Program-made: the position numbers and the translations under genes
Assembly (NCBI RefSeq): GCF_000196115.1
Contig: NC_005027.1
Span: 6,134,001 to 6,198,000 of the forward strand
Source of the DNA: Rhodopirellula baltica SH 1
GTDB taxonomy: Bacteria > Planctomycetota > Planctomycetia > Pirellulales > Pirellulaceae
DNA length: 64,000 nt
Reading direction: 5' to 3'
Part shown: one piece after another, positions 1 to 64,000 of the stretch
Layout of the letters: every line of letters begins with the position of its first letter
Position numbering within the stretch: position 1 is the first letter of the stretch
The notes under the pieces: model-generated
Told to the model about the DNA's origin: nothing
The model's database searches: none
Seen by the model: the letters and a program-made list of their open reading frames with translations, nothing else

Positions 1-343
1 ATCGCAGTCATGCTGGGAAACGAAACGGCACCGACAATCGAAAGGTCTATTTCCGATGATCCGCTTCTCCTCCAGCGTCCCGAGTTGAACCATTTCCGAT
101 TCAATTCCACCGCGAAGCAGGGCTCAACATCCTCCGCGAACCCAATAATGACCCCCACCCCAATAGTGTTCGGCCCGGCGTTTGCCGGCCTGGAATATTG
201 GCGGATAGTTGCCGAGTTGAATGTAGGTTCCTTGCAAAGGAAATGAAGCGATCGTCTTGCTAGGATCGTTGCGTTTGTGTGTTGGGGACCGCGCAGCATT
301 CATGCCGAGACCAGTCAGGCAAAATGACCTCCCACAACGCCGA
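1..343. other. No supportable gene
   Basis: Short open frames exist on both strands, but none shows a recognisable domain, a ribosome-binding site or a convincing composition. This is the distal side of the IS4-type transposase remnant that ends at 344, so it may hold the rest of that element. I could not locate a terminal inverted repeat. Confidence 0.5.
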
Positions 344-715
344 TTAGCAAATTTCTTTACGCTCCTCTTTGGCACGCTTTGCCTCTTCTGCAGCTGCTTG
401 CTTTTCGATGTGAGCAATCAGCTCCTCATCAGTGGCTAAGCCTTGGAAGTAGAAGCTGATTATTTCAAACGTTCGTTTCGTGGGGCGAGATCCAGTCCAC
501 AGGTTGATCAGCAAACAGGCAATCACCGAACAGTAGACTTGAATCTGGATTCCATTGGCGTTGTGGCTGATAAGGTGATCGCCGCCCATCAGTTGCTTGT
601 AGAACCGAAAGAAGATTTCAATTGTCCATCGGTAGGCGTAGATCAGGGCAATGATTTCAGCAGGTACATTCAGTAGATTGGTGGCAATGCGAAGGATCCC
701 ATCGCTGTTGAGGGT
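344..715 (-). pseudogene. IS4-type transposase, C-terminal fragment
   Basis: On the minus strand an uninterrupted frame from about 715 to the stop at 344 reads as the end of an IS4-group DDE transposase. It has the YxYRWxIExFFRFYK block (YAYRWTIEIFFRFYKQ), then a hydrophobic segment with LWTGSRPTKRT and a charged Lys/Glu tail. The YREK-like E and K expected around the third catalytic position are in this block. About 120 codons remain; the two N-terminal catalytic Asp regions are missing. The fragment starts exactly where the neighbouring DUF4062-STAND frame loses family-like sequence, so it is a truncated element fused into that gene. It cannot encode an active enzyme. Confidence 0.75.
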
Positions 716-2312
716 CTACTCCACTTCGTTCATCGATCGCTTTGTAATCCAACTCTCCAAGAGCATTAAGTTCGCCCGCAAGCACCCGAACCCAAAGTGG
801 ATTCTCGGAACATCTTCTACCGTCATTGCGTTTCTTTGCGACCGCACGCTCAATTACATGCGTTGGAAGTTCCCTGCAAAACTGGGCAGACGCCGTTTCG
901 AATAGAGAGGCTGCGTTCTCAATCGTGAACTCGTCTGATTCGAGCTGAATTGACTCCCATTCGTCCGCCAGAAAAGACGTGTGAGTTGAAAATTCGGAAG
1001 CACTCCGCGCGGATACCAAAAGGCGTCCGCTTTTCGGCAGGCATTCTGTAAGCCACCGCAATGTACGATCAGACAAATCGATGTATTCATCCATTCCATC
1101 GACGACAATAAGCAACGCCCCTTGCCTGGCTGCCTCATGGAACAGCGATTCTAGGCGTTGATTCGCTTGAGACGAAGTCAAATTATTGTTCACTGGTTGA
1201 CGATCTGTGATTCTCAGAAGTTCTTCAAGTTCTTGAATCCATCGCAGTTGCAAGTGATGCTTGCCGTATTTGTGCCCTAGAATTGTTGCGTAAACTAAGA
1301 GAAAGCACGGCAGATCCTTGGTGATCGTAGGTGCATCGTGATCAATTCGCTGTCTGGTTATCGAGCGTGATTTATTGATCGCGGCGACAAAAGCAAGTAG
1401 AAGCGTGGACTTACCCAATCCCGCTTCTCCCGTGATAACTAATGCTCGCCGGTGGGCTGTGGTCCACCATCGCCAGAGCTGAGAGACGAGGCGAGTCCGA
1501 CCTTGAAAATCACATAGTTCAGCGCGCAGTCTGTGAGTTTCGCGGTCGGCTGCTGTTGATGAATGCCTCTGGGTTTGTGATTTGGACCTTGCGAGCGACT
1601 GCGCCCCGTTTCCCACCCATTCGCGTGCCCTTTCTTCGAAGTAACCCTCTTCTTCGGACGCAAGTGTCCAACGCTTACCGTTTTGAGTTAATGTTGCTGG
1701 GTACTCGGTTATTAGGTTCGGGTATTCGTCCTCGATTCGACGAAGAAGAAGCCGTAGCCTATTTGAATTCTCAGTGGCACTGGCTTCGCCAGTCGTATCA
1801 GCTGCGTAATGGTCATCAAATTGCAAGCGATCCGCGTGCGGCACATGTCGGTAGTCTGCCTTCCTGACAAAAAAATGAACTCGATTCTCGTCGATCTCTC
1901 GGCGAAATGCTCCTATCTCTATTTCCAGCTCCGTAACGCTCTTCCTCCCAGGCGGTGGTCGGTGCCCCAATTCGGCTAACGCCCGTGCTACCGGGTGATT
2001 TGCGTCTTCCTTAGGTTCGCCCTGCGGGACCCAACCGTATCGATCGCCCAAAAGCACAACAAGGTGGTAATCAAGATCTTCCTTTCTACCAAGGTTGGAC
2101 AAACATGTTTGCAAAATGATTCTTTCCGAATCTTCCTCGACGCAGCCGTCAGTAAAGATTCCGTGCCTGAGGTCGCCCCACCGCAATTGAACATTCGGTG
2201 TATCGGCTGCAAGCCGCCGGCGAATGTCGGGATATACATTTCGGAGGAGTATATCTCGCTCTCGCTGCATATCCTTGAACGTGCTTGAGACAAAAACGAG
2301 TAGGTTTGGCAC
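657..2312 (-). CDS. DUF4062-STAND ATPase, C-terminus lost to an IS remnant
   Basis: The protein opens with a DUF4062 domain (about 1-150; VFVSSTFKDMQRERD) like those heading many NACHT/STAND proteins. A STAND-type P-loop ATPase follows, with Walker A GEAGLGKST (about 295-303) and Walker B LLIVVDGMDEY (about 400-410). Family members continue into winged-helix and repeat sensor regions. Here native sequence stops near residue 530, and the last 20 or so residues are read out of frame through an IS4-type transposase remnant. The product would be a sensor-less ATPase and is probably inactive. It is the last gene of a minus-strand group with the APH-like and Nudix-TIR-STAND genes. A signalling or defence role is inferred from architecture only. 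Confidence 0.75.
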   Translation of the reverse strand: MPNLLVFVSSTFKDMQRERDILLRNVYPDIRRRLAADTPNVQLRWGDLRHGIFTDGCVEEDSERIILQTCLSNLGRKEDLDYHLVVLLGDRYGWVPQGEPKEDANHPVARALAELGHRPPPGRKSVTELEIEIGAFRREIDENRVHFFVRKADYRHVPHADRLQFDDHYAADTTGEASATENSNRLRLLLRRIEDEYPNLITEYPATLTQNGKRWTLASEEEGYFEERAREWVGNGAQSLARSKSQTQRHSSTAADRETHRLRAELCDFQGRTRLVSQLWRWWTTAHRRALVITGEAGLGKSTLLLAFVAAINKSRSITRQRIDHDAPTITKDLPCFLLVYATILGHKYGKHHLQLRWIQELEELLRITDRQPVNNNLTSSQANQRLESLFHEAARQGALLIVVDGMDEYIDLSDRTLRWLTECLPKSGRLLVSARSASEFSTHTSFLADEWESIQLESDEFTIENAASLFETASAQFCRELPTHVIERAVAKKRNDGRRCSENPLWVRVLAGELNALGELDYKAIDERSGVDPQQRWDPSHCHQSTECTC

Positions 2313-2338
2313 TGGTGGATCTCACCTTGTCGGAGTAA

Positions 2339-4507
2339 TCAGTGAAACAAGTCTTCAAGTGATGCGATGGGCTTCGGATGGGTTGGCCAGCCAATTCGTC
2401 GTATTTGCTTGGCCATGCTTTCTTTCTTCCCGGTTTCGGAGGGGAGGAGGCGGTCGAGGGCGTGGCTGTAGAAATGCTTGGCGCGGTCGATATTTCCGAG
2501 GAGCAAGCAGGCTTCGCCTTCACTTGCGAGAATCCATTCTTGGTCCACGCGATCCAGTGGAAGCTGTGAGCAGATGGCGAGAACTTCGTTGGCCAATTGA
2601 TTCTTGAGCTCGTGATCGCCGACTAACAAGGCGAGAGTTGCAGCGTTGATGCCAGGGTAATAGTCGTGACTGAAGTCATAGGCCAATTTGTAATATTTGA
2701 GGGATGCTTGGTAAGCTTGGAAAGCGGGCAACGCGCCTTCGAGCATTTCAGCATGCGTGAAACTGCCGTCGCAGAGTCGGTCGGCACGGTCTTTGTAGAT
2801 GCGTCCTAGCCGGCTTAGCAGTTCGTGATCTCGGAAGACACAGGCCAACTTGTAGAGTGGTTCGACCTCGCGTCGCGCAAGCTCGTGGTTTTCTGGCTGG
2901 TTGGTCGTGGACAGCAGTAGCGCCAATTGCTCCTTCAGAACTATCGCGTGCGGAAACCGGACAATTCCCTCCCGCAAGCTGGTGATGCCTCTATCTAGCA
3001 ACTCGTCGGGATTGCGTCGGTCACGCTCGTTCCAACAGCGATAAGCGTAGGGCAGCAAGTGTAGGTGGCTGGGCACTTGCGAAACGTCGGGAGGTGACTC
3101 GCTGTCGGGTGGCCATGGCAGTTGCGAAAGATTGGCACAGGCGACTCCGGCGGACAACAAGGCCCAGGCAAGATGGTCGTCGGCAGAATGCCACTTGGCG
3201 GTGACAACCCCATAGGTGGCCAATGCGAAGTAATACTCGTCCTGCCAGTAGTTCTCTCGACCGCGCTCGAAGCCTAAAAACAGGGCGGCTTCTTTGCGAA
3301 TGCGGGCGATGATACGAACGGCTCGGCCCAGTGCCGTGCTGGCCGAAATGTCGGGCTCGAAGGCGGCGTCGAGCTTGGTGGCTCGGCTGCGGCTGGAGAT
3401 TTGCTTGGTCCAGTCATCGAGCAAGCGTTCGATGGCGAACATGATCTCCATCAACTCGACGCGTTGACCGATGCGCCGTTCCTCGCCGGTTAGCTGAATG
3501 GAATCAGGAAACGGTGGCTTCTGCGGTAACCGCAAGATACTTCGAAGTTCTGCACGCTCTTCTTCGCTATCGATGAGCTGCTGGAACAGTCGGCATTTCA
3601 GCTCAAGTTCAAGCTTGGCGAAGTCCCAAGCGATCAAGTTTTTGTCTGCCATCTTGTCGAAGTCAAACACGGCTGGCCATTCGGCTTCGCCTCGCACCGT
3701 ACCGACAATTACATTGCGACCGTGCAAATCGCCATGAGCAGAGCCAACGAGCATTTTCGGGTATTTGCGATGTTCAATTGCCCAAGCAGCGTAATCCACC
3801 GGATCGACATAAAGCGGACGTTCTAATGAATCTGGTTTACGCGAACAGCAAGTCAGCCAAGCCGCACCGCGACGCAGGCCCACGTAGGTGGGTTGTTGCC
3901 ACAACGCTAGCACATCATTGCTCTGGCCATAGCGAAGCGAATTCTTTACGCCCAGGTCAACGGCTTCGAACGACGGATCTTCTTTTGCCGAGTGATAGAA
4001 ACAGCGGAAGGCTTCGGTGTAGACCTGCGAAAGCACACGCTCGATCGAACCGCTAGCGGGTACATCGGATTGGATGCAAGTGTCGACAACTGCTTCCAGT
4101 TCGCTGGGTTGATCGGCTCGTCCATTGTCGAAATAGTACTGGTAGACATCGGGATAGATGGTCGCTTGTCGATGTTCGGACACAGGCCCAGAGATCGGTG
4201 CGATGAACAGCCGACTAGCCACGCCCCGTCGCTGAGCGCACTGCTCCCAAGCTTGACAGTCTCCAGCAACATCATCCGTATTTCCCAACTTGACCACATG
4301 CGCCGACGAGTTGGTGGGGGATAGAATTTCAACAGCGATGATCAGCTTCTTTTCCGGCTCATCGGAGAAGCCTCGAAAGCGTTGCTTAACAATGATCTCG
4401 GTCGGATTGGCAGCACGAAATATGTGCATCAGCTCGCCGTCTGCATGCTGACGCAGTTTGTCGCTCAGGTCTCGACGCGCTTCGGATGTCCAAGTCGGTT
4501 TCATCAT
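2339..4507 (-). CDS. APH-like kinase-fold protein with TPR C-terminus
   Basis: This 722-residue protein has a kinase-fold domain of the aminoglycoside-phosphotransferase type. The catalytic loop is HGDLHGRN (258-265) and the metal-binding segment is DFD (282-284), followed by a helical subdomain with WDFAKLELEL. The N-terminal 250 residues are acidic and alpha/beta. The C-terminal third is helical with tetratricopeptide-like repeats (about 540-700). Similar phosphotransferase-like domains have been described as ternary-complex-associated domains in NTP-dependent conflict systems; I recall TCAD9 as such a family but cannot verify membership. It lies 9 bp downstream of the Nudix-TIR-STAND gene on the same strand, so the two are very probably co-transcribed. 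Substrate unknown. Confidence 0.7.
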   Translation of the reverse strand: MMKPTWTSEARRDLSDKLRQHADGELMHIFRAANPTEIIVKQRFRGFSDEPEKKLIIAVEILSPTNSSAHVVKLGNTDDVAGDCQAWEQCAQRRGVASRLFIAPISGPVSEHRQATIYPDVYQYYFDNGRADQPSELEAVVDTCIQSDVPASGSIERVLSQVYTEAFRCFYHSAKEDPSFEAVDLGVKNSLRYGQSNDVLALWQQPTYVGLRRGAAWLTCCSRKPDSLERPLYVDPVDYAAWAIEHRKYPKMLVGSAHGDLHGRNVIVGTVRGEAEWPAVFDFDKMADKNLIAWDFAKLELELKCRLFQQLIDSEEERAELRSILRLPQKPPFPDSIQLTGEERRIGQRVELMEIMFAIERLLDDWTKQISSRSRATKLDAAFEPDISASTALGRAVRIIARIRKEAALFLGFERGRENYWQDEYYFALATYGVVTAKWHSADDHLAWALLSAGVACANLSQLPWPPDSESPPDVSQVPSHLHLLPYAYRCWNERDRRNPDELLDRGITSLREGIVRFPHAIVLKEQLALLLSTTNQPENHELARREVEPLYKLACVFRDHELLSRLGRIYKDRADRLCDGSFTHAEMLEGALPAFQAYQASLKYYKLAYDFSHDYYPGINAATLALLVGDHELKNQLANEVLAICSQLPLDRVDQEWILASEGEACLLLGNIDRAKHFYSHALDRLLPSETGKKESMAKQIRRIGWPTHPKPIASLEDLFH

Positions 4508-4516
4508 TTTTGATCT

Positions 4517-7500
4517 TTACTTCTTTTTGCGATTCCGCTTACGAGCACGATCTTTTGACTTGCGGATTTGCTTTCTTCTTATTCGATCGAATCGCATAGA
4601 TTCCCTTGAGATGCTCAAGGCGCCAATTGCAGTTGACCAATCGCCTTCATCAATGTCACACCAAGCCCCCAGAAAACCGATCGAATGAAGATGCTTGACT
4701 ATGGATCCTGCGGATAATTTGAGATCCTCAAAAAGCCCGAAAAGCACGCCGAAGACCAAATCGAATTCCTTACATTTCACACCAGAAGACTTCCGGTTGT
4801 CACAGACGATCTGCGCGGCCTTCTTGATCTCGCGTAGTGCCTCGTCGTAACGTCCTAAACTGCGATAAATCTGGCCAACATTAGTCTTCAGGACGGATAG
4901 AAGTGGGTCGCCGTGCTCAAGAGTGTCTTCGAATGTAATGCTGGCTAGGTCATTCAACGCTGCCGCCTCCTCAAACTCCCCTCGTTCTTTTAGCACGACT
5001 GCAAGGTTGATGGCGATTCGCGCGTAGGCTGGGCTGGACTTTCCGTATTTTTTCTTAACAGCTTCCATTGCAAACTCAAGATGCTGTTGTGCCTCTCCGT
5101 CTTCAGTTCGGTTGGATTTTAGGAGGCATTGGCCTAGCAGATCATGTGCTTTGTATTCGAGGTCACGATCTGAATTGGACAAGGAGTGTGCGAGTAAAAG
5201 TCTGGCTAGCTTTTCGGACTCTTCTAACCGTTTCAGCATTAGAAAGCATGTCGCCAAGTTGAAAGTTTCAGTAGCGTTTTCGCTGACCACACACCGAGAA
5301 GTTTTGGACTCATAGCCCAAGAACTCAGATAGGCAAGTCGCAGCGACATCGAAATTGCCTTGCGCAAAGGCAAGGCTCGCCTGAAGGATTGCACATTCCC
5401 TTTCCTGTTCGAATGCGTAGGGGACTTGGTCCAATTCGACAATCTTCTCTATCACCTCTTGAGCTTCATCAAATCTCCGTCGTTCGGTCAGGGCTCGCGC
5501 TAGGTTCTTGTATAAATGCGCGAGGCTTTGATGGCCCGCGATACGGCTATTCTCGTGTAGCGCTATTGCATCACGAACCAGCTGCTCAGCACTTGTCCAG
5601 TTTTCTGCTGATAATTGCCAGTTGCAAAGTTCGTGAAGCAAGATTGCCGATTGGTCTGGTGCGTATTCAGTCCACGAGTTCGCTAGATTTTCAATCGCAT
5701 GCAGCTCCCAATGGCTCTTGTCTTGAAGAACACCTTTCAGGAGTGATTTGGCATGTTCGTGAACCAGGATAAATAATTTGGAAAGTTTTGAATCTAGTCG
5801 ATCTTTGCACTCACTGTTTGAAAGATCAGGCCACGTGCGACGCCGAAGTGCAGCCTGGACAATCCGGTGCTGACGGGCAATCGGAGCTTGAGGTTCGCCG
5901 TTCAAGATGCGCCAACCAGCCAACAACCTCCGAACTCCATCGTCCCAGGGATCAGGATCGTCGGGATCATGGTCTAACGATTCGGGCTCCGATTCCTCAA
6001 GCAATTGAAACAACCAAATCCAGGGCACATGGTCCGCAGGCATAAGAGCGGCCCATTCCAGCACTCTCAGCGCCAAAGGACAATCTTGCTCTAACCTAGC
6101 AAAGGTAGGTTCCAACAATTGTGCGACGTTGGTCTCAATCTCTTGACTCAATCGAGCTCGAACCGCCGGGTCATCGCCTGCTTGCGCCAGCTTGACGGAA
6201 AGCCCTTTTTTCACCAAGCCAGCGTAGTAATCTTGCAGAGAAATTGAGCGGTTATGGCCTAAGTAGATTGCAACGACTTCTACGGCCAAGGCATGGCAAC
6301 CCAGTTGGTTTACCAGTCGCACGGCAGCTTTCCATTCCGCCGAATCCGTTTCGGTTTGGTCGTTTAGCAGCAATTCATCACCACGGCGCACACGCTGCCA
6401 CGCGAGATTGTCGGTGCCTGGCGTGGCAAACGGTCGGTATTTCTGAAAGAGATCGAGAGCATCTTCCGTGGATAGTGCATCCAAGTGCAAAGACTCGATG
6501 CCCCAGCGGGCGGGATCCAGCCGCGTTGTAGCCAGCACATGGACGAACTCAGGCGAAGGCAAACTCTGTGAACGCTGCGCAAGAATTCCGTCTGCTGCCA
6601 CGTTGTCGAGGATCAGCAAAATCTTGCCCTGCCCCGGACGCTCAAAGGCAGCTTTGGCTTTGGCAAAGGCCGCGGGTAGGTTCGTGTTGGCCAGTTCGTC
6701 TGGAATCGAAGCACCTAGATAGAGGTTGGCCAGCTGAACGATCTCCAGCCTTAGTTGGTCAGCAGAGGTGACTTTCTCCATGCCGATTTCGAATTGTCCG
6801 CCGAGATATTCCCGACGCCGCGTATGTGCAAAGGCGCGTGCTAAAGCCGTTTTGCCAAGCCCACCTACACCCTGAATTGCAGATATCGCGGTGACGTGGT
6901 CCATCCGAAGCATATTCCATAGTTGCGTCGATTCGCGTTCGCGTCCCACAAAGTTGATATTGAAAGCAGTGAGATTGGTTGGACTGTTCTGAATCGAACG
7001 CACATCGCAGACCTGGTTCCAGATCTTTTTCCGAAGTCCCTGAAGTCGACCAGTCACCACTTCGCGTTGCAAGGCAACTTGCCCGTCGGGCCACCATGGC
7101 TTTGCATCGAGAAACTGATGGCGCTTCAGGGTCTCGAACCAGCTTCGCTGCGGATGATCGTCGTCGCGATCAAAATCGGCGTGTTCCTGAATGTAGATGG
7201 CATGAATTGGCTCACCTGGGTAGAGCTTTTTCTTCTGTTGCAGGACAAAGGTATCATACTCGCGGCGGCACCACGGGCTGCCAAAGTAAGCGGGCGACAA
7301 TACCGCCAACATCGTTTTCGATTCGATCAAGCCACGGTAGATCCGTTTCTCCCAATCATCACTTGATTCAATGCCCCACAAGTCAAAGAAAATCTTCAGA
7401 GGTTCGTTCGGCACAAATTGTTCGTGCTCGCGACGAATATGCTCCACGAGCGCGGTGACTGAAGCGTCTTCATTATCTTTATGCCCATAAGAAACGAACA

Positions 7501-7957
7501 AATCAAATTCGGCCTGTTCGATCGCTTTAAATACGCTTCGGGCTTGATCGGCAATCGACTCGTTGGACGCCGTTCGACCGCTGCGGATCTGCGATTCGGT
7601 GACCCAACGGCAGTTGCCAGGAATCTGTTCCAAAACGGCGTCCGACAGACGTACCATGAAGGCCTGCCAATGATATTGAGTTTCCGCTTTGGCTGCTTGC
7701 GAGTACTCGCGGAATTGCATCGTTGCATAAGGATACGGAGCGACTTCGACCGCCGCCTCTGTGCACTCTAATTCTTCCGTGATTTCGCGTCTGCAAGCTT
7801 GATGAAATGATTCACCAATTTCGACGTGTCCTCCAATTAATGAGTATCTTTGCCAGCGAGAATTCCATTGAGTGAGTACCTCGACCGCCCCCGAGTCATT
7901 GAGGCGTGTTATCCACGCCAAGGCGGCTTCTGAGTGTCGGGACATGTCACAATCCAA
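4517..7957 (-). CDS. Nudix-TIR-STAND(NB-ARC)-TPR fusion protein
   Basis: Four modules can be read in 1,146 residues. An N-terminal Nudix domain (about 10-125) has a near-canonical box: G43, E49 and REITEEL, with the usual late Gly replaced. A TIR domain follows (about 150-290; FDLFVSYGHKD, then SPWCRREYDTF with the Glu expected of NAD-cleaving TIRs). Then comes a STAND/NB-ARC ATPase with Walker A GVGGLGKT (363-370) and Walker B ILLILDN (446-452). The C-terminal 450 residues are TPR-like repeats. Known TIR-STAND proteins are antiphage sensors whose TIR degrades NAD after repeat-driven oligomerisation. A Nudix head could bind or hydrolyse ADP-ribose-type products, which is my inference. Downstream of a second Nudix-like gene by 42 bp. 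Confidence 0.85.
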   Translation of the reverse strand: MDCDMSRHSEAALAWITRLNDSGAVEVLTQWNSRWQRYSLIGGHVEIGESFHQACRREITEELECTEAAVEVAPYPYATMQFREYSQAAKAETQYHWQAFMVRLSDAVLEQIPGNCRWVTESQIRSGRTASNESIADQARSVFKAIEQAEFDLFVSYGHKDNEDASVTALVEHIRREHEQFVPNEPLKIFFDLWGIESSDDWEKRIYRGLIESKTMLAVLSPAYFGSPWCRREYDTFVLQQKKKLYPGEPIHAIYIQEHADFDRDDDHPQRSWFETLKRHQFLDAKPWWPDGQVALQREVVTGRLQGLRKKIWNQVCDVRSIQNSPTNLTAFNINFVGRERESTQLWNMLRMDHVTAISAIQGVGGLGKTALARAFAHTRRREYLGGQFEIGMEKVTSADQLRLEIVQLANLYLGASIPDELANTNLPAAFAKAKAAFERPGQGKILLILDNVAADGILAQRSQSLPSPEFVHVLATTRLDPARWGIESLHLDALSTEDALDLFQKYRPFATPGTDNLAWQRVRRGDELLLNDQTETDSAEWKAAVRLVNQLGCHALAVEVVAIYLGHNRSISLQDYYAGLVKKGLSVKLAQAGDDPAVRARLSQEIETNVAQLLEPTFARLEQDCPLALRVLEWAALMPADHVPWIWLFQLLEESEPESLDHDPDDPDPWDDGVRRLLAGWRILNGEPQAPIARQHRIVQAALRRRTWPDLSNSECKDRLDSKLSKLFILVHEHAKSLLKGVLQDKSHWELHAIENLANSWTEYAPDQSAILLHELCNWQLSAENWTSAEQLVRDAIALHENSRIAGHQSLAHLYKNLARALTERRRFDEAQEVIEKIVELDQVPYAFEQERECAILQASLAFAQGNFDVAATCLSEFLGYESKTSRCVVSENATETFNLATCFLMLKRLEESEKLARLLLAHSLSNSDRDLEYKAHDLLGQCLLKSNRTEDGEAQQHLEFAMEAVKKKYGKSSPAYARIAINLAVVLKERGEFEEAAALNDLASITFEDTLEHGDPLLSVLKTNVGQIYRSLGRYDEALREIKKAAQIVCDNRKSSGVKCKEFDLVFGVLFGLFEDLKLSAGSIVKHLHSIGFLGAWCDIDEGDWSTAIGALSISRESMRFDRIRRKQIRKSKDRARKRNRKKK

Positions 7958-7999
7958 TTCGTGCTCTTTGCAGGTCGAATATTGGGCAGCTTACGCCAA

Positions 8000-8431
8000 T
8001 CAACCCCATCCAATGCAGTGATTTAAAATCTCTCCTACCGATCCTGACACCGGTTGATATTCACCGGAACGCAGTTTGTCGGCGGAAGCGTAGAGGGCAG
8101 ATGAAACGTGGCCAGAGAATTCGGGATGCGGTTCGACTTGGACGACGTGGTACTGGTAGTCCTTGATCTCGGCGTCGCGATCGGATTTTTGCAGACCTCG
8201 AAAGAATTGCTGCTCCTTGCCAGCGACAACACGACACGGGACTTGTAGGACTTCGGCGGCAGCGCGGACTGCTGCTTCACTGGGTGTCTCGGCAGGTAGT
8301 TCCTTGTCGATCTTGGTCATCGGCAACGTAAAGCAACGCCACTTGGCATTCCACCCGATCAAAATGTTGCCACCCGAATCGAAAACAAGTGCTACGGCGA
8401 TCGATGGCTGCTGAGGATCAAACACTGGCAA
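8000..8431 (-). CDS. Degenerate Nudix-fold protein
   Basis: This small protein (143 residues) aligns by eye with the Nudix N-terminus of the next gene: a start like IAVALVFDSGGNILIGWNAKW, then a helix in the Nudix-box position. That helix reads PSEAAVRAAAEVL, so the catalytic REUxEE glutamates are missing and hydrolysis is unlikely. Such inactive Nudix domains can act as nucleotide-binding sensors. It is the first gene of the minus-strand group (8431 down to about 700) and is transcribed divergently from the LysR-type gene across a 285-bp spacer that probably carries both promoters. Confidence 0.65.
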   Translation of the reverse strand: MPVFDPQQPSIAVALVFDSGGNILIGWNAKWRCFTLPMTKIDKELPAETPSEAAVRAAAEVLQVPCRVVAGKEQQFFRGLQKSDRDAEIKDYQYHVVQVEPHPEFSGHVSSALYASADKLRSGEYQPVSGSVGEILNHCIGWG

Positions 8432-8716
8432 ACTCCTTGGTTAACTTCTTGTCGGGAATGGTTATTGACCCATTTCCCTGACGGGAATACATTGATTGTA
8501 AGGCGTGCGGATCGGCGGACAAGCGGCAAACGCACATTTATTGAATTTGCCGTGCCGGAATGATTCAGTGGCTAGCCGTTGCTGCCTAAGAGAGAAGACA
8601 TTGAGTATCGCACATCTATATGTCGTCGTGGTTGCAGTTCGTTGGATAAGTATCCAGCGTGTCATCCGCAAAATTCGTGGACTGGAAGGTTACGGTACGT
8701 TGCGGAGTTGCACGCC

Positions 8717-9733
8717 ATGAATAAGGTAAGTCACATTCCAATTGAGTTGATGGAGACGTTTGATTGCATCGTTAAGAATGAGGGCGATGCTACAGCGGCC
8801 GCTCAGCAACTTGGCATTTCGCAACCCAGTATCTCGAAGCGGCTTTCCTCGCTCCGGCGCATCGTGGCGGAAGATGACAATCGGCCGTGGTTGATACTCA
8901 AGGGAAAACGCTGGCAGTTGACCCAGGCTGGCCAACGAGTTCACGCGGTGGTCAGCGATCTGATCAAGAAATACGAGCAAGTCGAGCAATTTATCGCCGA
9001 TAGTGGATCGTTTCGCTCTTCGGTTTCCATTGCGTGTGGTCAAACAGCCGCAGTTGGTTTCGTTCGATCGGCGGTTGAGCAGTTCGCTGAAGAATTGCCC
9101 GAAGTCCAAGTGCGAGTGTCGACGACTAGAGGGAAAGCCAGAATCGTTGGCGTCGCTGGGGGACAATTCGACCTGGCAATCGTCACTGACAACGAAGCCA
9201 CTATCCGTGATGTCGCGGGGATGGAGCTGTTCGTTGAGCCAATCGCGGTCGACCGTTTCGTCTTGGTTGCTAATCCTTCGGAGAAATCAGCTTGGCGAAA
9301 GGCGTGGAAGTCGTTGCCTGTACGTAGACCATTAACCGCGTTTGACATTGTTGATTTGCCGCTGATCCTGCCTGAACGCGATGCAGAACGTCGCCAGCAG
9401 TTTGACCATTGGTTTGCCGACTCGTGCGATGAGGTGCCCACGATCGCAATCGAAGTGGGCGGTTGGCAGAGTATTCTTAGCTATTCGGCGGTAGGACTCG
9501 GCGTGGGCTTGGTGACCGAGGAAGCGGTGCGAGGTTTCCAGGAGTCTGCTGCCGGCGCAAGACACAACAGCCTTACGGTGCGAGCCTTAGAAGAAAGTGC
9601 TTTACAACCAGAGGGTGTACGCGTGATCGCTCGCAAGCCGCAGGGGCAATCAACGCCGGACATCAACGAATACACACAGCGGTTGCTTGATCTGCTGCGT
9701 AAATCTGCACCGCAAGCGAAAGGGACCAAATGA
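8717..9733 (+). CDS. LysR-type transcriptional regulator
   Basis: The first 60 residues form the LysR winged helix-turn-helix (GDATAAAQQLGISQPSISKR), followed by the wing and linker helix. Residues from about 95 form a periplasmic-binding-protein-like sensor (FDLAIVTDN, ILSYSAVGLGVGLV). I place the start at ATG 8717, because upstream in-frame codons to 8579 do not match the family. LysR regulators usually control a divergent operon and their own gene, which fits the Nudix/TIR-STAND operon on the other side. Its stop overlaps the next gene by 4 bp, so it may be co-transcribed with the PGDYG-like and TrkA-RyR genes. Ligand unknown. Confidence 0.88.
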   Translation: MNKVSHIPIELMETFDCIVKNEGDATAAAQQLGISQPSISKRLSSLRRIVAEDDNRPWLILKGKRWQLTQAGQRVHAVVSDLIKKYEQVEQFIADSGSFRSSVSIACGQTAAVGFVRSAVEQFAEELPEVQVRVSTTRGKARIVGVAGGQFDLAIVTDNEATIRDVAGMELFVEPIAVDRFVLVANPSEKSAWRKAWKSLPVRRPLTAFDIVDLPLILPERDAERRQQFDHWFADSCDEVPTIAIEVGGWQSILSYSAVGLGVGLVTEEAVRGFQESAAGARHNSLTVRALEESALQPEGVRVIARKPQGQSTPDINEYTQRLLDLLRKSAPQAKGTK

Positions 9734-10254
9734 AATCAAATAGCATGCTATTGAACCCAGATGGAAAATTGCTCGCCGCCGTTAAGCAAAGCTTGCGTTT
9801 GGCTCGCAAGACCAAACCGATTTGGGCAAAGCGTTTAGCCAGGGACCAAGAGATCGAAACGATTGAAGGTTCGATTCAAGCCAAAGCTGGCCATTACTTG
9901 TGCCGCGGAGTGGTGGGCGAGTTTTGGGCTCAGACTGAATCAAAGCTCCGAGAGAAGTACTTGCAAAGCGATAAAGTCGATGCAGGGGGTTGGCATCGTT
10001 TCGATCCCAAACCCGACGCACCGCCAGTCGAGGCTAGCGAAATCGATGAGCCGTTTCAGGTCGAGTCGCACTTTGGCCGGCTCAATGGTCAGGCTGGCGA
10101 CTATTTAGTTCGTAGCATGACCGATCGAAGCGATGTCTGGATCGTCGCCAAGGCAATCTTCGAAGCCAGCTATGTAATGGAGCCATACAACGAAGCACAA
10201 CCGCGATTGAAGGCGGACGAAAAAGAATGCGACAAGAGAGAGGACCAGCAGTAA
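9730..10254 (+). CDS. PGDYG-like protein
   Basis: The 174-residue protein carries two related blocks: AGHYLCRG followed by EFWAQTESKLREKY (about 52-76), and AGDYLVRS followed by VWIVAKAIFEASY (about 118-145). These resemble the PGDYG domain, a short beta-rich family of unknown biochemical role. There is no signal peptide or membrane segment, so it should be cytosolic. It overlaps the LysR gene by 4 bp upstream and the TrkA-RyR gene by one base downstream (TAATG), which makes a three-gene operon nearly certain. I infer an accessory role to the membrane-anchored TrkA-RyR protein. Confidence 0.6.
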   Translation: MKSNSMLLNPDGKLLAAVKQSLRLARKTKPIWAKRLARDQEIETIEGSIQAKAGHYLCRGVVGEFWAQTESKLREKYLQSDKVDAGGWHRFDPKPDAPPVEASEIDEPFQVESHFGRLNGQAGDYLVRSMTDRSDVWIVAKAIFEASYVMEPYNEAQPRLKADEKECDKREDQQ

Positions 10255-12656
10255 TGATGTCCGCGCACAGTCTTTTCCTTATCATCATTTTTGCCCTTGC
10301 TGGCGGAGCTTTCGCGTTCTACCGCATTCGCCCGCGTCTGTTCATGAGGACGCTTCGGCGAATCGACGAGTGGAGCGGTTTGATAATCATCACTGCCGGC
10401 CTGACCGTACTCATTTGTGGTTGCTTGGGTTTTGCTTCTGTCGGCAAAGATGGGCCAGCAAAAAAATATGCTGCGAATCACACGAACAAGGACGCCGCAC
10501 AAACGTCTGGCAACAGCAATCCAAACAACCTGGAGACTGGTGCTCCAATTCCGCTGACAATGGGCGATGCAGGATCCGAGGAGCAAGACGAGAAGACTGA
10601 GCAAGGTACGTCGCTGGCAGGTGCAATCTACGAAACCTTTCAGATATTCGCCTTCAATATTGAGCACACGGAACTGGAGCGGTCGCTATTGCTCCGTCTG
10701 GCGATGATCGCGGCGATACTTTTGGCAACGATGGTGGCTTCGAAAGGTATCGCGATCTTGTTTCACAAGTCGTACGAAGACATGGGGCTTCGGTTCAAGT
10801 CGATGCATGTGGTGGTTTGTGGGCTTGGAAGGATTGGTCGTCAGCTCTTGGCGGACCTCGAGGCGATGAAGTCTGAGTTCCAAATTGTTGTAATCGAGCC
10901 CGACGAAGACAACAAGAACATCGAGTGGGCTCGGGAGATGGGAGCTGTTGTGCTCATTGGTGATGCAACGCGAGCTGAGATGCTTGAAGCCGCTCGAGTC
11001 CAACGCGCTCGTGAAGTATTCGTGGTCACCGGCAGTGACGAATGCAACATCGAATCGGTAATTGAGATTCGTGACATTATCGCTCGCAAAGGCCGATATG
11101 GACGCTTTGCTTGGCTGACGCTCGGCCCTCTTAAAAACTGGCGATTCTTGGACTACGTTCGCAAGAAACTGCCCAAGCTTTGCTGCCATGTGCACATTCT
11201 CGACAAGGACCTGGCAGAGATAGTCCGGGACAAATCGATTCAACTCGAACGCCTCAGGAGCCAAGGCAAGGGAAACGAAGACAAGGAAAATGAGCTGATC
11301 GACGTCGAGATCTTCAATGCACTCGAACGCACTGCCCGGCGGTTGCTCGAAGACATCTCCGCGACGGTCTTGCGCAAAGCAAAGGCAGAAAATGACGACG
11401 GAGAAACGTTACCTACCTCGCCTCCACAGGTGCTGCACTACTTCATGTTCGGGTTCGGTGAGTTTGGGCAGACCCTGGCACTCAAGCTAGCTGAGCTATC
11501 GCACTTCCCATCTTGTACTCGGACGCGAATGTCGGTGTTCGATTACGAAATCGCTCGGACTGCAGCAGTTTTCACATCTCGCTATCCGGCGTTCTGTGCC
11601 AATGCTCCTGAAGAAAAATCATGGGTATTCGACCCAGAAGCGGATGATTGGGAGTACAAGAATTGTCCCGCTGACGATGATTCAAAGCCCAAACGCAAAT
11701 CACCTGGAATTGACTACGTGTGCAATGCCAGGTTCGTAGAGTACCTCGACATCGCGGACGACACGATGCTTCGGCAGATGAAGCAGGTTTGCGAGGCCGC
11801 TAATATCCAGCCCGTCATCCTTGTCTGCTTCGAGGACGACCGGGAGAATTTTGCTCGCGCTGAACGACTGCGTGCAAAACTGAATTCACAGGATCTGGAT
11901 TGGCCCATCTTTGTATGGATACCGCGTCAACGAGAACTATCTCAGCTATTATCGGAACACCGCCAGCATGCCCAATCTAAAGCGACCGACAGCTGTGATC
12001 TCATCCCCTTCGGCCAATGCTACGGCAGCGTCTCGTATACCGAGATCAACGACTCATGGATGGATTGGCTTGCCAGACATATCCATTTGGTGTGGATGCA
12101 ACCCAAAGACGATCATTGGACTGACTCCGTCGGGAAGCTCCAAAATGCGTTGCAAGATGAAGATGGCTTGAGCACGCTCCGCAGCATAGACTGGGAAGAA
12201 CTAGACAAGACTGCAAAGCTTGTCTGGGAAGGGCGAACCGAGTGGGAAAGGGCATCAAATCGATCTTGTGCGGTCCACGCAGTATTGAAAGCCGCAGCGC
12301 TGGGAATGAGAATTACCGGCTACACAACGAAGCCAGCTGCACAGGCGCCAGAACTCGGCATTTCACCCGAAGTGGACGAGCAGTTGCGCAAAATGGAGCA
12401 TTACCGGTGGGTTGCCGAGCGTCTGCTTGCCGGCTGGCGCTATGCCGAACAGCGCAGCGACCTCCGCAAGACTCGCTGGCAGATCACACCTTGGTCTCAG
12501 CTCGACTCACCTCCGCAAAGCGTTTGGGACGAGGCCGCCGCCGAGGGGAGCAAACTAAATGAAAAGATGAAAGATGAAGTAATCGTCAGACTCTTGGGAA
12601 GCGTTGTTTCAATTGGCGTTCTGATACCGAAACACCAACCTCAATCGAGAACTTGA
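10254..12656 (+). CDS. Membrane TrkA-N (RCK) protein with C-terminal RyR domain
   Basis: From ATG 10254 (overlapping the previous stop; a purine-rich ribosome site lies just upstream) the product has about 800 residues. Hydrophobic segments lie near 3-22, 41-64 and 145-168. A Rossmann-type RCK/TrkA-N domain follows with VVCGLGRIGRQLL near 184-200 and the acid at the end of beta-2 (VIEPDEDN). A second, more divergent Rossmann-like block begins near 400 (FGFGEFGQTLALKL). The C-terminus near 713-750 is a ryanodine-receptor (RyR) domain: MEHYRWVAERLLAGWRY. TrkA-N domains bind NAD(H)- or cyclic-nucleotide-type ligands, and bacterial RyR domains have been proposed as nucleotide sensors in conflict systems. 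Together with the neighbouring Nudix/TIR genes this suggests membrane-linked sensing of NAD-derived nucleotides. Confidence 0.8.
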   Translation: MMSAHSLFLIIIFALAGGAFAFYRIRPRLFMRTLRRIDEWSGLIIITAGLTVLICGCLGFASVGKDGPAKKYAANHTNKDAAQTSGNSNPNNLETGAPIPLTMGDAGSEEQDEKTEQGTSLAGAIYETFQIFAFNIEHTELERSLLLRLAMIAAILLATMVASKGIAILFHKSYEDMGLRFKSMHVVVCGLGRIGRQLLADLEAMKSEFQIVVIEPDEDNKNIEWAREMGAVVLIGDATRAEMLEAARVQRAREVFVVTGSDECNIESVIEIRDIIARKGRYGRFAWLTLGPLKNWRFLDYVRKKLPKLCCHVHILDKDLAEIVRDKSIQLERLRSQGKGNEDKENELIDVEIFNALERTARRLLEDISATVLRKAKAENDDGETLPTSPPQVLHYFMFGFGEFGQTLALKLAELSHFPSCTRTRMSVFDYEIARTAAVFTSRYPAFCANAPEEKSWVFDPEADDWEYKNCPADDDSKPKRKSPGIDYVCNARFVEYLDIADDTMLRQMKQVCEAANIQPVILVCFEDDRENFARAERLRAKLNSQDLDWPIFVWIPRQRELSQLLSEHRQHAQSKATDSCDLIPFGQCYGSVSYTEINDSWMDWLARHIHLVWMQPKDDHWTDSVGKLQNALQDEDGLSTLRSIDWEELDKTAKLVWEGRTEWERASNRSCAVHAVLKAAALGMRITGYTTKPAAQAPELGISPEVDEQLRKMEHYRWVAERLLAGWRYAEQRSDLRKTRWQITPWSQLDSPPQSVWDEAAAEGSKLNEKMKDEVIVRLLGSVVSIGVLIPKHQPQSRT

Positions 12657-12707
12657 TTTATGGATAGCCGTATAAAGAACCGTGGATTTTGAATCTGGAG
12701 AGTTGCA

Positions 12708-15700
12708 GTGACGGAAAAACCAGGAATGCAGTTTTTTTTAGCGAAGGATGGCTCAAAAGAAGGGCCTTTAACTAGCAAAGATTTGAGAAAGTTATCCGCT
12801 GAGGGCAAACTAAAGCCGGACGATCTTATTTTCATCGACAACCAATCGAAACCGGTCAGGGCAAGACGGTTTTCAGGATTGTTTACTAACGTCGCCACCA
12901 ACACGAAACAATTAAAAAAGGGCAGTAGACGATTCAATATTACCAAACGTAGCGTGTTTATTTCTTGCGTGACCCATGAGTTTCGACACTATCGTGACCT
13001 GCTGGCAGCTCGCCTTTCCCTGCCTGGAGTTGAAGTTCGACACCAAGAGAGTTTCATCGATTCTGGTACGACAACGTTAGGAAAACTCAAAGAATATATA
13101 TCGACCTGCGATGCTGTTATACACGTAATAGGCGATAGTACGGGAAGCTATCCAACTGCTGCCGAAGTAGGCAAACTAAGGTCCGAACTAGATAAATTCG
13201 GTTCGACTTTCGACTTATCGGAGCTTGAGAAACCACCAGGCATATCTTATACGCAATGGGAAGCGTGGCTTGCCATTTATTACGACAAACCTGTTCTCAT
13301 CTATAAAGCTGCAGACTTGGCCAGCCGTTCGCCTGAGTTTGCATTTAACCAGGAGCAAAAAGAGCGTCAGCGAATTCACTGGCGATTATTAGAAGCAAAC
13401 GGTCGTGACCGGCGGGAATTTGCTTCGGCAGAAGAATTGGTTATTGAAGTGCTTCGCTCCCTGCTAATTGTAGTTCCGGACATCAAGCAAAATGTTGGTC
13501 AGGGCGATTTTCGCGATCGAAACTTACTGTTTGGTGTCCTAGCCTTGCAAGACGCTTTGATCTCTCGAGAGGCATTTGTTAGAGCTTGTGGCCTATGGGC
13601 TATGGATACAGGTCAATCGTTGTCAGAATTGCTAGAAAGCGAAGGTATAATCAATCGCTCTGATCGCGTTTTGGTCGAGGCGCGGTTAGAAAGAAAAATC
13701 TTAGCCAAGGGTGGTGACCCGCGAAAATCGCTCGCTGATGCTATTGATAATGACATTCGCTTGACACTTAGTGAATCACTTGATCCTCAGACGATTGCCT
13801 CACTTCCGGATCAGTCGCACTTCTTAAAAACTCAACTATCACCAGAACATTGGCGCTATAGACTCACGCGAACGCACCAGACGGGTGGTCTTGGTGTTGT
13901 ATCTGTCGCTGAAGACACCGTTTTGAATCGCAATGTGGCTATCAAGCAGTTGAAAGGAAATCGCGCAATCGATCCGATGGCGATTGAACGTTTTCTTCGC
14001 GAAGCTCGAATTACTGGCCGGTTGCAGCACCCCAATATTATCCCAGTGTACGAACTTGGCTTAACTCCCGATGATCAATTGCCTTTTTATGCAATGCGAT
14101 TTGTTGGCCACAAAACCTTACATGACGCTATTAGGCATCACCACCTTGACAGGACAGCCTCAGAGAGAGCAAAAAAAGTTCATTTTCGTGAGTTGCTTCA
14201 GTCATTCGTTTCTGTATGCAAAGCTGTTGCGTATGCGCACAGTGAGGGCATCATGCATCGGGACATCAAGCCTGCTAATATAATGTTAGGTGACTATGGA
14301 GAAGTGATTTTGCTCGATTGGGGGCTGGCAAAGCGGATTGGTGACGAAGAACCTGATCAATCTCAGAAGCGTGACGTCGAAGGAAAATCTGACGACTCTG
14401 GATTTGATCAAACGCGGGCAGGAACACGCCTCGGAAGCCCCGGCTACATGGCGCCGGAGCAAGCGAGTGGCCGAATATCAGATCATGGCGCGCACACTGA
14501 CATATATGGATTGGGGGCAACGCTTTACGAGTTGATCGCCGGAGATCTTCCGTTTAAGGCGTCTTCCACCGCCTCTTTAATGGAAGCTATACAACATCAA
14601 TCCATTCCTAGTATCGCCGAATCAAATAAGCAGGTTCCTGCTGCGCTCGTGGCGATCTGCGGAAAGGCAATGGAAAAGCTTCCTGCTGATCGGTATGCAT
14701 CAGCGGAAGCTCTCGCAGATGACATCCAGAACTGGCTTGCTGACGAACCAATTGCGGTTCTGCCCGACAACTTACTACGTGCGAGCCAAAGGGCAATTCG
14801 CAAAAGACCCAGTTGGGTCTCAGGAACAATAGCAGCCCTGGCAGTGGGAGTGCTAACCGTTACCACGGGACTGTTTTTCGTAAATAAGGAAAAGAACCTG
14901 AAAAACGAATCGCTTACCCGCGAATCGGAACTGCGACGAGTTGCTGTTGCAAACGAAAGTCGAGCTACGAAGAGCTTGGAGCTAGCGGAAACGCGTCTTG
15001 AAACGATTGTTGGGCAGAGAACCGAGATTGATTTGGCAACTGCCCAAACCTACTTGGCAACTTCCCAAGAGCTATATGCAAACGGTCAGTTTGATCACGC
15101 TGCTCGCCTCTTGCTTCCAGCCTTTCGACTATCAGAGGCAAGCAATAAACTTAAACAAGCCGTAAGCGATACCGCAGCGTTTCAATTTACGCATGGTGGT
15201 AAGCAAGCTGTGCCCCTTGCTAGGTTCAAATCACCGATACTGCAGGTTTCATCATCCCAAGATGGCACTAAGATTGCAGTACTTCAAGATAACTCCAGGA
15301 TCGTTTTCGTAATTGATCCAAAGAGCATGACTGTCAATGGAAGCTTCGAATGCGAGTCAGTTGTTCAAAGAGTGCTAATGAATGCGGCTGGGACTCATTT
15401 ACTGATTGCTGTTGAAGATGGGAAAGTGCTTTACCAAGCTCTCTCAGATCCCAAAGACCGAACTGCTCTCTTGGACACGCCGTCCGACTGTACTCAACTG
15501 CAATTCGGCGCCCGAGACTCAATCGCATATGTTGGCACCTTGGACGGATTGTTGAAGTACGATCTGCGTTCCGGGAGATTGCTGGCACGTTGCAAAACTG
15601 AGTTTCGATGCGATGCGATCGTCCCAAGCAAGGATGGAAACGTTTTGTATATCTCCGGTCGGCAAGACCGGATTGATTGGGGAGGCTTGAAGTTGGTTGG

Positions 15701-18407
15701 CACTATAAAAGGCAATGGACTTAGTCTGCAAGCAAATTTGGCAGCCAAACGAGGTTTTTATTTGGAGCGTGTAGATGCCGAAAGGTTTATCGTTGAAAAA
15801 ACGATGATCAATGACGGTGCGCTTAGCTGGCCATTGGCAACAGACACTACCGGCGACTTGATACTGTATCTTCAGCCCGCCGAGAACCGCATGGTGCTTA
15901 ACATCGCTGACGTGGCCCATCCACCTATCGAACTTATGCAACTAGGGGATCCACTTTTTGTGAATCCATCATTTCCACCCGTTGCGATTGGAACTTACGA
16001 GGACTTTATCGTCAATTACGTGGGCAACACCGTGTCCATTTCCAACTGGAGAGACAACCGAGATTCAGTCAGTTTTCCGACAAATTCTCAGGTTAGGTCA
16101 GTTTGTTGGGCAAGTGCTGGGCGAATCATCGTTTCCGGCCATGAAGATGGAACAGTCCGAGTCCACCACCCGTTTTCGAATGCCTATGAGGAAGCGGTTG
16201 TCGAACGGACGGTTACGAATCCGGCTATCGATTCAGGCCAAAGGTATCTTGCTTGTCTTAATTCAGATAAGAAACTCGGGTTGCTTGACTTACGCTCTTA
16301 CGAGTGGGTTACTCAAGATCTTTGCACGACAACTGGGCTAGTCCAATCGCTCAAATTCAACAGCGATAGTGAGTGGATTATGGTAGATGACGAGTCGGGT
16401 CTTTTCGTTGTCAACTGTCGTGATGGGAAGCGTAAAGTCGAACTCGGCAACTCCAAATCGGCCAGCGAGTTCTCGGCTGATGGCACACTGGTCGTGACCA
16501 AAGCTGATGAACGAGTGGTTGAGTTATATGACCTCCAACAAATGCATTCGATTGACACCGTGGGCTTAGACCTAAATTCCGTTCTAGATACAGTGCGATG
16601 TGACATGGACACACTCAGGTATTTACTTTTGAGCTCGGAAGGCAAAACTCAACAGTTGCGAGTGATAGATGTTTCGGATGGGAGAATCATTAACGAAATT
16701 AGTATCAAAACCAGTATCAGCGGGAAAGGCATTTATGGGCGTTTTATTGAAAAAGGACATGTAAGCGTCGTCTCGGATCGCAATCTTTTTTGTGATTTAT
16801 CTTCAGAAAACAGAGTGCTGGTAGAAGGAGTGCCAACGCCGGATTTTAGGCATGCGCTCGCCCTCCAACTTAACCCTAACTCAGATACGATCGAGATCCA
16901 ATGCCGCTCCGTGGATGACACAGATAGTCTTACGTCTCGCCCCTTGAAACGTGCGATTGATCAGTTTGTGATCGTGTCTCCAAAATCGGACCGGGTACTT
17001 GTTTGTTCAGACAACGGCCAGACCAAAACCTTAGAAGTGTTTACCGTGGGTTCGCTGTCCTTGATTGATGAACGCTTTTGCGACTCGATGGATGAAGTGG
17101 AGTGGACTGATGATGGCGAGAATATTTGGATACGTGGAGACGATGGTTTGCTCTCTATTTGGAATCCTTCTTCAAAGACTTTTAGGAGCTATGATTTTGG
17201 GGATTGCAAGCACAGCTTTATGCTTACTGCGGGCAAAAAGTTTATTTCCGTCAAGACCGACTCAATTCGTATTTTCGATGTCGATTGGCTTAAATTAACC
17301 AACGTGACGCAATTCGATGCGTGGAGCGGAGTTCACGTTGACGAGCTCATGAATGTTCAGTTGCTGGATGGCCCTTGGCAAAGTAATTCCAGATTGCCGT
17401 CCGTCAAAGGAGTCTTCGTTTCAATAGATCCAGACTCATTAGAGTCTGCTGTTGCCGCAACCACAGCAAAGCTAATGTGGGAGCTAGGAGATAGGAATTT
17501 CGATATCTCTCTCATGACTCAAGCGGCCCAGCTAAAAGACAGATCTCACGCCGGAGGAGGATCTGATTCATGGAGGTGGTGGGGAACAATTGCAAACAGA
17601 CTTTTTGAGGAGCAGCGGTATGCAGATTCTCTCGATGCAAGTCTTAATGTGCTGGTTTCGCTAGGAAAAGAGAAAGAGGAGTCCGACAATTATGTTGTGA
17701 CGTTAGCAAATATTGCAAAATGTCAATCAAAATTAGGTGAATTCCAAAAGGCCAGAACCTGCTTAACAAATGCACTGGCAGCAAGGGATAGCATTGGCTG
17801 GACTGATCTCCGAGTGCAGCTACTCTTTGAATTGGCAACGATCGATGCAGATGCCGGCCAACCAGAAGAGTTTTTTGAGAATGCCGAAGCCTTTCTCGAG
17901 AAAACAGCACCAAGAAAGCTAGAGCTTTGGAGCTCCTACTCCACTCTCTCCATTCGATTAGCCAGAGAATATCGACTGAAAGGACGCCACGACAAGGCGG
18001 TGGTCGTTGTGGGAAAAATACTTGATGACGTTAAGTCGGGGGCAGGGGGACTATCAGACAAGAAATTGCTTGAGATACTGCTTTGCCTGCATGCCGGAAA
18101 GGACTTCGCCAACTTGATTGATGTATACCAGTCATTTTCCTATCAGCCGGACAGTTCCGAACAGATCTTTTATTTGGGGGTGGGCGAGATTCTCTATGCG
18201 CATGCGAAAATACTCGAAGGCGACGGCAAGGATGCGTTTAGAATAACTGCTTCAGCCATAAAAAGAATGCTATCCGGTACGCGAAACCAAGAAGTCTTGT
18301 CACAGGTTGAAATGCAACTTGTTAAGAACGCGATCGAGTTTATTTCCAAACAGAGTTACGAAAATAGAAAACTACGGGCCATTAGTGATGCTTTGGAATT
18401 GTATTGA
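12708..18407 (+). CDS. GYF/TIR-like/Ser-Thr kinase/WD-like/TPR receptor protein
   Basis: A GTG start at 12708 is preceded by GGAG 8 bases upstream. The 1,899-residue product contains, in order: a GYF_2-type domain (about 7-55; EGPLTSKDLRKLSAEGKL); a TIR/DUF4062-like domain (about 80-200; SVFISCVTHEFRHYRDLLAA); a Hanks-type kinase (about 380-665) with VAIK lysine, HRDIKPANIML, DWG in place of DFG, and MAPEQ; one membrane helix (about 704-725); a long beta-propeller-like region (about 790-1540); and a TPR-like tail. GYF- or WD-fused kinases are common in planctomycetes. A TIR-like head on such a kinase is unusual and hints at a conflict-sensing role. The downstream gene of similar theme is decayed and separated by an IS element. 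Confidence 0.8.
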   Translation: MTEKPGMQFFLAKDGSKEGPLTSKDLRKLSAEGKLKPDDLIFIDNQSKPVRARRFSGLFTNVATNTKQLKKGSRRFNITKRSVFISCVTHEFRHYRDLLAARLSLPGVEVRHQESFIDSGTTTLGKLKEYISTCDAVIHVIGDSTGSYPTAAEVGKLRSELDKFGSTFDLSELEKPPGISYTQWEAWLAIYYDKPVLIYKAADLASRSPEFAFNQEQKERQRIHWRLLEANGRDRREFASAEELVIEVLRSLLIVVPDIKQNVGQGDFRDRNLLFGVLALQDALISREAFVRACGLWAMDTGQSLSELLESEGIINRSDRVLVEARLERKILAKGGDPRKSLADAIDNDIRLTLSESLDPQTIASLPDQSHFLKTQLSPEHWRYRLTRTHQTGGLGVVSVAEDTVLNRNVAIKQLKGNRAIDPMAIERFLREARITGRLQHPNIIPVYELGLTPDDQLPFYAMRFVGHKTLHDAIRHHHLDRTASERAKKVHFRELLQSFVSVCKAVAYAHSEGIMHRDIKPANIMLGDYGEVILLDWGLAKRIGDEEPDQSQKRDVEGKSDDSGFDQTRAGTRLGSPGYMAPEQASGRISDHGAHTDIYGLGATLYELIAGDLPFKASSTASLMEAIQHQSIPSIAESNKQVPAALVAICGKAMEKLPADRYASAEALADDIQNWLADEPIAVLPDNLLRASQRAIRKRPSWVSGTIAALAVGVLTVTTGLFFVNKEKNLKNESLTRESELRRVAVANESRATKSLELAETRLETIVGQRTEIDLATAQTYLATSQELYANGQFDHAARLLLPAFRLSEASNKLKQAVSDTAAFQFTHGGKQAVPLARFKSPILQVSSSQDGTKIAVLQDNSRIVFVIDPKSMTVNGSFECESVVQRVLMNAAGTHLLIAVEDGKVLYQALSDPKDRTALLDTPSDCTQLQFGARDSIAYVGTLDGLLKYDLRSGRLLARCKTEFRCDAIVPSKDGNVLYISGRQDRIDWGGLKLVGTIKGNGLSLQANLAAKRGFYLERVDAERFIVEKTMINDGALSWPLATDTTGDLILYLQPAENRMVLNIADVAHPPIELMQLGDPLFVNPSFPPVAIGTYEDFIVNYVGNTVSISNWRDNRDSVSFPTNSQVRSVCWASAGRIIVSGHEDGTVRVHHPFSNAYEEAVVERTVTNPAIDSGQRYLACLNSDKKLGLLDLRSYEWVTQDLCTTTGLVQSLKFNSDSEWIMVDDESGLFVVNCRDGKRKVELGNSKSASEFSADGTLVVTKADERVVELYDLQQMHSIDTVGLDLNSVLDTVRCDMDTLRYLLLSSEGKTQQLRVIDVSDGRIINEISIKTSISGKGIYGRFIEKGHVSVVSDRNLFCDLSSENRVLVEGVPTPDFRHALALQLNPNSDTIEIQCRSVDDTDSLTSRPLKRAIDQFVIVSPKSDRVLVCSDNGQTKTLEVFTVGSLSLIDERFCDSMDEVEWTDDGENIWIRGDDGLLSIWNPSSKTFRSYDFGDCKHSFMLTAGKKFISVKTDSIRIFDVDWLKLTNVTQFDAWSGVHVDELMNVQLLDGPWQSNSRLPSVKGVFVSIDPDSLESAVAATTAKLMWELGDRNFDISLMTQAAQLKDRSHAGGGSDSWRWWGTIANRLFEEQRYADSLDASLNVLVSLGKEKEESDNYVVTLANIAKCQSKLGEFQKARTCLTNALAARDSIGWTDLRVQLLFELATIDADAGQPEEFFENAEAFLEKTAPRKLELWSSYSTLSIRLAREYRLKGRHDKAVVVVGKILDDVKSGAGGLSDKKLLEILLCLHAGKDFANLIDVYQSFSYQPDSSEQIFYLGVGEILYAHAKILEGDGKDAFRITASAIKRMLSGTRNQEVLSQVEMQLVKNAIEFISKQSYENRKLRAISDALELY

Positions 18408-18458
18408 CTCTCAAGAGTTGTGATTACAATTTTTGGCAAAAAGTCTGCTCGCAACTAA

Positions 18459-19387
18459 GAGCCTATCCGGAAACCGTTTTTGATATTGAAAAGCAGGTGA
18501 GCCCCTTTGGTATTTGAGAGTTACCACACTTTCAACTACTCGCAGGGGACTCACCATGGACGGTGCCACCAGCTTCGACCATTTCCGAATGTCTGATGAA
18601 CTTTGGGAACAGATGAATGCCGTGCTTCCGATATACGAAGATTGCGGCAAGGGCGGTCGCCCGAGAGCCAACCTTCGTGGCGTTGCCGATGCCATCTTCT
18701 ATCGAATGCGTACTGGGTGTCAATGGAAAGCAATCCCGCGATGTCTCGCCGCGGGCAGCACTGCTCACGCGTACTTTCAAGAGTGGGTGGGCTTCGGCGT
18801 TTTCGACGATCTATGGCAACTGGCATTAGAAGTCTATGACGAGTTGGTTGGCCTGGATTGGACATGGCAAAGTGTCGATGGGGCGATGACGAAAGCTCCG
18901 CTCGGTGGTGATGCAACGGGCAAAAACCCGACTGATCGAGGAAAACTCGGGACAAAAAGATCGCTCATGACAGAAGCGGCAGGCATTCCGATTTCGCTCA
19001 TCGTGGATGGAGCAAACACTCACGACATCAAGCTGTTGCAGGAAACGATTGAGCACTGCCTTGTTCGTTGGCCTCGCGAACACAATGAATTTGATGAGCA
19101 CATTTGTTTGGACAAAGGCTATCAGTCAGCCTCCATGCACACACTGATCGAAAGCGTCTACCATTACACCGCACATGTGCGATCGCGTGCCGAAGAAAAA
19201 CGCGAACTCAAGAGACAACGGGGTGAGCGTCCGAGACGCTGGGTAGTTGAACGAACACACAGCTGGCTCAATCGGTTCCGAGCGGTCTTGGTACGCTGGG
19301 AGAAAAAGATCGACAACCATGTCGCTGCTCTACAACTAGCATGCGCCTATTTCACATTCAGCAGAGCCGGAGTTTTCGGATAGGCTC
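18459..19387 (+). mobile_element. IS5-family insertion sequence, complete
   Basis: Imperfect terminal inverted repeats begin GAGCCTATCCG at 18459 and, on the opposite strand, from 19387. The element is flanked by the 3-bp direct repeat TAA (18456-18458 and 19388-19390), the target-duplication type (TNA) used by the IS427 branch of IS5. The 929-bp length and a single intact transposase frame mean it is probably recent and active. It sits between the kinase-WD-TPR gene and the TIR-NACHT pseudogene. Confidence 0.9.
18556..19383 (+). CDS. IS5-family (IS427-like) transposase
   Basis: The protein starts at ATG 18556, 7 bases after AGGGG. It has the N-terminal DUF4096-type region (SDELWEQMNAVLP, then GGRPRANLRGVADAIFYRMRTGCQW), the first catalytic Asp in WQSVDGAMTKAP, the second in LIVDGANTHD, and a C-terminal RPRRWVVERTHSWLNRFR block with the catalytic Glu. 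The length (about 275 residues) is normal for the family. It needs no frameshift and looks intact. Almost the whole element is coding, with the stop a few bases inside the right inverted repeat. Confidence 0.92.
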   Translation: MDGATSFDHFRMSDELWEQMNAVLPIYEDCGKGGRPRANLRGVADAIFYRMRTGCQWKAIPRCLAAGSTAHAYFQEWVGFGVFDDLWQLALEVYDELVGLDWTWQSVDGAMTKAPLGGDATGKNPTDRGKLGTKRSLMTEAAGIPISLIVDGANTHDIKLLQETIEHCLVRWPREHNEFDEHICLDKGYQSASMHTLIESVYHYTAHVRSRAEEKRELKRQRGERPRRWVVERTHSWLNRFRAVLVRWEKKIDNHVAALQLACAYFTFSRAGVFG

Positions 19388-19398
19388 TAAATTCCTCG

Positions 19399-20140
19399 AT
19401 GCGAAGTTTTCTCAGCTATGGTCATGACTCGAACGAGGGGCTGGTGCAGCGGATCAAGCTCGACCTTGAGGATCGTGGCCACGTCGTTTGGATTGACCGA
19501 AGTGAAATCAAGGCTGGTGATGATTGGCGTCGCAAAATTACCGAAGGCTTGATCAATAGTGATGGTGTGCTCTCATTCCTGACGAAGCATTCCGTTCGTG
19601 ATCCAGGTGTATGACTGGATGAAATTGGCATCGCCGTTGGGGTTAAAGGAGGCAACGTCCAAACGATTCTGCTTGAGCGCGAGTCAGACGTCTCGCCACC
19701 ACCTACAGTCAGCCATATCCAACTGCTGGACATGCACGACTGGCAAGAAAGGAAGCGCGAAGGTGGAGCGGAATGGGACGCTTGGTATCGATCAAAGTTC
19801 GATGAGTTGGTTGGGGTCATTGAGTCCGACTAGGTCCGCTGGTTTGCTGGTGAGATCCAAGAACTTCAGTCTATTCTCAAGCCCATTTCTTCTGACCCAC
19901 GAATTCTCGAACTGATTGGAAAGCCCTTCGTGGGACGCGATTGGGTCCTAAGGCAACTGGAGTCATGGTGGGGAGATCCTAGTCGCCAAGATCGAATGTT
20001 TTTGCTGCAGGGAGGTCCAGGCGTCGGGAAAAGCGCGTTCGCTGTGCACCTGGCTCATTTTGGCCGTGACAAAGTTGTTGCCGCAAGTTTCTACTGGTAC
20101 GACAAGGTCGCATATCCAATTAGGCGCCACGCCTTATGAT
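19399..20140 (+). pseudogene. Decayed TIR-NACHT/STAND gene
   Basis: From ATG 19399 a TIR domain reads through FLSYGHDSNEGLVQRIK and WIDRSEIKAGDDWRRKI. The frame is then broken by TGA at 19612. The same frame continues with clearly TIR-like sequence (LDEIGIAVGVKGGNVQTILL), is broken again by TAG near 19831, and goes on into an ATPase with Walker A LLQGGPGVGKSAFA (about 20005-20050) before another TGA near 20137. Beyond this only scattered similarity remains. Three in-frame stops make a functional product implausible. The start lies just 12 bp after the IS5 insertion, so any promoter upstream has also been displaced. Confidence 0.85.
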
Positions 20141-20310
20141 TAGACCAGCTGCTCAATCGCTACAGATCGCAATTCTTCGCGACATAGCTGAGGTTAACGG
20201 ACGCTGAAGGCTCGCGTGTTCGTTACGAGCACTACGAACTGAATCGTTACCGTAGGGAAGACGCACTGCTGCCTTACTAGGAACACTCTTTCGGCTGCGC
20301 AAGCGGCGTT

Positions 20311-20610
20311 TTACCTTCTCGCAAATGCTTGGCTGGCGGCGAGGCAAGACTCCAACCACTGTGCTTCGCTGGGGTTGAGCGTCAACCCTCTAGTGGCGCC
20401 ATCAGTCACATCGATGGGCGTGTTCCAGCTGATGTCGCCGCCGCGAAGAATCGCAACGCCCGTTGCCTGATCTCGTGTGAACACCCATTGCTCGCCGAAA
20501 AGATTTTCAAAGTAGCCGATGTACTGATCGGCCTGAGCGTCATCAACAATTGGCGGATCGCCTGATCCAGGAGCGTGATGATTGCTGATTCTCAACAGTG
20601 GTTCTGACAT
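20311..20610 (-). CDS. Hypothetical protein, about 100 residues
   Basis: The frame runs from 20655, but ATG 20610 follows a purine-rich AGAGAG and is the better start. The product contains blocks that look like a small planctomycete-specific family, by recollection only: QYIGYFENLFGEQWVFTRD, then a Gly/Asp-rich turn and a C-terminal LTLNPSEAQWLESC helix. There is no signal peptide or membrane segment. Function unknown. It is convergent with the decayed TIR-NACHT gene. Confidence 0.5.
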   Translation of the reverse strand: MSEPLLRISNHHAPGSGDPPIVDDAQADQYIGYFENLFGEQWVFTRDQATGVAILRGGDISWNTPIDVTDGATRGLTLNPSEAQWLESCLAASQAFARR

Positions 20611-20852
20611 CGCAAAGTGCTCTCTTATTTCACCTAGAATGCATGGGTCGTTCATTCATAGCAAGAACTAATCGCATTGTCGTCACGGTTGCTTCTTGCT
20701 GCTATCGAACGTAGCGATGCGTTCGATGGCAAGCAAGCTAATCGAACCGGATGTGTTCCGTTTTTTAGAAAGTCGTTCGCCTCAACTTCGTCCATCAAAA
20801 CAAGTATCGCACAATGCAATGCAAACCGCACACAGAGACACACTAAAAAAGG

Positions 20853-21089
20853 TTAACGCCGGCGCGTGCCAGCACGCTTCAATCCCTTGGCGACGAAGTC
20901 GAATGCTTCGGCCGGTTTGTAGTCTTCGAGAACATCGAAAAAACACGCCAGCACCCGCTTGGTTTCAGCAACGCTGATTTTCAAACCGTCTGTATCTGCT
21001 TTTCGAGAGACTTCATTGTAGATGTCGTTGAGGGTTGACGGCTTCTTCTTTGCGGGCGTCTTCTTGACGGCTGCTTTCTTCTTGGCCAC
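20853..21089 (-). CDS. Small basic histone-like protein
   Basis: The GTG start at 21089 is preceded by GGAG at a spacing of 7. The 78-residue product begins with a Lys/Ala/Pro tail (AKKKAAVKKTPAKKKP) like histone H1 or the HU tails of some bacteria. A compact helical domain follows (LNDIYNEVSRKA, VAETKRVLACFFDVLED) and the end is Arg-rich. The helical part recalls an HU/IHF-like N-terminal half but lacks the beta arm. DNA binding is inferred from charge and composition. Confidence 0.55.
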   Translation of the reverse strand: MAKKKAAVKKTPAKKKPSTLNDIYNEVSRKADTDGLKISVAETKRVLACFFDVLEDYKPAEAFDFVAKGLKRAGTRRR

Positions 21090-21236
21090 TTCGTGTCTCC
21101 ATGCTGAAATGAAACGTTTTGTTACGAAGTGTTAGTTGTACATTCCCTTCAAAAAATCGAATACCGGCGGTGCCAAACGACACAAGCCAGCGTGATGCTG
21201 GCTTGTGCGTAAGAGAGTTTGTCTTGACTACGAATT

Positions 21237-21692
21237 TCAATCGTCGAGGATGCCTGGATAGCTCGGCCAATCGTCGCCCCAATCGCCGGGATGAACGACG
21301 GGATAGTCTGGCATGCCTGGATAGGCTTCCCCGGGGTGACCTGGCGGAAGGTTGTCGGGAGCAGAGTAGCCAGGCGGAACGTGATAGGGATGGTCCGGCG
21401 GCAGTCGCGACCAAACGTGAATCGGCGGTGGAGACTCGATCACGACCGGTTCTTCGGGTGGCGGCGGCCATGGGTAATCGTCCGGCCACCAAGGCGGACG
21501 CGGGCCGGGATCGGGAGTGCCTGGCGGATAGTCGTCGGGCCACACTGGCGGAGGCGGCAATGGCGGCGGCGCGAGAATGATCGGGCCGTCATCGTCGTCT
21601 TCGGGATCGTAGGGCGGTTCGCTGCCGGGCGGATCAAACGGCGGGACAAAGGGATACGGCGGCATCTCGGGATAGTCGGAAGGATACGTCAT
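21237..21692 (-). CDS. Pro/Tyr/Trp/Asp-rich protein, possible radical SAM substrate
   Basis: ATG 21692 overlaps the stop of the radical SAM gene (ATGA), giving 151 residues. The sequence is low-complexity, dominated by Pro with Tyr, Trp, Asp and Gly in irregular WPDDYP and PPGxP units. It has no signal peptide, no transmembrane helix and no Cys. Codon phase is clean and composition is unlike the shadows in other frames, so I accept it as coding. Its translational coupling to a radical SAM enzyme and two glycosyltransferases suggests it could be the protein they modify. This is an inference. A structural or cell-surface role is equally open. Confidence 0.6.
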   Translation of the reverse strand: MTYPSDYPEMPPYPFVPPFDPPGSEPPYDPEDDDDGPIILAPPPLPPPPVWPDDYPPGTPDPGPRPPWWPDDYPWPPPPEEPVVIESPPPIHVWSRLPPDHPYHVPPGYSAPDNLPPGHPGEAYPGMPDYPVVHPGDWGDDWPSYPGILDD

Positions 21693-22498
21693 TGCAGGGC
21701 ACTCCGTTGCAGAGGATTGGGATGGGAGAACGCGGTGCGATTGCTGGGGCACAAGCTGCACTGCGGGATGGATTTGGTCTCGATGAAGGTTTGCAGTTCT
21801 TCATCCGTCGCGCATTCTGAACACGCTTGGTAGTCACGGAAGAGTTGCCACTGCGGAAAGTCTTGTAATCGAAGTTTGGATTCGAGCTTGGCGAAGTAGG
21901 CCAGTGCGGGACATTTCCAAAGCTTGCCCTCATAGAGCTGTGTGCACGTTTTCTGCATGCAAACCTTGAATGCGGCGTTGGGCCGCGAGGCGAAGGGCAT
22001 TGGTTTGCCATTCGCCACCTTGTATTGACGCATCCAACCGCGGTGCGATTGTCGAATCTTGATGCGAATGCCGGGAAACTGTTGTCGCCAGCGCCAAACC
22101 AGGTGTTTGACTTCGCGAAAGCGTTTGACATATTCGTCGTGCGTTCCGTGTTGGCTGACTTCCAGTCTGCAATTCGTTTCGACCAGCACTTTCGGCAGGC
22201 CAGGAAAACGATGCAGAAAGAAACCGTTGGTAACGACCATCAGGTCGCTGTCCCAATGCTGTCTAGCGAGCTTGATGTGTCCCAAGATCGCGGGATTCAA
22301 CAGCGGTTCGCCGCCGAGCAACGCGAACCGAGTCGGCTTCAAGCGATGCGACCACTTCTGGTAATCGGCATCGGCTTGCTCGATCGTGGGCATTGCACCA
22401 GGCAAATGATGGTCGCTGTAGTGGCTGCATTGCTGGCACGACAGATTGCAGCCGTGGGCCAAGTGGTACTCAAGTGCCGGCAAGTTGTGCCGTTGCAT
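21689..22498 (-). CDS. Radical SAM enzyme with C-terminal Cys cluster
   Basis: The start at ATG 22498 follows a strong AGGAGG five to six bases upstream. The upstream in-frame codons to 22546 overlap the previous gene and are unlikely to be used. The CxxxCxxC motif for the 4Fe-4S cluster is GCNLSCQQC near residues 16-23, followed by the GGEPLLNP SAM-binding motif. Late cysteines (VCMQKTC, LWKCPAL, ACSEC, QCSLCPS) suggest a SPASM/twitch-like auxiliary cluster region. SPASM-type enzymes modify peptides or proteins. In this operon the adjacent Pro/Tyr/Trp-rich protein is the obvious candidate. It overlaps the glycosyltransferase gene by 29 bp. Confidence 0.85.
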   Translation of the reverse strand: MQRHNLPALEYHLAHGCNLSCQQCSHYSDHHLPGAMPTIEQADADYQKWSHRLKPTRFALLGGEPLLNPAILGHIKLARQHWDSDLMVVTNGFFLHRFPGLPKVLVETNCRLEVSQHGTHDEYVKRFREVKHLVWRWRQQFPGIRIKIRQSHRGWMRQYKVANGKPMPFASRPNAAFKVCMQKTCTQLYEGKLWKCPALAYFAKLESKLRLQDFPQWQLFRDYQACSECATDEELQTFIETKSIPQCSLCPSNRTAFSHPNPLQRSALQ

Positions 22499-23495
22499 TG
22501 GCGTCCTCCTTAACGCGAAGTCGAAAACGCCGGGCGTTGATGCCAAGCTGCAACAGAAAGCGGGTTAGCACTAAGTGCGACGAACCGGTTTCCGTATGAC
22601 TGAGCATTCGTCGATCCAATTGGTGTGGTTCGTCTGACCATTGGCCAGTGACAATCAAATCTGGATAGACGGCCAGCAGGTTCGCGGCGAGTTGTGGAGT
22701 GAAGATCGGCCCGATGTCATATTCAGCCGGTCGATCATTTCCCCATCGTTGAATCAGCTCTTGCGTTTCAGCATTGCCAGGAAATGGCAGCTCCGGTGGA
22801 TCCCGCCGTTGCCACCGACAGTCATCAATGTGAGTCTTTGATCGACCAACAAAATGGTAGACGTAGGATTGCATGACCGGATTGATGGCCCAGGCGGCCG
22901 AGTAGACCATGCTGACGTTGAAATCGGACGGCAAGAATTGGATGTAGCCCGGATGGTCGTTGTAGAGCTGATTGACGATCAACGATTCGTCGGTGGCCTG
23001 ATCGCTGGCACCCCACGTCGGAATCAAATTCCGAATGATGCGAGCGAACATCGGGCCATACATTTCCGAACCGTACAGATAGAGTCCGCCATTGGGATGC
23101 AGCCATGTCGGTGCCGGCCGCACACTGCATCGCTTCGCCCAAATCTCTTGTGCCCGCTGCTGCCAACCGCCATTGTCGATGCGATTGTTTGCAGACTGAC
23201 GCTCAGCGACCATTCCAAATTGCTTCGGCGTCAACAAATCAAACGGCGAAGGACAGTCCGATCGGATCAACATGTCATTGTCTAGTTGCAGCACGTGCGC
23301 CAGCCCGAACTTTTGATGCACGTGATCGCAGACAAATATCTTCTGCCAGAATGGATGCACGGGTTGAAGGTGATCGTCAATCCAAAGCACCTCCGCGCCC
23401 CATCGTTTCGCGGCAGCCTCATAGCTTTCTCGTACGTTCTGCGATGCTCGCCGTGGTGGCAAGTCGAGGACCGCAATCACTCGTTTCATTTCCAT
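22470..23495 (-). CDS. GT-A-type glycosyltransferase
   Basis: The 341-residue protein starts with a Rossmann-like strand (VIAVLDLPPRR). A metal-binding DxD-type motif reads LQLDNDMLI near residue 70, followed by a Gly/Tyr-rich acceptor segment (NGGLYLYGSEMYG). There is no signal peptide, so the reaction should be cytosolic. The family resembles GT8- or mannosyltransferase-like enzymes, and the donor sugar cannot be read. The start overlaps the previous glycosyltransferase's stop by 10 bp, so translation is coupled. Two dissimilar glycosyltransferases next to a radical SAM enzyme imply a composite modification of one acceptor. Confidence 0.75.
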   Translation of the reverse strand: MEMKRVIAVLDLPPRRASQNVRESYEAAAKRWGAEVLWIDDHLQPVHPFWQKIFVCDHVHQKFGLAHVLQLDNDMLIRSDCPSPFDLLTPKQFGMVAERQSANNRIDNGGWQQRAQEIWAKRCSVRPAPTWLHPNGGLYLYGSEMYGPMFARIIRNLIPTWGASDQATDESLIVNQLYNDHPGYIQFLPSDFNVSMVYSAAWAINPVMQSYVYHFVGRSKTHIDDCRWQRRDPPELPFPGNAETQELIQRWGNDRPAEYDIGPIFTPQLAANLLAVYPDLIVTGQWSDEPHQLDRRMLSHTETGSSHLVLTRFLLQLGINARRFRLRVKEDANATAQLAGT

Positions 23496-24199
23496 ACAAC
23501 TTTCTCCAGTCCGTGTTTGTCCAATCCGGCCTTCAGGAACTCAGGTCGCCGTCGCTGATAGCCGGGCGGGTCAACGTGCTCGTGTTTAAATGAGTGATTC
23601 AGATCGACCGCGACGTTCATACCGGCGATCTTTGCTCGCCAGAAGAAGTCCCAGTGCTCTTCGACCTTGAGTGACTCGTCCCAGCGGATCGCTTGCAGGA
23701 TGTCACGATAGGCAACAAAGCAGTTGCCGACATAGTGACACCATCGAATCGAACGCCGCTGTCGGTAGCTTCCGAAGGCGATACGCAGCGTTCTGCCGTC
23801 GACACGCAACATGCGAGGACGCTCGTCGTTGTTACTGAGCGCCGCAAGCAAATCGAGATCGTGATGCTTGTTGAGCGTCTCGATTAATTCGGGAAGACGC
23901 GTTTGATTCGTCACGAGATGATCGTCATCGGCAAAGATAACGATCGGTGTGTCGCCAGAATCAAGCAGTCTGTTGCGACCGGCGGAGAGGCCGATGTCGT
24001 ACTCGGTCTCAATCAGTCGATCGACCATGGCGGCATCGTCTGGACAAACGGCCGAGAAACGCAGTTCCGGTTTTCCGTCATCAAGGACGTGGATCAGCGG
24101 ACGGTGATCACCATAGTGGTCGTAGATGCTGCGGACGAGTGCCGCACAGCAATGCGGGCGATGGATCGTCTTGATGCAGAAAGTTGCTTGATTACGCAC
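23486..24199 (-). CDS. GT2-like glycosyltransferase
   Basis: This 237-residue protein has the GT2 nucleotide-sugar fold: CIKTIHRPHCCAALVRSIYDHY at the N-terminus, NRLLDSGDTP, and the catalytic metal site FADDDH near residue 95. EEHWDFFWRAK carries the acid typical of the catalytic base (ED-type position). It is soluble and of usual length for a single-domain GT2. It overlaps the helical-protein gene by 8 bp at its start and the second glycosyltransferase by 10 bp at its end, inside a five-gene minus-strand operon. Confidence 0.78.
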   Translation of the reverse strand: MRNQATFCIKTIHRPHCCAALVRSIYDHYGDHRPLIHVLDDGKPELRFSAVCPDDAAMVDRLIETEYDIGLSAGRNRLLDSGDTPIVIFADDDHLVTNQTRLPELIETLNKHHDLDLLAALSNNDERPRMLRVDGRTLRIAFGSYRQRRSIRWCHYVGNCFVAYRDILQAIRWDESLKVEEHWDFFWRAKIAGMNVAVDLNHSFKHEHVDPPGYQRRRPEFLKAGLDKHGLEKVVWK

Positions 24200-24557
24200 G
24201 AACGATTTGACCTCCTGGCTTCGACAAATAGGTCAGCATCGCGACGTCGTACCGGCTATCGAACCGTTCGAGTTCCGCAAGGAAATCGTCTTCGCCAATT
24301 TGGATGGCTTGTTGGAAGATCGAACGTTGTCCCGACTCGGTCGCCATTGAATGCAAGTCACGCAGTAGCAATTCGATCTTCTGTCGTGTCGGCTCTTCCA
24401 GCGACTGATACGCCTGAAAGATCGGTTCCACGTCCGTTTCGATCGCCTCCGACCAATTCACGTCGATCGGAATTTTCAGCCCGCCAAACATTTCCTCCAG
24501 CAAACCGTTGGAAGTCTGCCGCAGGACGTTCCGCGGATTAAACCCAGCTAATGACAT
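24192..24557 (-). CDS. Helical protein of unknown function
   Basis: I take ATG 24557, which has a GAGGGGG purine run about 10 bases upstream, rather than the frame's first codon at 24584. The 121-residue product is acidic and predicted largely helical (SLEEPTRQKIELLLRDLHSMA, DDFLAELERFDSRYD). It has no Cys, signal peptide or membrane helix. It is the first gene of the operon that continues into two glycosyltransferases, the radical SAM enzyme and the Pro-rich protein. It could be a carrier, chaperone or second substrate; nothing in the sequence decides this. Confidence 0.55.
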   Translation of the reverse strand: MSLAGFNPRNVLRQTSNGLLEEMFGGLKIPIDVNWSEAIETDVEPIFQAYQSLEEPTRQKIELLLRDLHSMATESGQRSIFQQAIQIGEDDFLAELERFDSRYDVAMLTYLSKPGGQIVRA

Positions 24558-24584
24558 CGTCTTTTCCCCCTCTCGGAAACGCAC

Positions 24585-24605
24585 CGTACACTACACACTA
24601 AACAC
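24585..24605 (-). promoter_or_regulatory. Candidate XRE operator upstream of the radical SAM operon
   Basis: Read on the plus strand this site has CGTACACTA and, overlapping, ACTAAACAC. The same two words fuse into one at 25884-25899 upstream of the XRE gene. It lies about 30-50 bp before the first start codon (24557) of the minus-strand operon. Shared words at two promoters and nowhere else that I noticed suggest a binding site for the XRE protein encoded at 25395-25760. Confidence 0.4.
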
Positions 24606-24610
24606 AGAAT

Positions 24611-24640
24611 CAAAAACGAATGCCTCCGATTCGGAGGCAT
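24611..24640 (-). terminator. Intrinsic terminator after the XRE-ImmA operon
   Basis: A perfect 9-bp hairpin (ATGCCTCCG, 3-base loop, CGGAGGCAT; 24620-24640) is followed on the minus strand by a TTCGTTTTTG tract. It lies about 20 bp after the ImmA stop and before the next operon's promoter, so the two minus-strand operons are separate transcription units. Confidence 0.75.
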
Positions 24641-24660
24641 GAACAAACCCTCAAAGCCGC

Positions 24661-25398
24661 CTACTCAGCGAACAAACCCAGATACTCCAATTGAATCCGC
24701 ATCGCCTCGTCCGACACCGCGAATTGATCCGCCAGCGATTCACAGAACATCTCACGCATCAAACGGATCGGATCCGGCTGGACCTCGATCCCGTCCGCGT
24801 CGATCAAGAAACGTATCGGCTCGATCGCCGGCACAAGTTCTCGAAGCCGGCAGTCGCAAATCGGCGCATTGCTGCCGGTTAGCATTCGCCATGCCGGCCT
24901 GAGCAACCACTCCGGCATCAGCAAACAACCGGCGAACTCATCGGCCTGTCGTTCGATCAATGGACGAGTATGATCCTTGCGACAAATCACGTCCGGCATT
25001 TCATCGTCACCGTACAACACCGCATGTCCGTTGTCGTCCAGGAACAAAAACCGGTGCAACTGCCAGTGTGCGATTTCGTGGCCGAGCGTGAAGTGATAGC
25101 GACCGAGAAGATCGGGGAAACGATCAGGATTCAGTGTGTCGTCGATCAGAATATGTCGCCGCGAGAACCAGATCGCACCATGAACGCGACCACCAAGTTG
25201 GCTCTGAAGATCCGAGAAGCCAAATGTCAGCGGCAGCACCGATGTCGTGACGTCTTCGATTTCGATGGGAGGTTTCGTGATCGGCCCGAATCGCTTCGCG
25301 TACTCCGCCAGCACCGCGTCGGCCTCAGCAGCAATCTGGCGAGACGACAGCGGCGGCACTTCGATTCCCTGTGCCAACAAATCAACGACCATCGTCAC
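24661..25398 (-). CDS. ImmA/IrrE-family metallopeptidase
   Basis: The zinc motif HEIAHW lies near residue 107. The third ligand region ERQADEFAGCLLMP follows about 40 residues later, as in ImmA/IrrE proteases. The 245-residue length is typical. It overlaps the XRE gene by 4 bp (ATGA). In the family, ImmA-type proteases inactivate a partner XRE repressor after DNA damage or another signal, which induces mobile or defence genes. Here the likely target is the upstream XRE protein. The shared operator-like words suggest that this switch controls the radical SAM-glycosyltransferase operon. Confidence 0.85.
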   Translation of the reverse strand: MTMVVDLLAQGIEVPPLSSRQIAAEADAVLAEYAKRFGPITKPPIEIEDVTTSVLPLTFGFSDLQSQLGGRVHGAIWFSRRHILIDDTLNPDRFPDLLGRYHFTLGHEIAHWQLHRFLFLDDNGHAVLYGDDEMPDVICRKDHTRPLIERQADEFAGCLLMPEWLLRPAWRMLTGSNAPICDCRLRELVPAIEPIRFLIDADGIEVQPDPIRLMREMFCESLADQFAVSDEAMRIQLEYLGLFAE

Positions 25399-25760
25399 TT
25401 CCCCCGCTTTTTCATTTTACGAATCTGTTCTTTGATGGTTTCAAATTGTTCTGGTGAAAGCCCAGTCGCTAACCGCATCAGCTCGGGCATGTCCTTGGGG
25501 TGTTGGCGGACCATGACATCCACGTCATCCGGCACGCGATCGGCCAGCCGAATCCATTCGTCGGAATCTTCGCCCAACAACTCAGCGATCTTCGTGACAC
25601 GATCTGCCGTTGGCGGTGCAAAGTGATCCTGCTCGACCTGTGACAAATACGTCGCCGAAACGCCGATCATCTCCGCGAATTTGCGCAGCGTGATCTTCTT
25701 CGCCGTTCGCTTCTCGCGCAGCACCGCGCCAAACGACTTCGCACCACGAGCCTTTTTCAT
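25395..25760 (-). CDS. XRE-family HTH repressor paired with ImmA
   Basis: ATG 25760 gives 121 residues beginning MKKARGAKSFG. Upstream in-frame codons up to 25943 have no family character. The HTH_3 domain covers about 10-65 (LRKFAEMIGVSATYLSQVEQ). The C-terminal half, with DEWIRLADRVPDD and LSPEQFETIKEQIRKM, is shared by eye with the XRE protein at 29939-30295, so the two are paralogues. It is coupled to the ImmA gene by a 4-bp overlap. Autoregulation through the site at 25884-25899 is likely. Confidence 0.88.
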   Translation of the reverse strand: MKKARGAKSFGAVLREKRTAKKITLRKFAEMIGVSATYLSQVEQDHFAPPTADRVTKIAELLGEDSDEWIRLADRVPDDVDVMVRQHPKDMPELMRLATGLSPEQFETIKEQIRKMKKRGK

Positions 25761-25883
25761 CGCGCAGGCCTCCCTGCCGAATCGTCGCCCGAAATCCACT
25801 GCATCCAAAGCATGGCAATCTCCATCAACCACTTTCTCCTCCAGAAACCCGCAAAAACACGAGCCCCCGACCCTCGATGTATA

Positions 25884-25899
25884 GCGTACACTAAACACT
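25884..25899 (-). promoter_or_regulatory. Candidate XRE operator upstream of its own gene
   Basis: The plus-strand word GCGTACACTAAACACT lies about 125-140 bp upstream of ATG 25760. It shares CGTACACTA and ACTAAACAC with 24585-24605. On the minus strand it runs into TATACAT, which could be a -10 element, so a bound protein would block initiation. No clean -35 is visible. Confidence 0.38.
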
Positions 25900-26079
25900 G
25901 CAATGATAATATCCCGTGTCCCCAAACCCAGACAATCCCCCAATCCGAAATTTTGCTAGCAAAACCGACAGCCCGGATTATTGAACCAGACGCCCGTGAC
26001 ACGTCTGGTCCATCGGATAAGACGATTTTCTGGTTTTGAGAAGATTTGCTGCGAAGTTTGAAACGACGTCAGCGGCTAC

Positions 26080-29000
26080 TCACTTAAATCGGAAATTTGG
26101 AATCGAGTAGTCTGGGTCACCGGGCAGGATGATTGGACTTGAAGCTAGCTCCAGCTCTTCTGTACGGCGAATCGCATTACGAATCTGTTGAAGTGTATCT
26201 GGTTGAAGGCGGAACGCACGTCGGATTTGCGAATCCAGTTGCCGCAGCGAGGCGATTCCATCACGACGTTTCGCTAGGGAACGGACAACGGATGACAGCA
26301 CGTCAGCTCGAAGGTTTGCAAGTTGGGTTTCCGCCCAAGTCCTCTGGATGATGAAAGCGGCGACCGGTGCTGCATGAACAACCCCGGATCGATTGAGCCA
26401 TTCGATAACCGCTCTAAATACTGCGTCTGAAGAATCCCATCTGGCGCGTTCCCCTGCACGGTTCACCATCGCCTGGTCAAGTGGAATGAAACGGTAATCG
26501 CATGCGATCAACTGCAGAAGAAAGTCACGATAGGACTCATCATCTAGCAGACTCGCACGATTCATTTTTTTCAGAAGCATTGAAGTCCAAATGCGATCGA
26601 CTGGCGTGTGATCCTCTTCCAGCAGCGTCACTAATGGATCGTCGATACAGAGTATCGCGTTCTTCTCGATTGCCGTACCAATCGACTCGACCGTGGCGGT
26701 ACCACAGGATTCTCGCAATCGTTCACGAGCCTGTCTGCCAATCGATAGAATTCCTCGCCCACCACAGACACCCGCATTTTCCTGCAACCACGTAATGAAC
26801 GCGGACAATTCCTCCAGGCCATTCGCGATTTGATCTTCCGTTCGTTCCTCGAGCCACGGCTTTCCAAACCGTATTCCGGCAAAGCACTCGCTCCGAAATC
26901 TAGAATTTGGATCCCTTCGTAACGAGCGAACGGTATCCAAAGCACTTGCGCTGACGATACAACCAGCGGGAAGACGCGAAATCCTGCGATGCGCAGAAAG
27001 CAAGAACAGCGTCGCCAGTGTCGATGGAGACAATACAATCGCACGATCGGAGTCAATGAATTGATCGGCTCGTTGTTTTTCTGTCACATCCCCAGAGCAA
27101 CATTGGATTCGACAATCAGAACTGGCCGCTAAGAAACCAATCGCCTCGATGAGCGAACGTCCTGTTACTCTCGCAAACCAGCTAACTGAGGGAACCTCGT
27201 TCTGGTAGATCCGAAACGAGTTTTCGTTTGGCTCGTGAAGCTTCCTTTGTACTTCAAAAAAGGCATCAACATCAAGCTCACCGTTAGGCTTCTTGAAGCT
27301 AAACGATCGCAGGAAACCATCGTTGCCGAAACGTGAGGTCCAGTTATTTATTGAGTCGCGAGCACGGTATTCGACTTTATCGAGAATCGCTTCGATCGTT
27401 CCGGTTTCTTCTTGAAGATCATCTTCTCGCAATCGAATGACATCGCCCACGCACTTGCCGATCATTTGCTGCGTTAGAAATGATTCTCTCGAGATTTCCT
27501 GCAATGGGCCAATGGGAACATCTGATTCGATGACACGCCAATGAATTTCCTTCGTTGCGCCATTCGAGATTGCCACCGCACAGTTTTCATCCACCGTGGA
27601 TCGAACGGGAAACTTTGTCTTTGTCCCGAACTGATATGCCCCAATCAAGCATTGATGCGCAAGTGAGTTGTTGAAGTGTTGTCGAACCAATTGGTACGCC
27701 AGCCTGAAGCCGTCATTCGGATTCGGCCCCTCGACCAACAGATGAGCGACACCACAGACGGCTGATAGGGAAAGGCTCTTACTATCCCCGCAGTCTTCGA
27801 GCCCAGGCAGTATCGCCAGATCGTAGGTTACCAACGATTCGTCTTCCAGCCACTTTCCAATCCAGCTTAGTTTTAGACGCAGGTACTTTGCAAAACCTTC
27901 ATCAATCGGCGCAGCCAAGAATTCGTTGATTCGAGCAATCGCGTCGTCAAATTCACGAACTGCCTCCAATGCGAGAATTTCTAGCTCCATTGACTGGGCT
28001 GTTGATCTTCCCAGGTCGCGGAGCTTCGCCGTGAAGCTGAGGAGAAATTCGTAATCCTTAGAATTCCAAGCCGTCTTCAAGAGAAGTTCGGCTGCGGCGT
28101 CAATGCTCGCAGTTTCGACAACATCTTTTAAAACGACACTTGCTTCGTCATCCAGTCCGACATCCGCTAAGGTCTTCCCCAAAAAATACTTAACTACAGG
28201 TGGAGTCGTTGATGTCAACGCGTCGAATGCGTCTTTTGCGTTCGTCCTGGCCGACTCTACTTCCCCGGTTACAAGGTCTATCTCGGCAGCGATGCTTTGT
28301 TGCGCCGCCTGCTCAAGTCTCGACGCATACTGTTGCAGGATGTCTCTTGCTCGAGGTTCGTATTGGGCTTCCGCCAGTTCACGTGCTAGTAGCTCGACCG
28401 CTTCAAACGTCAGTCGTTCGTCAGGTGCTGGAACAGCGTCCAGTATGCCTATCAGAAGCTCCTCAGCACGGTCACGATCTGTAGGAGTATTTCTGGAGAA
28501 AAGTAGACGCGACAACAATAGACCAGGGTCGATCCGCGAACTGTCGCAATTCGATTCATCGAAATGCTCAATTGCCTGCTCGTACTTGTTATGTCGGATC
28601 AGGAAGACGCAAAGCTGGTAGTTTAATTCACCGTCCTCTGGACGTTCTTGAACACCTGCTCGAAGATCAGCTTCTGCGCGATCCGGCTTATTGAGAACTT
28701 CCTGCGCAAGTCCGCGATGGTAAAACGCATGAGCTCGGGTCAATCGCGTTTGGCCCTCCGAAGCAAGCACGTTGGAAAGCAATTCAATCGTTTCTTTCGC
28801 AAGACTTTCGCACTCTGCCGTCGTGATTTCCCGCCGGCCGACGTGGCCATCAATCGCGAGATTTGCGAGAGCCGAACCCAAGCTCATTTTGAACTGTAAG
28901 TCATCTGGCGCCTTCGCAAGCAATTTACGCGAATATTCGACTGCATTCTCAAGTTCGCGTCGGATGGACGCCGCACAGCAAAGGGCAAACAGAACTTGCT

Positions 29001-29922
29001 GGTCATGAAGCAAATCCGGGGGCACATCTTCTTCCAACTTCTTTGTTGGCACCTGCTCGCTCGCCGACGCAATCTTCACGACCAATGCTTCTAGGCACCG
29101 CGGATTGTCAGCCAGCACTTCGTTTGCAAGCTCTAATGCTCGCTTACTCTCACCGAGCAGGTGATAAGCAATCGCTTCAAGACCAGCTGCGTCAGATTCG
29201 TTTGGCTGATATCGTCTTGCCTCTAGGAAATGTTTGGCCGCCGTTTCTAGCTCATCTTTCTGGTTGTGTGCGTGCCCCAGATTGGCTTCAACCCGGTACT
29301 TCTCTCTTGCGGTAAGTTGGTCCCATGAGTCGCGTCGAATTTGGTTTAATAAAACGATAGCGATGTCGGGTTTTCGCTCTTTCAGGTATCCAGCGCACTG
29401 GTCGATCTTAGCGTTGAAATCCGCGTCGCTGGCTCGATTGACGATGGTAACACTGTTGCCGTCACCCGTGACGTCGCCAACTACTACCGATTGACTTTGA
29501 TGACCAATTGCCGACGAAGATTGCGAAGTGAACAATCGAATTAGCACCGGTCCGTTGCGTGATACGCCGGACCGAACATCCTTATCGAACGCTGCCAAAC
29601 CCAACGTCACAATGGCGGCGGCAACGTCAAAGCTCCAAGGCACATCGCCCTCAATCGAAGCAACGGCTGGAAACCAAGCAGAGAACGAGCCTAGGACGAC
29701 ATTGGGAACACTTCTGATGGCCAGCCATGATATCGCAACACTCGACGCCAAACGAAAGAACCTGTACTTCGGGTTGAAGTACAGCATCAGCGCGAGAACA
29801 ATCGCACCCGCGACAAATGCGTAAATTCCGTACGGGCTTGGCAGCAGGTAAGCGACCCCTACGGCAACCACGAACAGCAATCCGATGGATAGCGAGCTCA
29901 TCAACCATGAGTCGGTCTTCAA
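26080..29922 (-). CDS. Membrane-anchored TPR-GreAB-C-like-PIN protein
   Basis: The 1,280-residue product starts with membrane segments (about 8-25, 30-50 and 58-78, with a further hydrophobic stretch to 115). TPR arrays cover about 160-640 (e.g. AEADLRAGVQERPEDGELNY). A small GreA/B C-terminal-like domain lies near 800-850 (VPIGPLQEISRESFLTQQMIGKCVGD). The C-terminal region resembles a PIN nuclease (AIVLSPSTLATLFLLS, AILCIDDPLVTLL, DYRFIPLDQAM). TPR-GreAB-C-PIN proteins have been described in conflict systems. It is the last gene of the hsd operon, 17 bp after an XRE gene, and probably acts as an RNase effector. The PIN acidic quartet is only partly clear by eye. Confidence 0.7.
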   Translation of the reverse strand: MKTDSWLMSSLSIGLLFVVAVGVAYLLPSPYGIYAFVAGAIVLALMLYFNPKYRFFRLASSVAISWLAIRSVPNVVLGSFSAWFPAVASIEGDVPWSFDVAAAIVTLGLAAFDKDVRSGVSRNGPVLIRLFTSQSSSAIGHQSQSVVVGDVTGDGNSVTIVNRASDADFNAKIDQCAGYLKERKPDIAIVLLNQIRRDSWDQLTAREKYRVEANLGHAHNQKDELETAAKHFLEARRYQPNESDAAGLEAIAYHLLGESKRALELANEVLADNPRCLEALVVKIASASEQVPTKKLEEDVPPDLLHDQQVLFALCCAASIRRELENAVEYSRKLLAKAPDDLQFKMSLGSALANLAIDGHVGRREITTAECESLAKETIELLSNVLASEGQTRLTRAHAFYHRGLAQEVLNKPDRAEADLRAGVQERPEDGELNYQLCVFLIRHNKYEQAIEHFDESNCDSSRIDPGLLLSRLLFSRNTPTDRDRAEELLIGILDAVPAPDERLTFEAVELLARELAEAQYEPRARDILQQYASRLEQAAQQSIAAEIDLVTGEVESARTNAKDAFDALTSTTPPVVKYFLGKTLADVGLDDEASVVLKDVVETASIDAAAELLLKTAWNSKDYEFLLSFTAKLRDLGRSTAQSMELEILALEAVREFDDAIARINEFLAAPIDEGFAKYLRLKLSWIGKWLEDESLVTYDLAILPGLEDCGDSKSLSLSAVCGVAHLLVEGPNPNDGFRLAYQLVRQHFNNSLAHQCLIGAYQFGTKTKFPVRSTVDENCAVAISNGATKEIHWRVIESDVPIGPLQEISRESFLTQQMIGKCVGDVIRLREDDLQEETGTIEAILDKVEYRARDSINNWTSRFGNDGFLRSFSFKKPNGELDVDAFFEVQRKLHEPNENSFRIYQNEVPSVSWFARVTGRSLIEAIGFLAASSDCRIQCCSGDVTEKQRADQFIDSDRAIVLSPSTLATLFLLSAHRRISRLPAGCIVSASALDTVRSLRRDPNSRFRSECFAGIRFGKPWLEERTEDQIANGLEELSAFITWLQENAGVCGGRGILSIGRQARERLRESCGTATVESIGTAIEKNAILCIDDPLVTLLEEDHTPVDRIWTSMLLKKMNRASLLDDESYRDFLLQLIACDYRFIPLDQAMVNRAGERARWDSSDAVFRAVIEWLNRSGVVHAAPVAAFIIQRTWAETQLANLRADVLSSVVRSLAKRRDGIASLRQLDSQIRRAFRLQPDTLQQIRNAIRRTEELELASSPIILPGDPDYSIPNFRFK

Positions 29923-29938
29923 AAAGTTCTTGATTCTC

Positions 29939-30295
29939 TCACTCCGTTGTTTGAGTTAGCCGTCTGATTTGGATTCGGACTTGTTGCAGTTGTTGGTCCG
30001 TCAATTGATCTGCTTCCCGAATCAAGGCCGGCATTTCGATGGGGTGGCTTTGAATGATCGCCGGAAGATCGTCTGGAACGCGACCGGCGAGTGCAGTCCA
30101 TTCATCGGGATTCGCATCCAGCAGCTCCGCCATCACTTTGACCCTCTCAGCCGTGGGTGGGGCCACGTTGCCTTTTTCAACCTGCGACAAGTATGTCGGG
30201 CTGACGCCGGACAGATCGGCGAACTTTCGCACGCTGTAGCGACCATCTCGCGCCTTTCGCAGAACCTCACCAAAAGTCTTTTTGCGGCGGTTCAT
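29939..30295 (-). CDS. XRE-family HTH regulator in the hsd operon
   Basis: The 118-residue protein has an N-terminal HTH (SVRKFADLSGVSPTYLSQVEKG) and a short C-terminal helical region. It resembles the XRE protein at 25395-25760 throughout (VAPPTAERVKVMAELL versus FAPPTADRVTKIAELL). It overlaps the end of hsdR by 4 bp and precedes the TPR-GreAB-C-PIN gene. It may set expression of the PIN effector or of the whole R-M operon. No ImmA gene accompanies this copy. Confidence 0.88.
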   Translation of the reverse strand: MNRRKKTFGEVLRKARDGRYSVRKFADLSGVSPTYLSQVEKGNVAPPTAERVKVMAELLDANPDEWTALAGRVPDDLPAIIQSHPIEMPALIREADQLTDQQLQQVRIQIRRLTQTTE

Positions 30296-33200
30296 GACGG
30301 GTCGGCCCCCACCGTCAACAATCCTGCTTCACTTTGTTGCCACACGTGCTCGTACAGTCGCCCAGCAAGCGCATTGGTCTCGTCTTCACTGAACGGCGGT
30401 CGTGGCAGTGTCTCGAACAACCAATCGAGAATCGACGTCTCTACCTCTGCCTGTGTTTGAGCGTTTCGCGTCCAATGCTCCATTGGGGCTAACAGGTCGC
30501 GAATACTCAACAGCAATGACTGACTGGCCTGCTTTACCTTTTCACGATCCTTCTTGGTCAGCTTGTCACGCTTCAACAGATCGAAAATCGCCATCTCCTG
30601 CGGGGAAAGCCCTTCCTCGACCGCCCGACGCTGCTCTTCGTCGAGATTGCCGGCGAGCGCCACCAGCGCCGCGAATGTTTGCTCAACCGTCGTTCGATCT
30701 TTTTCACGGTTATAGTCCGCAATGATTTCTTGATAGCGGCGGTAGTAATCCATCATCAACGGATTCGTTCGCAGCATGGCAGCCAACTTCTTTTCGAGTA
30801 CATCACGAATATCCTGAATCGCGACGTTCTTCCTCGGAACCTTGCCAAACTCTTCCTTCAGCTTCTCAAAGTCAATCTGGCTTAGGTCGATTGTCAAACC
30901 CTCAGCGTGGTCGTCGCCCGGTCCGGCCGCTCGAATCGCTGCATTGACGATCCGATGCAACTCTTTCAACAACTCGGTCACGTCCGCGGTGTCGCGTTTT
31001 TCGCTCAGCTTCTTGTAGATGGCTTCGATATTGTCGTGGCGTTCGGCGTAAGCGTAAATGCTTGGCTCGGTCACCAACGCTCGGAACCGACTGAACAACT
31101 CGCGAGCCATGATTTCAAACCGACTGCGTGTTTCATCTGTGACGCAAACAGCGTCCGTTCCGTCTCTGATCACCGCGATACGAACAAACCCTTTGGCACC
31201 AGCGAACCGATTGACATCGAAACCCAGGTCCGCCAAGAACTGCTCGATCACCTCTAATGCATCAATCAACGATGCCACCAGATTCTCAATCGGCTCGGCC
31301 AGTTCGTCGGGCGGCAAGGCATCGTCGTCCCCCACCGCGTATTGAGCCAACGCCTTCCGGAGGCTTTTCAGCATTCCGTTGTAGTCTACGATCACACCGC
31401 AATCCTTGCCCGGATAAACGCGATTGGCCCGAGCGATCGCCTGCATCAACGTGTGAGCCTTCATCGGCTTGTCGATATAGAGAGTCGACAGACATTCCAC
31501 GTCGAATCCAGTCAGCCACATGGCGCACACGATCGCCACGCGAAAGGGATGTTCAGGCTTCTTGAAAGCGTCTTCCAACGTCAGGTTCTTGCCGCGGGCA
31601 TCCGTAAATCCACGTTTGATCAAATCGCGATGCGGAACGATGTCAAAGCCCCACTTCGCGAAATCACGAACTTCGTTCTGAGCCTCGCTGATGTTGATCG
31701 CAATTTGTGTGCTCTCCATCCACGCGATGCGCCCGCGAAGATCCGCCAAGTCTTCCTCTCGCTTTTGCTTCAAATCCGTATCGCTCGTCGCCGCGACCTG
31801 CGCCTCGGCAATCGGGATCTGGTCGCGAAGCTCCTGCGTTCGTCGTTTCCAACGAGGCTCGATCATGGCATACATACGGCCGCAGGTGATTTTGTCGATG
31901 CACACGAACATCGCCTTGCCCGATTGCCAACGCATCGAGCAATGTTCGACAAAATCGTCAGCCAGTTTGTCCAGCCGATCATCCGCTGTAATGACTTCGT
32001 AATCCTGGCCTAGCAGTTTTTCCAGCAACCGCGTTTGGTCCTGGTCCAAATCCGCTTCTTCGACCTTTTCGGCGATCTTGTCATTCAGGTCCAATCTCGC
32101 GAGCCCCAACTTCTCGCCACGGTTTTCGTAAACGAGGCGTACCGTCGAGTTATCCTCCTGCGATCGTTTGAAGTCGTACTTCGAGATGTATGTCCCAAAG
32201 ATTCGTCGCGTGATGTGATCGCGCTTGAACAAGGGTGTTCCGGTGAATCCGATGAACGACGCATTCGGAAGTGCCAGCCGCATGTTCCGGGCCAGCTTGC
32301 CTGCCTGGGTCCGGTGAGCCTCGTCCGACATCACGATGATGTCCGCGCTGTCGCTGTAGGGTTCATCAGGTTTGACGTCTTGGTTGAACTTATGAACCAA
32401 GCTGAAAACAAACCGATGATTCTGTTTCAGAAGCGTTTTCAGCTCTGTTCCGGAGCCGGCCCGTGGAGTCTTGTCGTTTGCCACACCACATCCCACGAAC
32501 GTCCGAAAAATCTGGTCGTCCAAGTCTTCGCGATCCGTCATCACCACAAACGTGAAATTGCCCGGCACACACCGTCGAACCTTTTGGGCGAAGAACGCCA
32601 TCGAGTACGACTTGCCGCTTCCCTGCGTGTGCCAAAACACACCAAGTCGTCCCAAGTCCGGGTGTGCCCGTTCCACCAACGGCAACTCCATCGTCCGCGG
32701 CGACGATTCGCTGACGTGCATCGTCGCGTCGGCAGCTTCCGAGTACTCAAGCTTGTCATCAGTCGGATCGGTCGTCCGCTCGGGCATTTCTACCGTCGCC
32801 ATGCGGTATTGCAATCGCTGCTGGATCGGGAACAGCTCTTTCAGCTCCTCCTGTTTGACCACCGATGCAACTGCATTATTGACGCCTAGAACCTGATGAT
32901 TCCGTGCTACCACTTTACGAATGCCATCGGGCCGACTGGCATCGAAAAGAATGAAATTCTCAACGATGTCCAGCAAACGCTTTCGCTCCAACATTCCATC
33001 GAGTAGCACCTTCGCGTCAAGTTCGCCCTTGTGCTTCTCGTCGTTGCGTTTCCATTCGGCGAAGTGCTCCCACTTGCTAGTGATCGAACCGTACTTGGCC
33101 CGGTCGCCGTTGCTGACCACGACGAACACGTTGTGATGGAACAGTTGATTGATGGACGTCTTCGACATGTAGTCGGTCAAGTTGTCGTCAAAACCCTGCC

Positions 33201-33747
33201 GGATGTTGCGATAGACCGCTTTCAACTCAATCACGACCAACGGCAAACCATTGACGTAGCAAACAATATCGGCACGGCGGTTGTAGTGCGGTACGCCGAG
33301 CCCTTTCACTTTTAATTCACGCACCGCCACGAAGCGATTGTTTGGAGCGCCGCCGGCTTCTCCGTCGGCAAAGTCGATCACGCGAGCGTGGGCGTGCTGT
33401 TCTTCATCCTTCACATCCCGCCACGACACCGGTACGCCGTCTCGGATGTAGCCGTAGAACGTCTGATTGTGTTGGACCATCGTGCGAGAGAAATCGACAT
33501 GGGTCAGTTTGTCGAACGCTTGCTGGTGAGCAACCTCGGGCAAGCCCGGATTCAACCGAGCGATCGCGGCTTTCAAATCGGGAGCCAACACTGCATCGCG
33601 CTCGTTGGCCCGCCCCAACGAACCGCCAGGACCAAACGTTTCCGTATTGAACGCGTACACGCTCTCCCAACCGAGGTGATCGCGCATGTAATCCGCAAAC
33701 GTCGCTTGGACGAGTCGGTCCTCGCTGTTGATTCCGGTAAATGCCAT
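30292..33747 (-). CDS. hsdR: Type I restriction enzyme R subunit
   Basis: The 1,151-residue protein has the N-terminal nuclease region (VVIELKAVYRN, the E-x-K of a PD-(D/E)xK fold, with the preceding Asp in NRRADIV), an SF2 motor with WHTQGSGKSYSM as motif I, MSDEAHR as motif II and FTGTPLF as motif III, and a helical C-terminal domain. The length is normal and no frameshift is seen. It is preceded at 33748-33855 by a spacer carrying a tRNA-like sequence and followed by the XRE gene with a 4-bp overlap. Together with the HsdM and HsdS of this operon it should form a complete system. Confidence 0.95.
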   Translation of the reverse strand: MAFTGINSEDRLVQATFADYMRDHLGWESVYAFNTETFGPGGSLGRANERDAVLAPDLKAAIARLNPGLPEVAHQQAFDKLTHVDFSRTMVQHNQTFYGYIRDGVPVSWRDVKDEEQHAHARVIDFADGEAGGAPNNRFVAVRELKVKGLGVPHYNRRADIVCYVNGLPLVVIELKAVYRNIRQGFDDNLTDYMSKTSINQLFHHNVFVVVSNGDRAKYGSITSKWEHFAEWKRNDEKHKGELDAKVLLDGMLERKRLLDIVENFILFDASRPDGIRKVVARNHQVLGVNNAVASVVKQEELKELFPIQQRLQYRMATVEMPERTTDPTDDKLEYSEAADATMHVSESSPRTMELPLVERAHPDLGRLGVFWHTQGSGKSYSMAFFAQKVRRCVPGNFTFVVMTDREDLDDQIFRTFVGCGVANDKTPRAGSGTELKTLLKQNHRFVFSLVHKFNQDVKPDEPYSDSADIIVMSDEAHRTQAGKLARNMRLALPNASFIGFTGTPLFKRDHITRRIFGTYISKYDFKRSQEDNSTVRLVYENRGEKLGLARLDLNDKIAEKVEEADLDQDQTRLLEKLLGQDYEVITADDRLDKLADDFVEHCSMRWQSGKAMFVCIDKITCGRMYAMIEPRWKRRTQELRDQIPIAEAQVAATSDTDLKQKREEDLADLRGRIAWMESTQIAINISEAQNEVRDFAKWGFDIVPHRDLIKRGFTDARGKNLTLEDAFKKPEHPFRVAIVCAMWLTGFDVECLSTLYIDKPMKAHTLMQAIARANRVYPGKDCGVIVDYNGMLKSLRKALAQYAVGDDDALPPDELAEPIENLVASLIDALEVIEQFLADLGFDVNRFAGAKGFVRIAVIRDGTDAVCVTDETRSRFEIMARELFSRFRALVTEPSIYAYAERHDNIEAIYKKLSEKRDTADVTELLKELHRIVNAAIRAAGPGDDHAEGLTIDLSQIDFEKLKEEFGKVPRKNVAIQDIRDVLEKKLAAMLRTNPLMMDYYRRYQEIIADYNREKDRTTVEQTFAALVALAGNLDEEQRRAVEEGLSPQEMAIFDLLKRDKLTKKDREKVKQASQSLLLSIRDLLAPMEHWTRNAQTQAEVETSILDWLFETLPRPPFSEDETNALAGRLYEHVWQQSEAGLLTVGADPS

Positions 33748-33769
33748 CTATGAGCCCTCGTTGAATAAG

Positions 33770-33871
33770 TGATTCACTCGGGAATCGAACCCGATCGTCC
33801 CCCTTCAGCCAGGCACTCGCCACTGAGTGCGTGGTTGGAGGGGGGCATGCTACCGTTACATCAATGAATCA
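33770..33871 (-). ncRNA. tRNA-like RNA with enlarged anticodon arm
   Basis: On the minus strand TGATTCA (5') pairs with TGAATCA (3') as a 7-bp acceptor stem. Between them lie a D-arm with the Gly-Gly loop TAACGGTAG, a CCCCC/GGGGG anticodon stem, a short variable loop and a T-arm TCGGG-TTCGATT-CCCGA. In place of a 7-base anticodon loop there are about 36 bases holding a GCACTC/GAGTGC hairpin. The first seven bases of this insert, CTCCAAC, would place CCA at positions 34-36. It lies between the HEPN gene (its 5' end overlaps the last 16 bp of that gene) and hsdR. It may be a decoy tRNA, a divergent tRNA or a processing hairpin. Confidence 0.6.
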
Positions 33872-34689
33872 TGTTTCTGCTCTATCTCAAACGCGATTTG
33901 GTCCGCCGTGGTTGTATCAAGTCCAAAAACGGTCTTAAGGTTGACCGAGATCTTTTTCCGTATACGCGTCGTGTTCCCTGCCAGCTTTTTGAAGGTTGGT
34001 GAGTGCCCGTCTAGAACACTACTCCACTCATCTCCCTGCGGAATTGACGCTTGAGAAAAACGCTCTCCGATCGTCTTCGCGATTCGACTGAACAAAACAA
34101 AATCGTCGAAGCAGAGTTTTTCTGGTGAATTTGGTGCAGTGAGTTTTTCGTATTTCTTTTCGTTCTCAGGTGACCATGGAATCAAGTTTTCAAACTCAGC
34201 CTCAACTGTTTCGACAACGCACTGATCCTCGTGAAGGACCCAATTCCGAACCGCTCGGTAATAGTGAAATAGAGAAATCAAGTCTTTCCCGACGAACCTT
34301 TGCATCTCGTGCGTCGATCGCTTCATGTTCTTTAGCGCAAGCGACAGTTTATCAATGCCTTTTGCGTCTCCAGAATATTCGCGGGAGAGTAGATCAAGGT
34401 GTTCCCTACGAAGATTCGTGAAAAATCGGTCGGCCGATTCGTAGACAACGACAATATGATGCCGGTACAGGTGCGTTTGAAACGAAGCAAGCTCGGAGAC
34501 ATTGACGCACACTCCGTGGGATTTTGATGCCGCCGCGACGAAGTCTTTGACGCTAGTCTTATTGGCAGCGGCAGCGACGAAGTATCTCGCCGCAAGTTCG
34601 GTCATTTCGACCATGGCGTCCAGTTCGCCCATCTCTTTCTGCAGTCGGCGATAACATGGAAGGCTAAACGTATTCGAGGATGACGTCAT
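33856..34689 (-). CDS. HEPN-like protein A in the hsd operon
   Basis: This 277-residue, mostly helical protein contains YYRAVRNWVLHEDQ near residues 143-156. RNWVLH is the Rx4H motif of catalytic HEPN RNases, with the usual polar residue after Arg. HEPN proteins of several families (I recall the MAE_28990 and MAE_18760 groups) are linked to R-M operons; anticodon nucleases PrrC and RloC also carry HEPN domains. It overlaps HEPN-like gene B by 4 bp, which suggests a paired or heterodimeric unit. The last codons overlap the tRNA-like sequence. No other domain is visible. Confidence 0.65.
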   Translation of the reverse strand: MTSSSNTFSLPCYRRLQKEMGELDAMVEMTELAARYFVAAAANKTSVKDFVAAASKSHGVCVNVSELASFQTHLYRHHIVVVYESADRFFTNLRREHLDLLSREYSGDAKGIDKLSLALKNMKRSTHEMQRFVGKDLISLFHYYRAVRNWVLHEDQCVVETVEAEFENLIPWSPENEKKYEKLTAPNSPEKLCFDDFVLFSRIAKTIGERFSQASIPQGDEWSSVLDGHSPTFKKLAGNTTRIRKKISVNLKTVFGLDTTTADQIAFEIEQKHDSLM

Positions 34690-35522
34690 TGGAGATCCTT
34701 TCCTCCAGTAACCGCCAATTCGTCACGCACATATTCTCCAAATGCAATCAACACCAGGTCGATCGTCGAAAGGCAATGTTCGATGAACTCGCTGGTCATG
34801 TAGAACACCCAAGGTTCACCACCGAATGTCGCGGAAGAAAACCACTCCGCTGGCCATTTCTCCGTTGCGATCCGATTGGCAAATCTCAACCGTTCGTCGA
34901 CTGGCCACTCAAAGCCACAATGAAACATCTTATTCCGGTAGCCAAAGAGTGCTTCGAGCGTAGGCTTCAAGTCACCGGGGAAGCGATCGCAGACCCCAAT
35001 TGCATCGGCGAGTTGAAGTATCCCCTGCACCAAATCTGTACGCGACTGGCCGTTCCTAAAGACAAGGTGGCAATCCCACTTCGCCTTGTCAGCATCTTGC
35101 CAGCGTGAATGACTGCTCATTTCCTTCTTGCTCGATTCCAGCTTCGTACCAATCGCCAAGAAGCACTGGAAGAAAACAGTCTCGAAGAACGGTGCCAGCA
35201 TACCGATCGCCGCCATGCTATGAGCGGCGTCCTGATACACGGATTCATGCATCAGTGAAACATATTCATCGGTCGCGTACTCGTTCCAAATTCCGGAGAG
35301 CCGCTTTGCCTTCTCCTCGGTCTGTTGGATTCGCTCGGAATGGGCAGCCTCGGTGTCAGCATTTCGGCGGAGCAGATATTGGATTGCTCTAAGCTGCGAT
35401 TCAATGTCGAACGCAATACCCAGCCCATGAAGCCAATCTCCGGCCGAAAGCTCCAGAAAGTGATCTGGATCCAACTTATTGAGCCAATCGGGCAGGTCGG
35501 GAAATGTGGAACTGTCGTTCAT
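34686..35522 (-). CDS. HEPN-like protein B in the hsd operon
   Basis: The 278-residue helical protein has ALFGYRNKMFHCGFEWP near residues 195-211. RNKMFH again fits the HEPN Rx4H RNase motif, in a setting (GYRNxMFHxG) common to HEPN families with a preceding helix. An N-terminal helical segment contains LRAIQYLLRRNADTEAAHSE. It is linked to hsdS upstream and to HEPN-like gene A downstream by 4-bp overlaps. I infer an RNase that is held in check while restriction is intact. Toxicity and target are not readable. Confidence 0.65.
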   Translation of the reverse strand: MNDSSTFPDLPDWLNKLDPDHFLELSAGDWLHGLGIAFDIESQLRAIQYLLRRNADTEAAHSERIQQTEEKAKRLSGIWNEYATDEYVSLMHESVYQDAAHSMAAIGMLAPFFETVFFQCFLAIGTKLESSKKEMSSHSRWQDADKAKWDCHLVFRNGQSRTDLVQGILQLADAIGVCDRFPGDLKPTLEALFGYRNKMFHCGFEWPVDERLRFANRIATEKWPAEWFSSATFGGEPWVFYMTSEFIEHCLSTIDLVLIAFGEYVRDELAVTGGKDLQ

Positions 35523-36754
35523 ACTGGAATCTCCCCGCTCATCAATCGCGGCAGAAGATGGCTACGCCCTGCAACCAAACGCTCATTCTGACTTTCCAAA
35601 TTGTCCATCTGAGCGAAGATGGTTGATGCCATTTCGAGAAATATCTTGCGAATGTTGCTGCTGGGAATCAGTACCTCAATTCGTCCAAGAACTTCTTGGT
35701 TAAGCGACGCCATGGTTGCCTTGTTTGAACACTGGGTCAGCATCCACTCTTTGTGACGTTCGTCGCGAAAGGCCAAAGACATCAGGGTCGTCGAGATACG
35801 TTCCGAATTTGATCTCATGCGAATGCAATCGGATCCTTGCACCCATCCATGCTGCATGCTTCGGATCAACACGTGGCGATCGACCGCCCCTTTCCGTCCA
35901 AACACGATGTCGCCGCTGGCAAGTACGTGTTTGTGCAGGCGTTCTGCAACTTCTTCGGGAACGAATTCAAGTTTGTCGGGTCGGACACTCCCCAAGCCGA
36001 TGTTTCTTACATTGATGACCGGTGCGCCGACATCTGTGTAGTCGGATGCTTTTAACTGAGTGCCGAATGGTCCCGTCTGAAGCTCAAGCTCGCCTGCCTC
36101 CACCAATTCAGCGATCGTTTGCTGTTCCCAGCCATTCGGGACGCCATTGGCAAAGTGCGCGTGTTCGTGTCCGGGGAAGCGGAGTCGAACGAACCACTCC
36201 TCATGAAGTTGCCGAGCCGACGCTTCCAACAATTCCATCCGACGACGATTGTTCTCGATCAAGTCGTCATATCCTGAAAGGACGTCCGCAATTCGCTGCT
36301 GAACGTCGATCGGTGGAACAGGGACATGAACGAGGGCAAGCTTCTCTCGTGGAAGATGCTTAATGGTCGAACCGGTAAAGAAGCCGCTCAATACACCACG
36401 CTTTCCCAAATCAACAAACGAGTAAAACAGGAAGCGATTGTCGAGGCAATCGTGAGGGCGGATACGATGAATCGCTTTTTGAATCATCATGTTTTCGCAT
36501 TGGTTCTTCCAAATCGCGCAGCGGCCTGGTTCACCTCCCTCACACATGACGATGTCACCGGAACGAAGCTCAAACTTTTCAACCTCGTGCTCTTCAAAAC
36601 GCATTTCACGCAAATCCGTGAGATCGAACTCTCCCCATCGAACATTGACATTCGCAAGATAGGGCATCAACTCGCCACGATTCTTCTTTGCGTCGAGCAT
36701 TTTCCCGAGCCTGAAGTCAGCTACGTCTTCAAGTGGTGCTGATTTCCAGCTCAA
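35519..36754 (-). CDS. hsdS: Type I restriction specificity subunit
   Basis: The 411-residue protein has two target-recognition domains, each followed by a conserved helix. The central repeat is PPIDVQQRIADVLSGYDDLIENNRRRMELLEASARQL. The second is shorter, with LIPSSNIRKIFLEMAS and IFAQMDNLESQNERLVAGRSHLLPRL near the end. Length and layout are normal. It sits between hsdM (4-bp overlap) and the HEPN pair. TRD sequences do not reveal the recognised site. Confidence 0.93.
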   Translation of the reverse strand: MSWKSAPLEDVADFRLGKMLDAKKNRGELMPYLANVNVRWGEFDLTDLREMRFEEHEVEKFELRSGDIVMCEGGEPGRCAIWKNQCENMMIQKAIHRIRPHDCLDNRFLFYSFVDLGKRGVLSGFFTGSTIKHLPREKLALVHVPVPPIDVQQRIADVLSGYDDLIENNRRRMELLEASARQLHEEWFVRLRFPGHEHAHFANGVPNGWEQQTIAELVEAGELELQTGPFGTQLKASDYTDVGAPVINVRNIGLGSVRPDKLEFVPEEVAERLHKHVLASGDIVFGRKGAVDRHVLIRSMQHGWVQGSDCIRMRSNSERISTTLMSLAFRDERHKEWMLTQCSNKATMASLNQEVLGRIEVLIPSSNIRKIFLEMASTIFAQMDNLESQNERLVAGRSHLLPRLMSGEIPV

Positions 36755-38889
36755 ACGACCATCTCCTCGTAGTTCGCTTGAATCTTCGCAGCCAGTTCGA
36801 CCGCCTCTGCATTCAAACCCGCGAGTTCAACGTGGATGTCGTGCATCGTCTGATCAAAGTCAAAATTTTCATCGACTTCCGCTGGCGCGACGCCGACATA
36901 TCGGCCTGGCGTCAGACTCCAATCCGCCGCTTCGATCTCGGCTAAGCTGACCAATTTCACCAACCCAGCAACGTCCACCAATTTCCCGTCGGGAAAGCGC
37001 TCCAGCAACCAGGATGCTTGGCGATGAAAGTAAATGCCACGCCGCAATTGCTCGATCGCTGACTTACGAACTTCGTCAAGTTGTTTCAATTCTCGGCCTA
37101 CCACGCGGCGATCAAAAGGCAATGCTTCCTTCACTTCGTCGCTTGCATCGGACAACAACGACGCGACCAAGGGGCTGATCCGGCCAGCCAATTTGCACAG
37201 CAGATCAATCTGCTTGATCAGCCCGCGAATGCGCTCAGCCAGTGGCGTGAAAGCCGCCAACGCGGACCGCTGAGGCTTCGTAGTCGCCGGCGGTTTCTCA
37301 TTCTTGCCTTTGCGATAGGCGACCAAATCCTTCCACAGCGATTGGCGATCCTTACGGTAGGCTGTGTCGGCTTCTTGCAGTTCCGTAACCGCTGCGAGGA
37401 TCGGCTCCTTCTCTGCATCCGCGACGAGTTTGCACCGCTGAAGCTCTTTGACGAACGCGGATGTCTTATCGTTGACACTATCGAGCGTCGATTCCAACTC
37501 TTGCAGTGGTGGCTCGCAGCCTTGTGTTTCGATATTGATCGAGTGCAGATATCGTTGGACCAATGCGACGAACCGCTTCTTTTGGCCTCGGTACAACCAA
37601 ACAATCGACGACAGATTTGCCATCTGCTCGGGTGCAAAGTCATTGATCGTGCGATTCACTTTGCGGTAGACACTGCGAGCATCAACCATCAAGACGTGAT
37701 CACGCTGGGCCTTTGGCTTGCCGCGATCAAAGAACCACAACTCACACGGAACCGAGCGGGTGTAAAAGAAGTTCGACCGTATCGACATCATCACGTCGAC
37801 GTCCCCCGTACGGACAATTCGTTCACGAACGTCCTTCTCGCCATGCCCGGCGCTGGACGCCTGCGACGACATGACGAATCCGGCACGACCTTTTTCGTTC
37901 AGATAGCTCCAGAAATAGGAGATCCACAGATAGTTGCCATTCGCAACCTTCTTCTGCTTGTTGACGCCTGGTAATCCGAAGGGCAACCGATCCGTATCGG
38001 TCTTGATTCGCTCGGCATCGACCAAGTCGACGTTGAACGGAGGATTGGCCATCACGAAGTCTGCGCCGCCGACCAAGTTGTGTTGGTCTTCGTAATACGT
38101 GATCGCTTCGCCGATTTCGCCGGTAAGACCGTGAACGGCCAAGTTCATCTTGGCGATTCGGATTGTGTCGGGGTTCTTCTCTTGACCGTAGAAGACAGCC
38201 CTCTTCGCTGTGTCGCCCCCTTCGTGTTCGATGAAGTGGCTTGACTGGACGAACATTCCACCCGAACCGCATGCCGGGTCAAAGACTTTGCCGTGATCAG
38301 GTTCGATGACATTGACCAACATTTGCACCAACGATGATGGCGTGAAGAACTCGCCGTTATCGTGGGCTTTCTGGATTGAAAAGCGAGCAAGGAAGTATTC
38401 GTAAATACGACCAAACACGTCGCCGGTGGCCTGGCGGATTTGTTCGCTATTGAACAGCCGCATCAGGTCTTCGAGTACCTGTGGTTCAAAGATGCCATAA
38501 TCCTTGGGCAGTACGCCCTTGAGCGGATCAAATTTCTCTTCGATCGCCCGCATTGCATCAGTTACGAGCGCTGGCAACGGTTTATCACCGCTGGTAGCCA
38601 TTTGCATGATCCAATCGAACCGTGCTTCGTCGGGCAATGGCAGCGCCCGCCGGCGAACGTAATCCTGGTCGATGACCTTCCGCTTCGGCATCCGACCAGC
38701 GGCCTTGTCCTCTTCGATTTGCCGAGTCGCCACATCGAAGCGATTTTCGGCATGGCGCAAAAAGATGATGCCCAGCACAGGCATGAAGTAGTCGCTCGAA
38801 GTCAGCTTCGAGTTGGCTCGCAGATTATCCGCCGCCGACCAAAGGTCTGCCTCCAGTTTCTCAATATCCGCAAACGAGCTCCCATCCAT
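36751..38889 (-). CDS. hsdM: Type I DNA methyltransferase subunit
   Basis: I use ATG 38889 (MDGSSFADIEKLEADLW); codons to 38913 are also open. The N-terminal helical HsdM_N domain is followed by a Rossmann methyltransferase with motif I DPACGSGGMF near residue 215 and catalytic motif IV NPPF near 290 (FVMANPPFNVD). An unusually long C-terminal helical region (about 430-710) suggests the fused form seen in some type I systems. The target is N6 of adenine by family rule. It is the first gene of the operon. Its promoter should lie in the 215 bp between 38889 and the divergent gene at 39105. Confidence 0.93.
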   Translation of the reverse strand: MDGSSFADIEKLEADLWSAADNLRANSKLTSSDYFMPVLGIIFLRHAENRFDVATRQIEEDKAAGRMPKRKVIDQDYVRRRALPLPDEARFDWIMQMATSGDKPLPALVTDAMRAIEEKFDPLKGVLPKDYGIFEPQVLEDLMRLFNSEQIRQATGDVFGRIYEYFLARFSIQKAHDNGEFFTPSSLVQMLVNVIEPDHGKVFDPACGSGGMFVQSSHFIEHEGGDTAKRAVFYGQEKNPDTIRIAKMNLAVHGLTGEIGEAITYYEDQHNLVGGADFVMANPPFNVDLVDAERIKTDTDRLPFGLPGVNKQKKVANGNYLWISYFWSYLNEKGRAGFVMSSQASSAGHGEKDVRERIVRTGDVDVMMSIRSNFFYTRSVPCELWFFDRGKPKAQRDHVLMVDARSVYRKVNRTINDFAPEQMANLSSIVWLYRGQKKRFVALVQRYLHSINIETQGCEPPLQELESTLDSVNDKTSAFVKELQRCKLVADAEKEPILAAVTELQEADTAYRKDRQSLWKDLVAYRKGKNEKPPATTKPQRSALAAFTPLAERIRGLIKQIDLLCKLAGRISPLVASLLSDASDEVKEALPFDRRVVGRELKQLDEVRKSAIEQLRRGIYFHRQASWLLERFPDGKLVDVAGLVKLVSLAEIEAADWSLTPGRYVGVAPAEVDENFDFDQTMHDIHVELAGLNAEAVELAAKIQANYEEMVV

Positions 38890-39104
38890 CCGCCAAGCAC
38901 CCCAACAGTCCAAGTTGCCAAAACCATGCGATCAAATCGAATGCACATGTTTACCAAACAGGGCGCACTCCGGCAAGATATGGCGCATCGACTGTCTGTG
39001 TGAGAAATGAGCCGGGTCGTTCCTCTTAATTTTCCATTGCAACGCAATCGAGTTGACAACGAATCAACAACTGAACCTAGATCGAAGGATTAACCGGCTA
39101 CACC

Positions 39105-40142
39105 ATGCAAGACATTAACGAATTTATTCAAGATCGAGTTCGCGTTCTGGGACTTCCATGGTCATGTGACAAAACGCGGCTGGCAGCTACCGCCGACTTT
39201 GAACTCGGCGGCGTCAATCCTCCGATAGCTGTCGGTCGCGTTCTCTCGGCATCGGAACTCAATGACTACGACATCGGCAACAAAGCGGTTTTCGATTACT
39301 TCACGAGCCTGCAGTTATTGAAAGTGGTTGAATTCAACTTTGAAGCGTTCGGAACGAAGCTCGACGATCTTTCGTCCGACCATGCAGAGCATCCCAATCT
39401 TAACGCGGCGATGGTTCATGCCATGATGATCCATGTCAACGCTGCAACTTTGAACTTCCTGGGGGCTATGCGAACGTATCTCGACCACACCGAGACGCGG
39501 TTGAAAAGACAGTTCGGAAAAGATTCCGAACAAGTTGCTGCGTTTAAGGGAGCGGCTTCAAAATCGTTCGATTCATCTTTTGCGTACCGATTCGTGTACA
39601 GACTTCGGAATTTCACGCAGCATTGCGGGATGCCCCTTGGTCACATCGCTGCCAATGCGTCACAGCAGCAAACTGACGCGACGACAAAGATCGCGCAACT
39701 TGACTTCTTTCTTGACAGAGATCACTTGCTCCGTGACTTTGACGGATGGGGAAATGTGGTCGAGCCCGACCTACGGTCCCAGCCCGCACGATTTCCGCTA
39801 CAACCACTAATAGAGGCCACAGTAGCGGAAATACGAGCGATCAACGCGGTTGTTTCGCGATCGGAAATTGAGGCGGCAGGTGATCGCGTTAGCGGTCTTC
39901 TGAACCTAATTGACGAGGCGAGGCAGTTCGGCGAGCACCCTGCCATTATAAAACAGATCGAGGTGAAGCTCGACGAGGTCAGCCACATACCGAAGATGGA
40001 TATCCAGCTTGAACGGCTACAAGTTGATACGATCGCGGATATTGATGAGCTGCTCAATCTTTTCAGGCCTCGTAAGACTGCGAAGTCTGCGAGAGAGCGA
40101 TATCGCGAAGGCTGGGATACCGTATTTGGCAAAGATGAGTGA
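39105..40142 (+). CDS. HEPN-like helical protein
   Basis: The 345-residue protein is helical and contains VYRLRNFTQHCGMPLG near residues 165-180, where RNFTQH fits the HEPN Rx4H motif. The preceding AYRFVYRL helix also fits. The C-terminus is charged (KTAKSARERYREGWD). It is divergent from hsdM across about 215 bp, so it could share regulation with the R-M operon but is not co-transcribed with it. A sigma-like HTH gene follows after about 100 bp. RNase activity is an inference from the single motif. Confidence 0.5.
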   Translation: MQDINEFIQDRVRVLGLPWSCDKTRLAATADFELGGVNPPIAVGRVLSASELNDYDIGNKAVFDYFTSLQLLKVVEFNFEAFGTKLDDLSSDHAEHPNLNAAMVHAMMIHVNAATLNFLGAMRTYLDHTETRLKRQFGKDSEQVAAFKGAASKSFDSSFAYRFVYRLRNFTQHCGMPLGHIAANASQQQTDATTKIAQLDFFLDRDHLLRDFDGWGNVVEPDLRSQPARFPLQPLIEATVAEIRAINAVVSRSEIEAAGDRVSGLLNLIDEARQFGEHPAIIKQIEVKLDEVSHIPKMDIQLERLQVDTIADIDELLNLFRPRKTAKSARERYREGWDTVFGKDE

Positions 40143-40243
40143 TGCAAGATTTCAAAAAAAGTTTCAGATTGGACGTTGTGAAAGTTGTTCACCAGTTCCA
40201 TTCCCTATAGAGGCACCTACTTTTCACGCTTGAGGAATGGATC

Positions 40244-41965
40244 ATGATCCGGCTACCGGAACGCTTTCGAGAACTCGGGTTCGACGCCATTGAGCTCGAA
40301 CCCACCATTACGGACGACGATGGTCAGTCACGCCGGGAATCTCTTCGGCTGCTGATCGTCACTGATCTGGAAAACCTTATCCAAGAGGCGATCGAAATCG
40401 CTCGCTGGCACGCCGATCATGGCACACCGGAGAATCAGAAGTTCTTCGATTTCTGCATCCAAATGCTTCCGTACGTTGGGGCGTGCGACAAGATCGACCC
40501 GGTGAATGAAAGACGATTCGATGCGAAATCGTTCAATCATTCTCCTGACTTCCGAGAAATGATGCGAATGACCAATTCGCGTCACCTTCCCCAGTCAGAA
40601 CGACTGAAGCGATTTGTTACCGACGACCATCGGTTTGATCAGAACAGTTTTGAAGAAGCTCGCTACCAAACTCCAGAAATCATCATGCCTTTCGATGAGG
40701 CTCGATATGTGGCGTTTCGCGACAATCTCTTGGACGAGATGGTTGGGGTAAGGGCTGAGTTAGAAAAATCTGCCACAGACACGGTTAGAGCGGAAGCTCA
40801 TGGTTGGCTGCGTGATCCAAAGGCTCCAAAAAAGAGCAAGAAGAAAGCAAAGGAAATCTTGGATGCGGAAGATGTCTTTGAGTTCTGTCCGGAGCTTTAC
40901 GATGCCTGGGACGAGATCGAGCAAATGCTTATGAAAACGGCTTTGCGGATCGAGACCGAGCGTACGCTGCCGTTTGAGCATTTGCTCCGCCCGGCAAGCC
41001 AAATCCTTGCTGATGTCACCGAACTGTCTGCATCGGAAAACTCGCAAAATGACGATCCGGTCGAGATCTCCGAGGATCAGCTTCATCGCTTTCTAGATGT
41101 CGATTCCGCCGTCGAAGTAGTACAACGCATCATCGACGTCGAATCTGACCATCCCGAGTCGATGGGCGATCAAGCTCAAAAACTGATGATTGAAGCGGTT
41201 CAGAGCAAAGCCCCGGACGAACTATGGGAAGCGTTGGAGTGGTTTTGCGAGAACATGGTCAATCGAAATGAGTGCATTCGTTTGCTCGCCAGGGAAGCTG
41301 AATGGATTCTTCATATTTTGCTCGAACTCGCGCTCATCGAACGATATATCGAAATTCGCCCTGAGCTTTCGCGAGCCGAACGCCGCCTATTTCACTTCAT
41401 GTATAGAAGGTCACCTTGGTTCAACGATCGCATTCCAGCGCTCGATCAGATTGGAACTGGATTTCTCTTCGGGCTTGATGATGAGCACGCATCGTTGGTT
41501 ATCGGCGTCGCTGGTTATCGAGGCGACGCGGACCAGACGACCGAGCTCGAAACACGCTGGAAGGCGTTCATCGGGCTGTATCCGTTTTGGCTGGAGCTTC
41601 TCCGTTCGCAGGACACCGAACGAAAGTCCCGGCGCAAGAGTGAAACGATGACGCCAGAAATCGAAGATGATCTCGGGTGCGATGATCCTAGGGATTTGAT
41701 CGACATGCATTTGCCGAGGGAGTTGGTCGACGCCTCGATTGAAAGTGTCCAGATTCTGGCAGAGCAATACTGTTCCGCCACACAACGACCCATCATCGTC
41801 GGACGCTTCGTTGATCGGAAAACGCAGGACGAACTTGCGATTGAATTCGGCGTTTCGCAGCAAGCGATCAGTCGCACGCTGAAATCGGGCTTGGATCAAA
41901 TACGAAACGGATTGTTTCAGGATCAGAAAGTGGAATCAGCTAACGACAGCCAAATGAGTGCGTAA
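40244..41965 (+). CDS. Large protein with C-terminal sigma-region-4-like HTH
   Basis: The 573-residue product is acidic. Only the end is recognisable: RKTQDELAIEFGVSQQAISRTLKSGLDQIR near 525-555 is a helix-turn-helix like sigma-70 region 4. Residues 120-430 are charged and helical, with a Lys-rich patch (KAPKKSKKKAKEIL) and no region-2 core-binding motif that I can see, so a bona fide sigma factor is doubtful. The start at 40244 has GAGGAATGG just upstream. It may be a transcription regulator. The next two genes follow closely. Confidence 0.55.
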   Translation: MIRLPERFRELGFDAIELEPTITDDDGQSRRESLRLLIVTDLENLIQEAIEIARWHADHGTPENQKFFDFCIQMLPYVGACDKIDPVNERRFDAKSFNHSPDFREMMRMTNSRHLPQSERLKRFVTDDHRFDQNSFEEARYQTPEIIMPFDEARYVAFRDNLLDEMVGVRAELEKSATDTVRAEAHGWLRDPKAPKKSKKKAKEILDAEDVFEFCPELYDAWDEIEQMLMKTALRIETERTLPFEHLLRPASQILADVTELSASENSQNDDPVEISEDQLHRFLDVDSAVEVVQRIIDVESDHPESMGDQAQKLMIEAVQSKAPDELWEALEWFCENMVNRNECIRLLAREAEWILHILLELALIERYIEIRPELSRAERRLFHFMYRRSPWFNDRIPALDQIGTGFLFGLDDEHASLVIGVAGYRGDADQTTELETRWKAFIGLYPFWLELLRSQDTERKSRRKSETMTPEIEDDLGCDDPRDLIDMHLPRELVDASIESVQILAEQYCSATQRPIIVGRFVDRKTQDELAIEFGVSQQAISRTLKSGLDQIRNGLFQDQKVESANDSQMSA

Positions 41966-41967
41966 CA

Positions 41968-42102
41968 ATGGACCCAACAGTTTTGCTAACCGTGTTCGCT
42001 ATCCTCGCTATTCTGGCATTGGCCGCGTTCAGCGTTTCCCGCGGCTTCGGCCTGCGTTTTAAAGGCTGGGGCATCGAACTGCGTATCGAGAAGCAAGAAT
42101 GA
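41968..42102 (+). CDS. Small single-span membrane protein (44 residues)
   Basis: ATG 41968 lies two bases after the previous stop, and the stop overlaps the next start (ATGA at 42099-42102). The product is one hydrophobic helix (VLLTVFAILAILALAAF) followed by a basic stretch and an amphipathic end (GWGIELRIEKQE). Tight coupling on both sides is the main evidence that it is translated. Function unknown. Confidence 0.5.
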   Translation: MDPTVLLTVFAILAILALAAFSVSRGFGLRFKGWGIELRIEKQE

Positions 42103-42473
42103 CGCACGTGGGTCACGCAACTTCAATTGGCCGACTTTCCCTGCTGTTCATCGCTGGCGGCCTGAATCACTTTGTGTCGCCGGGCGTTTACCTGAAGATC
42201 ATGCCGGACTATTTGCCCTGGCCGTTGGCTTTGGTTTATGTCTCTGGGTTCTTTGAGGTGCTTGGTGGCGGTGGCTTGGCGATACCTCAACTGCGGCGAG
42301 CGGCGGGGTGGGGATTGATCGCTCTGCTTGTTGCCGTCTTTCCAGCGAACGTTGACATGCTGATGAACGCGGATCGGTTTCCGACGATCCCGGTTTGGGC
42401 ATTGGTTGCTCGGCTGCCGTTGCAAGGCGTGCTGATCGCTTGGGTATGGTGGGCGGCGGTGAAATCGCAATGA
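42099..42473 (+). CDS. DoxX-like membrane protein
   Basis: The 124-residue protein has four hydrophobic helices (about 10-30, 42-65, 70-88 and 98-120). It shows the DoxX-like pattern with FIAGGLNHFVSP at the first helix and FFEVLGGGGLAIPQLR in the second. DoxX-family proteins are small inner-membrane proteins linked to thiol or quinone metabolism, often without a defined role. It overlaps the small membrane protein gene by 4 bp. Confidence 0.75.
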   Translation: MTHVGHATSIGRLSLLFIAGGLNHFVSPGVYLKIMPDYLPWPLALVYVSGFFEVLGGGGLAIPQLRRAAGWGLIALLVAVFPANVDMLMNADRFPTIPVWALVARLPLQGVLIAWVWWAAVKSQ

Positions 42474-42802
42474 GATTCGTGTCTCCCAGCTATTCTCAGT
42501 GTCTCTAAATCACATGACCCGGTAAACGGTGTTTGGGCTCCGTTTCGGTGGGTCGCTACGAAGTGGGTGACGGGGAACATCGCGATTTGCAGGGTCAAAC
42601 GGGGTTCTCAACTGGACCGAAAGGGAGGTCGCTACGGCTCCTAACCCAAACCGGCTAAGACACAGAGAACGTAAGAATTCTGGCCCAGAAACCGAAATCC
42701 GGCCGCGAGCGCCGGCCAGAGTGTTCTCAGATGTCTGAGACGACAGAGAAAACGCCGCGACGATCGTTGACGCAAGTGGTTGCGAGATAACGGGATAAAA
42801 CG

Positions 42803-42840
42803 AAAAAAGCCGACGTGGAGCACACGTCGGCTTTTCGTTT
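42803..42840. terminator. Strong bidirectional intrinsic terminator
   Basis: AAAAAA, then the 9-bp stem GCCGACGTG / CACGTCGGC (42809-42817 with 42823-42831) around a 5-base loop, then TTTTCGTTT. Both strands have a U-tract. It could end transcripts from the DoxX-side operon, although it lies 330 bp beyond that gene. Confidence 0.8.
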
Positions 42841-43013
42841 ACTTGCGGGTCAGAACGTGTTCCAACCTTTCAGAGAAGTTGAGCGAACCGAACTCCTTTC
42901 AAAAGGTCTCTCCGCACAAAGTTATCCACAACGGAACTCTGCCCGCCCTCCTACAAAAAACTGGTAAACGCCGGTCAAAAACAGCCCCCTCCTGAAAGCC
43001 TGCACACTGCGAA

Positions 43014-43032
43014 ATACTACGACTTCATAACC
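43014..43032 (+). repeat. 19-bp direct repeat, left copy
   Basis: ATACTACGACTTCATAACC occurs here and again, identical, at 43962-43980. The two copies bracket the PIN/antitoxin pair with little else between them. They could mark a cassette or recombination boundary. Confidence 0.8.
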
Positions 43033-43207
43033 TGGTTTTAACGTGCGCGTTCTCGCGTCATTCGCGAGCGCGCGTCGTTCGCGACCGCCTTCGCAGATTC
43101 AGTGGCAACGCGTGCACTGCACGCTTGCCGCAAATTCTGCTTGACGGAAGGGAATCCTTGTAGCACAATGTGGTATCACCTGCCGCGGCTGCATTCGAGA
43201 ATCAAAG

Positions 43208-43654
43208 TTGGAAAACGCCTGTCCTCCCATCGTTCTTGATACGAAGGTATTGATCGCAGGAGCGTGTCGACATGCAGGTAGCTTGGCTTACCGCGTTCTG
43301 ATGGCTGTGCTCGACGGTCAAATTCAGCTCATGCTCACCGAGGGCATTGTGGCTGAGTATGCAGACGTCTTGGGGCGTCTTCCGGTAAGAAAGCTGACAG
43401 GACTGACGGCGAAACAGAACGCTGATTTGATATTGGATCTCATTTCGCTCTCACACCAAACGCAACTCCATTTCAGTTGGCGACCGAACCTGCTTGATGA
43501 AGCGAACAACAAATTTATCGAGGCCGCCATCGCCGCAACCGCGATCATCGTCACGTATAACGTTCGCGATTTTTCGCACCTGGATCTCGTCAAGCACGGA
43601 TGGGACGTGATGACACCGCTTGAATTCACAACACTTTATGACGTGGAGAATTGA
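43208..43654 (+). CDS. PIN-domain toxin
   Basis: The frame opens with TTG 43208. The PIN fold is clear: VLDTKVLIAGAC with the first Asp near residue 11, EYADVLGR with the conserved Glu near 46, and C-terminal EANNKFIEAAIAATAIIVTYNVRDF carrying the later acids (E/D near 98 and D near 116). It fits the family often annotated as putative toxin-antitoxin PIN, a Mg-dependent RNase. The stop overlaps the antitoxin frame. Toxin-first order is less common for PIN pairs but known. Confidence 0.85.
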   Translation: MENACPPIVLDTKVLIAGACRHAGSLAYRVLMAVLDGQIQLMLTEGIVAEYADVLGRLPVRKLTGLTAKQNADLILDLISLSHQTQLHFSWRPNLLDEANNKFIEAAIAATAIIVTYNVRDFSHLDLVKHGWDVMTPLEFTTLYDVEN

Positions 43655-43656
43655 TC

Positions 43657-43926
43657 ATGGCAACGCTTTCCTTGCGAATGCGAGATGACCTCAAAGCAAA
43701 GGCACAAGATTTGGCCAGCAAACAAGGCGTTTCGTTAAACAGTTACATCAACGCAACGCTTGCTGCCACGATCGCTCAGACCGAGACGCTCGCGATGATG
43801 GGCGACCGGCTAAGCAATGTCGATCGGGAAAAGTTGCATGCACGAGTGCTGAAGTTCATGTCCAAGACCCAAACCGGAACCGAGCCAACTCCAGCCGAGA
43901 TTGAGCGAGCCGTCTCGGGAGAGTAA
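43657..43926 (+). CDS. RHH-type antitoxin
   Basis: ATG 43657 follows GGAG at about 8 bases. The 89-residue product begins MATLSLRMRDDLKAKAQDLASKQGVSLNSYINATLA, the beta-strand and two helices of a ribbon-helix-helix DNA-binding domain (HicB/CopG type). The C-terminal half (SKTQTGTEPTPAEIERA) would wrap the toxin. The start lies just two bases after the toxin stop, so translation should be coupled. It should repress the pair's promoter. Confidence 0.8.
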   Translation: MATLSLRMRDDLKAKAQDLASKQGVSLNSYINATLAATIAQTETLAMMGDRLSNVDREKLHARVLKFMSKTQTGTEPTPAEIERAVSGE

Positions 43927-43961
43927 ACGGCTTGAGATAGTGGGGGCCCGCACACCACGCG

Positions 43962-43980
43962 ATACTACGACTTCATAACC
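43962..43980 (+). repeat. 19-bp direct repeat, right copy
   Basis: Identical to 43014-43032. It lies 36 bp after the antitoxin stop. The bases just before differ slightly (GCG versus GCGAA), so the repeat unit is close to 20 bp. Confidence 0.8.
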
Positions 43981-44038
43981 CGGAAATCGCACTCATCATT
44001 TTTCAAACTTCACCCTTCACTCTTCAAACTTCCCTCCA

Positions 44039-44434
44039 ATGACCTGGCGAGACTGGTACAACGCTCTCGATAAACCGACTTGGACTCCCGAGCCGTCGAC
44101 GATCGGTCTGATCTGGCAACTCCTCTATCCGATCATCCTGGTAACGTTCGGCTACGTCTTCTACCGCGTTGCCCGAAAACACATCCCGTGGCCGGTCGCG
44201 ATCCCGTTCGCCATCAACCTGATCGCCAACATCGCGTTCACCCCAATCCAATTCGGCCTGCGAAACCTCCCGCTCGCCGCTCTCGACATCGCCATCGTCT
44301 GGATCACGATCCTCTGGGCCATGAAAGCCATCTGGCCTCACCACCGCTGGACCGCCCTCGCCCAAATCCCATATCTCATCTGGGTCACAATCGCCAGCGT
44401 CCTGCAGTTCTCGATCACCTGGAATAACTGGTGA
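44039..44434 (+). CDS. tspO: TspO/MBR-family membrane protein
   Basis: The 131-residue protein has the five-helix TspO layout. W-rich loops include YNALDKPTWTPE (near 7-18), and NLIANIAFTPIQFGLRN matches the conserved W/F-rich third helix region. It lacks part of the usual N-terminal helix and is slightly short. TspO binds and helps degrade porphyrins in several bacteria. It precedes a SOUL heme-binding protein and a DUF393 thiol protein on the same strand, which supports a tetrapyrrole or redox role. Confidence 0.8.
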   Translation: MTWRDWYNALDKPTWTPEPSTIGLIWQLLYPIILVTFGYVFYRVARKHIPWPVAIPFAINLIANIAFTPIQFGLRNLPLAALDIAIVWITILWAMKAIWPHHRWTALAQIPYLIWVTIASVLQFSITWNNW

Positions 44435-44551
44435 GATCACGGCTTTGGCGTTAGTTCCGGTTTCTACTCGCCTCCTTGTCAGACATCTATCCTTCTATGG
44501 TGAACGATCCGATTTCCGAATCGTCGCTGCGGGTTTTCGTTGGGTGAATGG

Positions 44552-45163
44552 ATGATGCGTAAACGAATGGTGTATTTCACGAGTATCGCGGTGTTGGTCG
44601 CGATCGGGGTGTTTGTGTTCAACAAGACCACTCGAGCTGGCTACGAATCAGCCGAATACAAGGTCATCGAATCCGACGGCAACTTTGAAGTCCGCGAGTA
44701 CCCCGACCTGATGCTGGTTGCGACGTCCACCAAGATTGACGCCCAAGGCCGCGACGGCAGTTTCATGAAACTGTTCCGCTACATCTCGGGCGCGAACGAA
44801 TCCGAGCAGAAAATTTCCATGACCACGCCAGTGTTCATGGAAAACGACAAAGCGGATTCGGAAGTCCAAATGGGATTTGTGATGCCGAAGGAAGTCGCCG
44901 TCGAGGGCGTGCCATCGCCCACCGGTGCCGACGTCGACGTTCGCAAACGATCCGGCGGCCGATTCGCAGTCCTCCGATTCTCCGGCCGACTCAACAAAAA
45001 ACTCGCCAAAGAATCCGAAACCAAGCTCCGAACCTGGATGGAATCGAAGGGCCTCGCTGCCGACGACTCGCCTGAAGCCAGTGGTGTCGAATCCGCATCC
45101 TACGATCCGCCCTTCACGCCCGGCCCTCTGCGCCGGAATGAAGTTCTGATCCGATTGAAGTGA
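44552..45163 (+). CDS. SOUL-family heme-binding protein
   Basis: ATG 44552 is used; the frame is open from 44540. An N-terminal membrane helix or signal anchor (VYFTSIAVLVAIGVFVF) is followed by the SOUL domain: YKVIESDGNFEVREYPDLMLVAT, FMKLFRYISGANES, ISMTTPV and a C-terminal RRNEVLIRL. SOUL proteins bind heme or porphyrin with loose affinity. The anchor places the domain outside the cytosol. It precedes the DUF393 gene by 3 bp, implying an operon. Confidence 0.88.
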   Translation: MMRKRMVYFTSIAVLVAIGVFVFNKTTRAGYESAEYKVIESDGNFEVREYPDLMLVATSTKIDAQGRDGSFMKLFRYISGANESEQKISMTTPVFMENDKADSEVQMGFVMPKEVAVEGVPSPTGADVDVRKRSGGRFAVLRFSGRLNKKLAKESETKLRTWMESKGLAADDSPEASGVESASYDPPFTPGPLRRNEVLIRLK

Positions 45164-45166
45164 TTC

Positions 45167-45565
45167 ATGAGCAACCACCTCTCATCTAGCAGCCACAAGG
45201 TCGAAGTCTTCTACGACGGCGAGTGCCCACTGTGCCTGCGAGAAATCAAGCTGCTGAAATGGCTCGATCGCAAAAACCGCATCCAATTCACTGACATCGC
45301 AGCGGACGATTTCAACGCGGCAGAATACGAAAAGACGCCCGCTCAATTCATGGATGAAATCCACGGTCGACTTCCTGATGGCCAGTGGATCATCGGCGTC
45401 GAAGTCTTCCGCCAACTCTACTCCGCCGTCGGCCTCGGCCCGCTCGTTTGGCCAACCCGCCTCCCCGGCATCTCGCACGCCCTCGACTTCGGCTACCAAG
45501 TCTTCGCCAAGAACCGTCTCCGTTCAACCGGTCGCTGTACAAAAGAGACTTGCGAAGTCGGCTGA
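45167..45565 (+). CDS. DUF393 (DCC family) thiol-oxidoreductase-like protein
   Basis: The 132-residue protein has the DCC-family signature near the N-terminus, [32 protein letters not shown], with the CxxC pair in ECPLC, and the later [12 protein letters not shown] segment. The fold is thioredoxin-like. It starts three bases after the SOUL gene. A thiol-redox role in the envelope is commonly assumed and not shown. Confidence 0.88.
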
Positions 45566-45584
45566 GGTCAAAATGGTGCGTACC

Positions 45585-48500
45585 TTAGACGGCTATCTGC
45601 CGGGCCATTGTTCGATGCAAGCTTGTTGGAACGGGATATTCAAGCTCCCAGATAATGCTGATGGGGCGACTGCCTGTGTGACTCAAGCAACGGCACGGGC
45701 CAAGGAAGTGATATGGGGCCGAAATCCCGGACGGAAGATTCTTCGTTTCGCGTACGAAAAGTAACGGCTTGTAGCCCATCTCGCGATGCCGAATGTATCG
45801 CTGACCCGTCGGCGACTGCTCGGACGTGTTACTCTGTGACTGCCAATGAAATTGGTCGTGTGAGATCAGATAGTCCTCGTACATCGTCGTCGGCGAGTAT
45901 TCATCCTCGGTTTTCTGAAGCGTCACAAAGAATACATCGTGTTTCCGGTCCTTCAGATGCAACACACCCTCACGCTGGCTTGGCCGATCATTGAAATTCC
46001 AGTGTCCTAGCGCCACCAAAATTTCGTCCCGCGTGTACGCAGCGTGAATGGCCAATGGCTCGAACGCTGTTGCATTTCGATTTGCGATCAATGGCGAGTG
46101 CTTCAATCGGTATTCCAGCACGCATCGCAGGTCATCGGTAACGACCGAATTGTCTCGCAGTCGCTTGTCAGCGTCGGCGAGTGACATTTCCGCATGCTGT
46201 GCACCCCACAATGAAACGTGTAGCATTTCGGCGATACCAGTTTCCGGAGGCACGTCCTGCTCCAAGTATTTCATTGCAGTCTGGATCTGCAGCGGGCAGT
46301 TGATGTGACTTAACCGACGCAGCCCCTTTGCGAGTTGTTTTTCGTCTTGGGCCTCCGCCACTTCAACAAGACCAGCATCTGCCAGCAGTCGCGACCACAA
46401 GCCTCGCTTCAGCAACTCATCAAGGGTCGTGTCGAAATAGTCGAGCGCATCTTCAAGCGTTGGCACTCTCCCCAAATACTGCTTCAGATCACGCAGGGAA
46501 CTCAACATTCGCGGCCGGACCAGGCGAATTGACTCACGCACGTTTTCAAGCACACGTTGTTGCGCGACTCGCTCCAGTCTGATTACACAACCACTCGGAA
46601 GGTGCGGAAAACCGTTTTCGACTTCGTTGTCGAGTTTCGCAGTCGGTTTATCACTTAAGGCACGAAACCGGCTGGCGAACCGAAACTCTTTGCGTTGCGC
46701 GCCGATGAAGTCGAGCACGGTCAAACACTCTTTCTCAGGATGCAATCGCAAACCACGCCCAAGCTGCTGCAGGAACACAGTCAAGCTTTCCGTCGGTCGG
46801 AGAAACAGCACCGTATCGACCTCGGGAATATCGATGCCTTCGTTGTAAAGATCGACCACAAAGATGAAGTTGACCGAACGCTCACGCAACCGCTGCTGAG
46901 CGGAATTGCGTTCATCGTTGGTCGAACTTGCAGACAGCGCAATCGACGGAATCCCGTTTTCATCGAAGAAGCGAGCCATGAATTCGGCATGAGCAACACT
47001 GCAGCAGAATGCCAGGCCACGCACGTCTTGCGAATCCAATACGGTTTCGGCAACCTTCTCGAACACCAACTTGGCGCGGACGTCGTTGCCGGTGTAGAGC
47101 CGATCCAAATCATCGATTCGATAGCCGCCACGTTGCCATGTCAGACCATCGAGATCGACTGCATCTGAAATCCCGAAGTACTGAAACGGACACAAGAGAC
47201 GCCGTGAAATCGCGTCCGGCAACCGAATTTCAGCACTCGCTCGTCCTCCAAACCAACTCAACACATCCAGTTGATCAGAACGCTCGGGCGTCGCTGTAAG
47301 TCCAAGCAGAATCTGAGGCTGAACATGCTCTAACAAGGATTGGTAGCTGGGTGCCGCAGCATGATGAAACTCGTCGACGACGACATACTCAAATTGCTCC
47401 GCGGATTCCATCTGCAGATTTCGAGAGTTGTAGCTCTGGATCGAGCAAAAAAGATGCTCGTGCTGCTCCGGCTGACTCCCATCGACTAGGAGATCGCCAA
47501 AGTTTTGATCTCGCAACACGCAACGAAACGCCACCATAGCCTGACTGAGAATCTCCTTGCGATGAGCGATAAATAGCAGTCTCGGTTTGCGCCCCGCTTC
47601 TCTCGCGACACGAGCGTAATCAAACGCAGCAATCATCGTCTTGCCGGTTCCCGTGGCAGCGACGATCAGATGCCTATATTTGTTCTGGACATTGCGTTCC
47701 GCAGCAATGATGTCAAGGATCTCTTCCTGAAACGGGAATGGACGCAAGTCGAAGTTGATCGCCAGTCCAGTATCCGTTCCAGCTTTCCGCTCGGTGCTAA
47801 TTGCTTGGCGAAGCCGAGGCAGCGATTCAATATCGAACGCTTGGAATTCGTCATCCTGCCAATAGGTTTCAAATGTGCCCGTGACCTTGTCCCACAAATA
47901 CGGTAGCTCGTACTGACTGATCTTCGTCGTCCATTCAAGCCCTTCGGACAACGCCGCGTTCGACAAATTGGCAGAGCCAACATAGGCACTGCTGAATCCT
48001 GTCTTGCGGTGGAACAAATAGGCTTTCGCGTGCAGCCGAGTACGTTTTGTGTCGTAACTGACGCGCACCTCCGTCCCTGGAAGTTCACTCAGTGCTGCAA
48101 CCGCTTTCGGATCCGTTGCACCCATGTAGCTGGTGGTGATAACACGAACAGCCAGCTCGTCATTGCGGTCGACAAGTTCGCGAAGTTCGTCAACGATGAC
48201 TCGCAATCCGCTCCATTTGATGAACGAGCAGAGAATGTCAACGCGATCACAAGTTGAGATTTCCTTGCGAAGCTGGCTTCCCAGACTCGCGTCTAGTCGA
48301 GTTCCCGTCAGAAGTGAGCAACGCGAAAGAGGACTGTCCGGTCTCTCGTTTGGCGAGCCATCAACTGACCTGTGAATCGCCAACAGCCGTCGCAATGGAC
48401 TAGCAATGCTCAGAACTTCAGCATCGCCGTCATGCAACGCTTCCGCGACAGTGCTCAGTATCCTGTCGGTGAGCTGCCGTTGCTTATCAGCTGCATCAGC

Positions 48501-48725
48501 CCCGCGAAACGCAGCCAAACTGCCAGCGATCAACCGCTCTAGAAATTGAGCTAGGGCCGAGTGCGCCTCCTCAGAATCGACCGGCGCAAGCATCGCCAAC
48601 CGGGGATCGCCCAGTCGAGCAATCTCGTCTTCGATAGCCTTCGTCAAAAGATGATCGTAGAGTCCCGGTTCCACTAGCTGCCTACTGCCCAATAAGTTTT
48701 TGCTGGCAGAACGACGCTGCCTCAT
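45585..48725 (-). CDS. PLD nuclease-SF2 helicase-DUF3427 protein
   Basis: I choose ATG 48725 (MRQRRSASKNLLG); codons to 48800 overlap the upstream gene. An N-terminal phospholipase-D-type nuclease domain has HAKAYLF followed by YVGSANLSNAALSEG. The SF2 helicase then shows ATGTGKT (motif I), VVDEFHHA (motif II), LGLTATPER (motif III) and QQLGRGLRL (motif VI). The C-terminal region fits DUF3427 (VALGHWNF, GVLHLKDRKHDVFFVTL). Such PLD-helicase fusions occur in defence islands and phage-like DNA repair sets. It ends near the convergent DUF393 gene. It is probably co-transcribed with the gene at 48791. Confidence 0.85.
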   Translation of the reverse strand: MRQRRSASKNLLGSRQLVEPGLYDHLLTKAIEDEIARLGDPRLAMLAPVDSEEAHSALAQFLERLIAGSLAAFRGADAADKQRQLTDRILSTVAEALHDGDAEVLSIASPLRRLLAIHRSVDGSPNERPDSPLSRCSLLTGTRLDASLGSQLRKEISTCDRVDILCSFIKWSGLRVIVDELRELVDRNDELAVRVITTSYMGATDPKAVAALSELPGTEVRVSYDTKRTRLHAKAYLFHRKTGFSSAYVGSANLSNAALSEGLEWTTKISQYELPYLWDKVTGTFETYWQDDEFQAFDIESLPRLRQAISTERKAGTDTGLAINFDLRPFPFQEEILDIIAAERNVQNKYRHLIVAATGTGKTMIAAFDYARVAREAGRKPRLLFIAHRKEILSQAMVAFRCVLRDQNFGDLLVDGSQPEQHEHLFCSIQSYNSRNLQMESAEQFEYVVVDEFHHAAAPSYQSLLEHVQPQILLGLTATPERSDQLDVLSWFGGRASAEIRLPDAISRRLLCPFQYFGISDAVDLDGLTWQRGGYRIDDLDRLYTGNDVRAKLVFEKVAETVLDSQDVRGLAFCCSVAHAEFMARFFDENGIPSIALSASSTNDERNSAQQRLRERSVNFIFVVDLYNEGIDIPEVDTVLFLRPTESLTVFLQQLGRGLRLHPEKECLTVLDFIGAQRKEFRFASRFRALSDKPTAKLDNEVENGFPHLPSGCVIRLERVAQQRVLENVRESIRLVRPRMLSSLRDLKQYLGRVPTLEDALDYFDTTLDELLKRGLWSRLLADAGLVEVAEAQDEKQLAKGLRRLSHINCPLQIQTAMKYLEQDVPPETGIAEMLHVSLWGAQHAEMSLADADKRLRDNSVVTDDLRCVLEYRLKHSPLIANRNATAFEPLAIHAAYTRDEILVALGHWNFNDRPSQREGVLHLKDRKHDVFFVTLQKTEDEYSPTTMYEDYLISHDQFHWQSQSNTSEQSPTGQRYIRHREMGYKPLLFVRETKNLPSGISAPYHFLGPCRCLSHTGSRPISIIWELEYPVPTSLHRTMARQIAV

Positions 48726-48790
48726 GTAACGAACATAGATTCTAGCGACTTGATGCGATCGCTGGTTGCTTGCTCGTATTGAGAGAACGA

Positions 48791-49744
48791 TCAGTACCAA
48801 TCAGGTGGTCGAATGATCTTCGGTCCGCTCGGATGCACTTTGATACTCGCTTCATTCTTCCTACACCAATGCGCGAAGGCACGATCGATTGACGGAGAGT
48901 CGGAGGGCTGAGTGAGAGTCATCCCCAGGTTTGTCGTGAGGTGCACGCGAGCACGATGACCGTCAAATCGCCGATCGGTTTGGTCTAGTTTGCAATAGGT
49001 TGCGATGTCCATCATCCCAGCGCCGGATACGTCATCAAGTGATTTTGATTTGTTGGGAATCACATAGGCGCAAAACTTCGACGGAGCAAAGAGCTTTGAC
49101 ACTGGATCAAAGACAAAATATGTAACGGTACGCCGCTTCCATTGCTCGCTTGCAATCGATCCCGAAACTTGGTGGTTCCACTGGTGAAGACTCCGAACCA
49201 CTTCAAACAACTCAGACGCAAAATGAATTCGATGTCCATCGCTCTCAAGCACGGGGTCAACGACCTGAAAAACTCGTTCTTGCTCGGCCGGGACGTCTAG
49301 CCCTGAATTCTCAAGCTGCTCGAGCGAGGAGTGATTCAGCCGCTTGATTCTCTCCGGTTCGATCGCTGGGAGCAGGACCGTTTGAAACGAGTTGATTCCG
49401 ACGTGTCGAAGCAAGTGGATGGTGTTTGAAGCCAAGTTGCGCCGCCCGCGTGTCACGTGCGAACTGACCATCGAGACAAAAACGTCGCAAGGCTCAAACG
49501 CCTTGAATAAGTGAGAAGTCGCGAATTTCGCATGATTGGCAACCGGATCTGCACGACTGATTTCAAACTCAATCCACAACCTGCGAGTCCCGTCTTCGCG
49601 CTCAAGGCACACGTCCGCTCGGGGGCTGTAGCCGAGCAGCTTTTCCATGCCCGACGAAAGAACACGCTTCTCAGAATCGCAAGTCCAGCCTCTCGGGCAC
49701 TGTGCCGCGAAGGCCTGTTGCATGAATCTCGCTAACTGGCCCAT
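48791..49744 (-). CDS. Possible restriction-endonuclease-fold protein
   Basis: The 317-residue protein has an early segment SPRADVCLEREDG followed by LWIEFEISRADPVANHAKF. This could be a PD-(D/E)xK-type core (D, then E-x-E in place of E-x-K). The C-terminal half (WKRRTVTYFVFDP, FCAYVIPNKSKS) is beta-rich and unrecognised. It lies directly upstream of the PLD-helicase gene on the same strand, so the two may work together as nuclease and helicase. Certainty about the fold is low. Confidence 0.5.
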   Translation of the reverse strand: MGQLARFMQQAFAAQCPRGWTCDSEKRVLSSGMEKLLGYSPRADVCLEREDGTRRLWIEFEISRADPVANHAKFATSHLFKAFEPCDVFVSMVSSHVTRGRRNLASNTIHLLRHVGINSFQTVLLPAIEPERIKRLNHSSLEQLENSGLDVPAEQERVFQVVDPVLESDGHRIHFASELFEVVRSLHQWNHQVSGSIASEQWKRRTVTYFVFDPVSKLFAPSKFCAYVIPNKSKSLDDVSGAGMMDIATYCKLDQTDRRFDGHRARVHLTTNLGMTLTQPSDSPSIDRAFAHWCRKNEASIKVHPSGPKIIRPPDWY

Positions 49745-49794
49745 GGCGTTGTCATGATTTCGATTCCTTCAGGTATGTAAAGCGATGTCGTCAA

Positions 49795-50565
49795 CTATCC
49801 AGCCGTCGCAAGCAGGCGGTCGATTGCCGCCTGCCATCGGTCTTCAAGTGGCACCATCGACGACGACGTCCAGGTCAGACCGCCCACGTCGGCCGTCGTG
49901 GAGTACACCCATTGGGCGACACGGGCCGACGTCGGCAAATCGTTGAATATTCCTCGCACAGTGAAAGCTTCCTGCAATCCGCCACGAAGCGTTAGGTTGC
50001 GATCGACCCACTTGTCCAAAAACTCGGCCGCCGCAATGTGATCGGACTTTGACGAATTGCACGTCGCATGGGCGAGAACGAAGTTGTGCCCGAGATCAAC
50101 GGGATACTTTGCCCAAGGCACGAAGTGATCCACATGAGCCGTCGCCTCCGACAATCCCTTGTCACAATAGAAACATCTCGACGCTCCCGTATCCACTAAG
50201 GCATCGCGAACGCTGTTCAGCTGCGAACGCTCGCTACCGAACATGAACTCGCTGAGGTCAGTCGTCGTGCCCAACAGTTCGCGGTTGTAGCGGCGAACGT
50301 AACGCACCCAAGCACCACGGACAATGTCTCCGAGCAGTCCATAGAACTTGCGGAAGCAAGTCGCGACGCCAGGCCGTAGCGTGATGCTGGTTCCCCTTCC
50401 AACATTCGGGTAGAGGAAGTCAAAGCTCTCACTACCCACCGTTTGAAGCTTCCAAAGTGGCATCTTCCGAACCGTATCATCGACTTGTCGAAGCAGTGGA
50501 TTCCAGACTTGGGAGTTTCCTTTGGCGCAAGCCAACGAGTCACCGAGCGAAGTCCTCGCCTCGGC
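49795..50565 (-). pseudogene. HNH endonuclease gene, 5' end missing
   Basis: The C-terminal half is a clear HNH domain: CFYCDKGLSEATAHVDHFVPWAKYP with the first CxxC and the His-Asp-His core, then N-FVLAHATCNSSKSD with the second metal Cys and Asn. Upstream, VWNPLLRQVDDTVRKMPLWKL still looks like genuine protein. Beyond about 50565 the frame enters the antisense of hsdR. The gene therefore lacks its original start and was cut at the same point as the opposing hsdR. An internal ATG at 50463 could still give a 222-residue product. HNH genes of this size often accompany R-M systems. Confidence 0.65.
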
Positions 50566-50574
50566 AATCTTGTT

Positions 50575-52735
50575 ACCTAAGCAATCAGTACGGCGACTAC
50601 GGTTTGCTGGGCAAGGACGGAAAGCCACTCGCTGTTGTAGAAGCTAAGAAGTCCAGCGAAGACCCTGCTATTGGTCGCGAGCAAGCGAAACAGTACTGCC
50701 TTGATATTCAGGCGGAAAATGGTGGAGAGCTCCCGTTCTGTTTCTACACCAACGGGCACGAGATCTACTTTTGGAATATCGGAGAAGCTCCGCCTAAGCG
50801 AGTCCACGGGTTTCCGACTCGTCAAGATTTGGAACGATTGCTGTACATTCGGAAGTACAAAAAGGCGCTTGTCCATGAGCTGATCAACACTGATATTGCG
50901 GGACGCGACTATCAGATTCAGGCCATCCGAACCGTGATGGAAGGCATCGAAAAGAGTCGCCGCCAATTCCTCCTGGTCATGGCAACCGGAACTGGAAAGA
51001 CTCGCACCTGCATAGCCCTTGTCGATGCGCTAATGCGAGCTGGATTTGTGCAACGAGTTCTCTTTCTGGTCGACCGCATCGCCCTACGCGGCCAGGCCCT
51101 CGACGCCTTCAAGGAGCACATCCCTGATGAGCCACGTTGGCCGGAGCCAGGTGAGAAGTCGATCGCCACGGACCGCCGCGTCTATGTTGCCACCTATCCA
51201 ACGATGCTCAACATCGTGCGTGACGAAAAGAGCGTTCTTTCGCCGCACTTCTTCGATCTCGTCGTTGTCGATGAAAGTCATCGGTCGATCTACAACACTT
51301 ACGGCGAAGTACTCGAATACTTTCACGCGATCACGCTGGGCCTGACCGCGACGCCCCGCGATGTGATCGACCACAACACATTTGAAGTTTTCCACTGCGA
51401 CGACGGCCTTCCCAGTTTCGCGTTCTCATACGATGAGGCGATCAACCACGTTCCGCCATACCTTTGCGACTTTCGCGTCCTGAAGATAAAGACGAAGTTT
51501 CAGGACGAAGGAATCAGCAAACGCACCATCAGTCTAGAGGATCAAAAACACCTCATCCTCGATGGCAAGGACATTGAGGAAATTGTCTACGAGGGGACTG
51601 ACCTCGAAAAGAAGGTCACCAATCACGCCACGAACGCGCTCATCGTGAAGGAGTTCATGGAGGAATCCATCAAGGACCCGAATGGCGTACTCCCCGGAAA
51701 GACGATTTTCTTCTGCATGTCAATCTCGCATGCTCGACGGATCGAGCGGATCTTCGATTCACTCTATCCTGAGTACAAAGGCGAGCTCGCCAAGGTCTTG
51801 GTCTCAGACGATCCACGCGTCTACGGAAAGGGCGGGCTGCTTGACCAATTCACCCGTTGCGACATGCCCCGAGTGGCGATCAGCGTCGATATGCTCGATA
51901 CCGGAATCGACGTTCGCGAGATCGTCAATCTCGTCTTTGCCAAGCCGGTGTTCTCGTACACAAAGTTCTGGCAAATGATTGGTCGCGGCACGCGACTTCT
52001 GGAATCCAACAAGATTAAGGCTTGGTGCCCGAAGAAGGATGTCTTCCAGATCATCGACTGCTGGGACAACTTTGATTACTTTCAGCTCACCCCCAAAGGG
52101 ACAGAACCGAAGCCGCAAATTCCGCTGCCGGTTCGGCTGGTCGGAGTACGCATCGACAAGATTGAAGCCACCCAAGTCTTTGGTCAAACAACAGTAGCCG
52201 ACAAAGAGATCGCGACCCTTCGCAGACAGATCCAGAACACGAATCACTCAGCATCTCGCAATACCGCAAACTCGTCGAAGAGAAGGTCAACGAGTTGACC
52301 GCCAGCAATCCAATCCTCCAGAGGATTCGGGACGGCCTGACTGTTTCCGACGAAGAAGCCGAAGACCTTGCGACGCAACTGCATGACGAGCACCCGCACA
52401 TTACATTGAAGTTGCTGCGTAGGGTTTATCACCATCAGCGGGCCTCGTTCATACGCTTTATCCGTCATATCCTGGGAATCGAAATACTGGAGAGCTTCCC
52501 GGACACGGTCTCAAAGTCGATCGATCAGTTCATCGCCGAGCACCCCGCGCTCAATAGCCATCAGCTTCAGTTTCTGCGACTGATGCGTGATTTCCTGATC
52601 GAACGCGGTGATATCGAAAAGCGTGACCTGATCCAGGCCCCGTTTACCGTTATTCATCCGAGTGGTATCCGCGGCGTGTTCTCCCCCAGTCAAATAAACG
52701 AAATCCTCGCCCTTACCGCAAGTCTGGTCGCCTAA
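50575..52735 (+). pseudogene. hsdR: Type I restriction R subunit, beheaded and frameshifted
   Basis: EcoEI-type R sequence begins near 50580 (GDYGLLGKDGKPLAVVEAKK, the nuclease E-x-K) and runs through MATGTGKTRTC (motif I), VVDESHRS (motif II), LGLTATPRD (motif III) and QMIGRGTRL (motif VI). The N-terminal 30-60 residues are missing; the open frame to 50457 is antisense HNH sequence. Near 52230-52245 the reading shifts frame. The C-terminal EcoEI_R_C-like part continues in another frame (SLSISQYRKLVEEKVNELT, then 52295-52735). Two independent lesions make it non-functional. Confidence 0.85.
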
Positions 52736-52738
52736 CCC

Positions 52739-53770
52739 ATGCTCCAACTCAACGCCGCGCTCAAGGCACTTATCGCCAAGCTGTGGGACCGATTCTGGTC
52801 CGGCGGCATTTCCAATCCGCTTTCTGCAATTGAGCAAATTACATACCTGCTGTTCATGAAGCAGATTGACGAACTTGACTTGAAGCGGGAACAGGACGCC
52901 GAGTTCACTGGGGACACGTACGAATCGCGATTCTGTGGCGATTATTTCCTTCCCAGTGACCGATCACGGATTGAGGAGATGGAGAAGCCAAAGCCAGGCG
53001 AGAGTGCCGCGCAGAAGAAAACCCGAAAAGCGGAAGCAAAGAACGAACGCAAACGACTCGCTATCGACAAAGCCACCCTGCGTTGGAGCCACTTCCGGCA
53101 AATGCCGGCCAACGAGATGTTGCCGCATGTGCAGCAGAAGGTTTTTCCATTCATTAAGGAACTCGATGGTGACGGCAGCAATTTCACCAAACACATGGCG
53201 AATGCCGTATTCATCATTCCCAGCGCCAACCTGCTTCAGGGGGCGGTGCAGATCATTGAAGAGATCTTCGTTGAGATCGAACGCGACGCTCGCGAAGAAG
53301 GGCACCTCTTTCAGGACATCCAGGGCGATGTCTACGAGATGCTACTCAACGAGATAAGCAGCGCGGGCAAGAACGGTCAATTTCGCACACCTCGTCACAT
53401 CATCAAACTGATCAGCGAACTGGTGAATCCCCAGCTAGGTCATCGCGTCTGCGATCCCGCGTGCGGCACGGCGGGGTTCCTGCTCGACGCCTATCAATAC
53501 ATCATCACTCAGCTTGCGAGAAAAAAGGCCAAGAAGAATCAGGAGTTCGAGCCGGACGAAGATGGCTTCATTCGCACCAGCGTCAGTGGCCAACTCGACC
53601 AGAACAAGAAAGATATCCTGGAGCAAAGCCTGTACGGATTCGACTTCGACAGCACGATGGTCCGGCTGGCCCTGATGAATCTAATGATGCACGGCATCGA
53701 CAATCCGCATGTCGATTACCAAGACACGCTAAGCAAGAGTTTTAGCGAGGAAGCCGAATACGACATCGTG
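52739..53770 (+). pseudogene. hsdM: Type I methyltransferase, C-terminal half deleted
   Basis: The N-terminal HsdM_N helices and the methyltransferase motif I (DPACGTAGFLLDAYQYI) are intact, as is the LYGFDFDSTMVRLALMNLMMHG region. The frame then breaks off at YDIVMA, exactly where family members continue with the catalytic NPPF. The next bases encode HsdS sequence in a different frame and the M frame stops at 53792. Catalytic motif IV is therefore gone and the protein cannot methylate. It starts 3 bp after the hsdR remnant. Confidence 0.9.
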
Positions 53771-55079
53771 ATGGCTCAATCAGCACATATTTAATGTTCG
53801 ACTTCGCGAAGACACTGCAATTGACGGAGACTACTTCATTCGTGTCGTCAACAGCGTTCTGACCGAAATCATTCGACAATCACACGGAGGAGTCGGACTT
53901 CAGCACATAACCAAGGCTAAGTTGGAAAAGATTGAAATCCCGCTTCCACCACTGGACGAACAACGGCGGATTGCGGCAGTGTTGGACAAGGCCGATGCTC
54001 TGCGCCGCCAGCGCCAGGAATCTCTGCAACTCACCGAGAAGCTCCTTCAATCCGTCTTCGAAGAAATGTTCGGCAACCCGAGGGAGAATCCAAAGAATTG
54101 GGATATTGTCCCGCTTGGGGAGCTTGTTGCTGATGACGACGCGATTAATTACGGCGTCGTTCAGCCAGGAAAGGACTTTCCAAGCGGCGTCCCGATGATC
54201 CGTCTCGGGGACCTCGCTAACCCCGACCCAACAATGTTAAACGTGAAGCGAATCGACCCTACAATCGACGCTTCCTGCGCACGCTCACGCCTCGCTGGAG
54301 GTGAAGTTCTTGTTGGATGTGTCGGGCATACCATCGGTGTGGCGTGCATCGCACCAGCAGAGTGGGCAGGTGCAAATATCGCTCGGGCAGTGGCGAGAAT
54401 TAGGGTCAAACCCGGAATACCAGCCGAGTTCATACTTCAACAAATTCGGACACCGGCAATTCAGCACTTTTTTCGAGGTGAGCGTCGCATCGTTGGACAA
54501 CCCACTCTCAATATAAAGCAGATTAAGGAGACGCCAATTCTGCTGCCTCCGCACAAACTGTGCGATCAGTTCGTCAAGTTCTATCGGTTGACTGTGGATG
54601 GGCATTCTGACAAACAAAAGAGCACGACGCTCGTTGAAGCTCTGTTCGCCGCGATTCAGCAACGAGCCTTTCGCGGCGAACTGGATTTGAGTCGACTCCA
54701 AATTGACCCACACTTTGATTTAACAACAAAGGCACCATTACCGGGCCATCGGTACCGAGACGGCATTTATAACCGTCCCGGTTTTTTTATCGCTCCTCCC
54801 GAAATCGAGGCCGAACTGCAAGAGTTGGAGACCAAACTTGATAGTGGGCCTGGCGATTCGATTCCTTGGTCTGAAGACTATTTCAAGTACCGAACTCTCA
54901 GCCAACTCTTGATTCCACCTTTCACTTTCAAAAACATTTGGGACAGGGTTGTATATGACATGGAAGAGGCGGAGTACAAAAACGTAAGAGACAAAATATT
55001 CGAATATGTAGAGTCGGGAATCCTTGAGCAGGCATTCGATGAAGCGAACAAAGAAATTGTTTTCAGGCCGAAGTCATGA
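53771..55079 (+). pseudogene. hsdS: Type I specificity subunit, first half deleted
   Basis: In the frame ending at 55079, HsdS sequence starts right at the hsdM break (LNQHIFNVRLRED) and passes through the central conserved helix (IPLPPLDEQRRIAAVLDKADALRRQRQESL). It includes one full target-recognition domain and an unusual C-terminal extension with PGFFIAPPEIEAELQELE and YFKYRTLSQLLIPPF. The first recognition domain is missing. Translation could restart at TTG 53922 to give 385 residues. Without R and M partners it has no restriction role. The extension may link to the AAA protein whose start overlaps its stop. Confidence 0.85.
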
Positions 55080-56896
55080 AGCTGATCCGCCTCAAACTGG
55101 ATGTCCCCTTCCGTAGCCTCCCCGCAGGCTTCGAAATCAACTTCCTACGCGAATGGGATTTCGACCGCTGCTTCGAATTCCACCCCTACTGCTTCGCTGG
55201 TCGCAACGGAAGCGGCAAGTCAAACGTCCTGGAAGCCCTCGCAGCGATCTTCTACCACATCGAATGCATCCACCTTGACTATCGTCCCGAAGGCTTCGAG
55301 TACGACGAGCAAACGAACCATAAAGGCTTTCAAGCCAAAGTCTGCATCCCGGATGCGTTCGAGCTGGAGTATTTCATCCCGATTCGATTGGGCGCTCTCG
55401 ATGGCCTTAATTTTGACGAGACGAAAAACTTCTCTCTTTCGGGCAAAGAACGAGTCCATGTTTCGCTGACAAAAGAGGCAGGTGAAACAGTTCACGCTCG
55501 GTGTGTAAACTTCGATTTCTTAAACAAAGCGAAGGGATTTCTAGAGCGAGCAAGAATCAAGTGGCTGCTCCCGACATTCGTGCTGGGATATTCATCAGGC
55601 CGGAACGAGATTCTGAGTCTGCCATTCTTCAAGATGCGGTTCATCCAATTCGATGAATACCGTGATCATCTCACGCGTGATGTCCCATACGATGGCAAGC
55701 CCGAAGGCCGTCTAGTGTATCTCGACGAGCAGTTTAGCCAAGCAATTCTTATTTGTCATTTTCTGTTCCCCAGTGAGCCAGTCGTACGCGTCTTTGAAGA
55801 GAAAGTCGGACTCCGAGGAATACAACGTTTTCGCATTATCATTCGGCGACATCACCGTCTTGGCCTCGCTGAGGAGCGGCTAAAGACGCTCACCAAAACG
55901 CAGTTGAAAGATTCCTCGCAAACAACGGTCGAGCTGACGTCCAAACTAACTGGATACTACGACGATAATGAAGAACTACAGCTTGGTTTGATCGATAAGC
56001 TCATCAAATGCTCAACAGCACATTACGAGGACTACTCCGCGAATTCGGACGATGATGGTTACGACCTCTATCTGGACTACTGGGTCAACGATGCTACGAA
56101 GCGAGCGTTTCAGGTTCACTTCGGGGAGGCGTCGGGAGAATCGCGAGAAATTGACAAGGCCAAGTCGGCATTGAACCTGTTTCATGCGTTCCAGACATTG
56201 CTCACACTGAATCACTACTCGGTGGATGATGAGACGAAAGCAGAACTGTATCACTCGGGCAGTCTCTATGTGAACGAGACGATCTCCACGCCCGCATCTC
56301 ACGAACGAATCACCCGTTTCAAAGAGGGCGAGCTGATCAAAGACGGCGTGAAGGAACCGCTCTACGTCAAAGCGCTTTCCGACGGCGAACACCAGTTCCT
56401 GCACACGATTGGCCTATGCCTGCTTTATCGCCACGAATCAGCACTGTTCCTCCTCGATGAACCAGAAACCCACCTCAACCCCGACTGGCGAGCGTCCTAC
56501 ATTTCAACTCTGCGAGCCGCCCTGGAAGCCGATGCCGCCACGAAGAACGTGATGCGGGAAGTTCTGCTCACATCGCACTCACCGTTCATCATCTCCGATT
56601 GCCAAAAGGACAACGTCTTGGTTTTCACCAAGAATCCTGAAAACCAAGACGTAACCTGGCAGCGCCCTGATTTCGAAACGTTTGGTGCATCGGCTAACGC
56701 CATCACAATCAAGGTCTTTGACCGCAAAGAGACAATCGGTAACTACGCTCTGAGCAAGCTCGTTGCCCTCCGAAAGCGTCTTGACGATGGCGAGTCCCCG
56801 GACCAACTCATCGACGAAGCAGGTCGGGAGCTGGGTGACTCCGTTGAGAAGGTGCTTTTTATCAACCAGGTGCTGAATAAGAAGGAAACGAGGTAA
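55076..56896 (+). CDS. Restriction-system-associated AAA (ABC-like) ATPase, Septu PtuA-like
   Basis: The 606-residue protein has an SMC/RecF-type ATPase split over the chain. Walker A is FAGRNGSGKSNVLEALAAI (about 41-59), the signature region ALSDGEHQFLHTIGL is near 438, Walker B is FLLDEPETHLNPDW near 460-473, and the H-switch is LLTSHSPFII near 505. This is the PtuA/OLD-like layout without a Toprim domain. Known relatives sit in type I R-M loci and pair with an HNH protein. The start overlaps the hsdS stop by 4 bp and the HNH gene follows by 4 bp. No lesions are seen, unlike the hsd genes before it. Confidence 0.88.
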   Translation: MKLIRLKLDVPFRSLPAGFEINFLREWDFDRCFEFHPYCFAGRNGSGKSNVLEALAAIFYHIECIHLDYRPEGFEYDEQTNHKGFQAKVCIPDAFELEYFIPIRLGALDGLNFDETKNFSLSGKERVHVSLTKEAGETVHARCVNFDFLNKAKGFLERARIKWLLPTFVLGYSSGRNEILSLPFFKMRFIQFDEYRDHLTRDVPYDGKPEGRLVYLDEQFSQAILICHFLFPSEPVVRVFEEKVGLRGIQRFRIIIRRHHRLGLAEERLKTLTKTQLKDSSQTTVELTSKLTGYYDDNEELQLGLIDKLIKCSTAHYEDYSANSDDDGYDLYLDYWVNDATKRAFQVHFGEASGESREIDKAKSALNLFHAFQTLLTLNHYSVDDETKAELYHSGSLYVNETISTPASHERITRFKEGELIKDGVKEPLYVKALSDGEHQFLHTIGLCLLYRHESALFLLDEPETHLNPDWRASYISTLRAALEADAATKNVMREVLLTSHSPFIISDCQKDNVLVFTKNPENQDVTWQRPDFETFGASANAITIKVFDRKETIGNYALSKLVALRKRLDDGESPDQLIDEAGRELGDSVEKVLFINQVLNKKETR

Positions 56897-56900
56897 CATC

Positions 56901-57992
56901 GTGTTGTTCAGTTACAAATACGTTTCACACAGCATCGAAGCGTTTCAGACTTGGCTCGATCACTTGGTAAAAGAGGTGTGGTGCAAGGCGACCGACACTT
57001 TCACGCTGGACCTGCTGCATCCCACATTAAGGGAAGTCGTCGAGGATATTTTCAACACCGAAGAGGACAAGACAAAAGGCAAGATAAAGACGGACTGGCT
57101 GTATGGGCCTATCACGACGATTTACGACATCTTCAAAGATGAGCTGAGTTCGACTCAGCGTCAACAAGTTGCCGAGTGGTACGACGTCAACAACGACATT
57201 GAGGCACTTTGCTCCTGTGATCCCACCAAAACCCCACGCACGTACGCAGATGTGCGGGCGATCAATGAAGACTTGGAAGAGCATCTGAAAGCGTTCTGCC
57301 AAAGCTTGTTCACGAATGTGATTGGCCTTGATGCAGTCACGTCTCGAATCGGTGACATCGACTCCCATTACATCGAGTTCGTGAAAACCAACAAGGCTGG
57401 CAAATGCCCCTACTGCGGTTACAACGATATCAAGGGTGAGCATCACTCTCGGCGTGAAGCGTATGATCATTTCCTGCCGAAGGGCGTATACCCGTTCAAC
57501 TCCGTCAATTTCCGCAACCTCGCTCCAATGTGTCATGAATGCAACTCAAGCTACAAGTTGAAGCTTGACCCAGTTCGACATATTGACCCCATCCGCCGAA
57601 AGAACACCGATGCCCCGCGAAAGGCGTTCTACAGTTTTTCTGCCAATAGCCCGGCGATTTCAGTTACTGTGACGCTCAAAACGGATGACGCGATCAACAT
57701 GACCTGCAATGACATCGAGCTAGAACTCGATTCACCCGGCTGCGATCAGGAAATGGAATCGTGGTGCGATGTGTTTGGAATTGAAGAGCGATACAAGGCG
57801 AAATTCTGTGCCGAGAACGACGGTAAAGCTTGGCTCCAACATGTCATCGAGGAGTCAGTCAACTATGGGCGATCTGTCGACGAGTTGCTTGCAGAGATCG
57901 ATCGCGCAGCAACTCGCGCACCGCTTGACAGCAGCAATTTCCTCAAGAATGCATTCTTGACAGCGTGCAAGCGAAAAAAGATTCTCCGGTAA
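56901..57992 (+). CDS. HNH endonuclease partner, Septu PtuB-like
   Basis: The 363-residue protein has an HNH domain with CPYCGYNDIKGEHHS, then EAYDHFLPKGVYPF with the catalytic His, and NLAPMCHECNSSYKLKLDP with the second Cys pair, at about 167-220. A helical N-terminal region precedes it and a C-terminal extension (DSPGCDQEMESWCDVFGIEERYK) follows. In Septu and in retron-linked systems such an HNH protein cleaves nucleic acid when released or activated by the AAA partner; some family members cut tRNA. The gene is 4 bp after the ATPase and appears intact. Confidence 0.85.
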   Translation: MLFSYKYVSHSIEAFQTWLDHLVKEVWCKATDTFTLDLLHPTLREVVEDIFNTEEDKTKGKIKTDWLYGPITTIYDIFKDELSSTQRQQVAEWYDVNNDIEALCSCDPTKTPRTYADVRAINEDLEEHLKAFCQSLFTNVIGLDAVTSRIGDIDSHYIEFVKTNKAGKCPYCGYNDIKGEHHSRREAYDHFLPKGVYPFNSVNFRNLAPMCHECNSSYKLKLDPVRHIDPIRRKNTDAPRKAFYSFSANSPAISVTVTLKTDDAINMTCNDIELELDSPGCDQEMESWCDVFGIEERYKAKFCAENDGKAWLQHVIEESVNYGRSVDELLAEIDRAATRAPLDSSNFLKNAFLTACKRKKILR

Positions 57993-58076
57993 CTTATTTT
58001 TGAATACCGTGACCAAATGTGTCACTGCCATCTTAATGATAGCAACTGCTTCAGGCAGCTACCGTGGTCGCCGCCT

Positions 58077-58388
58077 TTATGCCGGTTCGACTAGGAATAG
58101 CGTTACCTCTTGTGTGATGATCGCTCGGTGGGCAGTGGCAGGGCCGGCTGGAATCGAAAGTGCGTCGCCCTCGCGAAATTGAACACGCGAATCGGTGAAC
58201 TCGATTTCGAATTCACCGCTGACGACAAAACCGACATGTGCCTTGGTGCAGGGATCGGACTCGACAAATGGCGGGGAGAACTGAACCAAGCGGATTGTCT
58301 GGTTTGCGTCAGTGAAACGCTTTTCTCTCGCGCCGGGAGCGATTTCGACCCACGGTAAGTCGGAGAATCGTTTGAGCACATCATTCAT
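58077..58388 (-). CDS. Small cupin-domain protein
   Basis: The 103-residue protein is a single cupin barrel. TKAHVGFVVSGEFEIEF gives the first motif with one His, and FREGDALSIPAGPATAHRAI the second with Gly-Asp and a His. Metal ligation may be reduced because the usual His-x-His is HVG only. It overlaps the endonuclease V gene by 4 bp, so the two are co-transcribed. Ligand unknown. Confidence 0.85.
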   Translation of the reverse strand: MNDVLKRFSDLPWVEIAPGAREKRFTDANQTIRLVQFSPPFVESDPCTKAHVGFVVSGEFEIEFTDSRVQFREGDALSIPAGPATAHRAIITQEVTLFLVEPA

Positions 58389-58909
58389 ACTGGTTGTTCT
58401 CCTCGGCTGAGTCGGTCGACTCGCTTGAGGATGGTTGGAAACCGATGGGGGCCGTGCATGGCAGCGATCTTGCTAGCCGCCTGGGCGACAGGAATGCCGG
58501 CAGATGTGATGTATAGCGGTCGAGTACTTCCGCCTCGCTGTAGCTCGTGAGCGTGCAGTGATCGCTTGAATGGATTCTTCGCGACGCCGATCACGGGAAT
58601 CGCTTGATTCAGAGCATCGTGAAGGTAGTTGCCGAGGCCAGGATGGTCGAGGTCGTCCAACCACACGTAACCGTCAATGACGATGTGCGTTGGTGGATTC
58701 AGGAGTTCGCTTAGAACCGCTTTGATGCACGGCAATTCACGCAGATAGAACTGCCCAGGTTGATAGTCTTGGACCGCATCGACATTGACGACCAATTCAC
58801 TCAGTGACGTAGCATCTCCCCAATCTTTGATGACAACGCAGGCAGCGAGCGCTGTCGTTGGATCAGTTTCAGACTCGGTGTAGCCGACGTCGATGCAGGC
58901 GATGGTCAT
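58385..58909 (-). CDS. Endonuclease V-family protein
   Basis: At 174 residues it is shorter than the usual 220. Active-site blocks are present: ACIDVGY (catalytic Asp near residue 7), YQPGQFYLRELP (catalytic Glu and the PYxP-like wedge region near 50-60), VIDGYVWLD (second Asp near 80) and IGVAKNPF with Lys near 110. The C-terminal helix AQAASKIAAMHGPHRFPTILKRVD is also typical. Endonuclease V cuts next to inosine in DNA and, in several organisms, in RNA including tRNA. Its position downstream of Ro60 and the Y-RNA array makes an RNA role attractive but unproven. Confidence 0.85.
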   Translation of the reverse strand: MTIACIDVGYTESETDPTTALAACVVIKDWGDATSLSELVVNVDAVQDYQPGQFYLRELPCIKAVLSELLNPPTHIVIDGYVWLDDLDHPGLGNYLHDALNQAIPVIGVAKNPFKRSLHAHELQRGGSTRPLYITSAGIPVAQAASKIAAMHGPHRFPTILKRVDRLSRGEQPV

Positions 58910-58937
58910 GGTTGATGTGCGAAGGTTGGTTTCACGG

Positions 58938-59762
58938 CTAGATCTCAGTCAGGATAACGACTCTCGCGTCCACATTCAGAACCTGCGTTCCGCATGAGAG
59001 CTCGGCGAGAGGTTCCGGCCAATGTGAATGGCCCCTGACAACAAGCGTGTTCTCGTTTTGCCCCGGCCCCTGTTCTTCAAGGACTTCTCGGATTCGTGGT
59101 GATCCACGGAAGCCGCGCTCTGGAGCGTCCGGTCGATCGTGCAAGAGTGTGATCGCTGGCTCCTCGCACAAGAGCGTGCCAAGCGTCTCGACGTAGTCGT
59201 CTTCGGTACGTCGCCAAGGACGTCTTGGGTTGCCGGTAATACCGCTCAGTCCGGCGATCAAAACGCCGCCTATCGTCACGTGGTCGTTGTCCAGGAAATG
59301 AACCGGGCCAGTGAAGCTCGGCCGGTTCGCCCCGTCCGCGAACGTGTCGTGGTTTCCTGCGACGCCGGCAACCCAGTCGAACTCAGCGGCGAACGCGTCC
59401 CAGACGGGCCGTACCTCGCCGGAGCCGCCGCGTTTGTCGAGCGCCGGGACGGTGTAGAAATCACCAGCAAGCAAAACACCGATGTCTCCCTTTGGCAGAC
59501 CGAGACAGGGGAGTACATCCGCTCGTAGCATCGCTGGAAGGACTTCACCTAGAAGCCGCAGCGGATGCCCGCCAGCGGACTTGAACGTCTCGCGGCCTTG
59601 CAGGTCGGCGGTTACGACAATCGCTGACGTGCCTTCAGGCAGTGCATCAACGAAGCCGCGATGAACCGGGACGACATCGTTGTAGAAGTCGCCAGGTCCA
59701 CGACCTGCATTCAGATAGCGGATTTCGGTAAGCAGTTTCGATTCGATGGATGTGATTCTCAT
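58938..59762 (-). CDS. Calcineurin-like metallophosphoesterase
   Basis: I use ATG 59762; a GTG at 59786 is also in frame. Recognisable blocks are VVTADLQGRE in place of the usual D-x-H, LLAGDFYTVPALD, the strongly conserved GVAGNHDTF, ITLLHDRPD and VVRGHSHWP. These are the five metal-binding motifs with a variant first one. The protein has about 275 residues and is cytosolic. The substrate cannot be read. Some family members act on 2',3'-cyclic phosphates or on RNA ends, which would suit the neighbouring Ro60 locus. Confidence 0.8.
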   Translation of the reverse strand: MRITSIESKLLTEIRYLNAGRGPGDFYNDVVPVHRGFVDALPEGTSAIVVTADLQGRETFKSAGGHPLRLLGEVLPAMLRADVLPCLGLPKGDIGVLLAGDFYTVPALDKRGGSGEVRPVWDAFAAEFDWVAGVAGNHDTFADGANRPSFTGPVHFLDNDHVTIGGVLIAGLSGITGNPRRPWRRTEDDYVETLGTLLCEEPAITLLHDRPDAPERGFRGSPRIREVLEEQGPGQNENTLVVRGHSHWPEPLAELSCGTQVLNVDARVVILTEI

Positions 59763-59818
59763 AGCCAACTGAGACACTATCGCCACGCATCGGTTCAGTA
59801 CAGCATCCTCAGAGGAAA

Positions 59819-59857
59819 CGAAAAACGCCCGCGGATGATTTCTCTTCCGCGGGCATT
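59819..59857 (-). terminator. Intrinsic terminator after the Ro60 gene
   Basis: GCCCGCGGA (59827-59835) pairs with TCCGCGGGC (59846-59854). On the minus strand the stem is followed by GTTTTTCG. It lies about 25 bp after the Ro60 stop and 57 bp before the phosphoesterase start, so Ro60 is the end of its transcript and the phosphoesterase-endonuclease V-cupin genes are a separate unit. Confidence 0.8.
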
Positions 59858-59879
59858 TCGGTTTTGTTGGTCTTTCGAC

Positions 59880-61538
59880 TTACAGTTCGACGGATTCGAC
59901 TTCGCGGACGAAGCGGGATGCGTCGATTTCTAGGAACGATGAGACGACGTTGAACACGGCGTCACTGAAGCCGCCGATGTTCAGGATGTCGTCTCGCTCA
60001 GGTGCCTGACTGGTTCCGTAGGGTTGGATGTCGATGCAGACTAGCTTTGGATCGACAACGCCGAGTCCACGCTGGGTCTTCTTGAACTTCTCCCACTGCG
60101 TCATCACTCCGGTTGAACCGTTTTGGCCGTAGCCGTAGCGACGTCCCGAGGTGATCCAGCTTTCGTTGTCGCTGACCAACACGATGCCGGCGAAGGCTTG
60201 CTTCGCGTAACGCGTGTTGGCTTCGACAAATGGCAGCGAGCAGTCCGTTCCTCCGCCTCCGTACTTCGACAAGCGTGCTGACAGAGACAGGATCGTATCG
60301 CTTGGATCGACCTTGACCTTGTAAGCCTGCGTATCGAATGGAATCACGACGCTGTCCGGGTTGCGACGCAGGATCGCTGCTGCGAACAGTGCCGCAACAT
60401 CGACGCATCGCATCTTCGACGTTCCGCCGCGACCACGGTTTCCTGTGACTGGGCAGCCCATCGAACCTGACGTGTCGAGTCCGATGATGACCGGTCCAGG
60501 CAGCGTTGGTACGTTTCCGCACGCGATCTCGGCAGCGTCATGCAACGCCGACTTGATCTTGCTTGGAACCTCATCCGATGCGTTCATGTAAGCCGCCAGG
60601 AACTGGTACGGGAACTGACGGCTGCGAGCGATCGCGTCGCGGTCAGCCAGTTGGCCGGCCACGTAGTCGATCATCGCGTTGTCGGTTCCTGCAAATCCGA
60701 GGATTCCAGGCTTCTTGAATGCGTCGTGACGCAGTAGCGTGTTGAGGTTCATCCGCAGTGCTTGCGGTCCCATTTGTCGGGCGATCGCCTTCCAAACCAA
60801 CGGTCCCTTGGCTGCATCGGCTAGCAAGTCCCATCGAACTTGCAGGTCGCCGGCGATCAGCGTTTGGGCTTCGGCCGTGTCGGCTGCTCGGTAAGCGACC
60901 AACGACTGCACCGTCGAAGGCAGGCTGTCAGCCGTAGCTGGTGCCCACTTCTCGACTGGCTTGTCGGTCAACCATCCGAACAACGCTCGACGTGCGTCGT
61001 CCTTTGGCGTTGGACGTGCCATTCGCAAGATGTCTCGCAGGCTCGGATCGTTACCGATCGAAGCTGAGAGCAACTTGCCAACAGACGCGTCGTTGAGCCA
61101 ACGTTGGAACGCACGCTGCAGCGAAGACGACAGACCCTTTCGACCGAACTGTCCCGAACGAGTCATTTGGAAAACGGTGCGTAGTACGCGGCCGTTGTCC
61201 GCGACTCGGTCGAAGACTTGGTGCATGAGCTTGGTGTCTCGAGTCGACAGTACGACCAGCAGCGCCGCCGGCATGTCCTTCATGTAAGCACGCTCACGTG
61301 AGTAGACGGCCAGCTTTGCCAGAAACTCGTTGTCGTCGATCTCGTCGATCAGCTTTCGCATCGCGTCGAGTTGGTTTTGCGCGGACGCATAATAGACGTT
61401 ACCGAAAGTGCCGGTCGCAGCCATTTGGGCGAGCGCGTGCTTCGCGGACATCCTGTACGCTGGGCCGCCCGCTTCGTTGACGACGGTTGCACGTGGCAGG
61501 ACGCTGGTGATGCTTTGGAATAGAGACTTGTTGGCCAT
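59880..61538 (-). CDS. rsr: Ro60/Rsr protein (TROVE + vWA)
   Basis: The 552-residue protein has a TROVE domain of helical repeats (about 25-330; YKMS-like [23 protein letters not shown], then [26 protein letters not shown]) and a C-terminal vWA domain. The vWA MIDAS is intact: [11 protein letters not shown] near 347-357, T near position 375-380 and [10 protein letters not shown] near 430. This is the size of bacterial Rsr and vertebrate Ro60. These rings bind Y RNAs on the outer surface and misfolded RNA in the hole. An AGGAGGT ribosome site lies 6-7 bases before ATG 61538. The Y-RNA-like array ends about 80 bp upstream on the same strand. Confidence 0.95.
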
Positions 61539-61551
61539 GTTTGACCTCCTG

Positions 61552-61615
61552 AGTAATGCAGGTTGTAGCCTGCGTGTGCAGTCGCGGCAGGCTGGAAGCC
61601 CACGCTACGACGAAG
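61552..61615 (-). repeat. Palindromic repeat in the Ro60 leader
   Basis: On the minus strand the leader contains GTAGCGTGGGCTTCCAGCC, followed by AGCCTGC...GCAGGCT and GCAGG-CTACAA-CCTGC, giving overlapping inverted repeats just before the ribosome site. Similar GTAGCGTGGGCTTCCAGCC words are familiar from intergenic repeats of Rhodopirellula-type genomes. It may be a dispersed element, and as an RNA hairpin it could influence Ro60 translation. Confidence 0.5.
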
Positions 61616-61618
61616 TAA

Positions 61619-61762
61619 ACGATCCGACGAGGTTTGGTGCAGAGGTGGCTCCCAAATGAGCCACGTCGCCGGTTTTGACCAGCCAATTCGGCGGGGTCGT
61701 TACGCAAAGCGGCGACGAAGGGAATCGAACTCTTATGTACTCCACTCCGGCAGTCGGATCGT
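61619..61762 (-). ncRNA. Y-RNA-like unit A (tRNA mimic, permuted)
   Basis: The ends pair as a 10-bp helix (61619-61628 with 61753-61762). Helix 2 is TGGAG/CTCTG. On the minus strand the order inside is T-arm (AAGAG-TTCGATT-CCCTT, one mismatch), an 8-bp acceptor-like stem CGTCGCCG/CGGCGACG with a long internal cap, then a D-arm-like hairpin GTGGCTC-ATTTGG-GAGCCAC. This is tRNA order rotated so that the 3' half comes first. It is the unit nearest Ro60. Only three T follow the closing helix. Confidence 0.7.
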
Positions 61763-61851
61763 GTGTCTTGCCACCGCGAGCGAAACGTCCCGAACGAAAT
61801 GGGACCGTTTCGACACGCAATGGTTTTGTGTTGTTGAATCAAATCGAAAAA

Positions 61852-61969
61852 ACACTCGGCGAAGTGTTGGTCAGAGACCCGTGTCGCTTTCGAGAAAGCT
61901 GGCGGGGCGGGGCTCGAACCCGCTGGACCTTTCGGTCGTGCCATGTACTCCGAACCGGCAGCCGAGTGT
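61852..61969 (-). ncRNA. Y-RNA-like unit B (reduced tRNA mimic)
   Basis: Closing helix of 9 bp (61852-61860 with 61961-61969), helix 2 CGGAG/CTCTG, conserved ACTTCG on the 3' strand. Inside are a GACC-GAAA-GGTC hairpin with a GNRA loop at the anticodon-arm position (61926-61937), a T-arm GCGGG-TTCGAGC-CCCGC and an acceptor remnant CCCG/CGGG carrying a GCTTT-CTCG-AAAGC hairpin. No D-arm. Six T follow on the minus strand. Confidence 0.75.
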
Positions 61970-62013
61970 GTTTCGATGTGTTGTCATCTGTGGAAGTAGT
62001 GATGCAAAAAACG

Positions 62014-62161
62014 CGATCGACGAAGTTGTGACCAGAGGGTTTTACGGTGCTCTACCACTGAGCTACGGCGCTGCAATCTCGCGAATGGCAGTTGCGCCGG
62101 TGGGACTCGAACCCACGACACCCGGCTCCTGAAGCATGTACTCCGAATCGGCAGTCGATCG
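62014..62161 (-). ncRNA. Y-RNA-like unit C (permuted tRNA mimic)
   Basis: Closing helix 62014-62021 with 62154-62161; helix 2 CGGAG/CTCTG. The 3' tRNA half (GTGGG-TTCGAGT-CCCAC, CGGCGC) precedes the 5' half (GCGCCG, complete D-arm AGCTCAGTGGTAGAGC), giving a 6-bp acceptor stem. A GCTT-CAG-GAGC hairpin recalls a tRNA-Leu(CAG) anticodon arm. The strand break is in the anticodon stem. Six T follow the closing helix. Confidence 0.8.
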
Positions 62162-62171
62162 TGTGCGCTTT

Positions 62172-62446
62172 CTATTTCGTTTTCTTCTTGGTGGTCTTTC
62201 CCATTTGTTTCCAAAGGGAACGGCCGTTGTCTCGGTCGAGCCGGACGAGTTGTTGCTGTCGTGTGTCGAAGGCAATCAGGTTTCCCTTGGGACGCTTCGC
62301 GTAAACGAACGGCAAGCAAACGGCGATGACTTTGTGCGGTTCGCCGGCTGCGCGAGGCAAGTAGCGAAGTCGAACAAGTTCGTCGATAGGTTGCGAGATG
62401 CCAGAGCAGTCCCATAAGTAGGACGGAAGCTCGATGATCTCGCTGA
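62172..62446 (-). CDS. Doubtful small protein gene inside the array
   Basis: An open frame of about 90 codons starts after a TAG at the edge of unit D and ends at 62172. The readable text (PTILSEIIELPSYLWDCSG, RPKGNLIAFDTRQQQLVRL, KQMGKTTKKKTK at the end) looks protein-like, with a hydrophobic strand and a basic tail. No ATG or good ribosome site is present near its beginning; the first TTG is at 62360. It may be a gene fragment, or a small protein using a rare start. It interrupts the otherwise tight spacing of the RNA units. Confidence 0.35.
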
Positions 62447-62462
62447 GGATGGTGGGAAAACG

Positions 62463-62594
62463 CGACTAACGAAGTGGTTGATCAGAGAAAATGTTCTGCC
62501 AATTAAACTACGAGCGAACCGAAGCTTGCTCGGTGGGAATCGAACCCACACCTTTCGATTAAGAGTCGATGTACTCCGATGCGGCAGTTAGTCG
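62463..62594 (-). ncRNA. Y-RNA-like unit D (tRNA-Lys-like mimic)
   Basis: Closing helix 62463-62470 with 62587-62594; helix 2 CGGAG/CTCTG. The inner part has a tRNA-Lys(CUU)-like anticodon hairpin TCGA-CTCTTAA-TCGA with a 7-base loop, a T-arm GTGGG-TTCGATT-CCCAC, and an acceptor CGAGC/GCTCG closed by a short cap with a C(UUCG)G tetraloop (62519-62524). It then has a D-arm with AGTTTAATTGGCAGAAC. The break is between D-arm and anticodon arm. Four T follow. Confidence 0.8.
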
Positions 62595-62603
62595 TGTACG
62601 GTG

Positions 62604-62738
62604 GGCGACGAAGTTTGTGGCCAGAGGTTTTTTCCTGAGCTATCGGCGTTCCTTGTGGATACCGAGCGGGGCTTGAACCCGCGACCTCGTCGCTCTCACG
62701 ACGCGCTCTAACCTATGTACTCCGAACCGGCAGTCGCC
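62604..62738 (-). ncRNA. Y-RNA-like unit E (D-loop-split tRNA mimic)
   Basis: Closing helix of 6 bp (62604-62609 with 62733-62738); helix 2 CGGAG/CTCTG. On the minus strand the 3' D-strand GGTTAGAGC leads into an anticodon-position hairpin CGTCGT-GAGA-GCGACG with a GNRA loop (62688-62703). Then come a T-arm GCGGG-TTCAAGC-CCCGC and an acceptor TCGG..TCC with GGA..CCGA capped by ACAA. The 5' D-strand AGCTCAGG closes the set. The tRNA is split in the D-loop. No T-tract, so processing from a longer transcript is likely. Confidence 0.78.
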
Positions 62739-62761
62739 TTGTATTGTTGTTGTGTGTAAAA

Positions 62762-62897
62762 ACGATTGACGAAGTTTGTTAATCAGACAGATTCGATGCT
62801 CTACCAACTGAGCTACGAAGCGAACACAAGGTTCACTTCGGTGGGACTCGAACCCACGACACCCGATGTGATGTAGTCCGATTAGGCAGTCAATCGT
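62762..62897 (-). ncRNA. Y-RNA-like unit F (permuted tRNA mimic)
   Basis: Closing helix of 9 bp (62762-62770 with 62889-62897). Helix 2 is CGGAC/GTCTG, a compensatory change against CGGAG/CTCTG elsewhere. T-arm GTGGG-TTCGAGT-CCCAC; the acceptor is a continuous 10-bp helix CGAAGTGAAC/GTTCGCTTCG with a 5-base cap; the D-arm is AGCTCAGTTGGTAGAGC. A short TCGA/TCGG anticodon stem stacks toward helix 2, so the Y stem replaces the anticodon loop. Five T follow. Confidence 0.82.
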
Positions 62898-62904
62898 GTA
62901 TTGG

Positions 62905-63035
62905 TGGCGACGAAGTTCTGGACCAGAGGTTTCTGTCTGAGCTACCACTTGCTTTCGCAGCGGACGGGAATCGAACCCGCGACCTCGTCACTCGCGTGAC
63001 GCGCTCTCCCATGTACTCCGAACCGGCAGTCGCCA
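62905..63035 (-). ncRNA. Y-RNA-like unit G (D-loop-split tRNA mimic)
   Basis: Closing helix 62905-62911 with 63029-63035; helix 2 CGGAG/CTCTG. The anticodon position holds CGTCAC-GCGA-GTGACG with a GNRA loop (62986-63001). T-arm GCGGG-TTCGATT-CCCGT; the acceptor CCGCTGC/GCAAGTGG has one bulge and a GAAA cap; the D-stem strands GCTC and GAGC lie at opposite ends, so the split is in the D-loop as in unit E. Units E and G share long stretches and look like recent duplicates. Confidence 0.8.
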
Positions 63036-63060
63036 TGTGTTGTTGTTAGCGGGATCAAAA

Positions 63061-63204
63061 ACGACTGACGAAGTTTTGACCAGAGAATCTATCCTGCGTG
63101 TCTTCCAATTCCACCACAACGATCTTGCGATCGCTGGCGGGACTCGAACCCGCAAGGCTTGTAGGCCACAGAAGCCCATGTACTCCAAATCGGCAGTCAG
63201 TCGT
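63061..63204 (-). ncRNA. Y-RNA-like unit H (tRNA-Leu-like mimic)
   Basis: Closing helix of 9 bp (63061-63069 with 63196-63204); helix 2 TGGAG/CTCTG. T-arm GCGGG-TTCGAGT-CCCGC; an 8-bp acceptor CAGCGATC/GATCGTTG capped by the GNRA loop GCAA; then a D-arm GTGGTGGAATTGGAAGACAC, which is close to the tRNA-Leu D-arm. A GGCT/AGCC hairpin with an inner TGT/ACA stem may stand for the anticodon or long variable arm. Five T follow. Confidence 0.8.
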
Positions 63205-63213
63205 GTTTTGTAA

Positions 63214-63339
63214 ATGGCGACGAGGTAATGACTCAGATCACTAACGCATAGGAATCGAACCTACCGATCGTGTTGCCACGATCCCCAGACTCACTGGACG
63301 CAATCATTGGTGGATGGATTCCAAGCCGGCAGTCGCCAT
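63214..63339 (-). ncRNA. Y-RNA-like unit I (diverged)
   Basis: Closing helix of 8 bp (63214-63221 with 63332-63339); helix 2 TGGA/TCTG. Inside, in unrotated order, are a CCAG-TGAGT-CTGG hairpin in the D-arm position, a GATCGTG-GCAA-CACGATC hairpin with GNRA loop (63266-63283), and a T-arm GTAGG-TTCGATT-CCTAT. No acceptor stem could be paired. It keeps the flank signature and is clearly a family member, but its tRNA likeness is weaker. Confidence 0.68.
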
Positions 63340-63347
63340 GTTTTGTA

Positions 63348-63531
63348 AAAGTCCAACGAAGTTGTTTGCCGAGAAAACCGCTCTTATCGACAGCAATGCC
63401 GTCGACAGTGGGCGCACGACGACGATCCTCATGGAGATTCATCGACGCTCACGCTGCTTCCGGTCGCCCGGAAGCTCGATACCTTAGGGTCCTCATAGTT
63501 AGGATGTATTCCCAGCAGGCAGTTGAACTTT
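63348..63531 (-). ncRNA. Y-RNA-like unit J (long, non-tRNA interior)
   Basis: Closing helix of 10 bp (63348-63357 with 63522-63531) with one G-U pair on the minus strand; helix 2 TGGGAA/TTCTCG. The 184-nt interior lacks a T-loop. It holds an 8-bp hairpin with a GCGA GNRA loop (63456-63475) and a TCGAC/GTCGA hairpin. The interior has evidently been replaced while the ends were kept. A TTTT run overlaps the 3' end. Confidence 0.65.
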
Positions 63532-63538
63532 GTGTTGT

Positions 63539-63611
63539 GATCGACCAGCGAAGGTTTTGAATCAGACGGTTCTTTAGCAAAGATGTATTCCGATTCGTCA
63601 GTTGGTCGATC
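63539..63611 (-). ncRNA. Y-RNA-like unit K (minimal stem-only form)
   Basis: A 9-bp closing helix (63539-63547 with 63603-63611), the ACTGACG and ACCTTCG internal-loop strands and helix 2 CGGA/TCTG are present. Only a small CTTT-GCT-AAAG hairpin caps it. At 73 nt it is the bare flank module without any tRNA-like part, so it defines what all units share. It begins 4 bases after the tRNA-Cys 3' end on the minus strand. Confidence 0.68.
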
Positions 63612-63614
63612 AAG

Positions 63615-63685
63615 AAACGCTGGTGGGAGTCGAACCCACTTAAACCGGGTTGCAGCCGGCCGCCTAGCCATCTGGCTCCAGCGTT
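63615..63685 (-). tRNA. tRNA-Cys(GCA)
   Basis: A normal, unpermuted tRNA: acceptor AACGCTG/CAGCGTT with U73 (the Cys discriminator), D-arm GCC-AGATGGCTA-GGC, anticodon arm GCCGG-CTGCAAC-CCGGT with anticodon GCA, a 4-base variable loop and T-arm GTGGG-TTCGACT-CCCAC. CCA is not encoded. It heads the Y-RNA-like array on the same strand and may be co-transcribed with it. Confidence 0.93.
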
Positions 63686-63761
63686 TTGTTGCTCGCGGGG
63701 TTGCCACGAGCGAGTTTCGTTCAGTCGTCGTCCCTAAAAGTAGTCGTCGCGATTGACGCCA

Positions 63762-63926
63762 TCACAGACGCCCCGATCGTAGGCAACAACGTTTGAACCG
63801 CTGACCGCTGCCGCATGGGCACAGGTCGTTTCGGCCGAGTTTCTCCTCGAGTTGCTTGCCTTGGATGATTCGGACTCCGCGTTTGACTTTCGTTTCTGAC
63901 GGGTAGCCCTTACGACGTTTGCTCAT
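63762..63926 (-). CDS. Small SEC-C motif protein (54 residues)
   Basis: ATG 63926 gives a 54-residue protein with a basic start ([17 protein letters not shown]) and a C-terminal SEC-C motif, [18 protein letters not shown], with the CxCx8CC zinc ligands. SEC-C motifs occur at the end of SecA and in many stand-alone proteins, where they bind zinc and partner proteins or RNA. It lies about 80 bp upstream of tRNA-Cys on the same strand as the Y-RNA array and Ro60. Confidence 0.85.
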
Positions 63927-64000
63927 CGGCTCGAAAGCAGAGGTCTTCGTCGCGGAAGTGTTGGTGTTCGTATCGCATCGTTCTGCTCCGGTTTGAGTGT

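Follow-up and report, generated by a model that had tools for sequence, protein, structure and literature searches.

A Ro60-adjacent array of Y-RNA-like genes with sequence mimics of translation RNAs in Rhodopirellula baltica

The Ro60 locus and its Y-RNA-like units

The window analysed here is a stretch of 64,000 nt from Rhodopirellula baltica SH 1 (NC_005027.1). Eleven tandem Y-RNA-like units, A to K, were located on its minus strand between positions 61617 and 63613, as claimed in an earlier sequence-only reading of this DNA, and the gene for Ro60, a ring-shaped protein that holds RNA, starts ∼80 nt downstream of the end of the array (Table 1). Each unit consists of a closing helix, CTGCC and ACTTCG boxes and a second helix, which enclose a variable module. 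A twelfth unit, A0, was found beyond the window end at window coordinates 64022–64095 (host locus L041). Upstream lies a tandem tRNA array, with 34 tRNAs detected by ARAGORN in L041; this array and the twelfth unit fall almost entirely outside the window. The small SEC-C protein gene, which sits upstream of the tRNA-Cys gene and unit A, is also found in some relatives.

Table 1. Features of the Ro60 locus in window coordinates.
Feature	Coordinates	Strand	Description	Scores and remarks
Ro60/Rsr gene	59880..61538	-	TROVE + vWA, 552 aa	
Unit K	61617..61763	-	Y stem + permuted tRNA-like module	YrlA 29.2 bits
Unit J	61847..61974	-	Y stem ACACTCGG/CCGAGTGT, then T-run; T-arm + capped acceptor-like hairpins	
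Unit I	62008..62162	-	Y stem + permuted tRNA-like module (T-arm, capped acceptor, D-arm)	YrlA 45.9 bits
Protein remnant	62172..62447	-	5'-truncated, planctomycete family of ~123 aa	between units H and I
Unit H	62457..62595	-	Y stem + permuted tRNA-like module retaining anticodon stem-loop	YrlA 24.9 bits
Unit G	62600..62740	-	permuted tRNA, opening in D-loop	GAGA cap in place of anticodon
Unit F	62758..62898	-	YrlA-like permuted tRNA, 10-bp capped acceptor	YrlA 51.4 bits; pair counts over 16 sequences
Unit E	62903..63036	-	permuted tRNA, opening in D-loop	GCGA cap in place of anticodon
Unit D	63057..63209	-	permuted tRNA-Leu-like module, long variable arm	
Unit C	63213..63341	-	Y stem + T-arm with long arm	
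Unit B	63348..63532	-	23S rRNA mimic	
Unit A	63539..63613	-	Y stem + anticodon stem-loop	
tRNA-Cys(GCA)	63614..63685	-	final gene of tRNA array, directly 5' of unit A	
SEC-C zinc-motif protein	63762..63926	-	54 aa	SEC-C 38.5 bits, cut-off 20.4

In the Ro60 protein both domains scored above their cut-offs (Pfam vWA_Ro60 52.3 bits, TROVE 28.5 bits), and it matched the Rsr of PDB entry 2nvo with E = 9.1e-20. Against the NCBIfam Rsr equivalog it scored 79.8 bits, short of the cut-off of 900. Judged by its sequence, the window Ro60 is a divergent branch of Rsr.

Each unit is closed by its own helix, of 5–10 bp. The helices had been read as all different, but those of units C and E both end in TGGCGA and unit G shares GGCGA, leaving 11 of 12 distinct. 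The ACTGCC-type 5' strand, ascribed to all units, is ACTGAC in unit A. Inspection confirmed the T-arm in nine of the eleven units (C–K, with A and B lacking it) and the compensatory variant of the second helix in unit F (CGGAC/GTCTG). The proposed covariation of the closing helices was also borne out: when units were picked by the box motif and pairing was ignored in the selection, 85 of 146 distinct flank pairs were paired at no fewer than 7 of 8 positions, whereas 1000 partner shuffles gave 17.1 such pairs on average and never more than 28. Matches to the box motif itself numbered 277 on the Ro60 strand and none on the opposite strand.

A descriptor scan of the host locus at threshold 30 recovered 10 of the 12 units (C and K were missed), with one match on the opposite strand and none in five dinucleotide shuffles. 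At threshold 31, 86 scan runs over fetched loci, some of which overlap or share a genome, gave 279 matches against 25 on the control strand. At this threshold, and at those of 33–34 used elsewhere, true units such as window C and K are missed, and false positives arise from coding sequence, from real tRNAs (e.g. L106_7728) and probably at L190_1818. The array upstream of Ro60 was found again in many planctomycetes. At the cut used for clustering, 121 of 237 units had no counterpart in the window; these were retained in the other counts. In other planctomycete classes, with Ro60 of ∼45% identity (L133, L187–L198), no comparable array was found; L190 gave a single, seemingly false scan match, and 31 tRNAs are nonetheless present there. 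The largest class of relatives is that of unit I (24 sequences aligned, including the window's). Pairing of the family F structure reaches 95.6% across 16 sequences, that of the window included, compared with at most 42% in slid controls, and the module helices show compensatory changes. Counts of changed pairs are modest: within the close F family three pairs changed on both sides, the same as in shuffles. These results confirm the eleven-unit array beside Ro60, its common handle, the covariation and the conservation of the array; the mimicry described below is likewise shown by sequence.

The Rfam YrlA model (RF02553) independently matched four units of the host locus, F, I, K and H, over model positions 1–114. 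Its basal stem corresponds to the closing helix in F and K, but in I and H it falls further inside the unit. As the gathering score of 69 bits was reached by no unit (the best relative scored 53.4 bits), we call the units YrlA-like rather than members of RF02553. They do have the YrlA architecture of a basal stem, Ro60-type boxes and a permuted tRNA-like module. The YrlA matches, though below gathering, thus support the claim of Y-RNA-like genes adjoining Ro60, and the array bears out the claim of a whole repertoire as opposed to one or two such genes. The units adjoin Ro60 in the genome and their motifs are conserved; as Y RNAs they would be expressed and bind Ro60.

Downstream of Ro60 there are exchangeable genes for anti-phage defence; such genes adjoin it in the window and in five of nine relatives examined. 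Neither rtcB nor rtcA is among the annotated neighbouring genes. No close relative of Ro60 was found in viral_contigs; among the matches listed for phage contigs, the box motif occurs once in each contig. Over 85 stretches, 905 tRNAs lie on the Ro60 strand and none on the opposite one. Since 51 stretches, some of them short, have fewer than 10 tRNAs and 24 of the 85 have none, the tRNA array is not universal; at least 10 were found in the other 34. Array tRNAs share 61.6% identity with host isoacceptors (35 comparisons, both arrays), lower than the 75.7% between a host tRNA and its nearest other host tRNA.

Modules resembling tRNAs, anticodon loops and 23S rRNA

Most modules are circularly permuted tRNAs, opened at varying places. 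As read from the sequences, a loop links the acceptor strands to each other, while the anticodon region either enters the Y stem or is capped. They do not qualify as permuted tRNA genes, which give a functional tRNA with anticodon and acceptor end after processing. The sequence-only reading, in which each unit copies a different tRNA body, included neither an rRNA mimic nor anticodon loops. As worded it is not supported: A0 and A are anticodon stem-loops only, and B is a mimic of 23S rRNA.

In D, E, F, G, I and J, six of the nine units that are tRNA-like, the best host tRNA outscored the best array tRNA; H and K scored higher with array tRNAs and C tied. For unit D, host Leu(UAA) reached 25.0 versus 19.0 for the best array tRNA. 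The D-arm, anticodon arm and variable region of unit G match host tRNA-Ile(GAU), which scored best for this unit with 24.0 versus 20.0 for the best array tRNA. Unit K has the acceptor stem of host tRNA-Cys(GCA), GGCGACG/CGUCGCC, although tRNA scoring did not single out Cys for this unit. The match of unit C to tRNA-Sec is weak (23.9 bits, below the gathering score of 47). The D-arm AGCTCA is present in only 4 of the 12 window units. Among units of 100–229 nt with a T-loop motif, H71 mimics excluded, about half retain the canonical D-arm [GT]AGCTCA (78 of 147 distinct tRNA-like Y units), whereas most array tRNAs are without it (27 of 631 distinct array tRNAs carry it). Mimicry of tmRNA by K/J-type units was considered but not supported: the best local score was 24, and some matches lay inside the Y-stem boxes.

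The short units and unit H carry exact anticodon loops. The loop of unit A, UUGCUAA, is that of tRNA-Ser(GCU) and identical to the host's; the match is confined to the loop, as over the whole unit A and A0 score no better with host Ser tRNAs than with unrelated tRNAs. Unit H in L041 has the tRNA-Lys(CUU) loop CUCUUAA, and relatives with the same TCGA/TCGA stem have an Asn(GUU) loop in L108 and a Lys(UUU) loop in L116. The scaffold TACAT-loop-ATGTG carries a Ser(UGA), Asn(GUU) or Tyr(GUA) loop depending on the genome, and with one pair fewer it carries a Cys(GCA) loop in another. One scaffold thus presents four different anticodon loops in different genomes. Using the 64 loops of this genome (chromosomal and array tRNAs) as reference, we found an exact anticodon loop in 10 of 96 representative segments, each on a stem of 3 bp or more; 400 rounds of shuffling gave an expectation of 0.24 and a maximum of 3.

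Unit B combines the helix 69 hairpin of 23S rRNA, TAACTATGA, with the helix 71 strand CCTAAGGTA; without gaps, it is identical to the host 23S gene at 29/34 positions. The H71 core was found in 28 unit matches, unit B and 27 others; one of the 28 repeats a locus already represented. Of the units, 23 have 12-mers in common with that single 23S site. The H69–H71 mimic is retained in loci of several genera and in another family of the class. Most of the 22 permuted forms lack the sequence that separates the H71 core from UGUCGGG (helix 70). A class-wide search with an H71 pattern that proved too narrow hit 5 of 297 genomes, all of one genus, and the H71-mimic pattern had no match in viral_contigs.

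We also considered mimicry of the sarcin-ricin loop. The motif AGTACGAGAGGA stands at the hairpin of L121_1462 only, the sole match in a pattern search of 198 genomes. Single 12-mer matches to the rRNA locus fell at 30 positions, versus 9 with the reversed control, and the sarcin-ricin count was within chance. Because this rests on one unit and 12-mer matches also occur in the reversed control, we keep it as a hint only.

A possible role as decoys, and alternatives

The reading we prefer, at a probability of roughly 45%, is that the units are genuine Y-RNA-type genes in which a common handle carries varied mimics of translation RNA serving as decoys, with divergent tRNAs alongside. Ro60 would hold and stabilise the unit RNAs via the handle. 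The displayed modules, namely permuted tRNA bodies that lack a CCA end, anticodon stem-loops on their own and helices 69–71 of 23S rRNA, would occupy enzymes that attack tRNA or rRNA, such as anticodon nucleases, Septu-type tRNases and other ribotoxins. We know of no ribotoxin that specifically targets helix 69–71. The adjoining array would supply structurally divergent tRNAs, expected to be less well recognised by the attackers. Decoy action as such we hold tentatively, at a little short of even odds. It is possible, if somewhat doubtful, that evolvable decoys of vulnerable translation sites and divergent replacement tRNAs together form an RNA-based antidote against translation-targeting nucleases on a horizontally moving defence island.

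In favour of this reading we count the paired handle, the YrlA similarity, the exact anticodon loops, the 23S mimics, the tRNA arrays with their divergent tRNAs, the D-arm contrast and the defence genes. Passages in Hughes (2020; PMC7790460) suggest that the tRNA-like domain of YrlA could competitively inhibit an anticodon nuclease, and parts of PMC13096335 describe that Septu cleaves the variable loop of tRNA-Tyr and is counteracted by a phage tRNA-Tyr. Against a decoy, Salmonella YrlA was left uncut by the RecA-dependent tRNA nuclease (passages in PMC7790460), and the best-known role of a Y RNA module is tethering. Also counting against it are the helix 70 sequence missing from most permuted forms, the three window units no closer to host than to array tRNAs, the scarcity of AGCTCA in the window units, the loop-only match of A and A0, the stretches with few or no tRNAs, the chance-level sarcin-ricin count and the modest pair changes in family F.

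The main rival is recruitment, which we consider possible but would not wager on: the modules would be adaptors bringing host RNA-handling enzymes or factors to Ro60, forming RYPER-like quality-control or degradation particles. Candidates are PNPase, modification enzymes, and translation or assembly factors that bind tRNA, anticodon loops or helix 69–71. RNA modification takes place both in anticodon loops and in helix 69. In the sections of PMC8394870 that bear on this, YrlA connects Rsr with PNPase and undergoes modification by DusA and TruB, and RYPER shows a preference for structured RNA, rRNA among it. Recruitment alone leaves unexplained the divergent tRNA array and the nearby defence genes at many loci, as well as the isoacceptor loop changes on one scaffold.

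Alternatively, the RNAs might just block the Ro60 cavity, the modules being functionless tRNA or rRNA fragments that recombination brought in as a horizontally moved tRNA cluster decayed. The truncated small ORF inside the window array and the patchy presence, with gene fragments within the same genus, would fit this, as would the degenerate and possibly dispensable tRNA clusters of many planctomycetes (excerpts of PMC4807772). We nevertheless regard it as improbable in view of the family F pairing and compensatory module-helix changes, the excess of exact anticodon loops over shuffles and the retention of the H69–H71 mimic beyond one family. The units might instead belong to one long tRNA-Ro60 transcript as leader or terminator-like regulatory hairpins and not be RNAs in their own right, which we hold most improbable. 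Their placement on one strand ahead of Ro60 would fit this, as would the TTTT run that 132 of 223 units have where the closing helix ends or close by (0.028 of random windows). Such hairpins need neither mimicry of distant RNAs nor a common Ro60 handle, and the YrlA similarity also speaks against them.

The array bears on the role of the tRNA-like module in bacterial Y RNAs. One handle carries many module variants, with loops swapped and even rRNA, and the modules can therefore be tested singly for what they catch. The locus also links supernumerary tRNA arrays, Ro60 in mobile elements and defence islands, each known on its own, and offers a testable reason for their co-occurrence.

Comparison with known systems

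The units share with YrlA (RF02553; Salmonella, Rhizobium and others) the Ro60 stem, the permuted tRNA-like module with T-arm, capped acceptor and D-arm, and a gene by Ro60. They differ in number and diversity, with 12 diverse units against few (a Rhizobium plasmid locus has 3 YrlA matches), in scoring below gathering and in having no RtcB among the annotated neighbours. Unlike YrlA, the modules also mimic anticodon loops and 23S H69–H71, and some retain anticodon loops. The rtcR-rsr-yrl-rtcB RNA-repair operons likewise combine Ro60 with Y RNAs, whereas here the RNAs lie upstream of Ro60 and adjoin a tRNA array, and the defence genes downstream are exchangeable.

Haloarchaeal and phage tRNA arrays resemble the locus in having Ro60/TROVE genes inside or beside a tRNA cluster, as in 20 of 29 archaeal clusters; a repertoire of rRNA or anticodon-loop mimics is not mentioned in the part of their description consulted here (PMC6333295). 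In Arthrobacter phage Atuin, Ro60 sits inside the tRNA array, where about three stretches between two of the tRNA genes look by eye like permuted tRNAs. The degenerate tRNA gene clusters of Planctomycetes, in whose description Y RNAs and Ro60 go unmentioned in the excerpts of PMC4807772, are arrays of the kind found here and occur in the same group of bacteria.

Layout of the Y-unit array and its Ro60 gene

The host, a planctomycete, has a genome of one contig (7,145,576 bases), 64 kb of which make up the window. The sequence-only reading had placed eleven Y-RNA-like units upstream of Ro60; we found all eleven of them, and one more, A0, immediately outside the window. The units occupy the minus strand, directly upstream of the gene for a 552-aa Ro60 homologue, which passes the Pfam cut-offs for vWA_Ro60 and TROVE, matches the Rsr structure 2nvo (E=9.1e-20) and scores under the NCBIfam Rsr cut-off. 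It belongs to a divergent branch. Each unit comprises a closing helix (5–10 bp), two boxes (CTGCC-like and ACTTCG-like), a second helix (usually CGGAG/CTCTG, the 5′ strand being followed by TACAT) and a module. Common to all units is this Ro60-type stem, or handle, whereas the translation RNA displayed on it differs from unit to unit. A TTTT run is found near the end of the closing helix in 132 of 223 units from the scanned loci vs. 2.8% of random windows, as would hold for discrete small RNAs.

A descriptor scan of the host locus (threshold 30) returned 10 units, with one on the opposite strand and none in five shuffles. Upstream of Ro60 relatives, host included, three sets of scans gave 204, 33 and 42 matches, compared with 13, 10 and 2 when the control strand was scanned. 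Searched for by itself and without any demand for pairing, the left box was seen 277 times on the Ro60 strand of 85 stretches and never on the other; 42 of the 277 had no right box within reach. At least one unit scoring at least 33 was present in 66 of these stretches, the other 19 being mainly distant Ro60 loci (∼45% identity) and some short contigs. Among 146 distinct flank pairs, 85 can form at least 7 of 8 base pairs, whereas 1000 shuffles gave 17.1 such cases on average and at most 28; all four Watson-Crick combinations occur at positions 5 and 7. In family F (16 sequences) 95.6% of cells of the full structure are paired, compared with 26–42% in slid controls, and 15 cells are changed on both sides, shuffles giving 5.4. 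Counted by pair, two-sided change affects 3 pairs, which is not above shuffles for these 16 sequences. The Rfam YrlA model matches four window units, all below the gathering score, and also finds units in each of the six loci of relatives that were scanned. In two of the window units, I and H, its basal stem is placed on the interior of the unit instead of the closing helix.

Modules displayed on the handle

Each unit had been thought to copy a different tRNA body. This was not borne out in that form: the tRNA-like modules (e.g., units F, I, H, K, E and G) are permuted, A0 and A display anticodon stem-loops, and B is a 23S rRNA mimic. The permuted modules run in the order T-arm, 3′ acceptor strand, cap, 5′ acceptor strand, D-arm. 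As read from the sequences, the handle is joined on the anticodon side in F, I, H and K; in E and G the D-loop is the site of opening, and GNRA caps replace the anticodon loop. Unit G matches the host tRNA-Ile(GAU) and unit D tRNA-Leu; unit K has the same 7-bp acceptor as host tRNA-Cys, although its best score against whole tRNAs is not Cys. As the sequences show, a loop joins the acceptor strands of the tRNA-like modules, which rules these out as working tRNAs.

The loops of A0 (CUUGAAA) and A (UUGCUAA) are exactly those of host tRNA-Ser(UGA) and tRNA-Ser(GCU). Measured against 64 loops from the host genome's tRNAs, chromosomal and array together, an exact anticodon loop closed by 3 bp or more was present in 10 of 96 representative segments, compared with 0.24 in shuffles (maximum 3; 400 shuffles). 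On one scaffold, TACAT-loop-ATGTG, the loop is that of Ser(UGA) in L041 (the host locus), L095 and L112, that of Asn(GUU) in L106 and L107, and that of Tyr(GUA) in L122; minus one pair, it carries the Cys(GCA) loop in L096 and L101. Unit H has a Lys(CUU) loop, and similar units in relatives, which fell outside its class at the clustering cut used, have Asn(GUU) or Lys(UUU). Further loops across loci include His, Pro and Lys, as well as an Arg(GCG)-like loop that is absent from the 64.

Unit B aligns without gaps to a host 23S stretch that we take to be helix 69–71 (29/34 identical), a pattern not found in 100 shuffles of the window. The H71 core recurs in 28 unit matches, two of which are one locus fetched twice (L105, L138), and in the rRNA-locus comparison no other rRNA site recurred in as many units. 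The helix 69 hairpin is kept in six matches. In the other 22 the mimic begins at the helix 69 3′ strand; several of these have, at the mimic's other end, a strand able to pair with it. Read by eye, the handle would occupy the place of the H69 loop in such permuted mimics, a permutation that the consensus fold shows only in part. A single Y unit, L121_1462, has at its hairpin a 12-nt motif, presumably the sarcin-ricin loop core.

Neighbouring tRNA arrays and genes

Directly upstream of the units lie 34 tRNAs called by ARAGORN, including Arg(GCG); one call, 'Pyl', is by eye a Ser(GCU) tRNA. A partial second copy of this tRNA array contains no Y RNA box motif and by eye adjoins a transposase-like gene. 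Across the 85 Ro60 stretches, some of them short, ARAGORN places all 905 tRNAs on the same strand as Ro60, with at least 10 in 34 stretches, 1–9 in 27 and none in 24. Array tRNAs have a mean identity of 0.616 to host tRNAs (35 comparisons), and host tRNAs 0.757 to their nearest other host tRNA. A canonical D-arm is present in 27 of 631 array tRNAs vs. 78 of 147 tRNA-like Y units (4 of 12 among the window units); AGCTCA occurs in 23 of the host's own 42 tRNAs, near the Y-unit share. The distant Ro60 locus L190 has 31 tRNAs on the Ro60 strand; a scan of it gave no convincing unit of the window type, and Y RNAs of a different type may be present there.

Features around the Y-unit array
Feature	Position	Strand	Remark
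Array of 34 divergent tRNAs	L041 4115-8498 (~63.6-68.0 kb, window coordinates)	same as units	ARAGORN
Second, partial tRNA array copy	G000:C1:425584-427552 (L042)		elsewhere in host genome
89-aa protein without Pfam family	L041 oriented 3687-3953		inside tRNA array
Truncated member of uncharacterised ~123-aa protein family	window 62172-62447	-	
Endonuclease V gene	window 58385-58909	-	downstream of Ro60
Defence cluster	window 45585-57992		type IV-like restriction enzyme, Type I R-M genes, TIGR04435 AAA ATPase (PtuA-like), HNH partner

Ro60 is present in 87 of 199 family genomes and 39 of 68 genera. This patchiness, together with fragments and absences within the host genus and protein identities of up to 98% between genera, points to horizontal movement and decay. 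The defence cluster downstream ends ∼1.9 kb from the 3′ end of Ro60; its restriction-associated AAA ATPase matches TIGR04435 at 780 bits and its HNH protein is PtuB-like. For nine named relatives 36 downstream ORFs were listed and 20 scanned. Clear PADLOC families (E at most 1e-20, most of the protein) appeared in five of the nine loci (Type I restriction with PtuA in L136, Type I restriction in L137 and L139, DrmD in L135, GajB with BrxC in L143). Defence genes are common in bacteria. L134 and L141 gave partial matches, and L140 and L142 none among the ORFs scanned. The ∼123-aa family is kept inside relatives' Y RNA arrays, is planctomycete wherever the source names the organism, and could be a partner of the RNP. 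The 89-aa protein is present in a number of relatives. By eye, EndoV-like coding stretches also lie near the array in L184 and L185.

Possible roles and related systems

Displayed on a Ro60 handle, mimics of translation RNAs would act as decoys, a reading to which we assign a probability of about 0.4. Conflict is favoured over housekeeping because one scaffold swaps loops, because many Y RNAs remain host-like while array tRNAs drift away, and because defence genes adjoin. We know of no toxin for helix 69–71, which counts against decoys. The modules may instead be adaptors, a reading that we rate slightly less probable; a tether function is known for Y RNA modules (PMC8394870), and we counted it against decoys. 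Gate-only, regulatory and other readings share what is left and are together the least probable. As to decoys, Hughes et al. proposed this role as one possibility for the YrlA tRNA-like domain (PMC7790460), and a phage tRNA-Tyr counters Septu (PMC13096335).

Titles and abstract beginnings searched described no such repertoire; the central Y RNA papers (Chen 2014; Wang 2018; Sim 2020) were outside the reach of this search, and absence from print is not established. A term search of PMC5966550, on mycobacterial tRNA arrays, found no mention of Ro60 or TROVE. TROVE genes are reported in 20 of 29 archaeal tRNA clusters (PMC6333295), TROVE proteins may occur in jumbo phages (PMC7824862), and degenerate tRNA clusters are known from planctomycetes (PMC4807772). 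In the Arthrobacter phage Atuin, about three stretches (L228 7825-8250) look by eye like permuted tRNAs; they are interspersed with the tRNA genes next to its Ro60 gene, and one of them scores 31.7 bits with YrlA.
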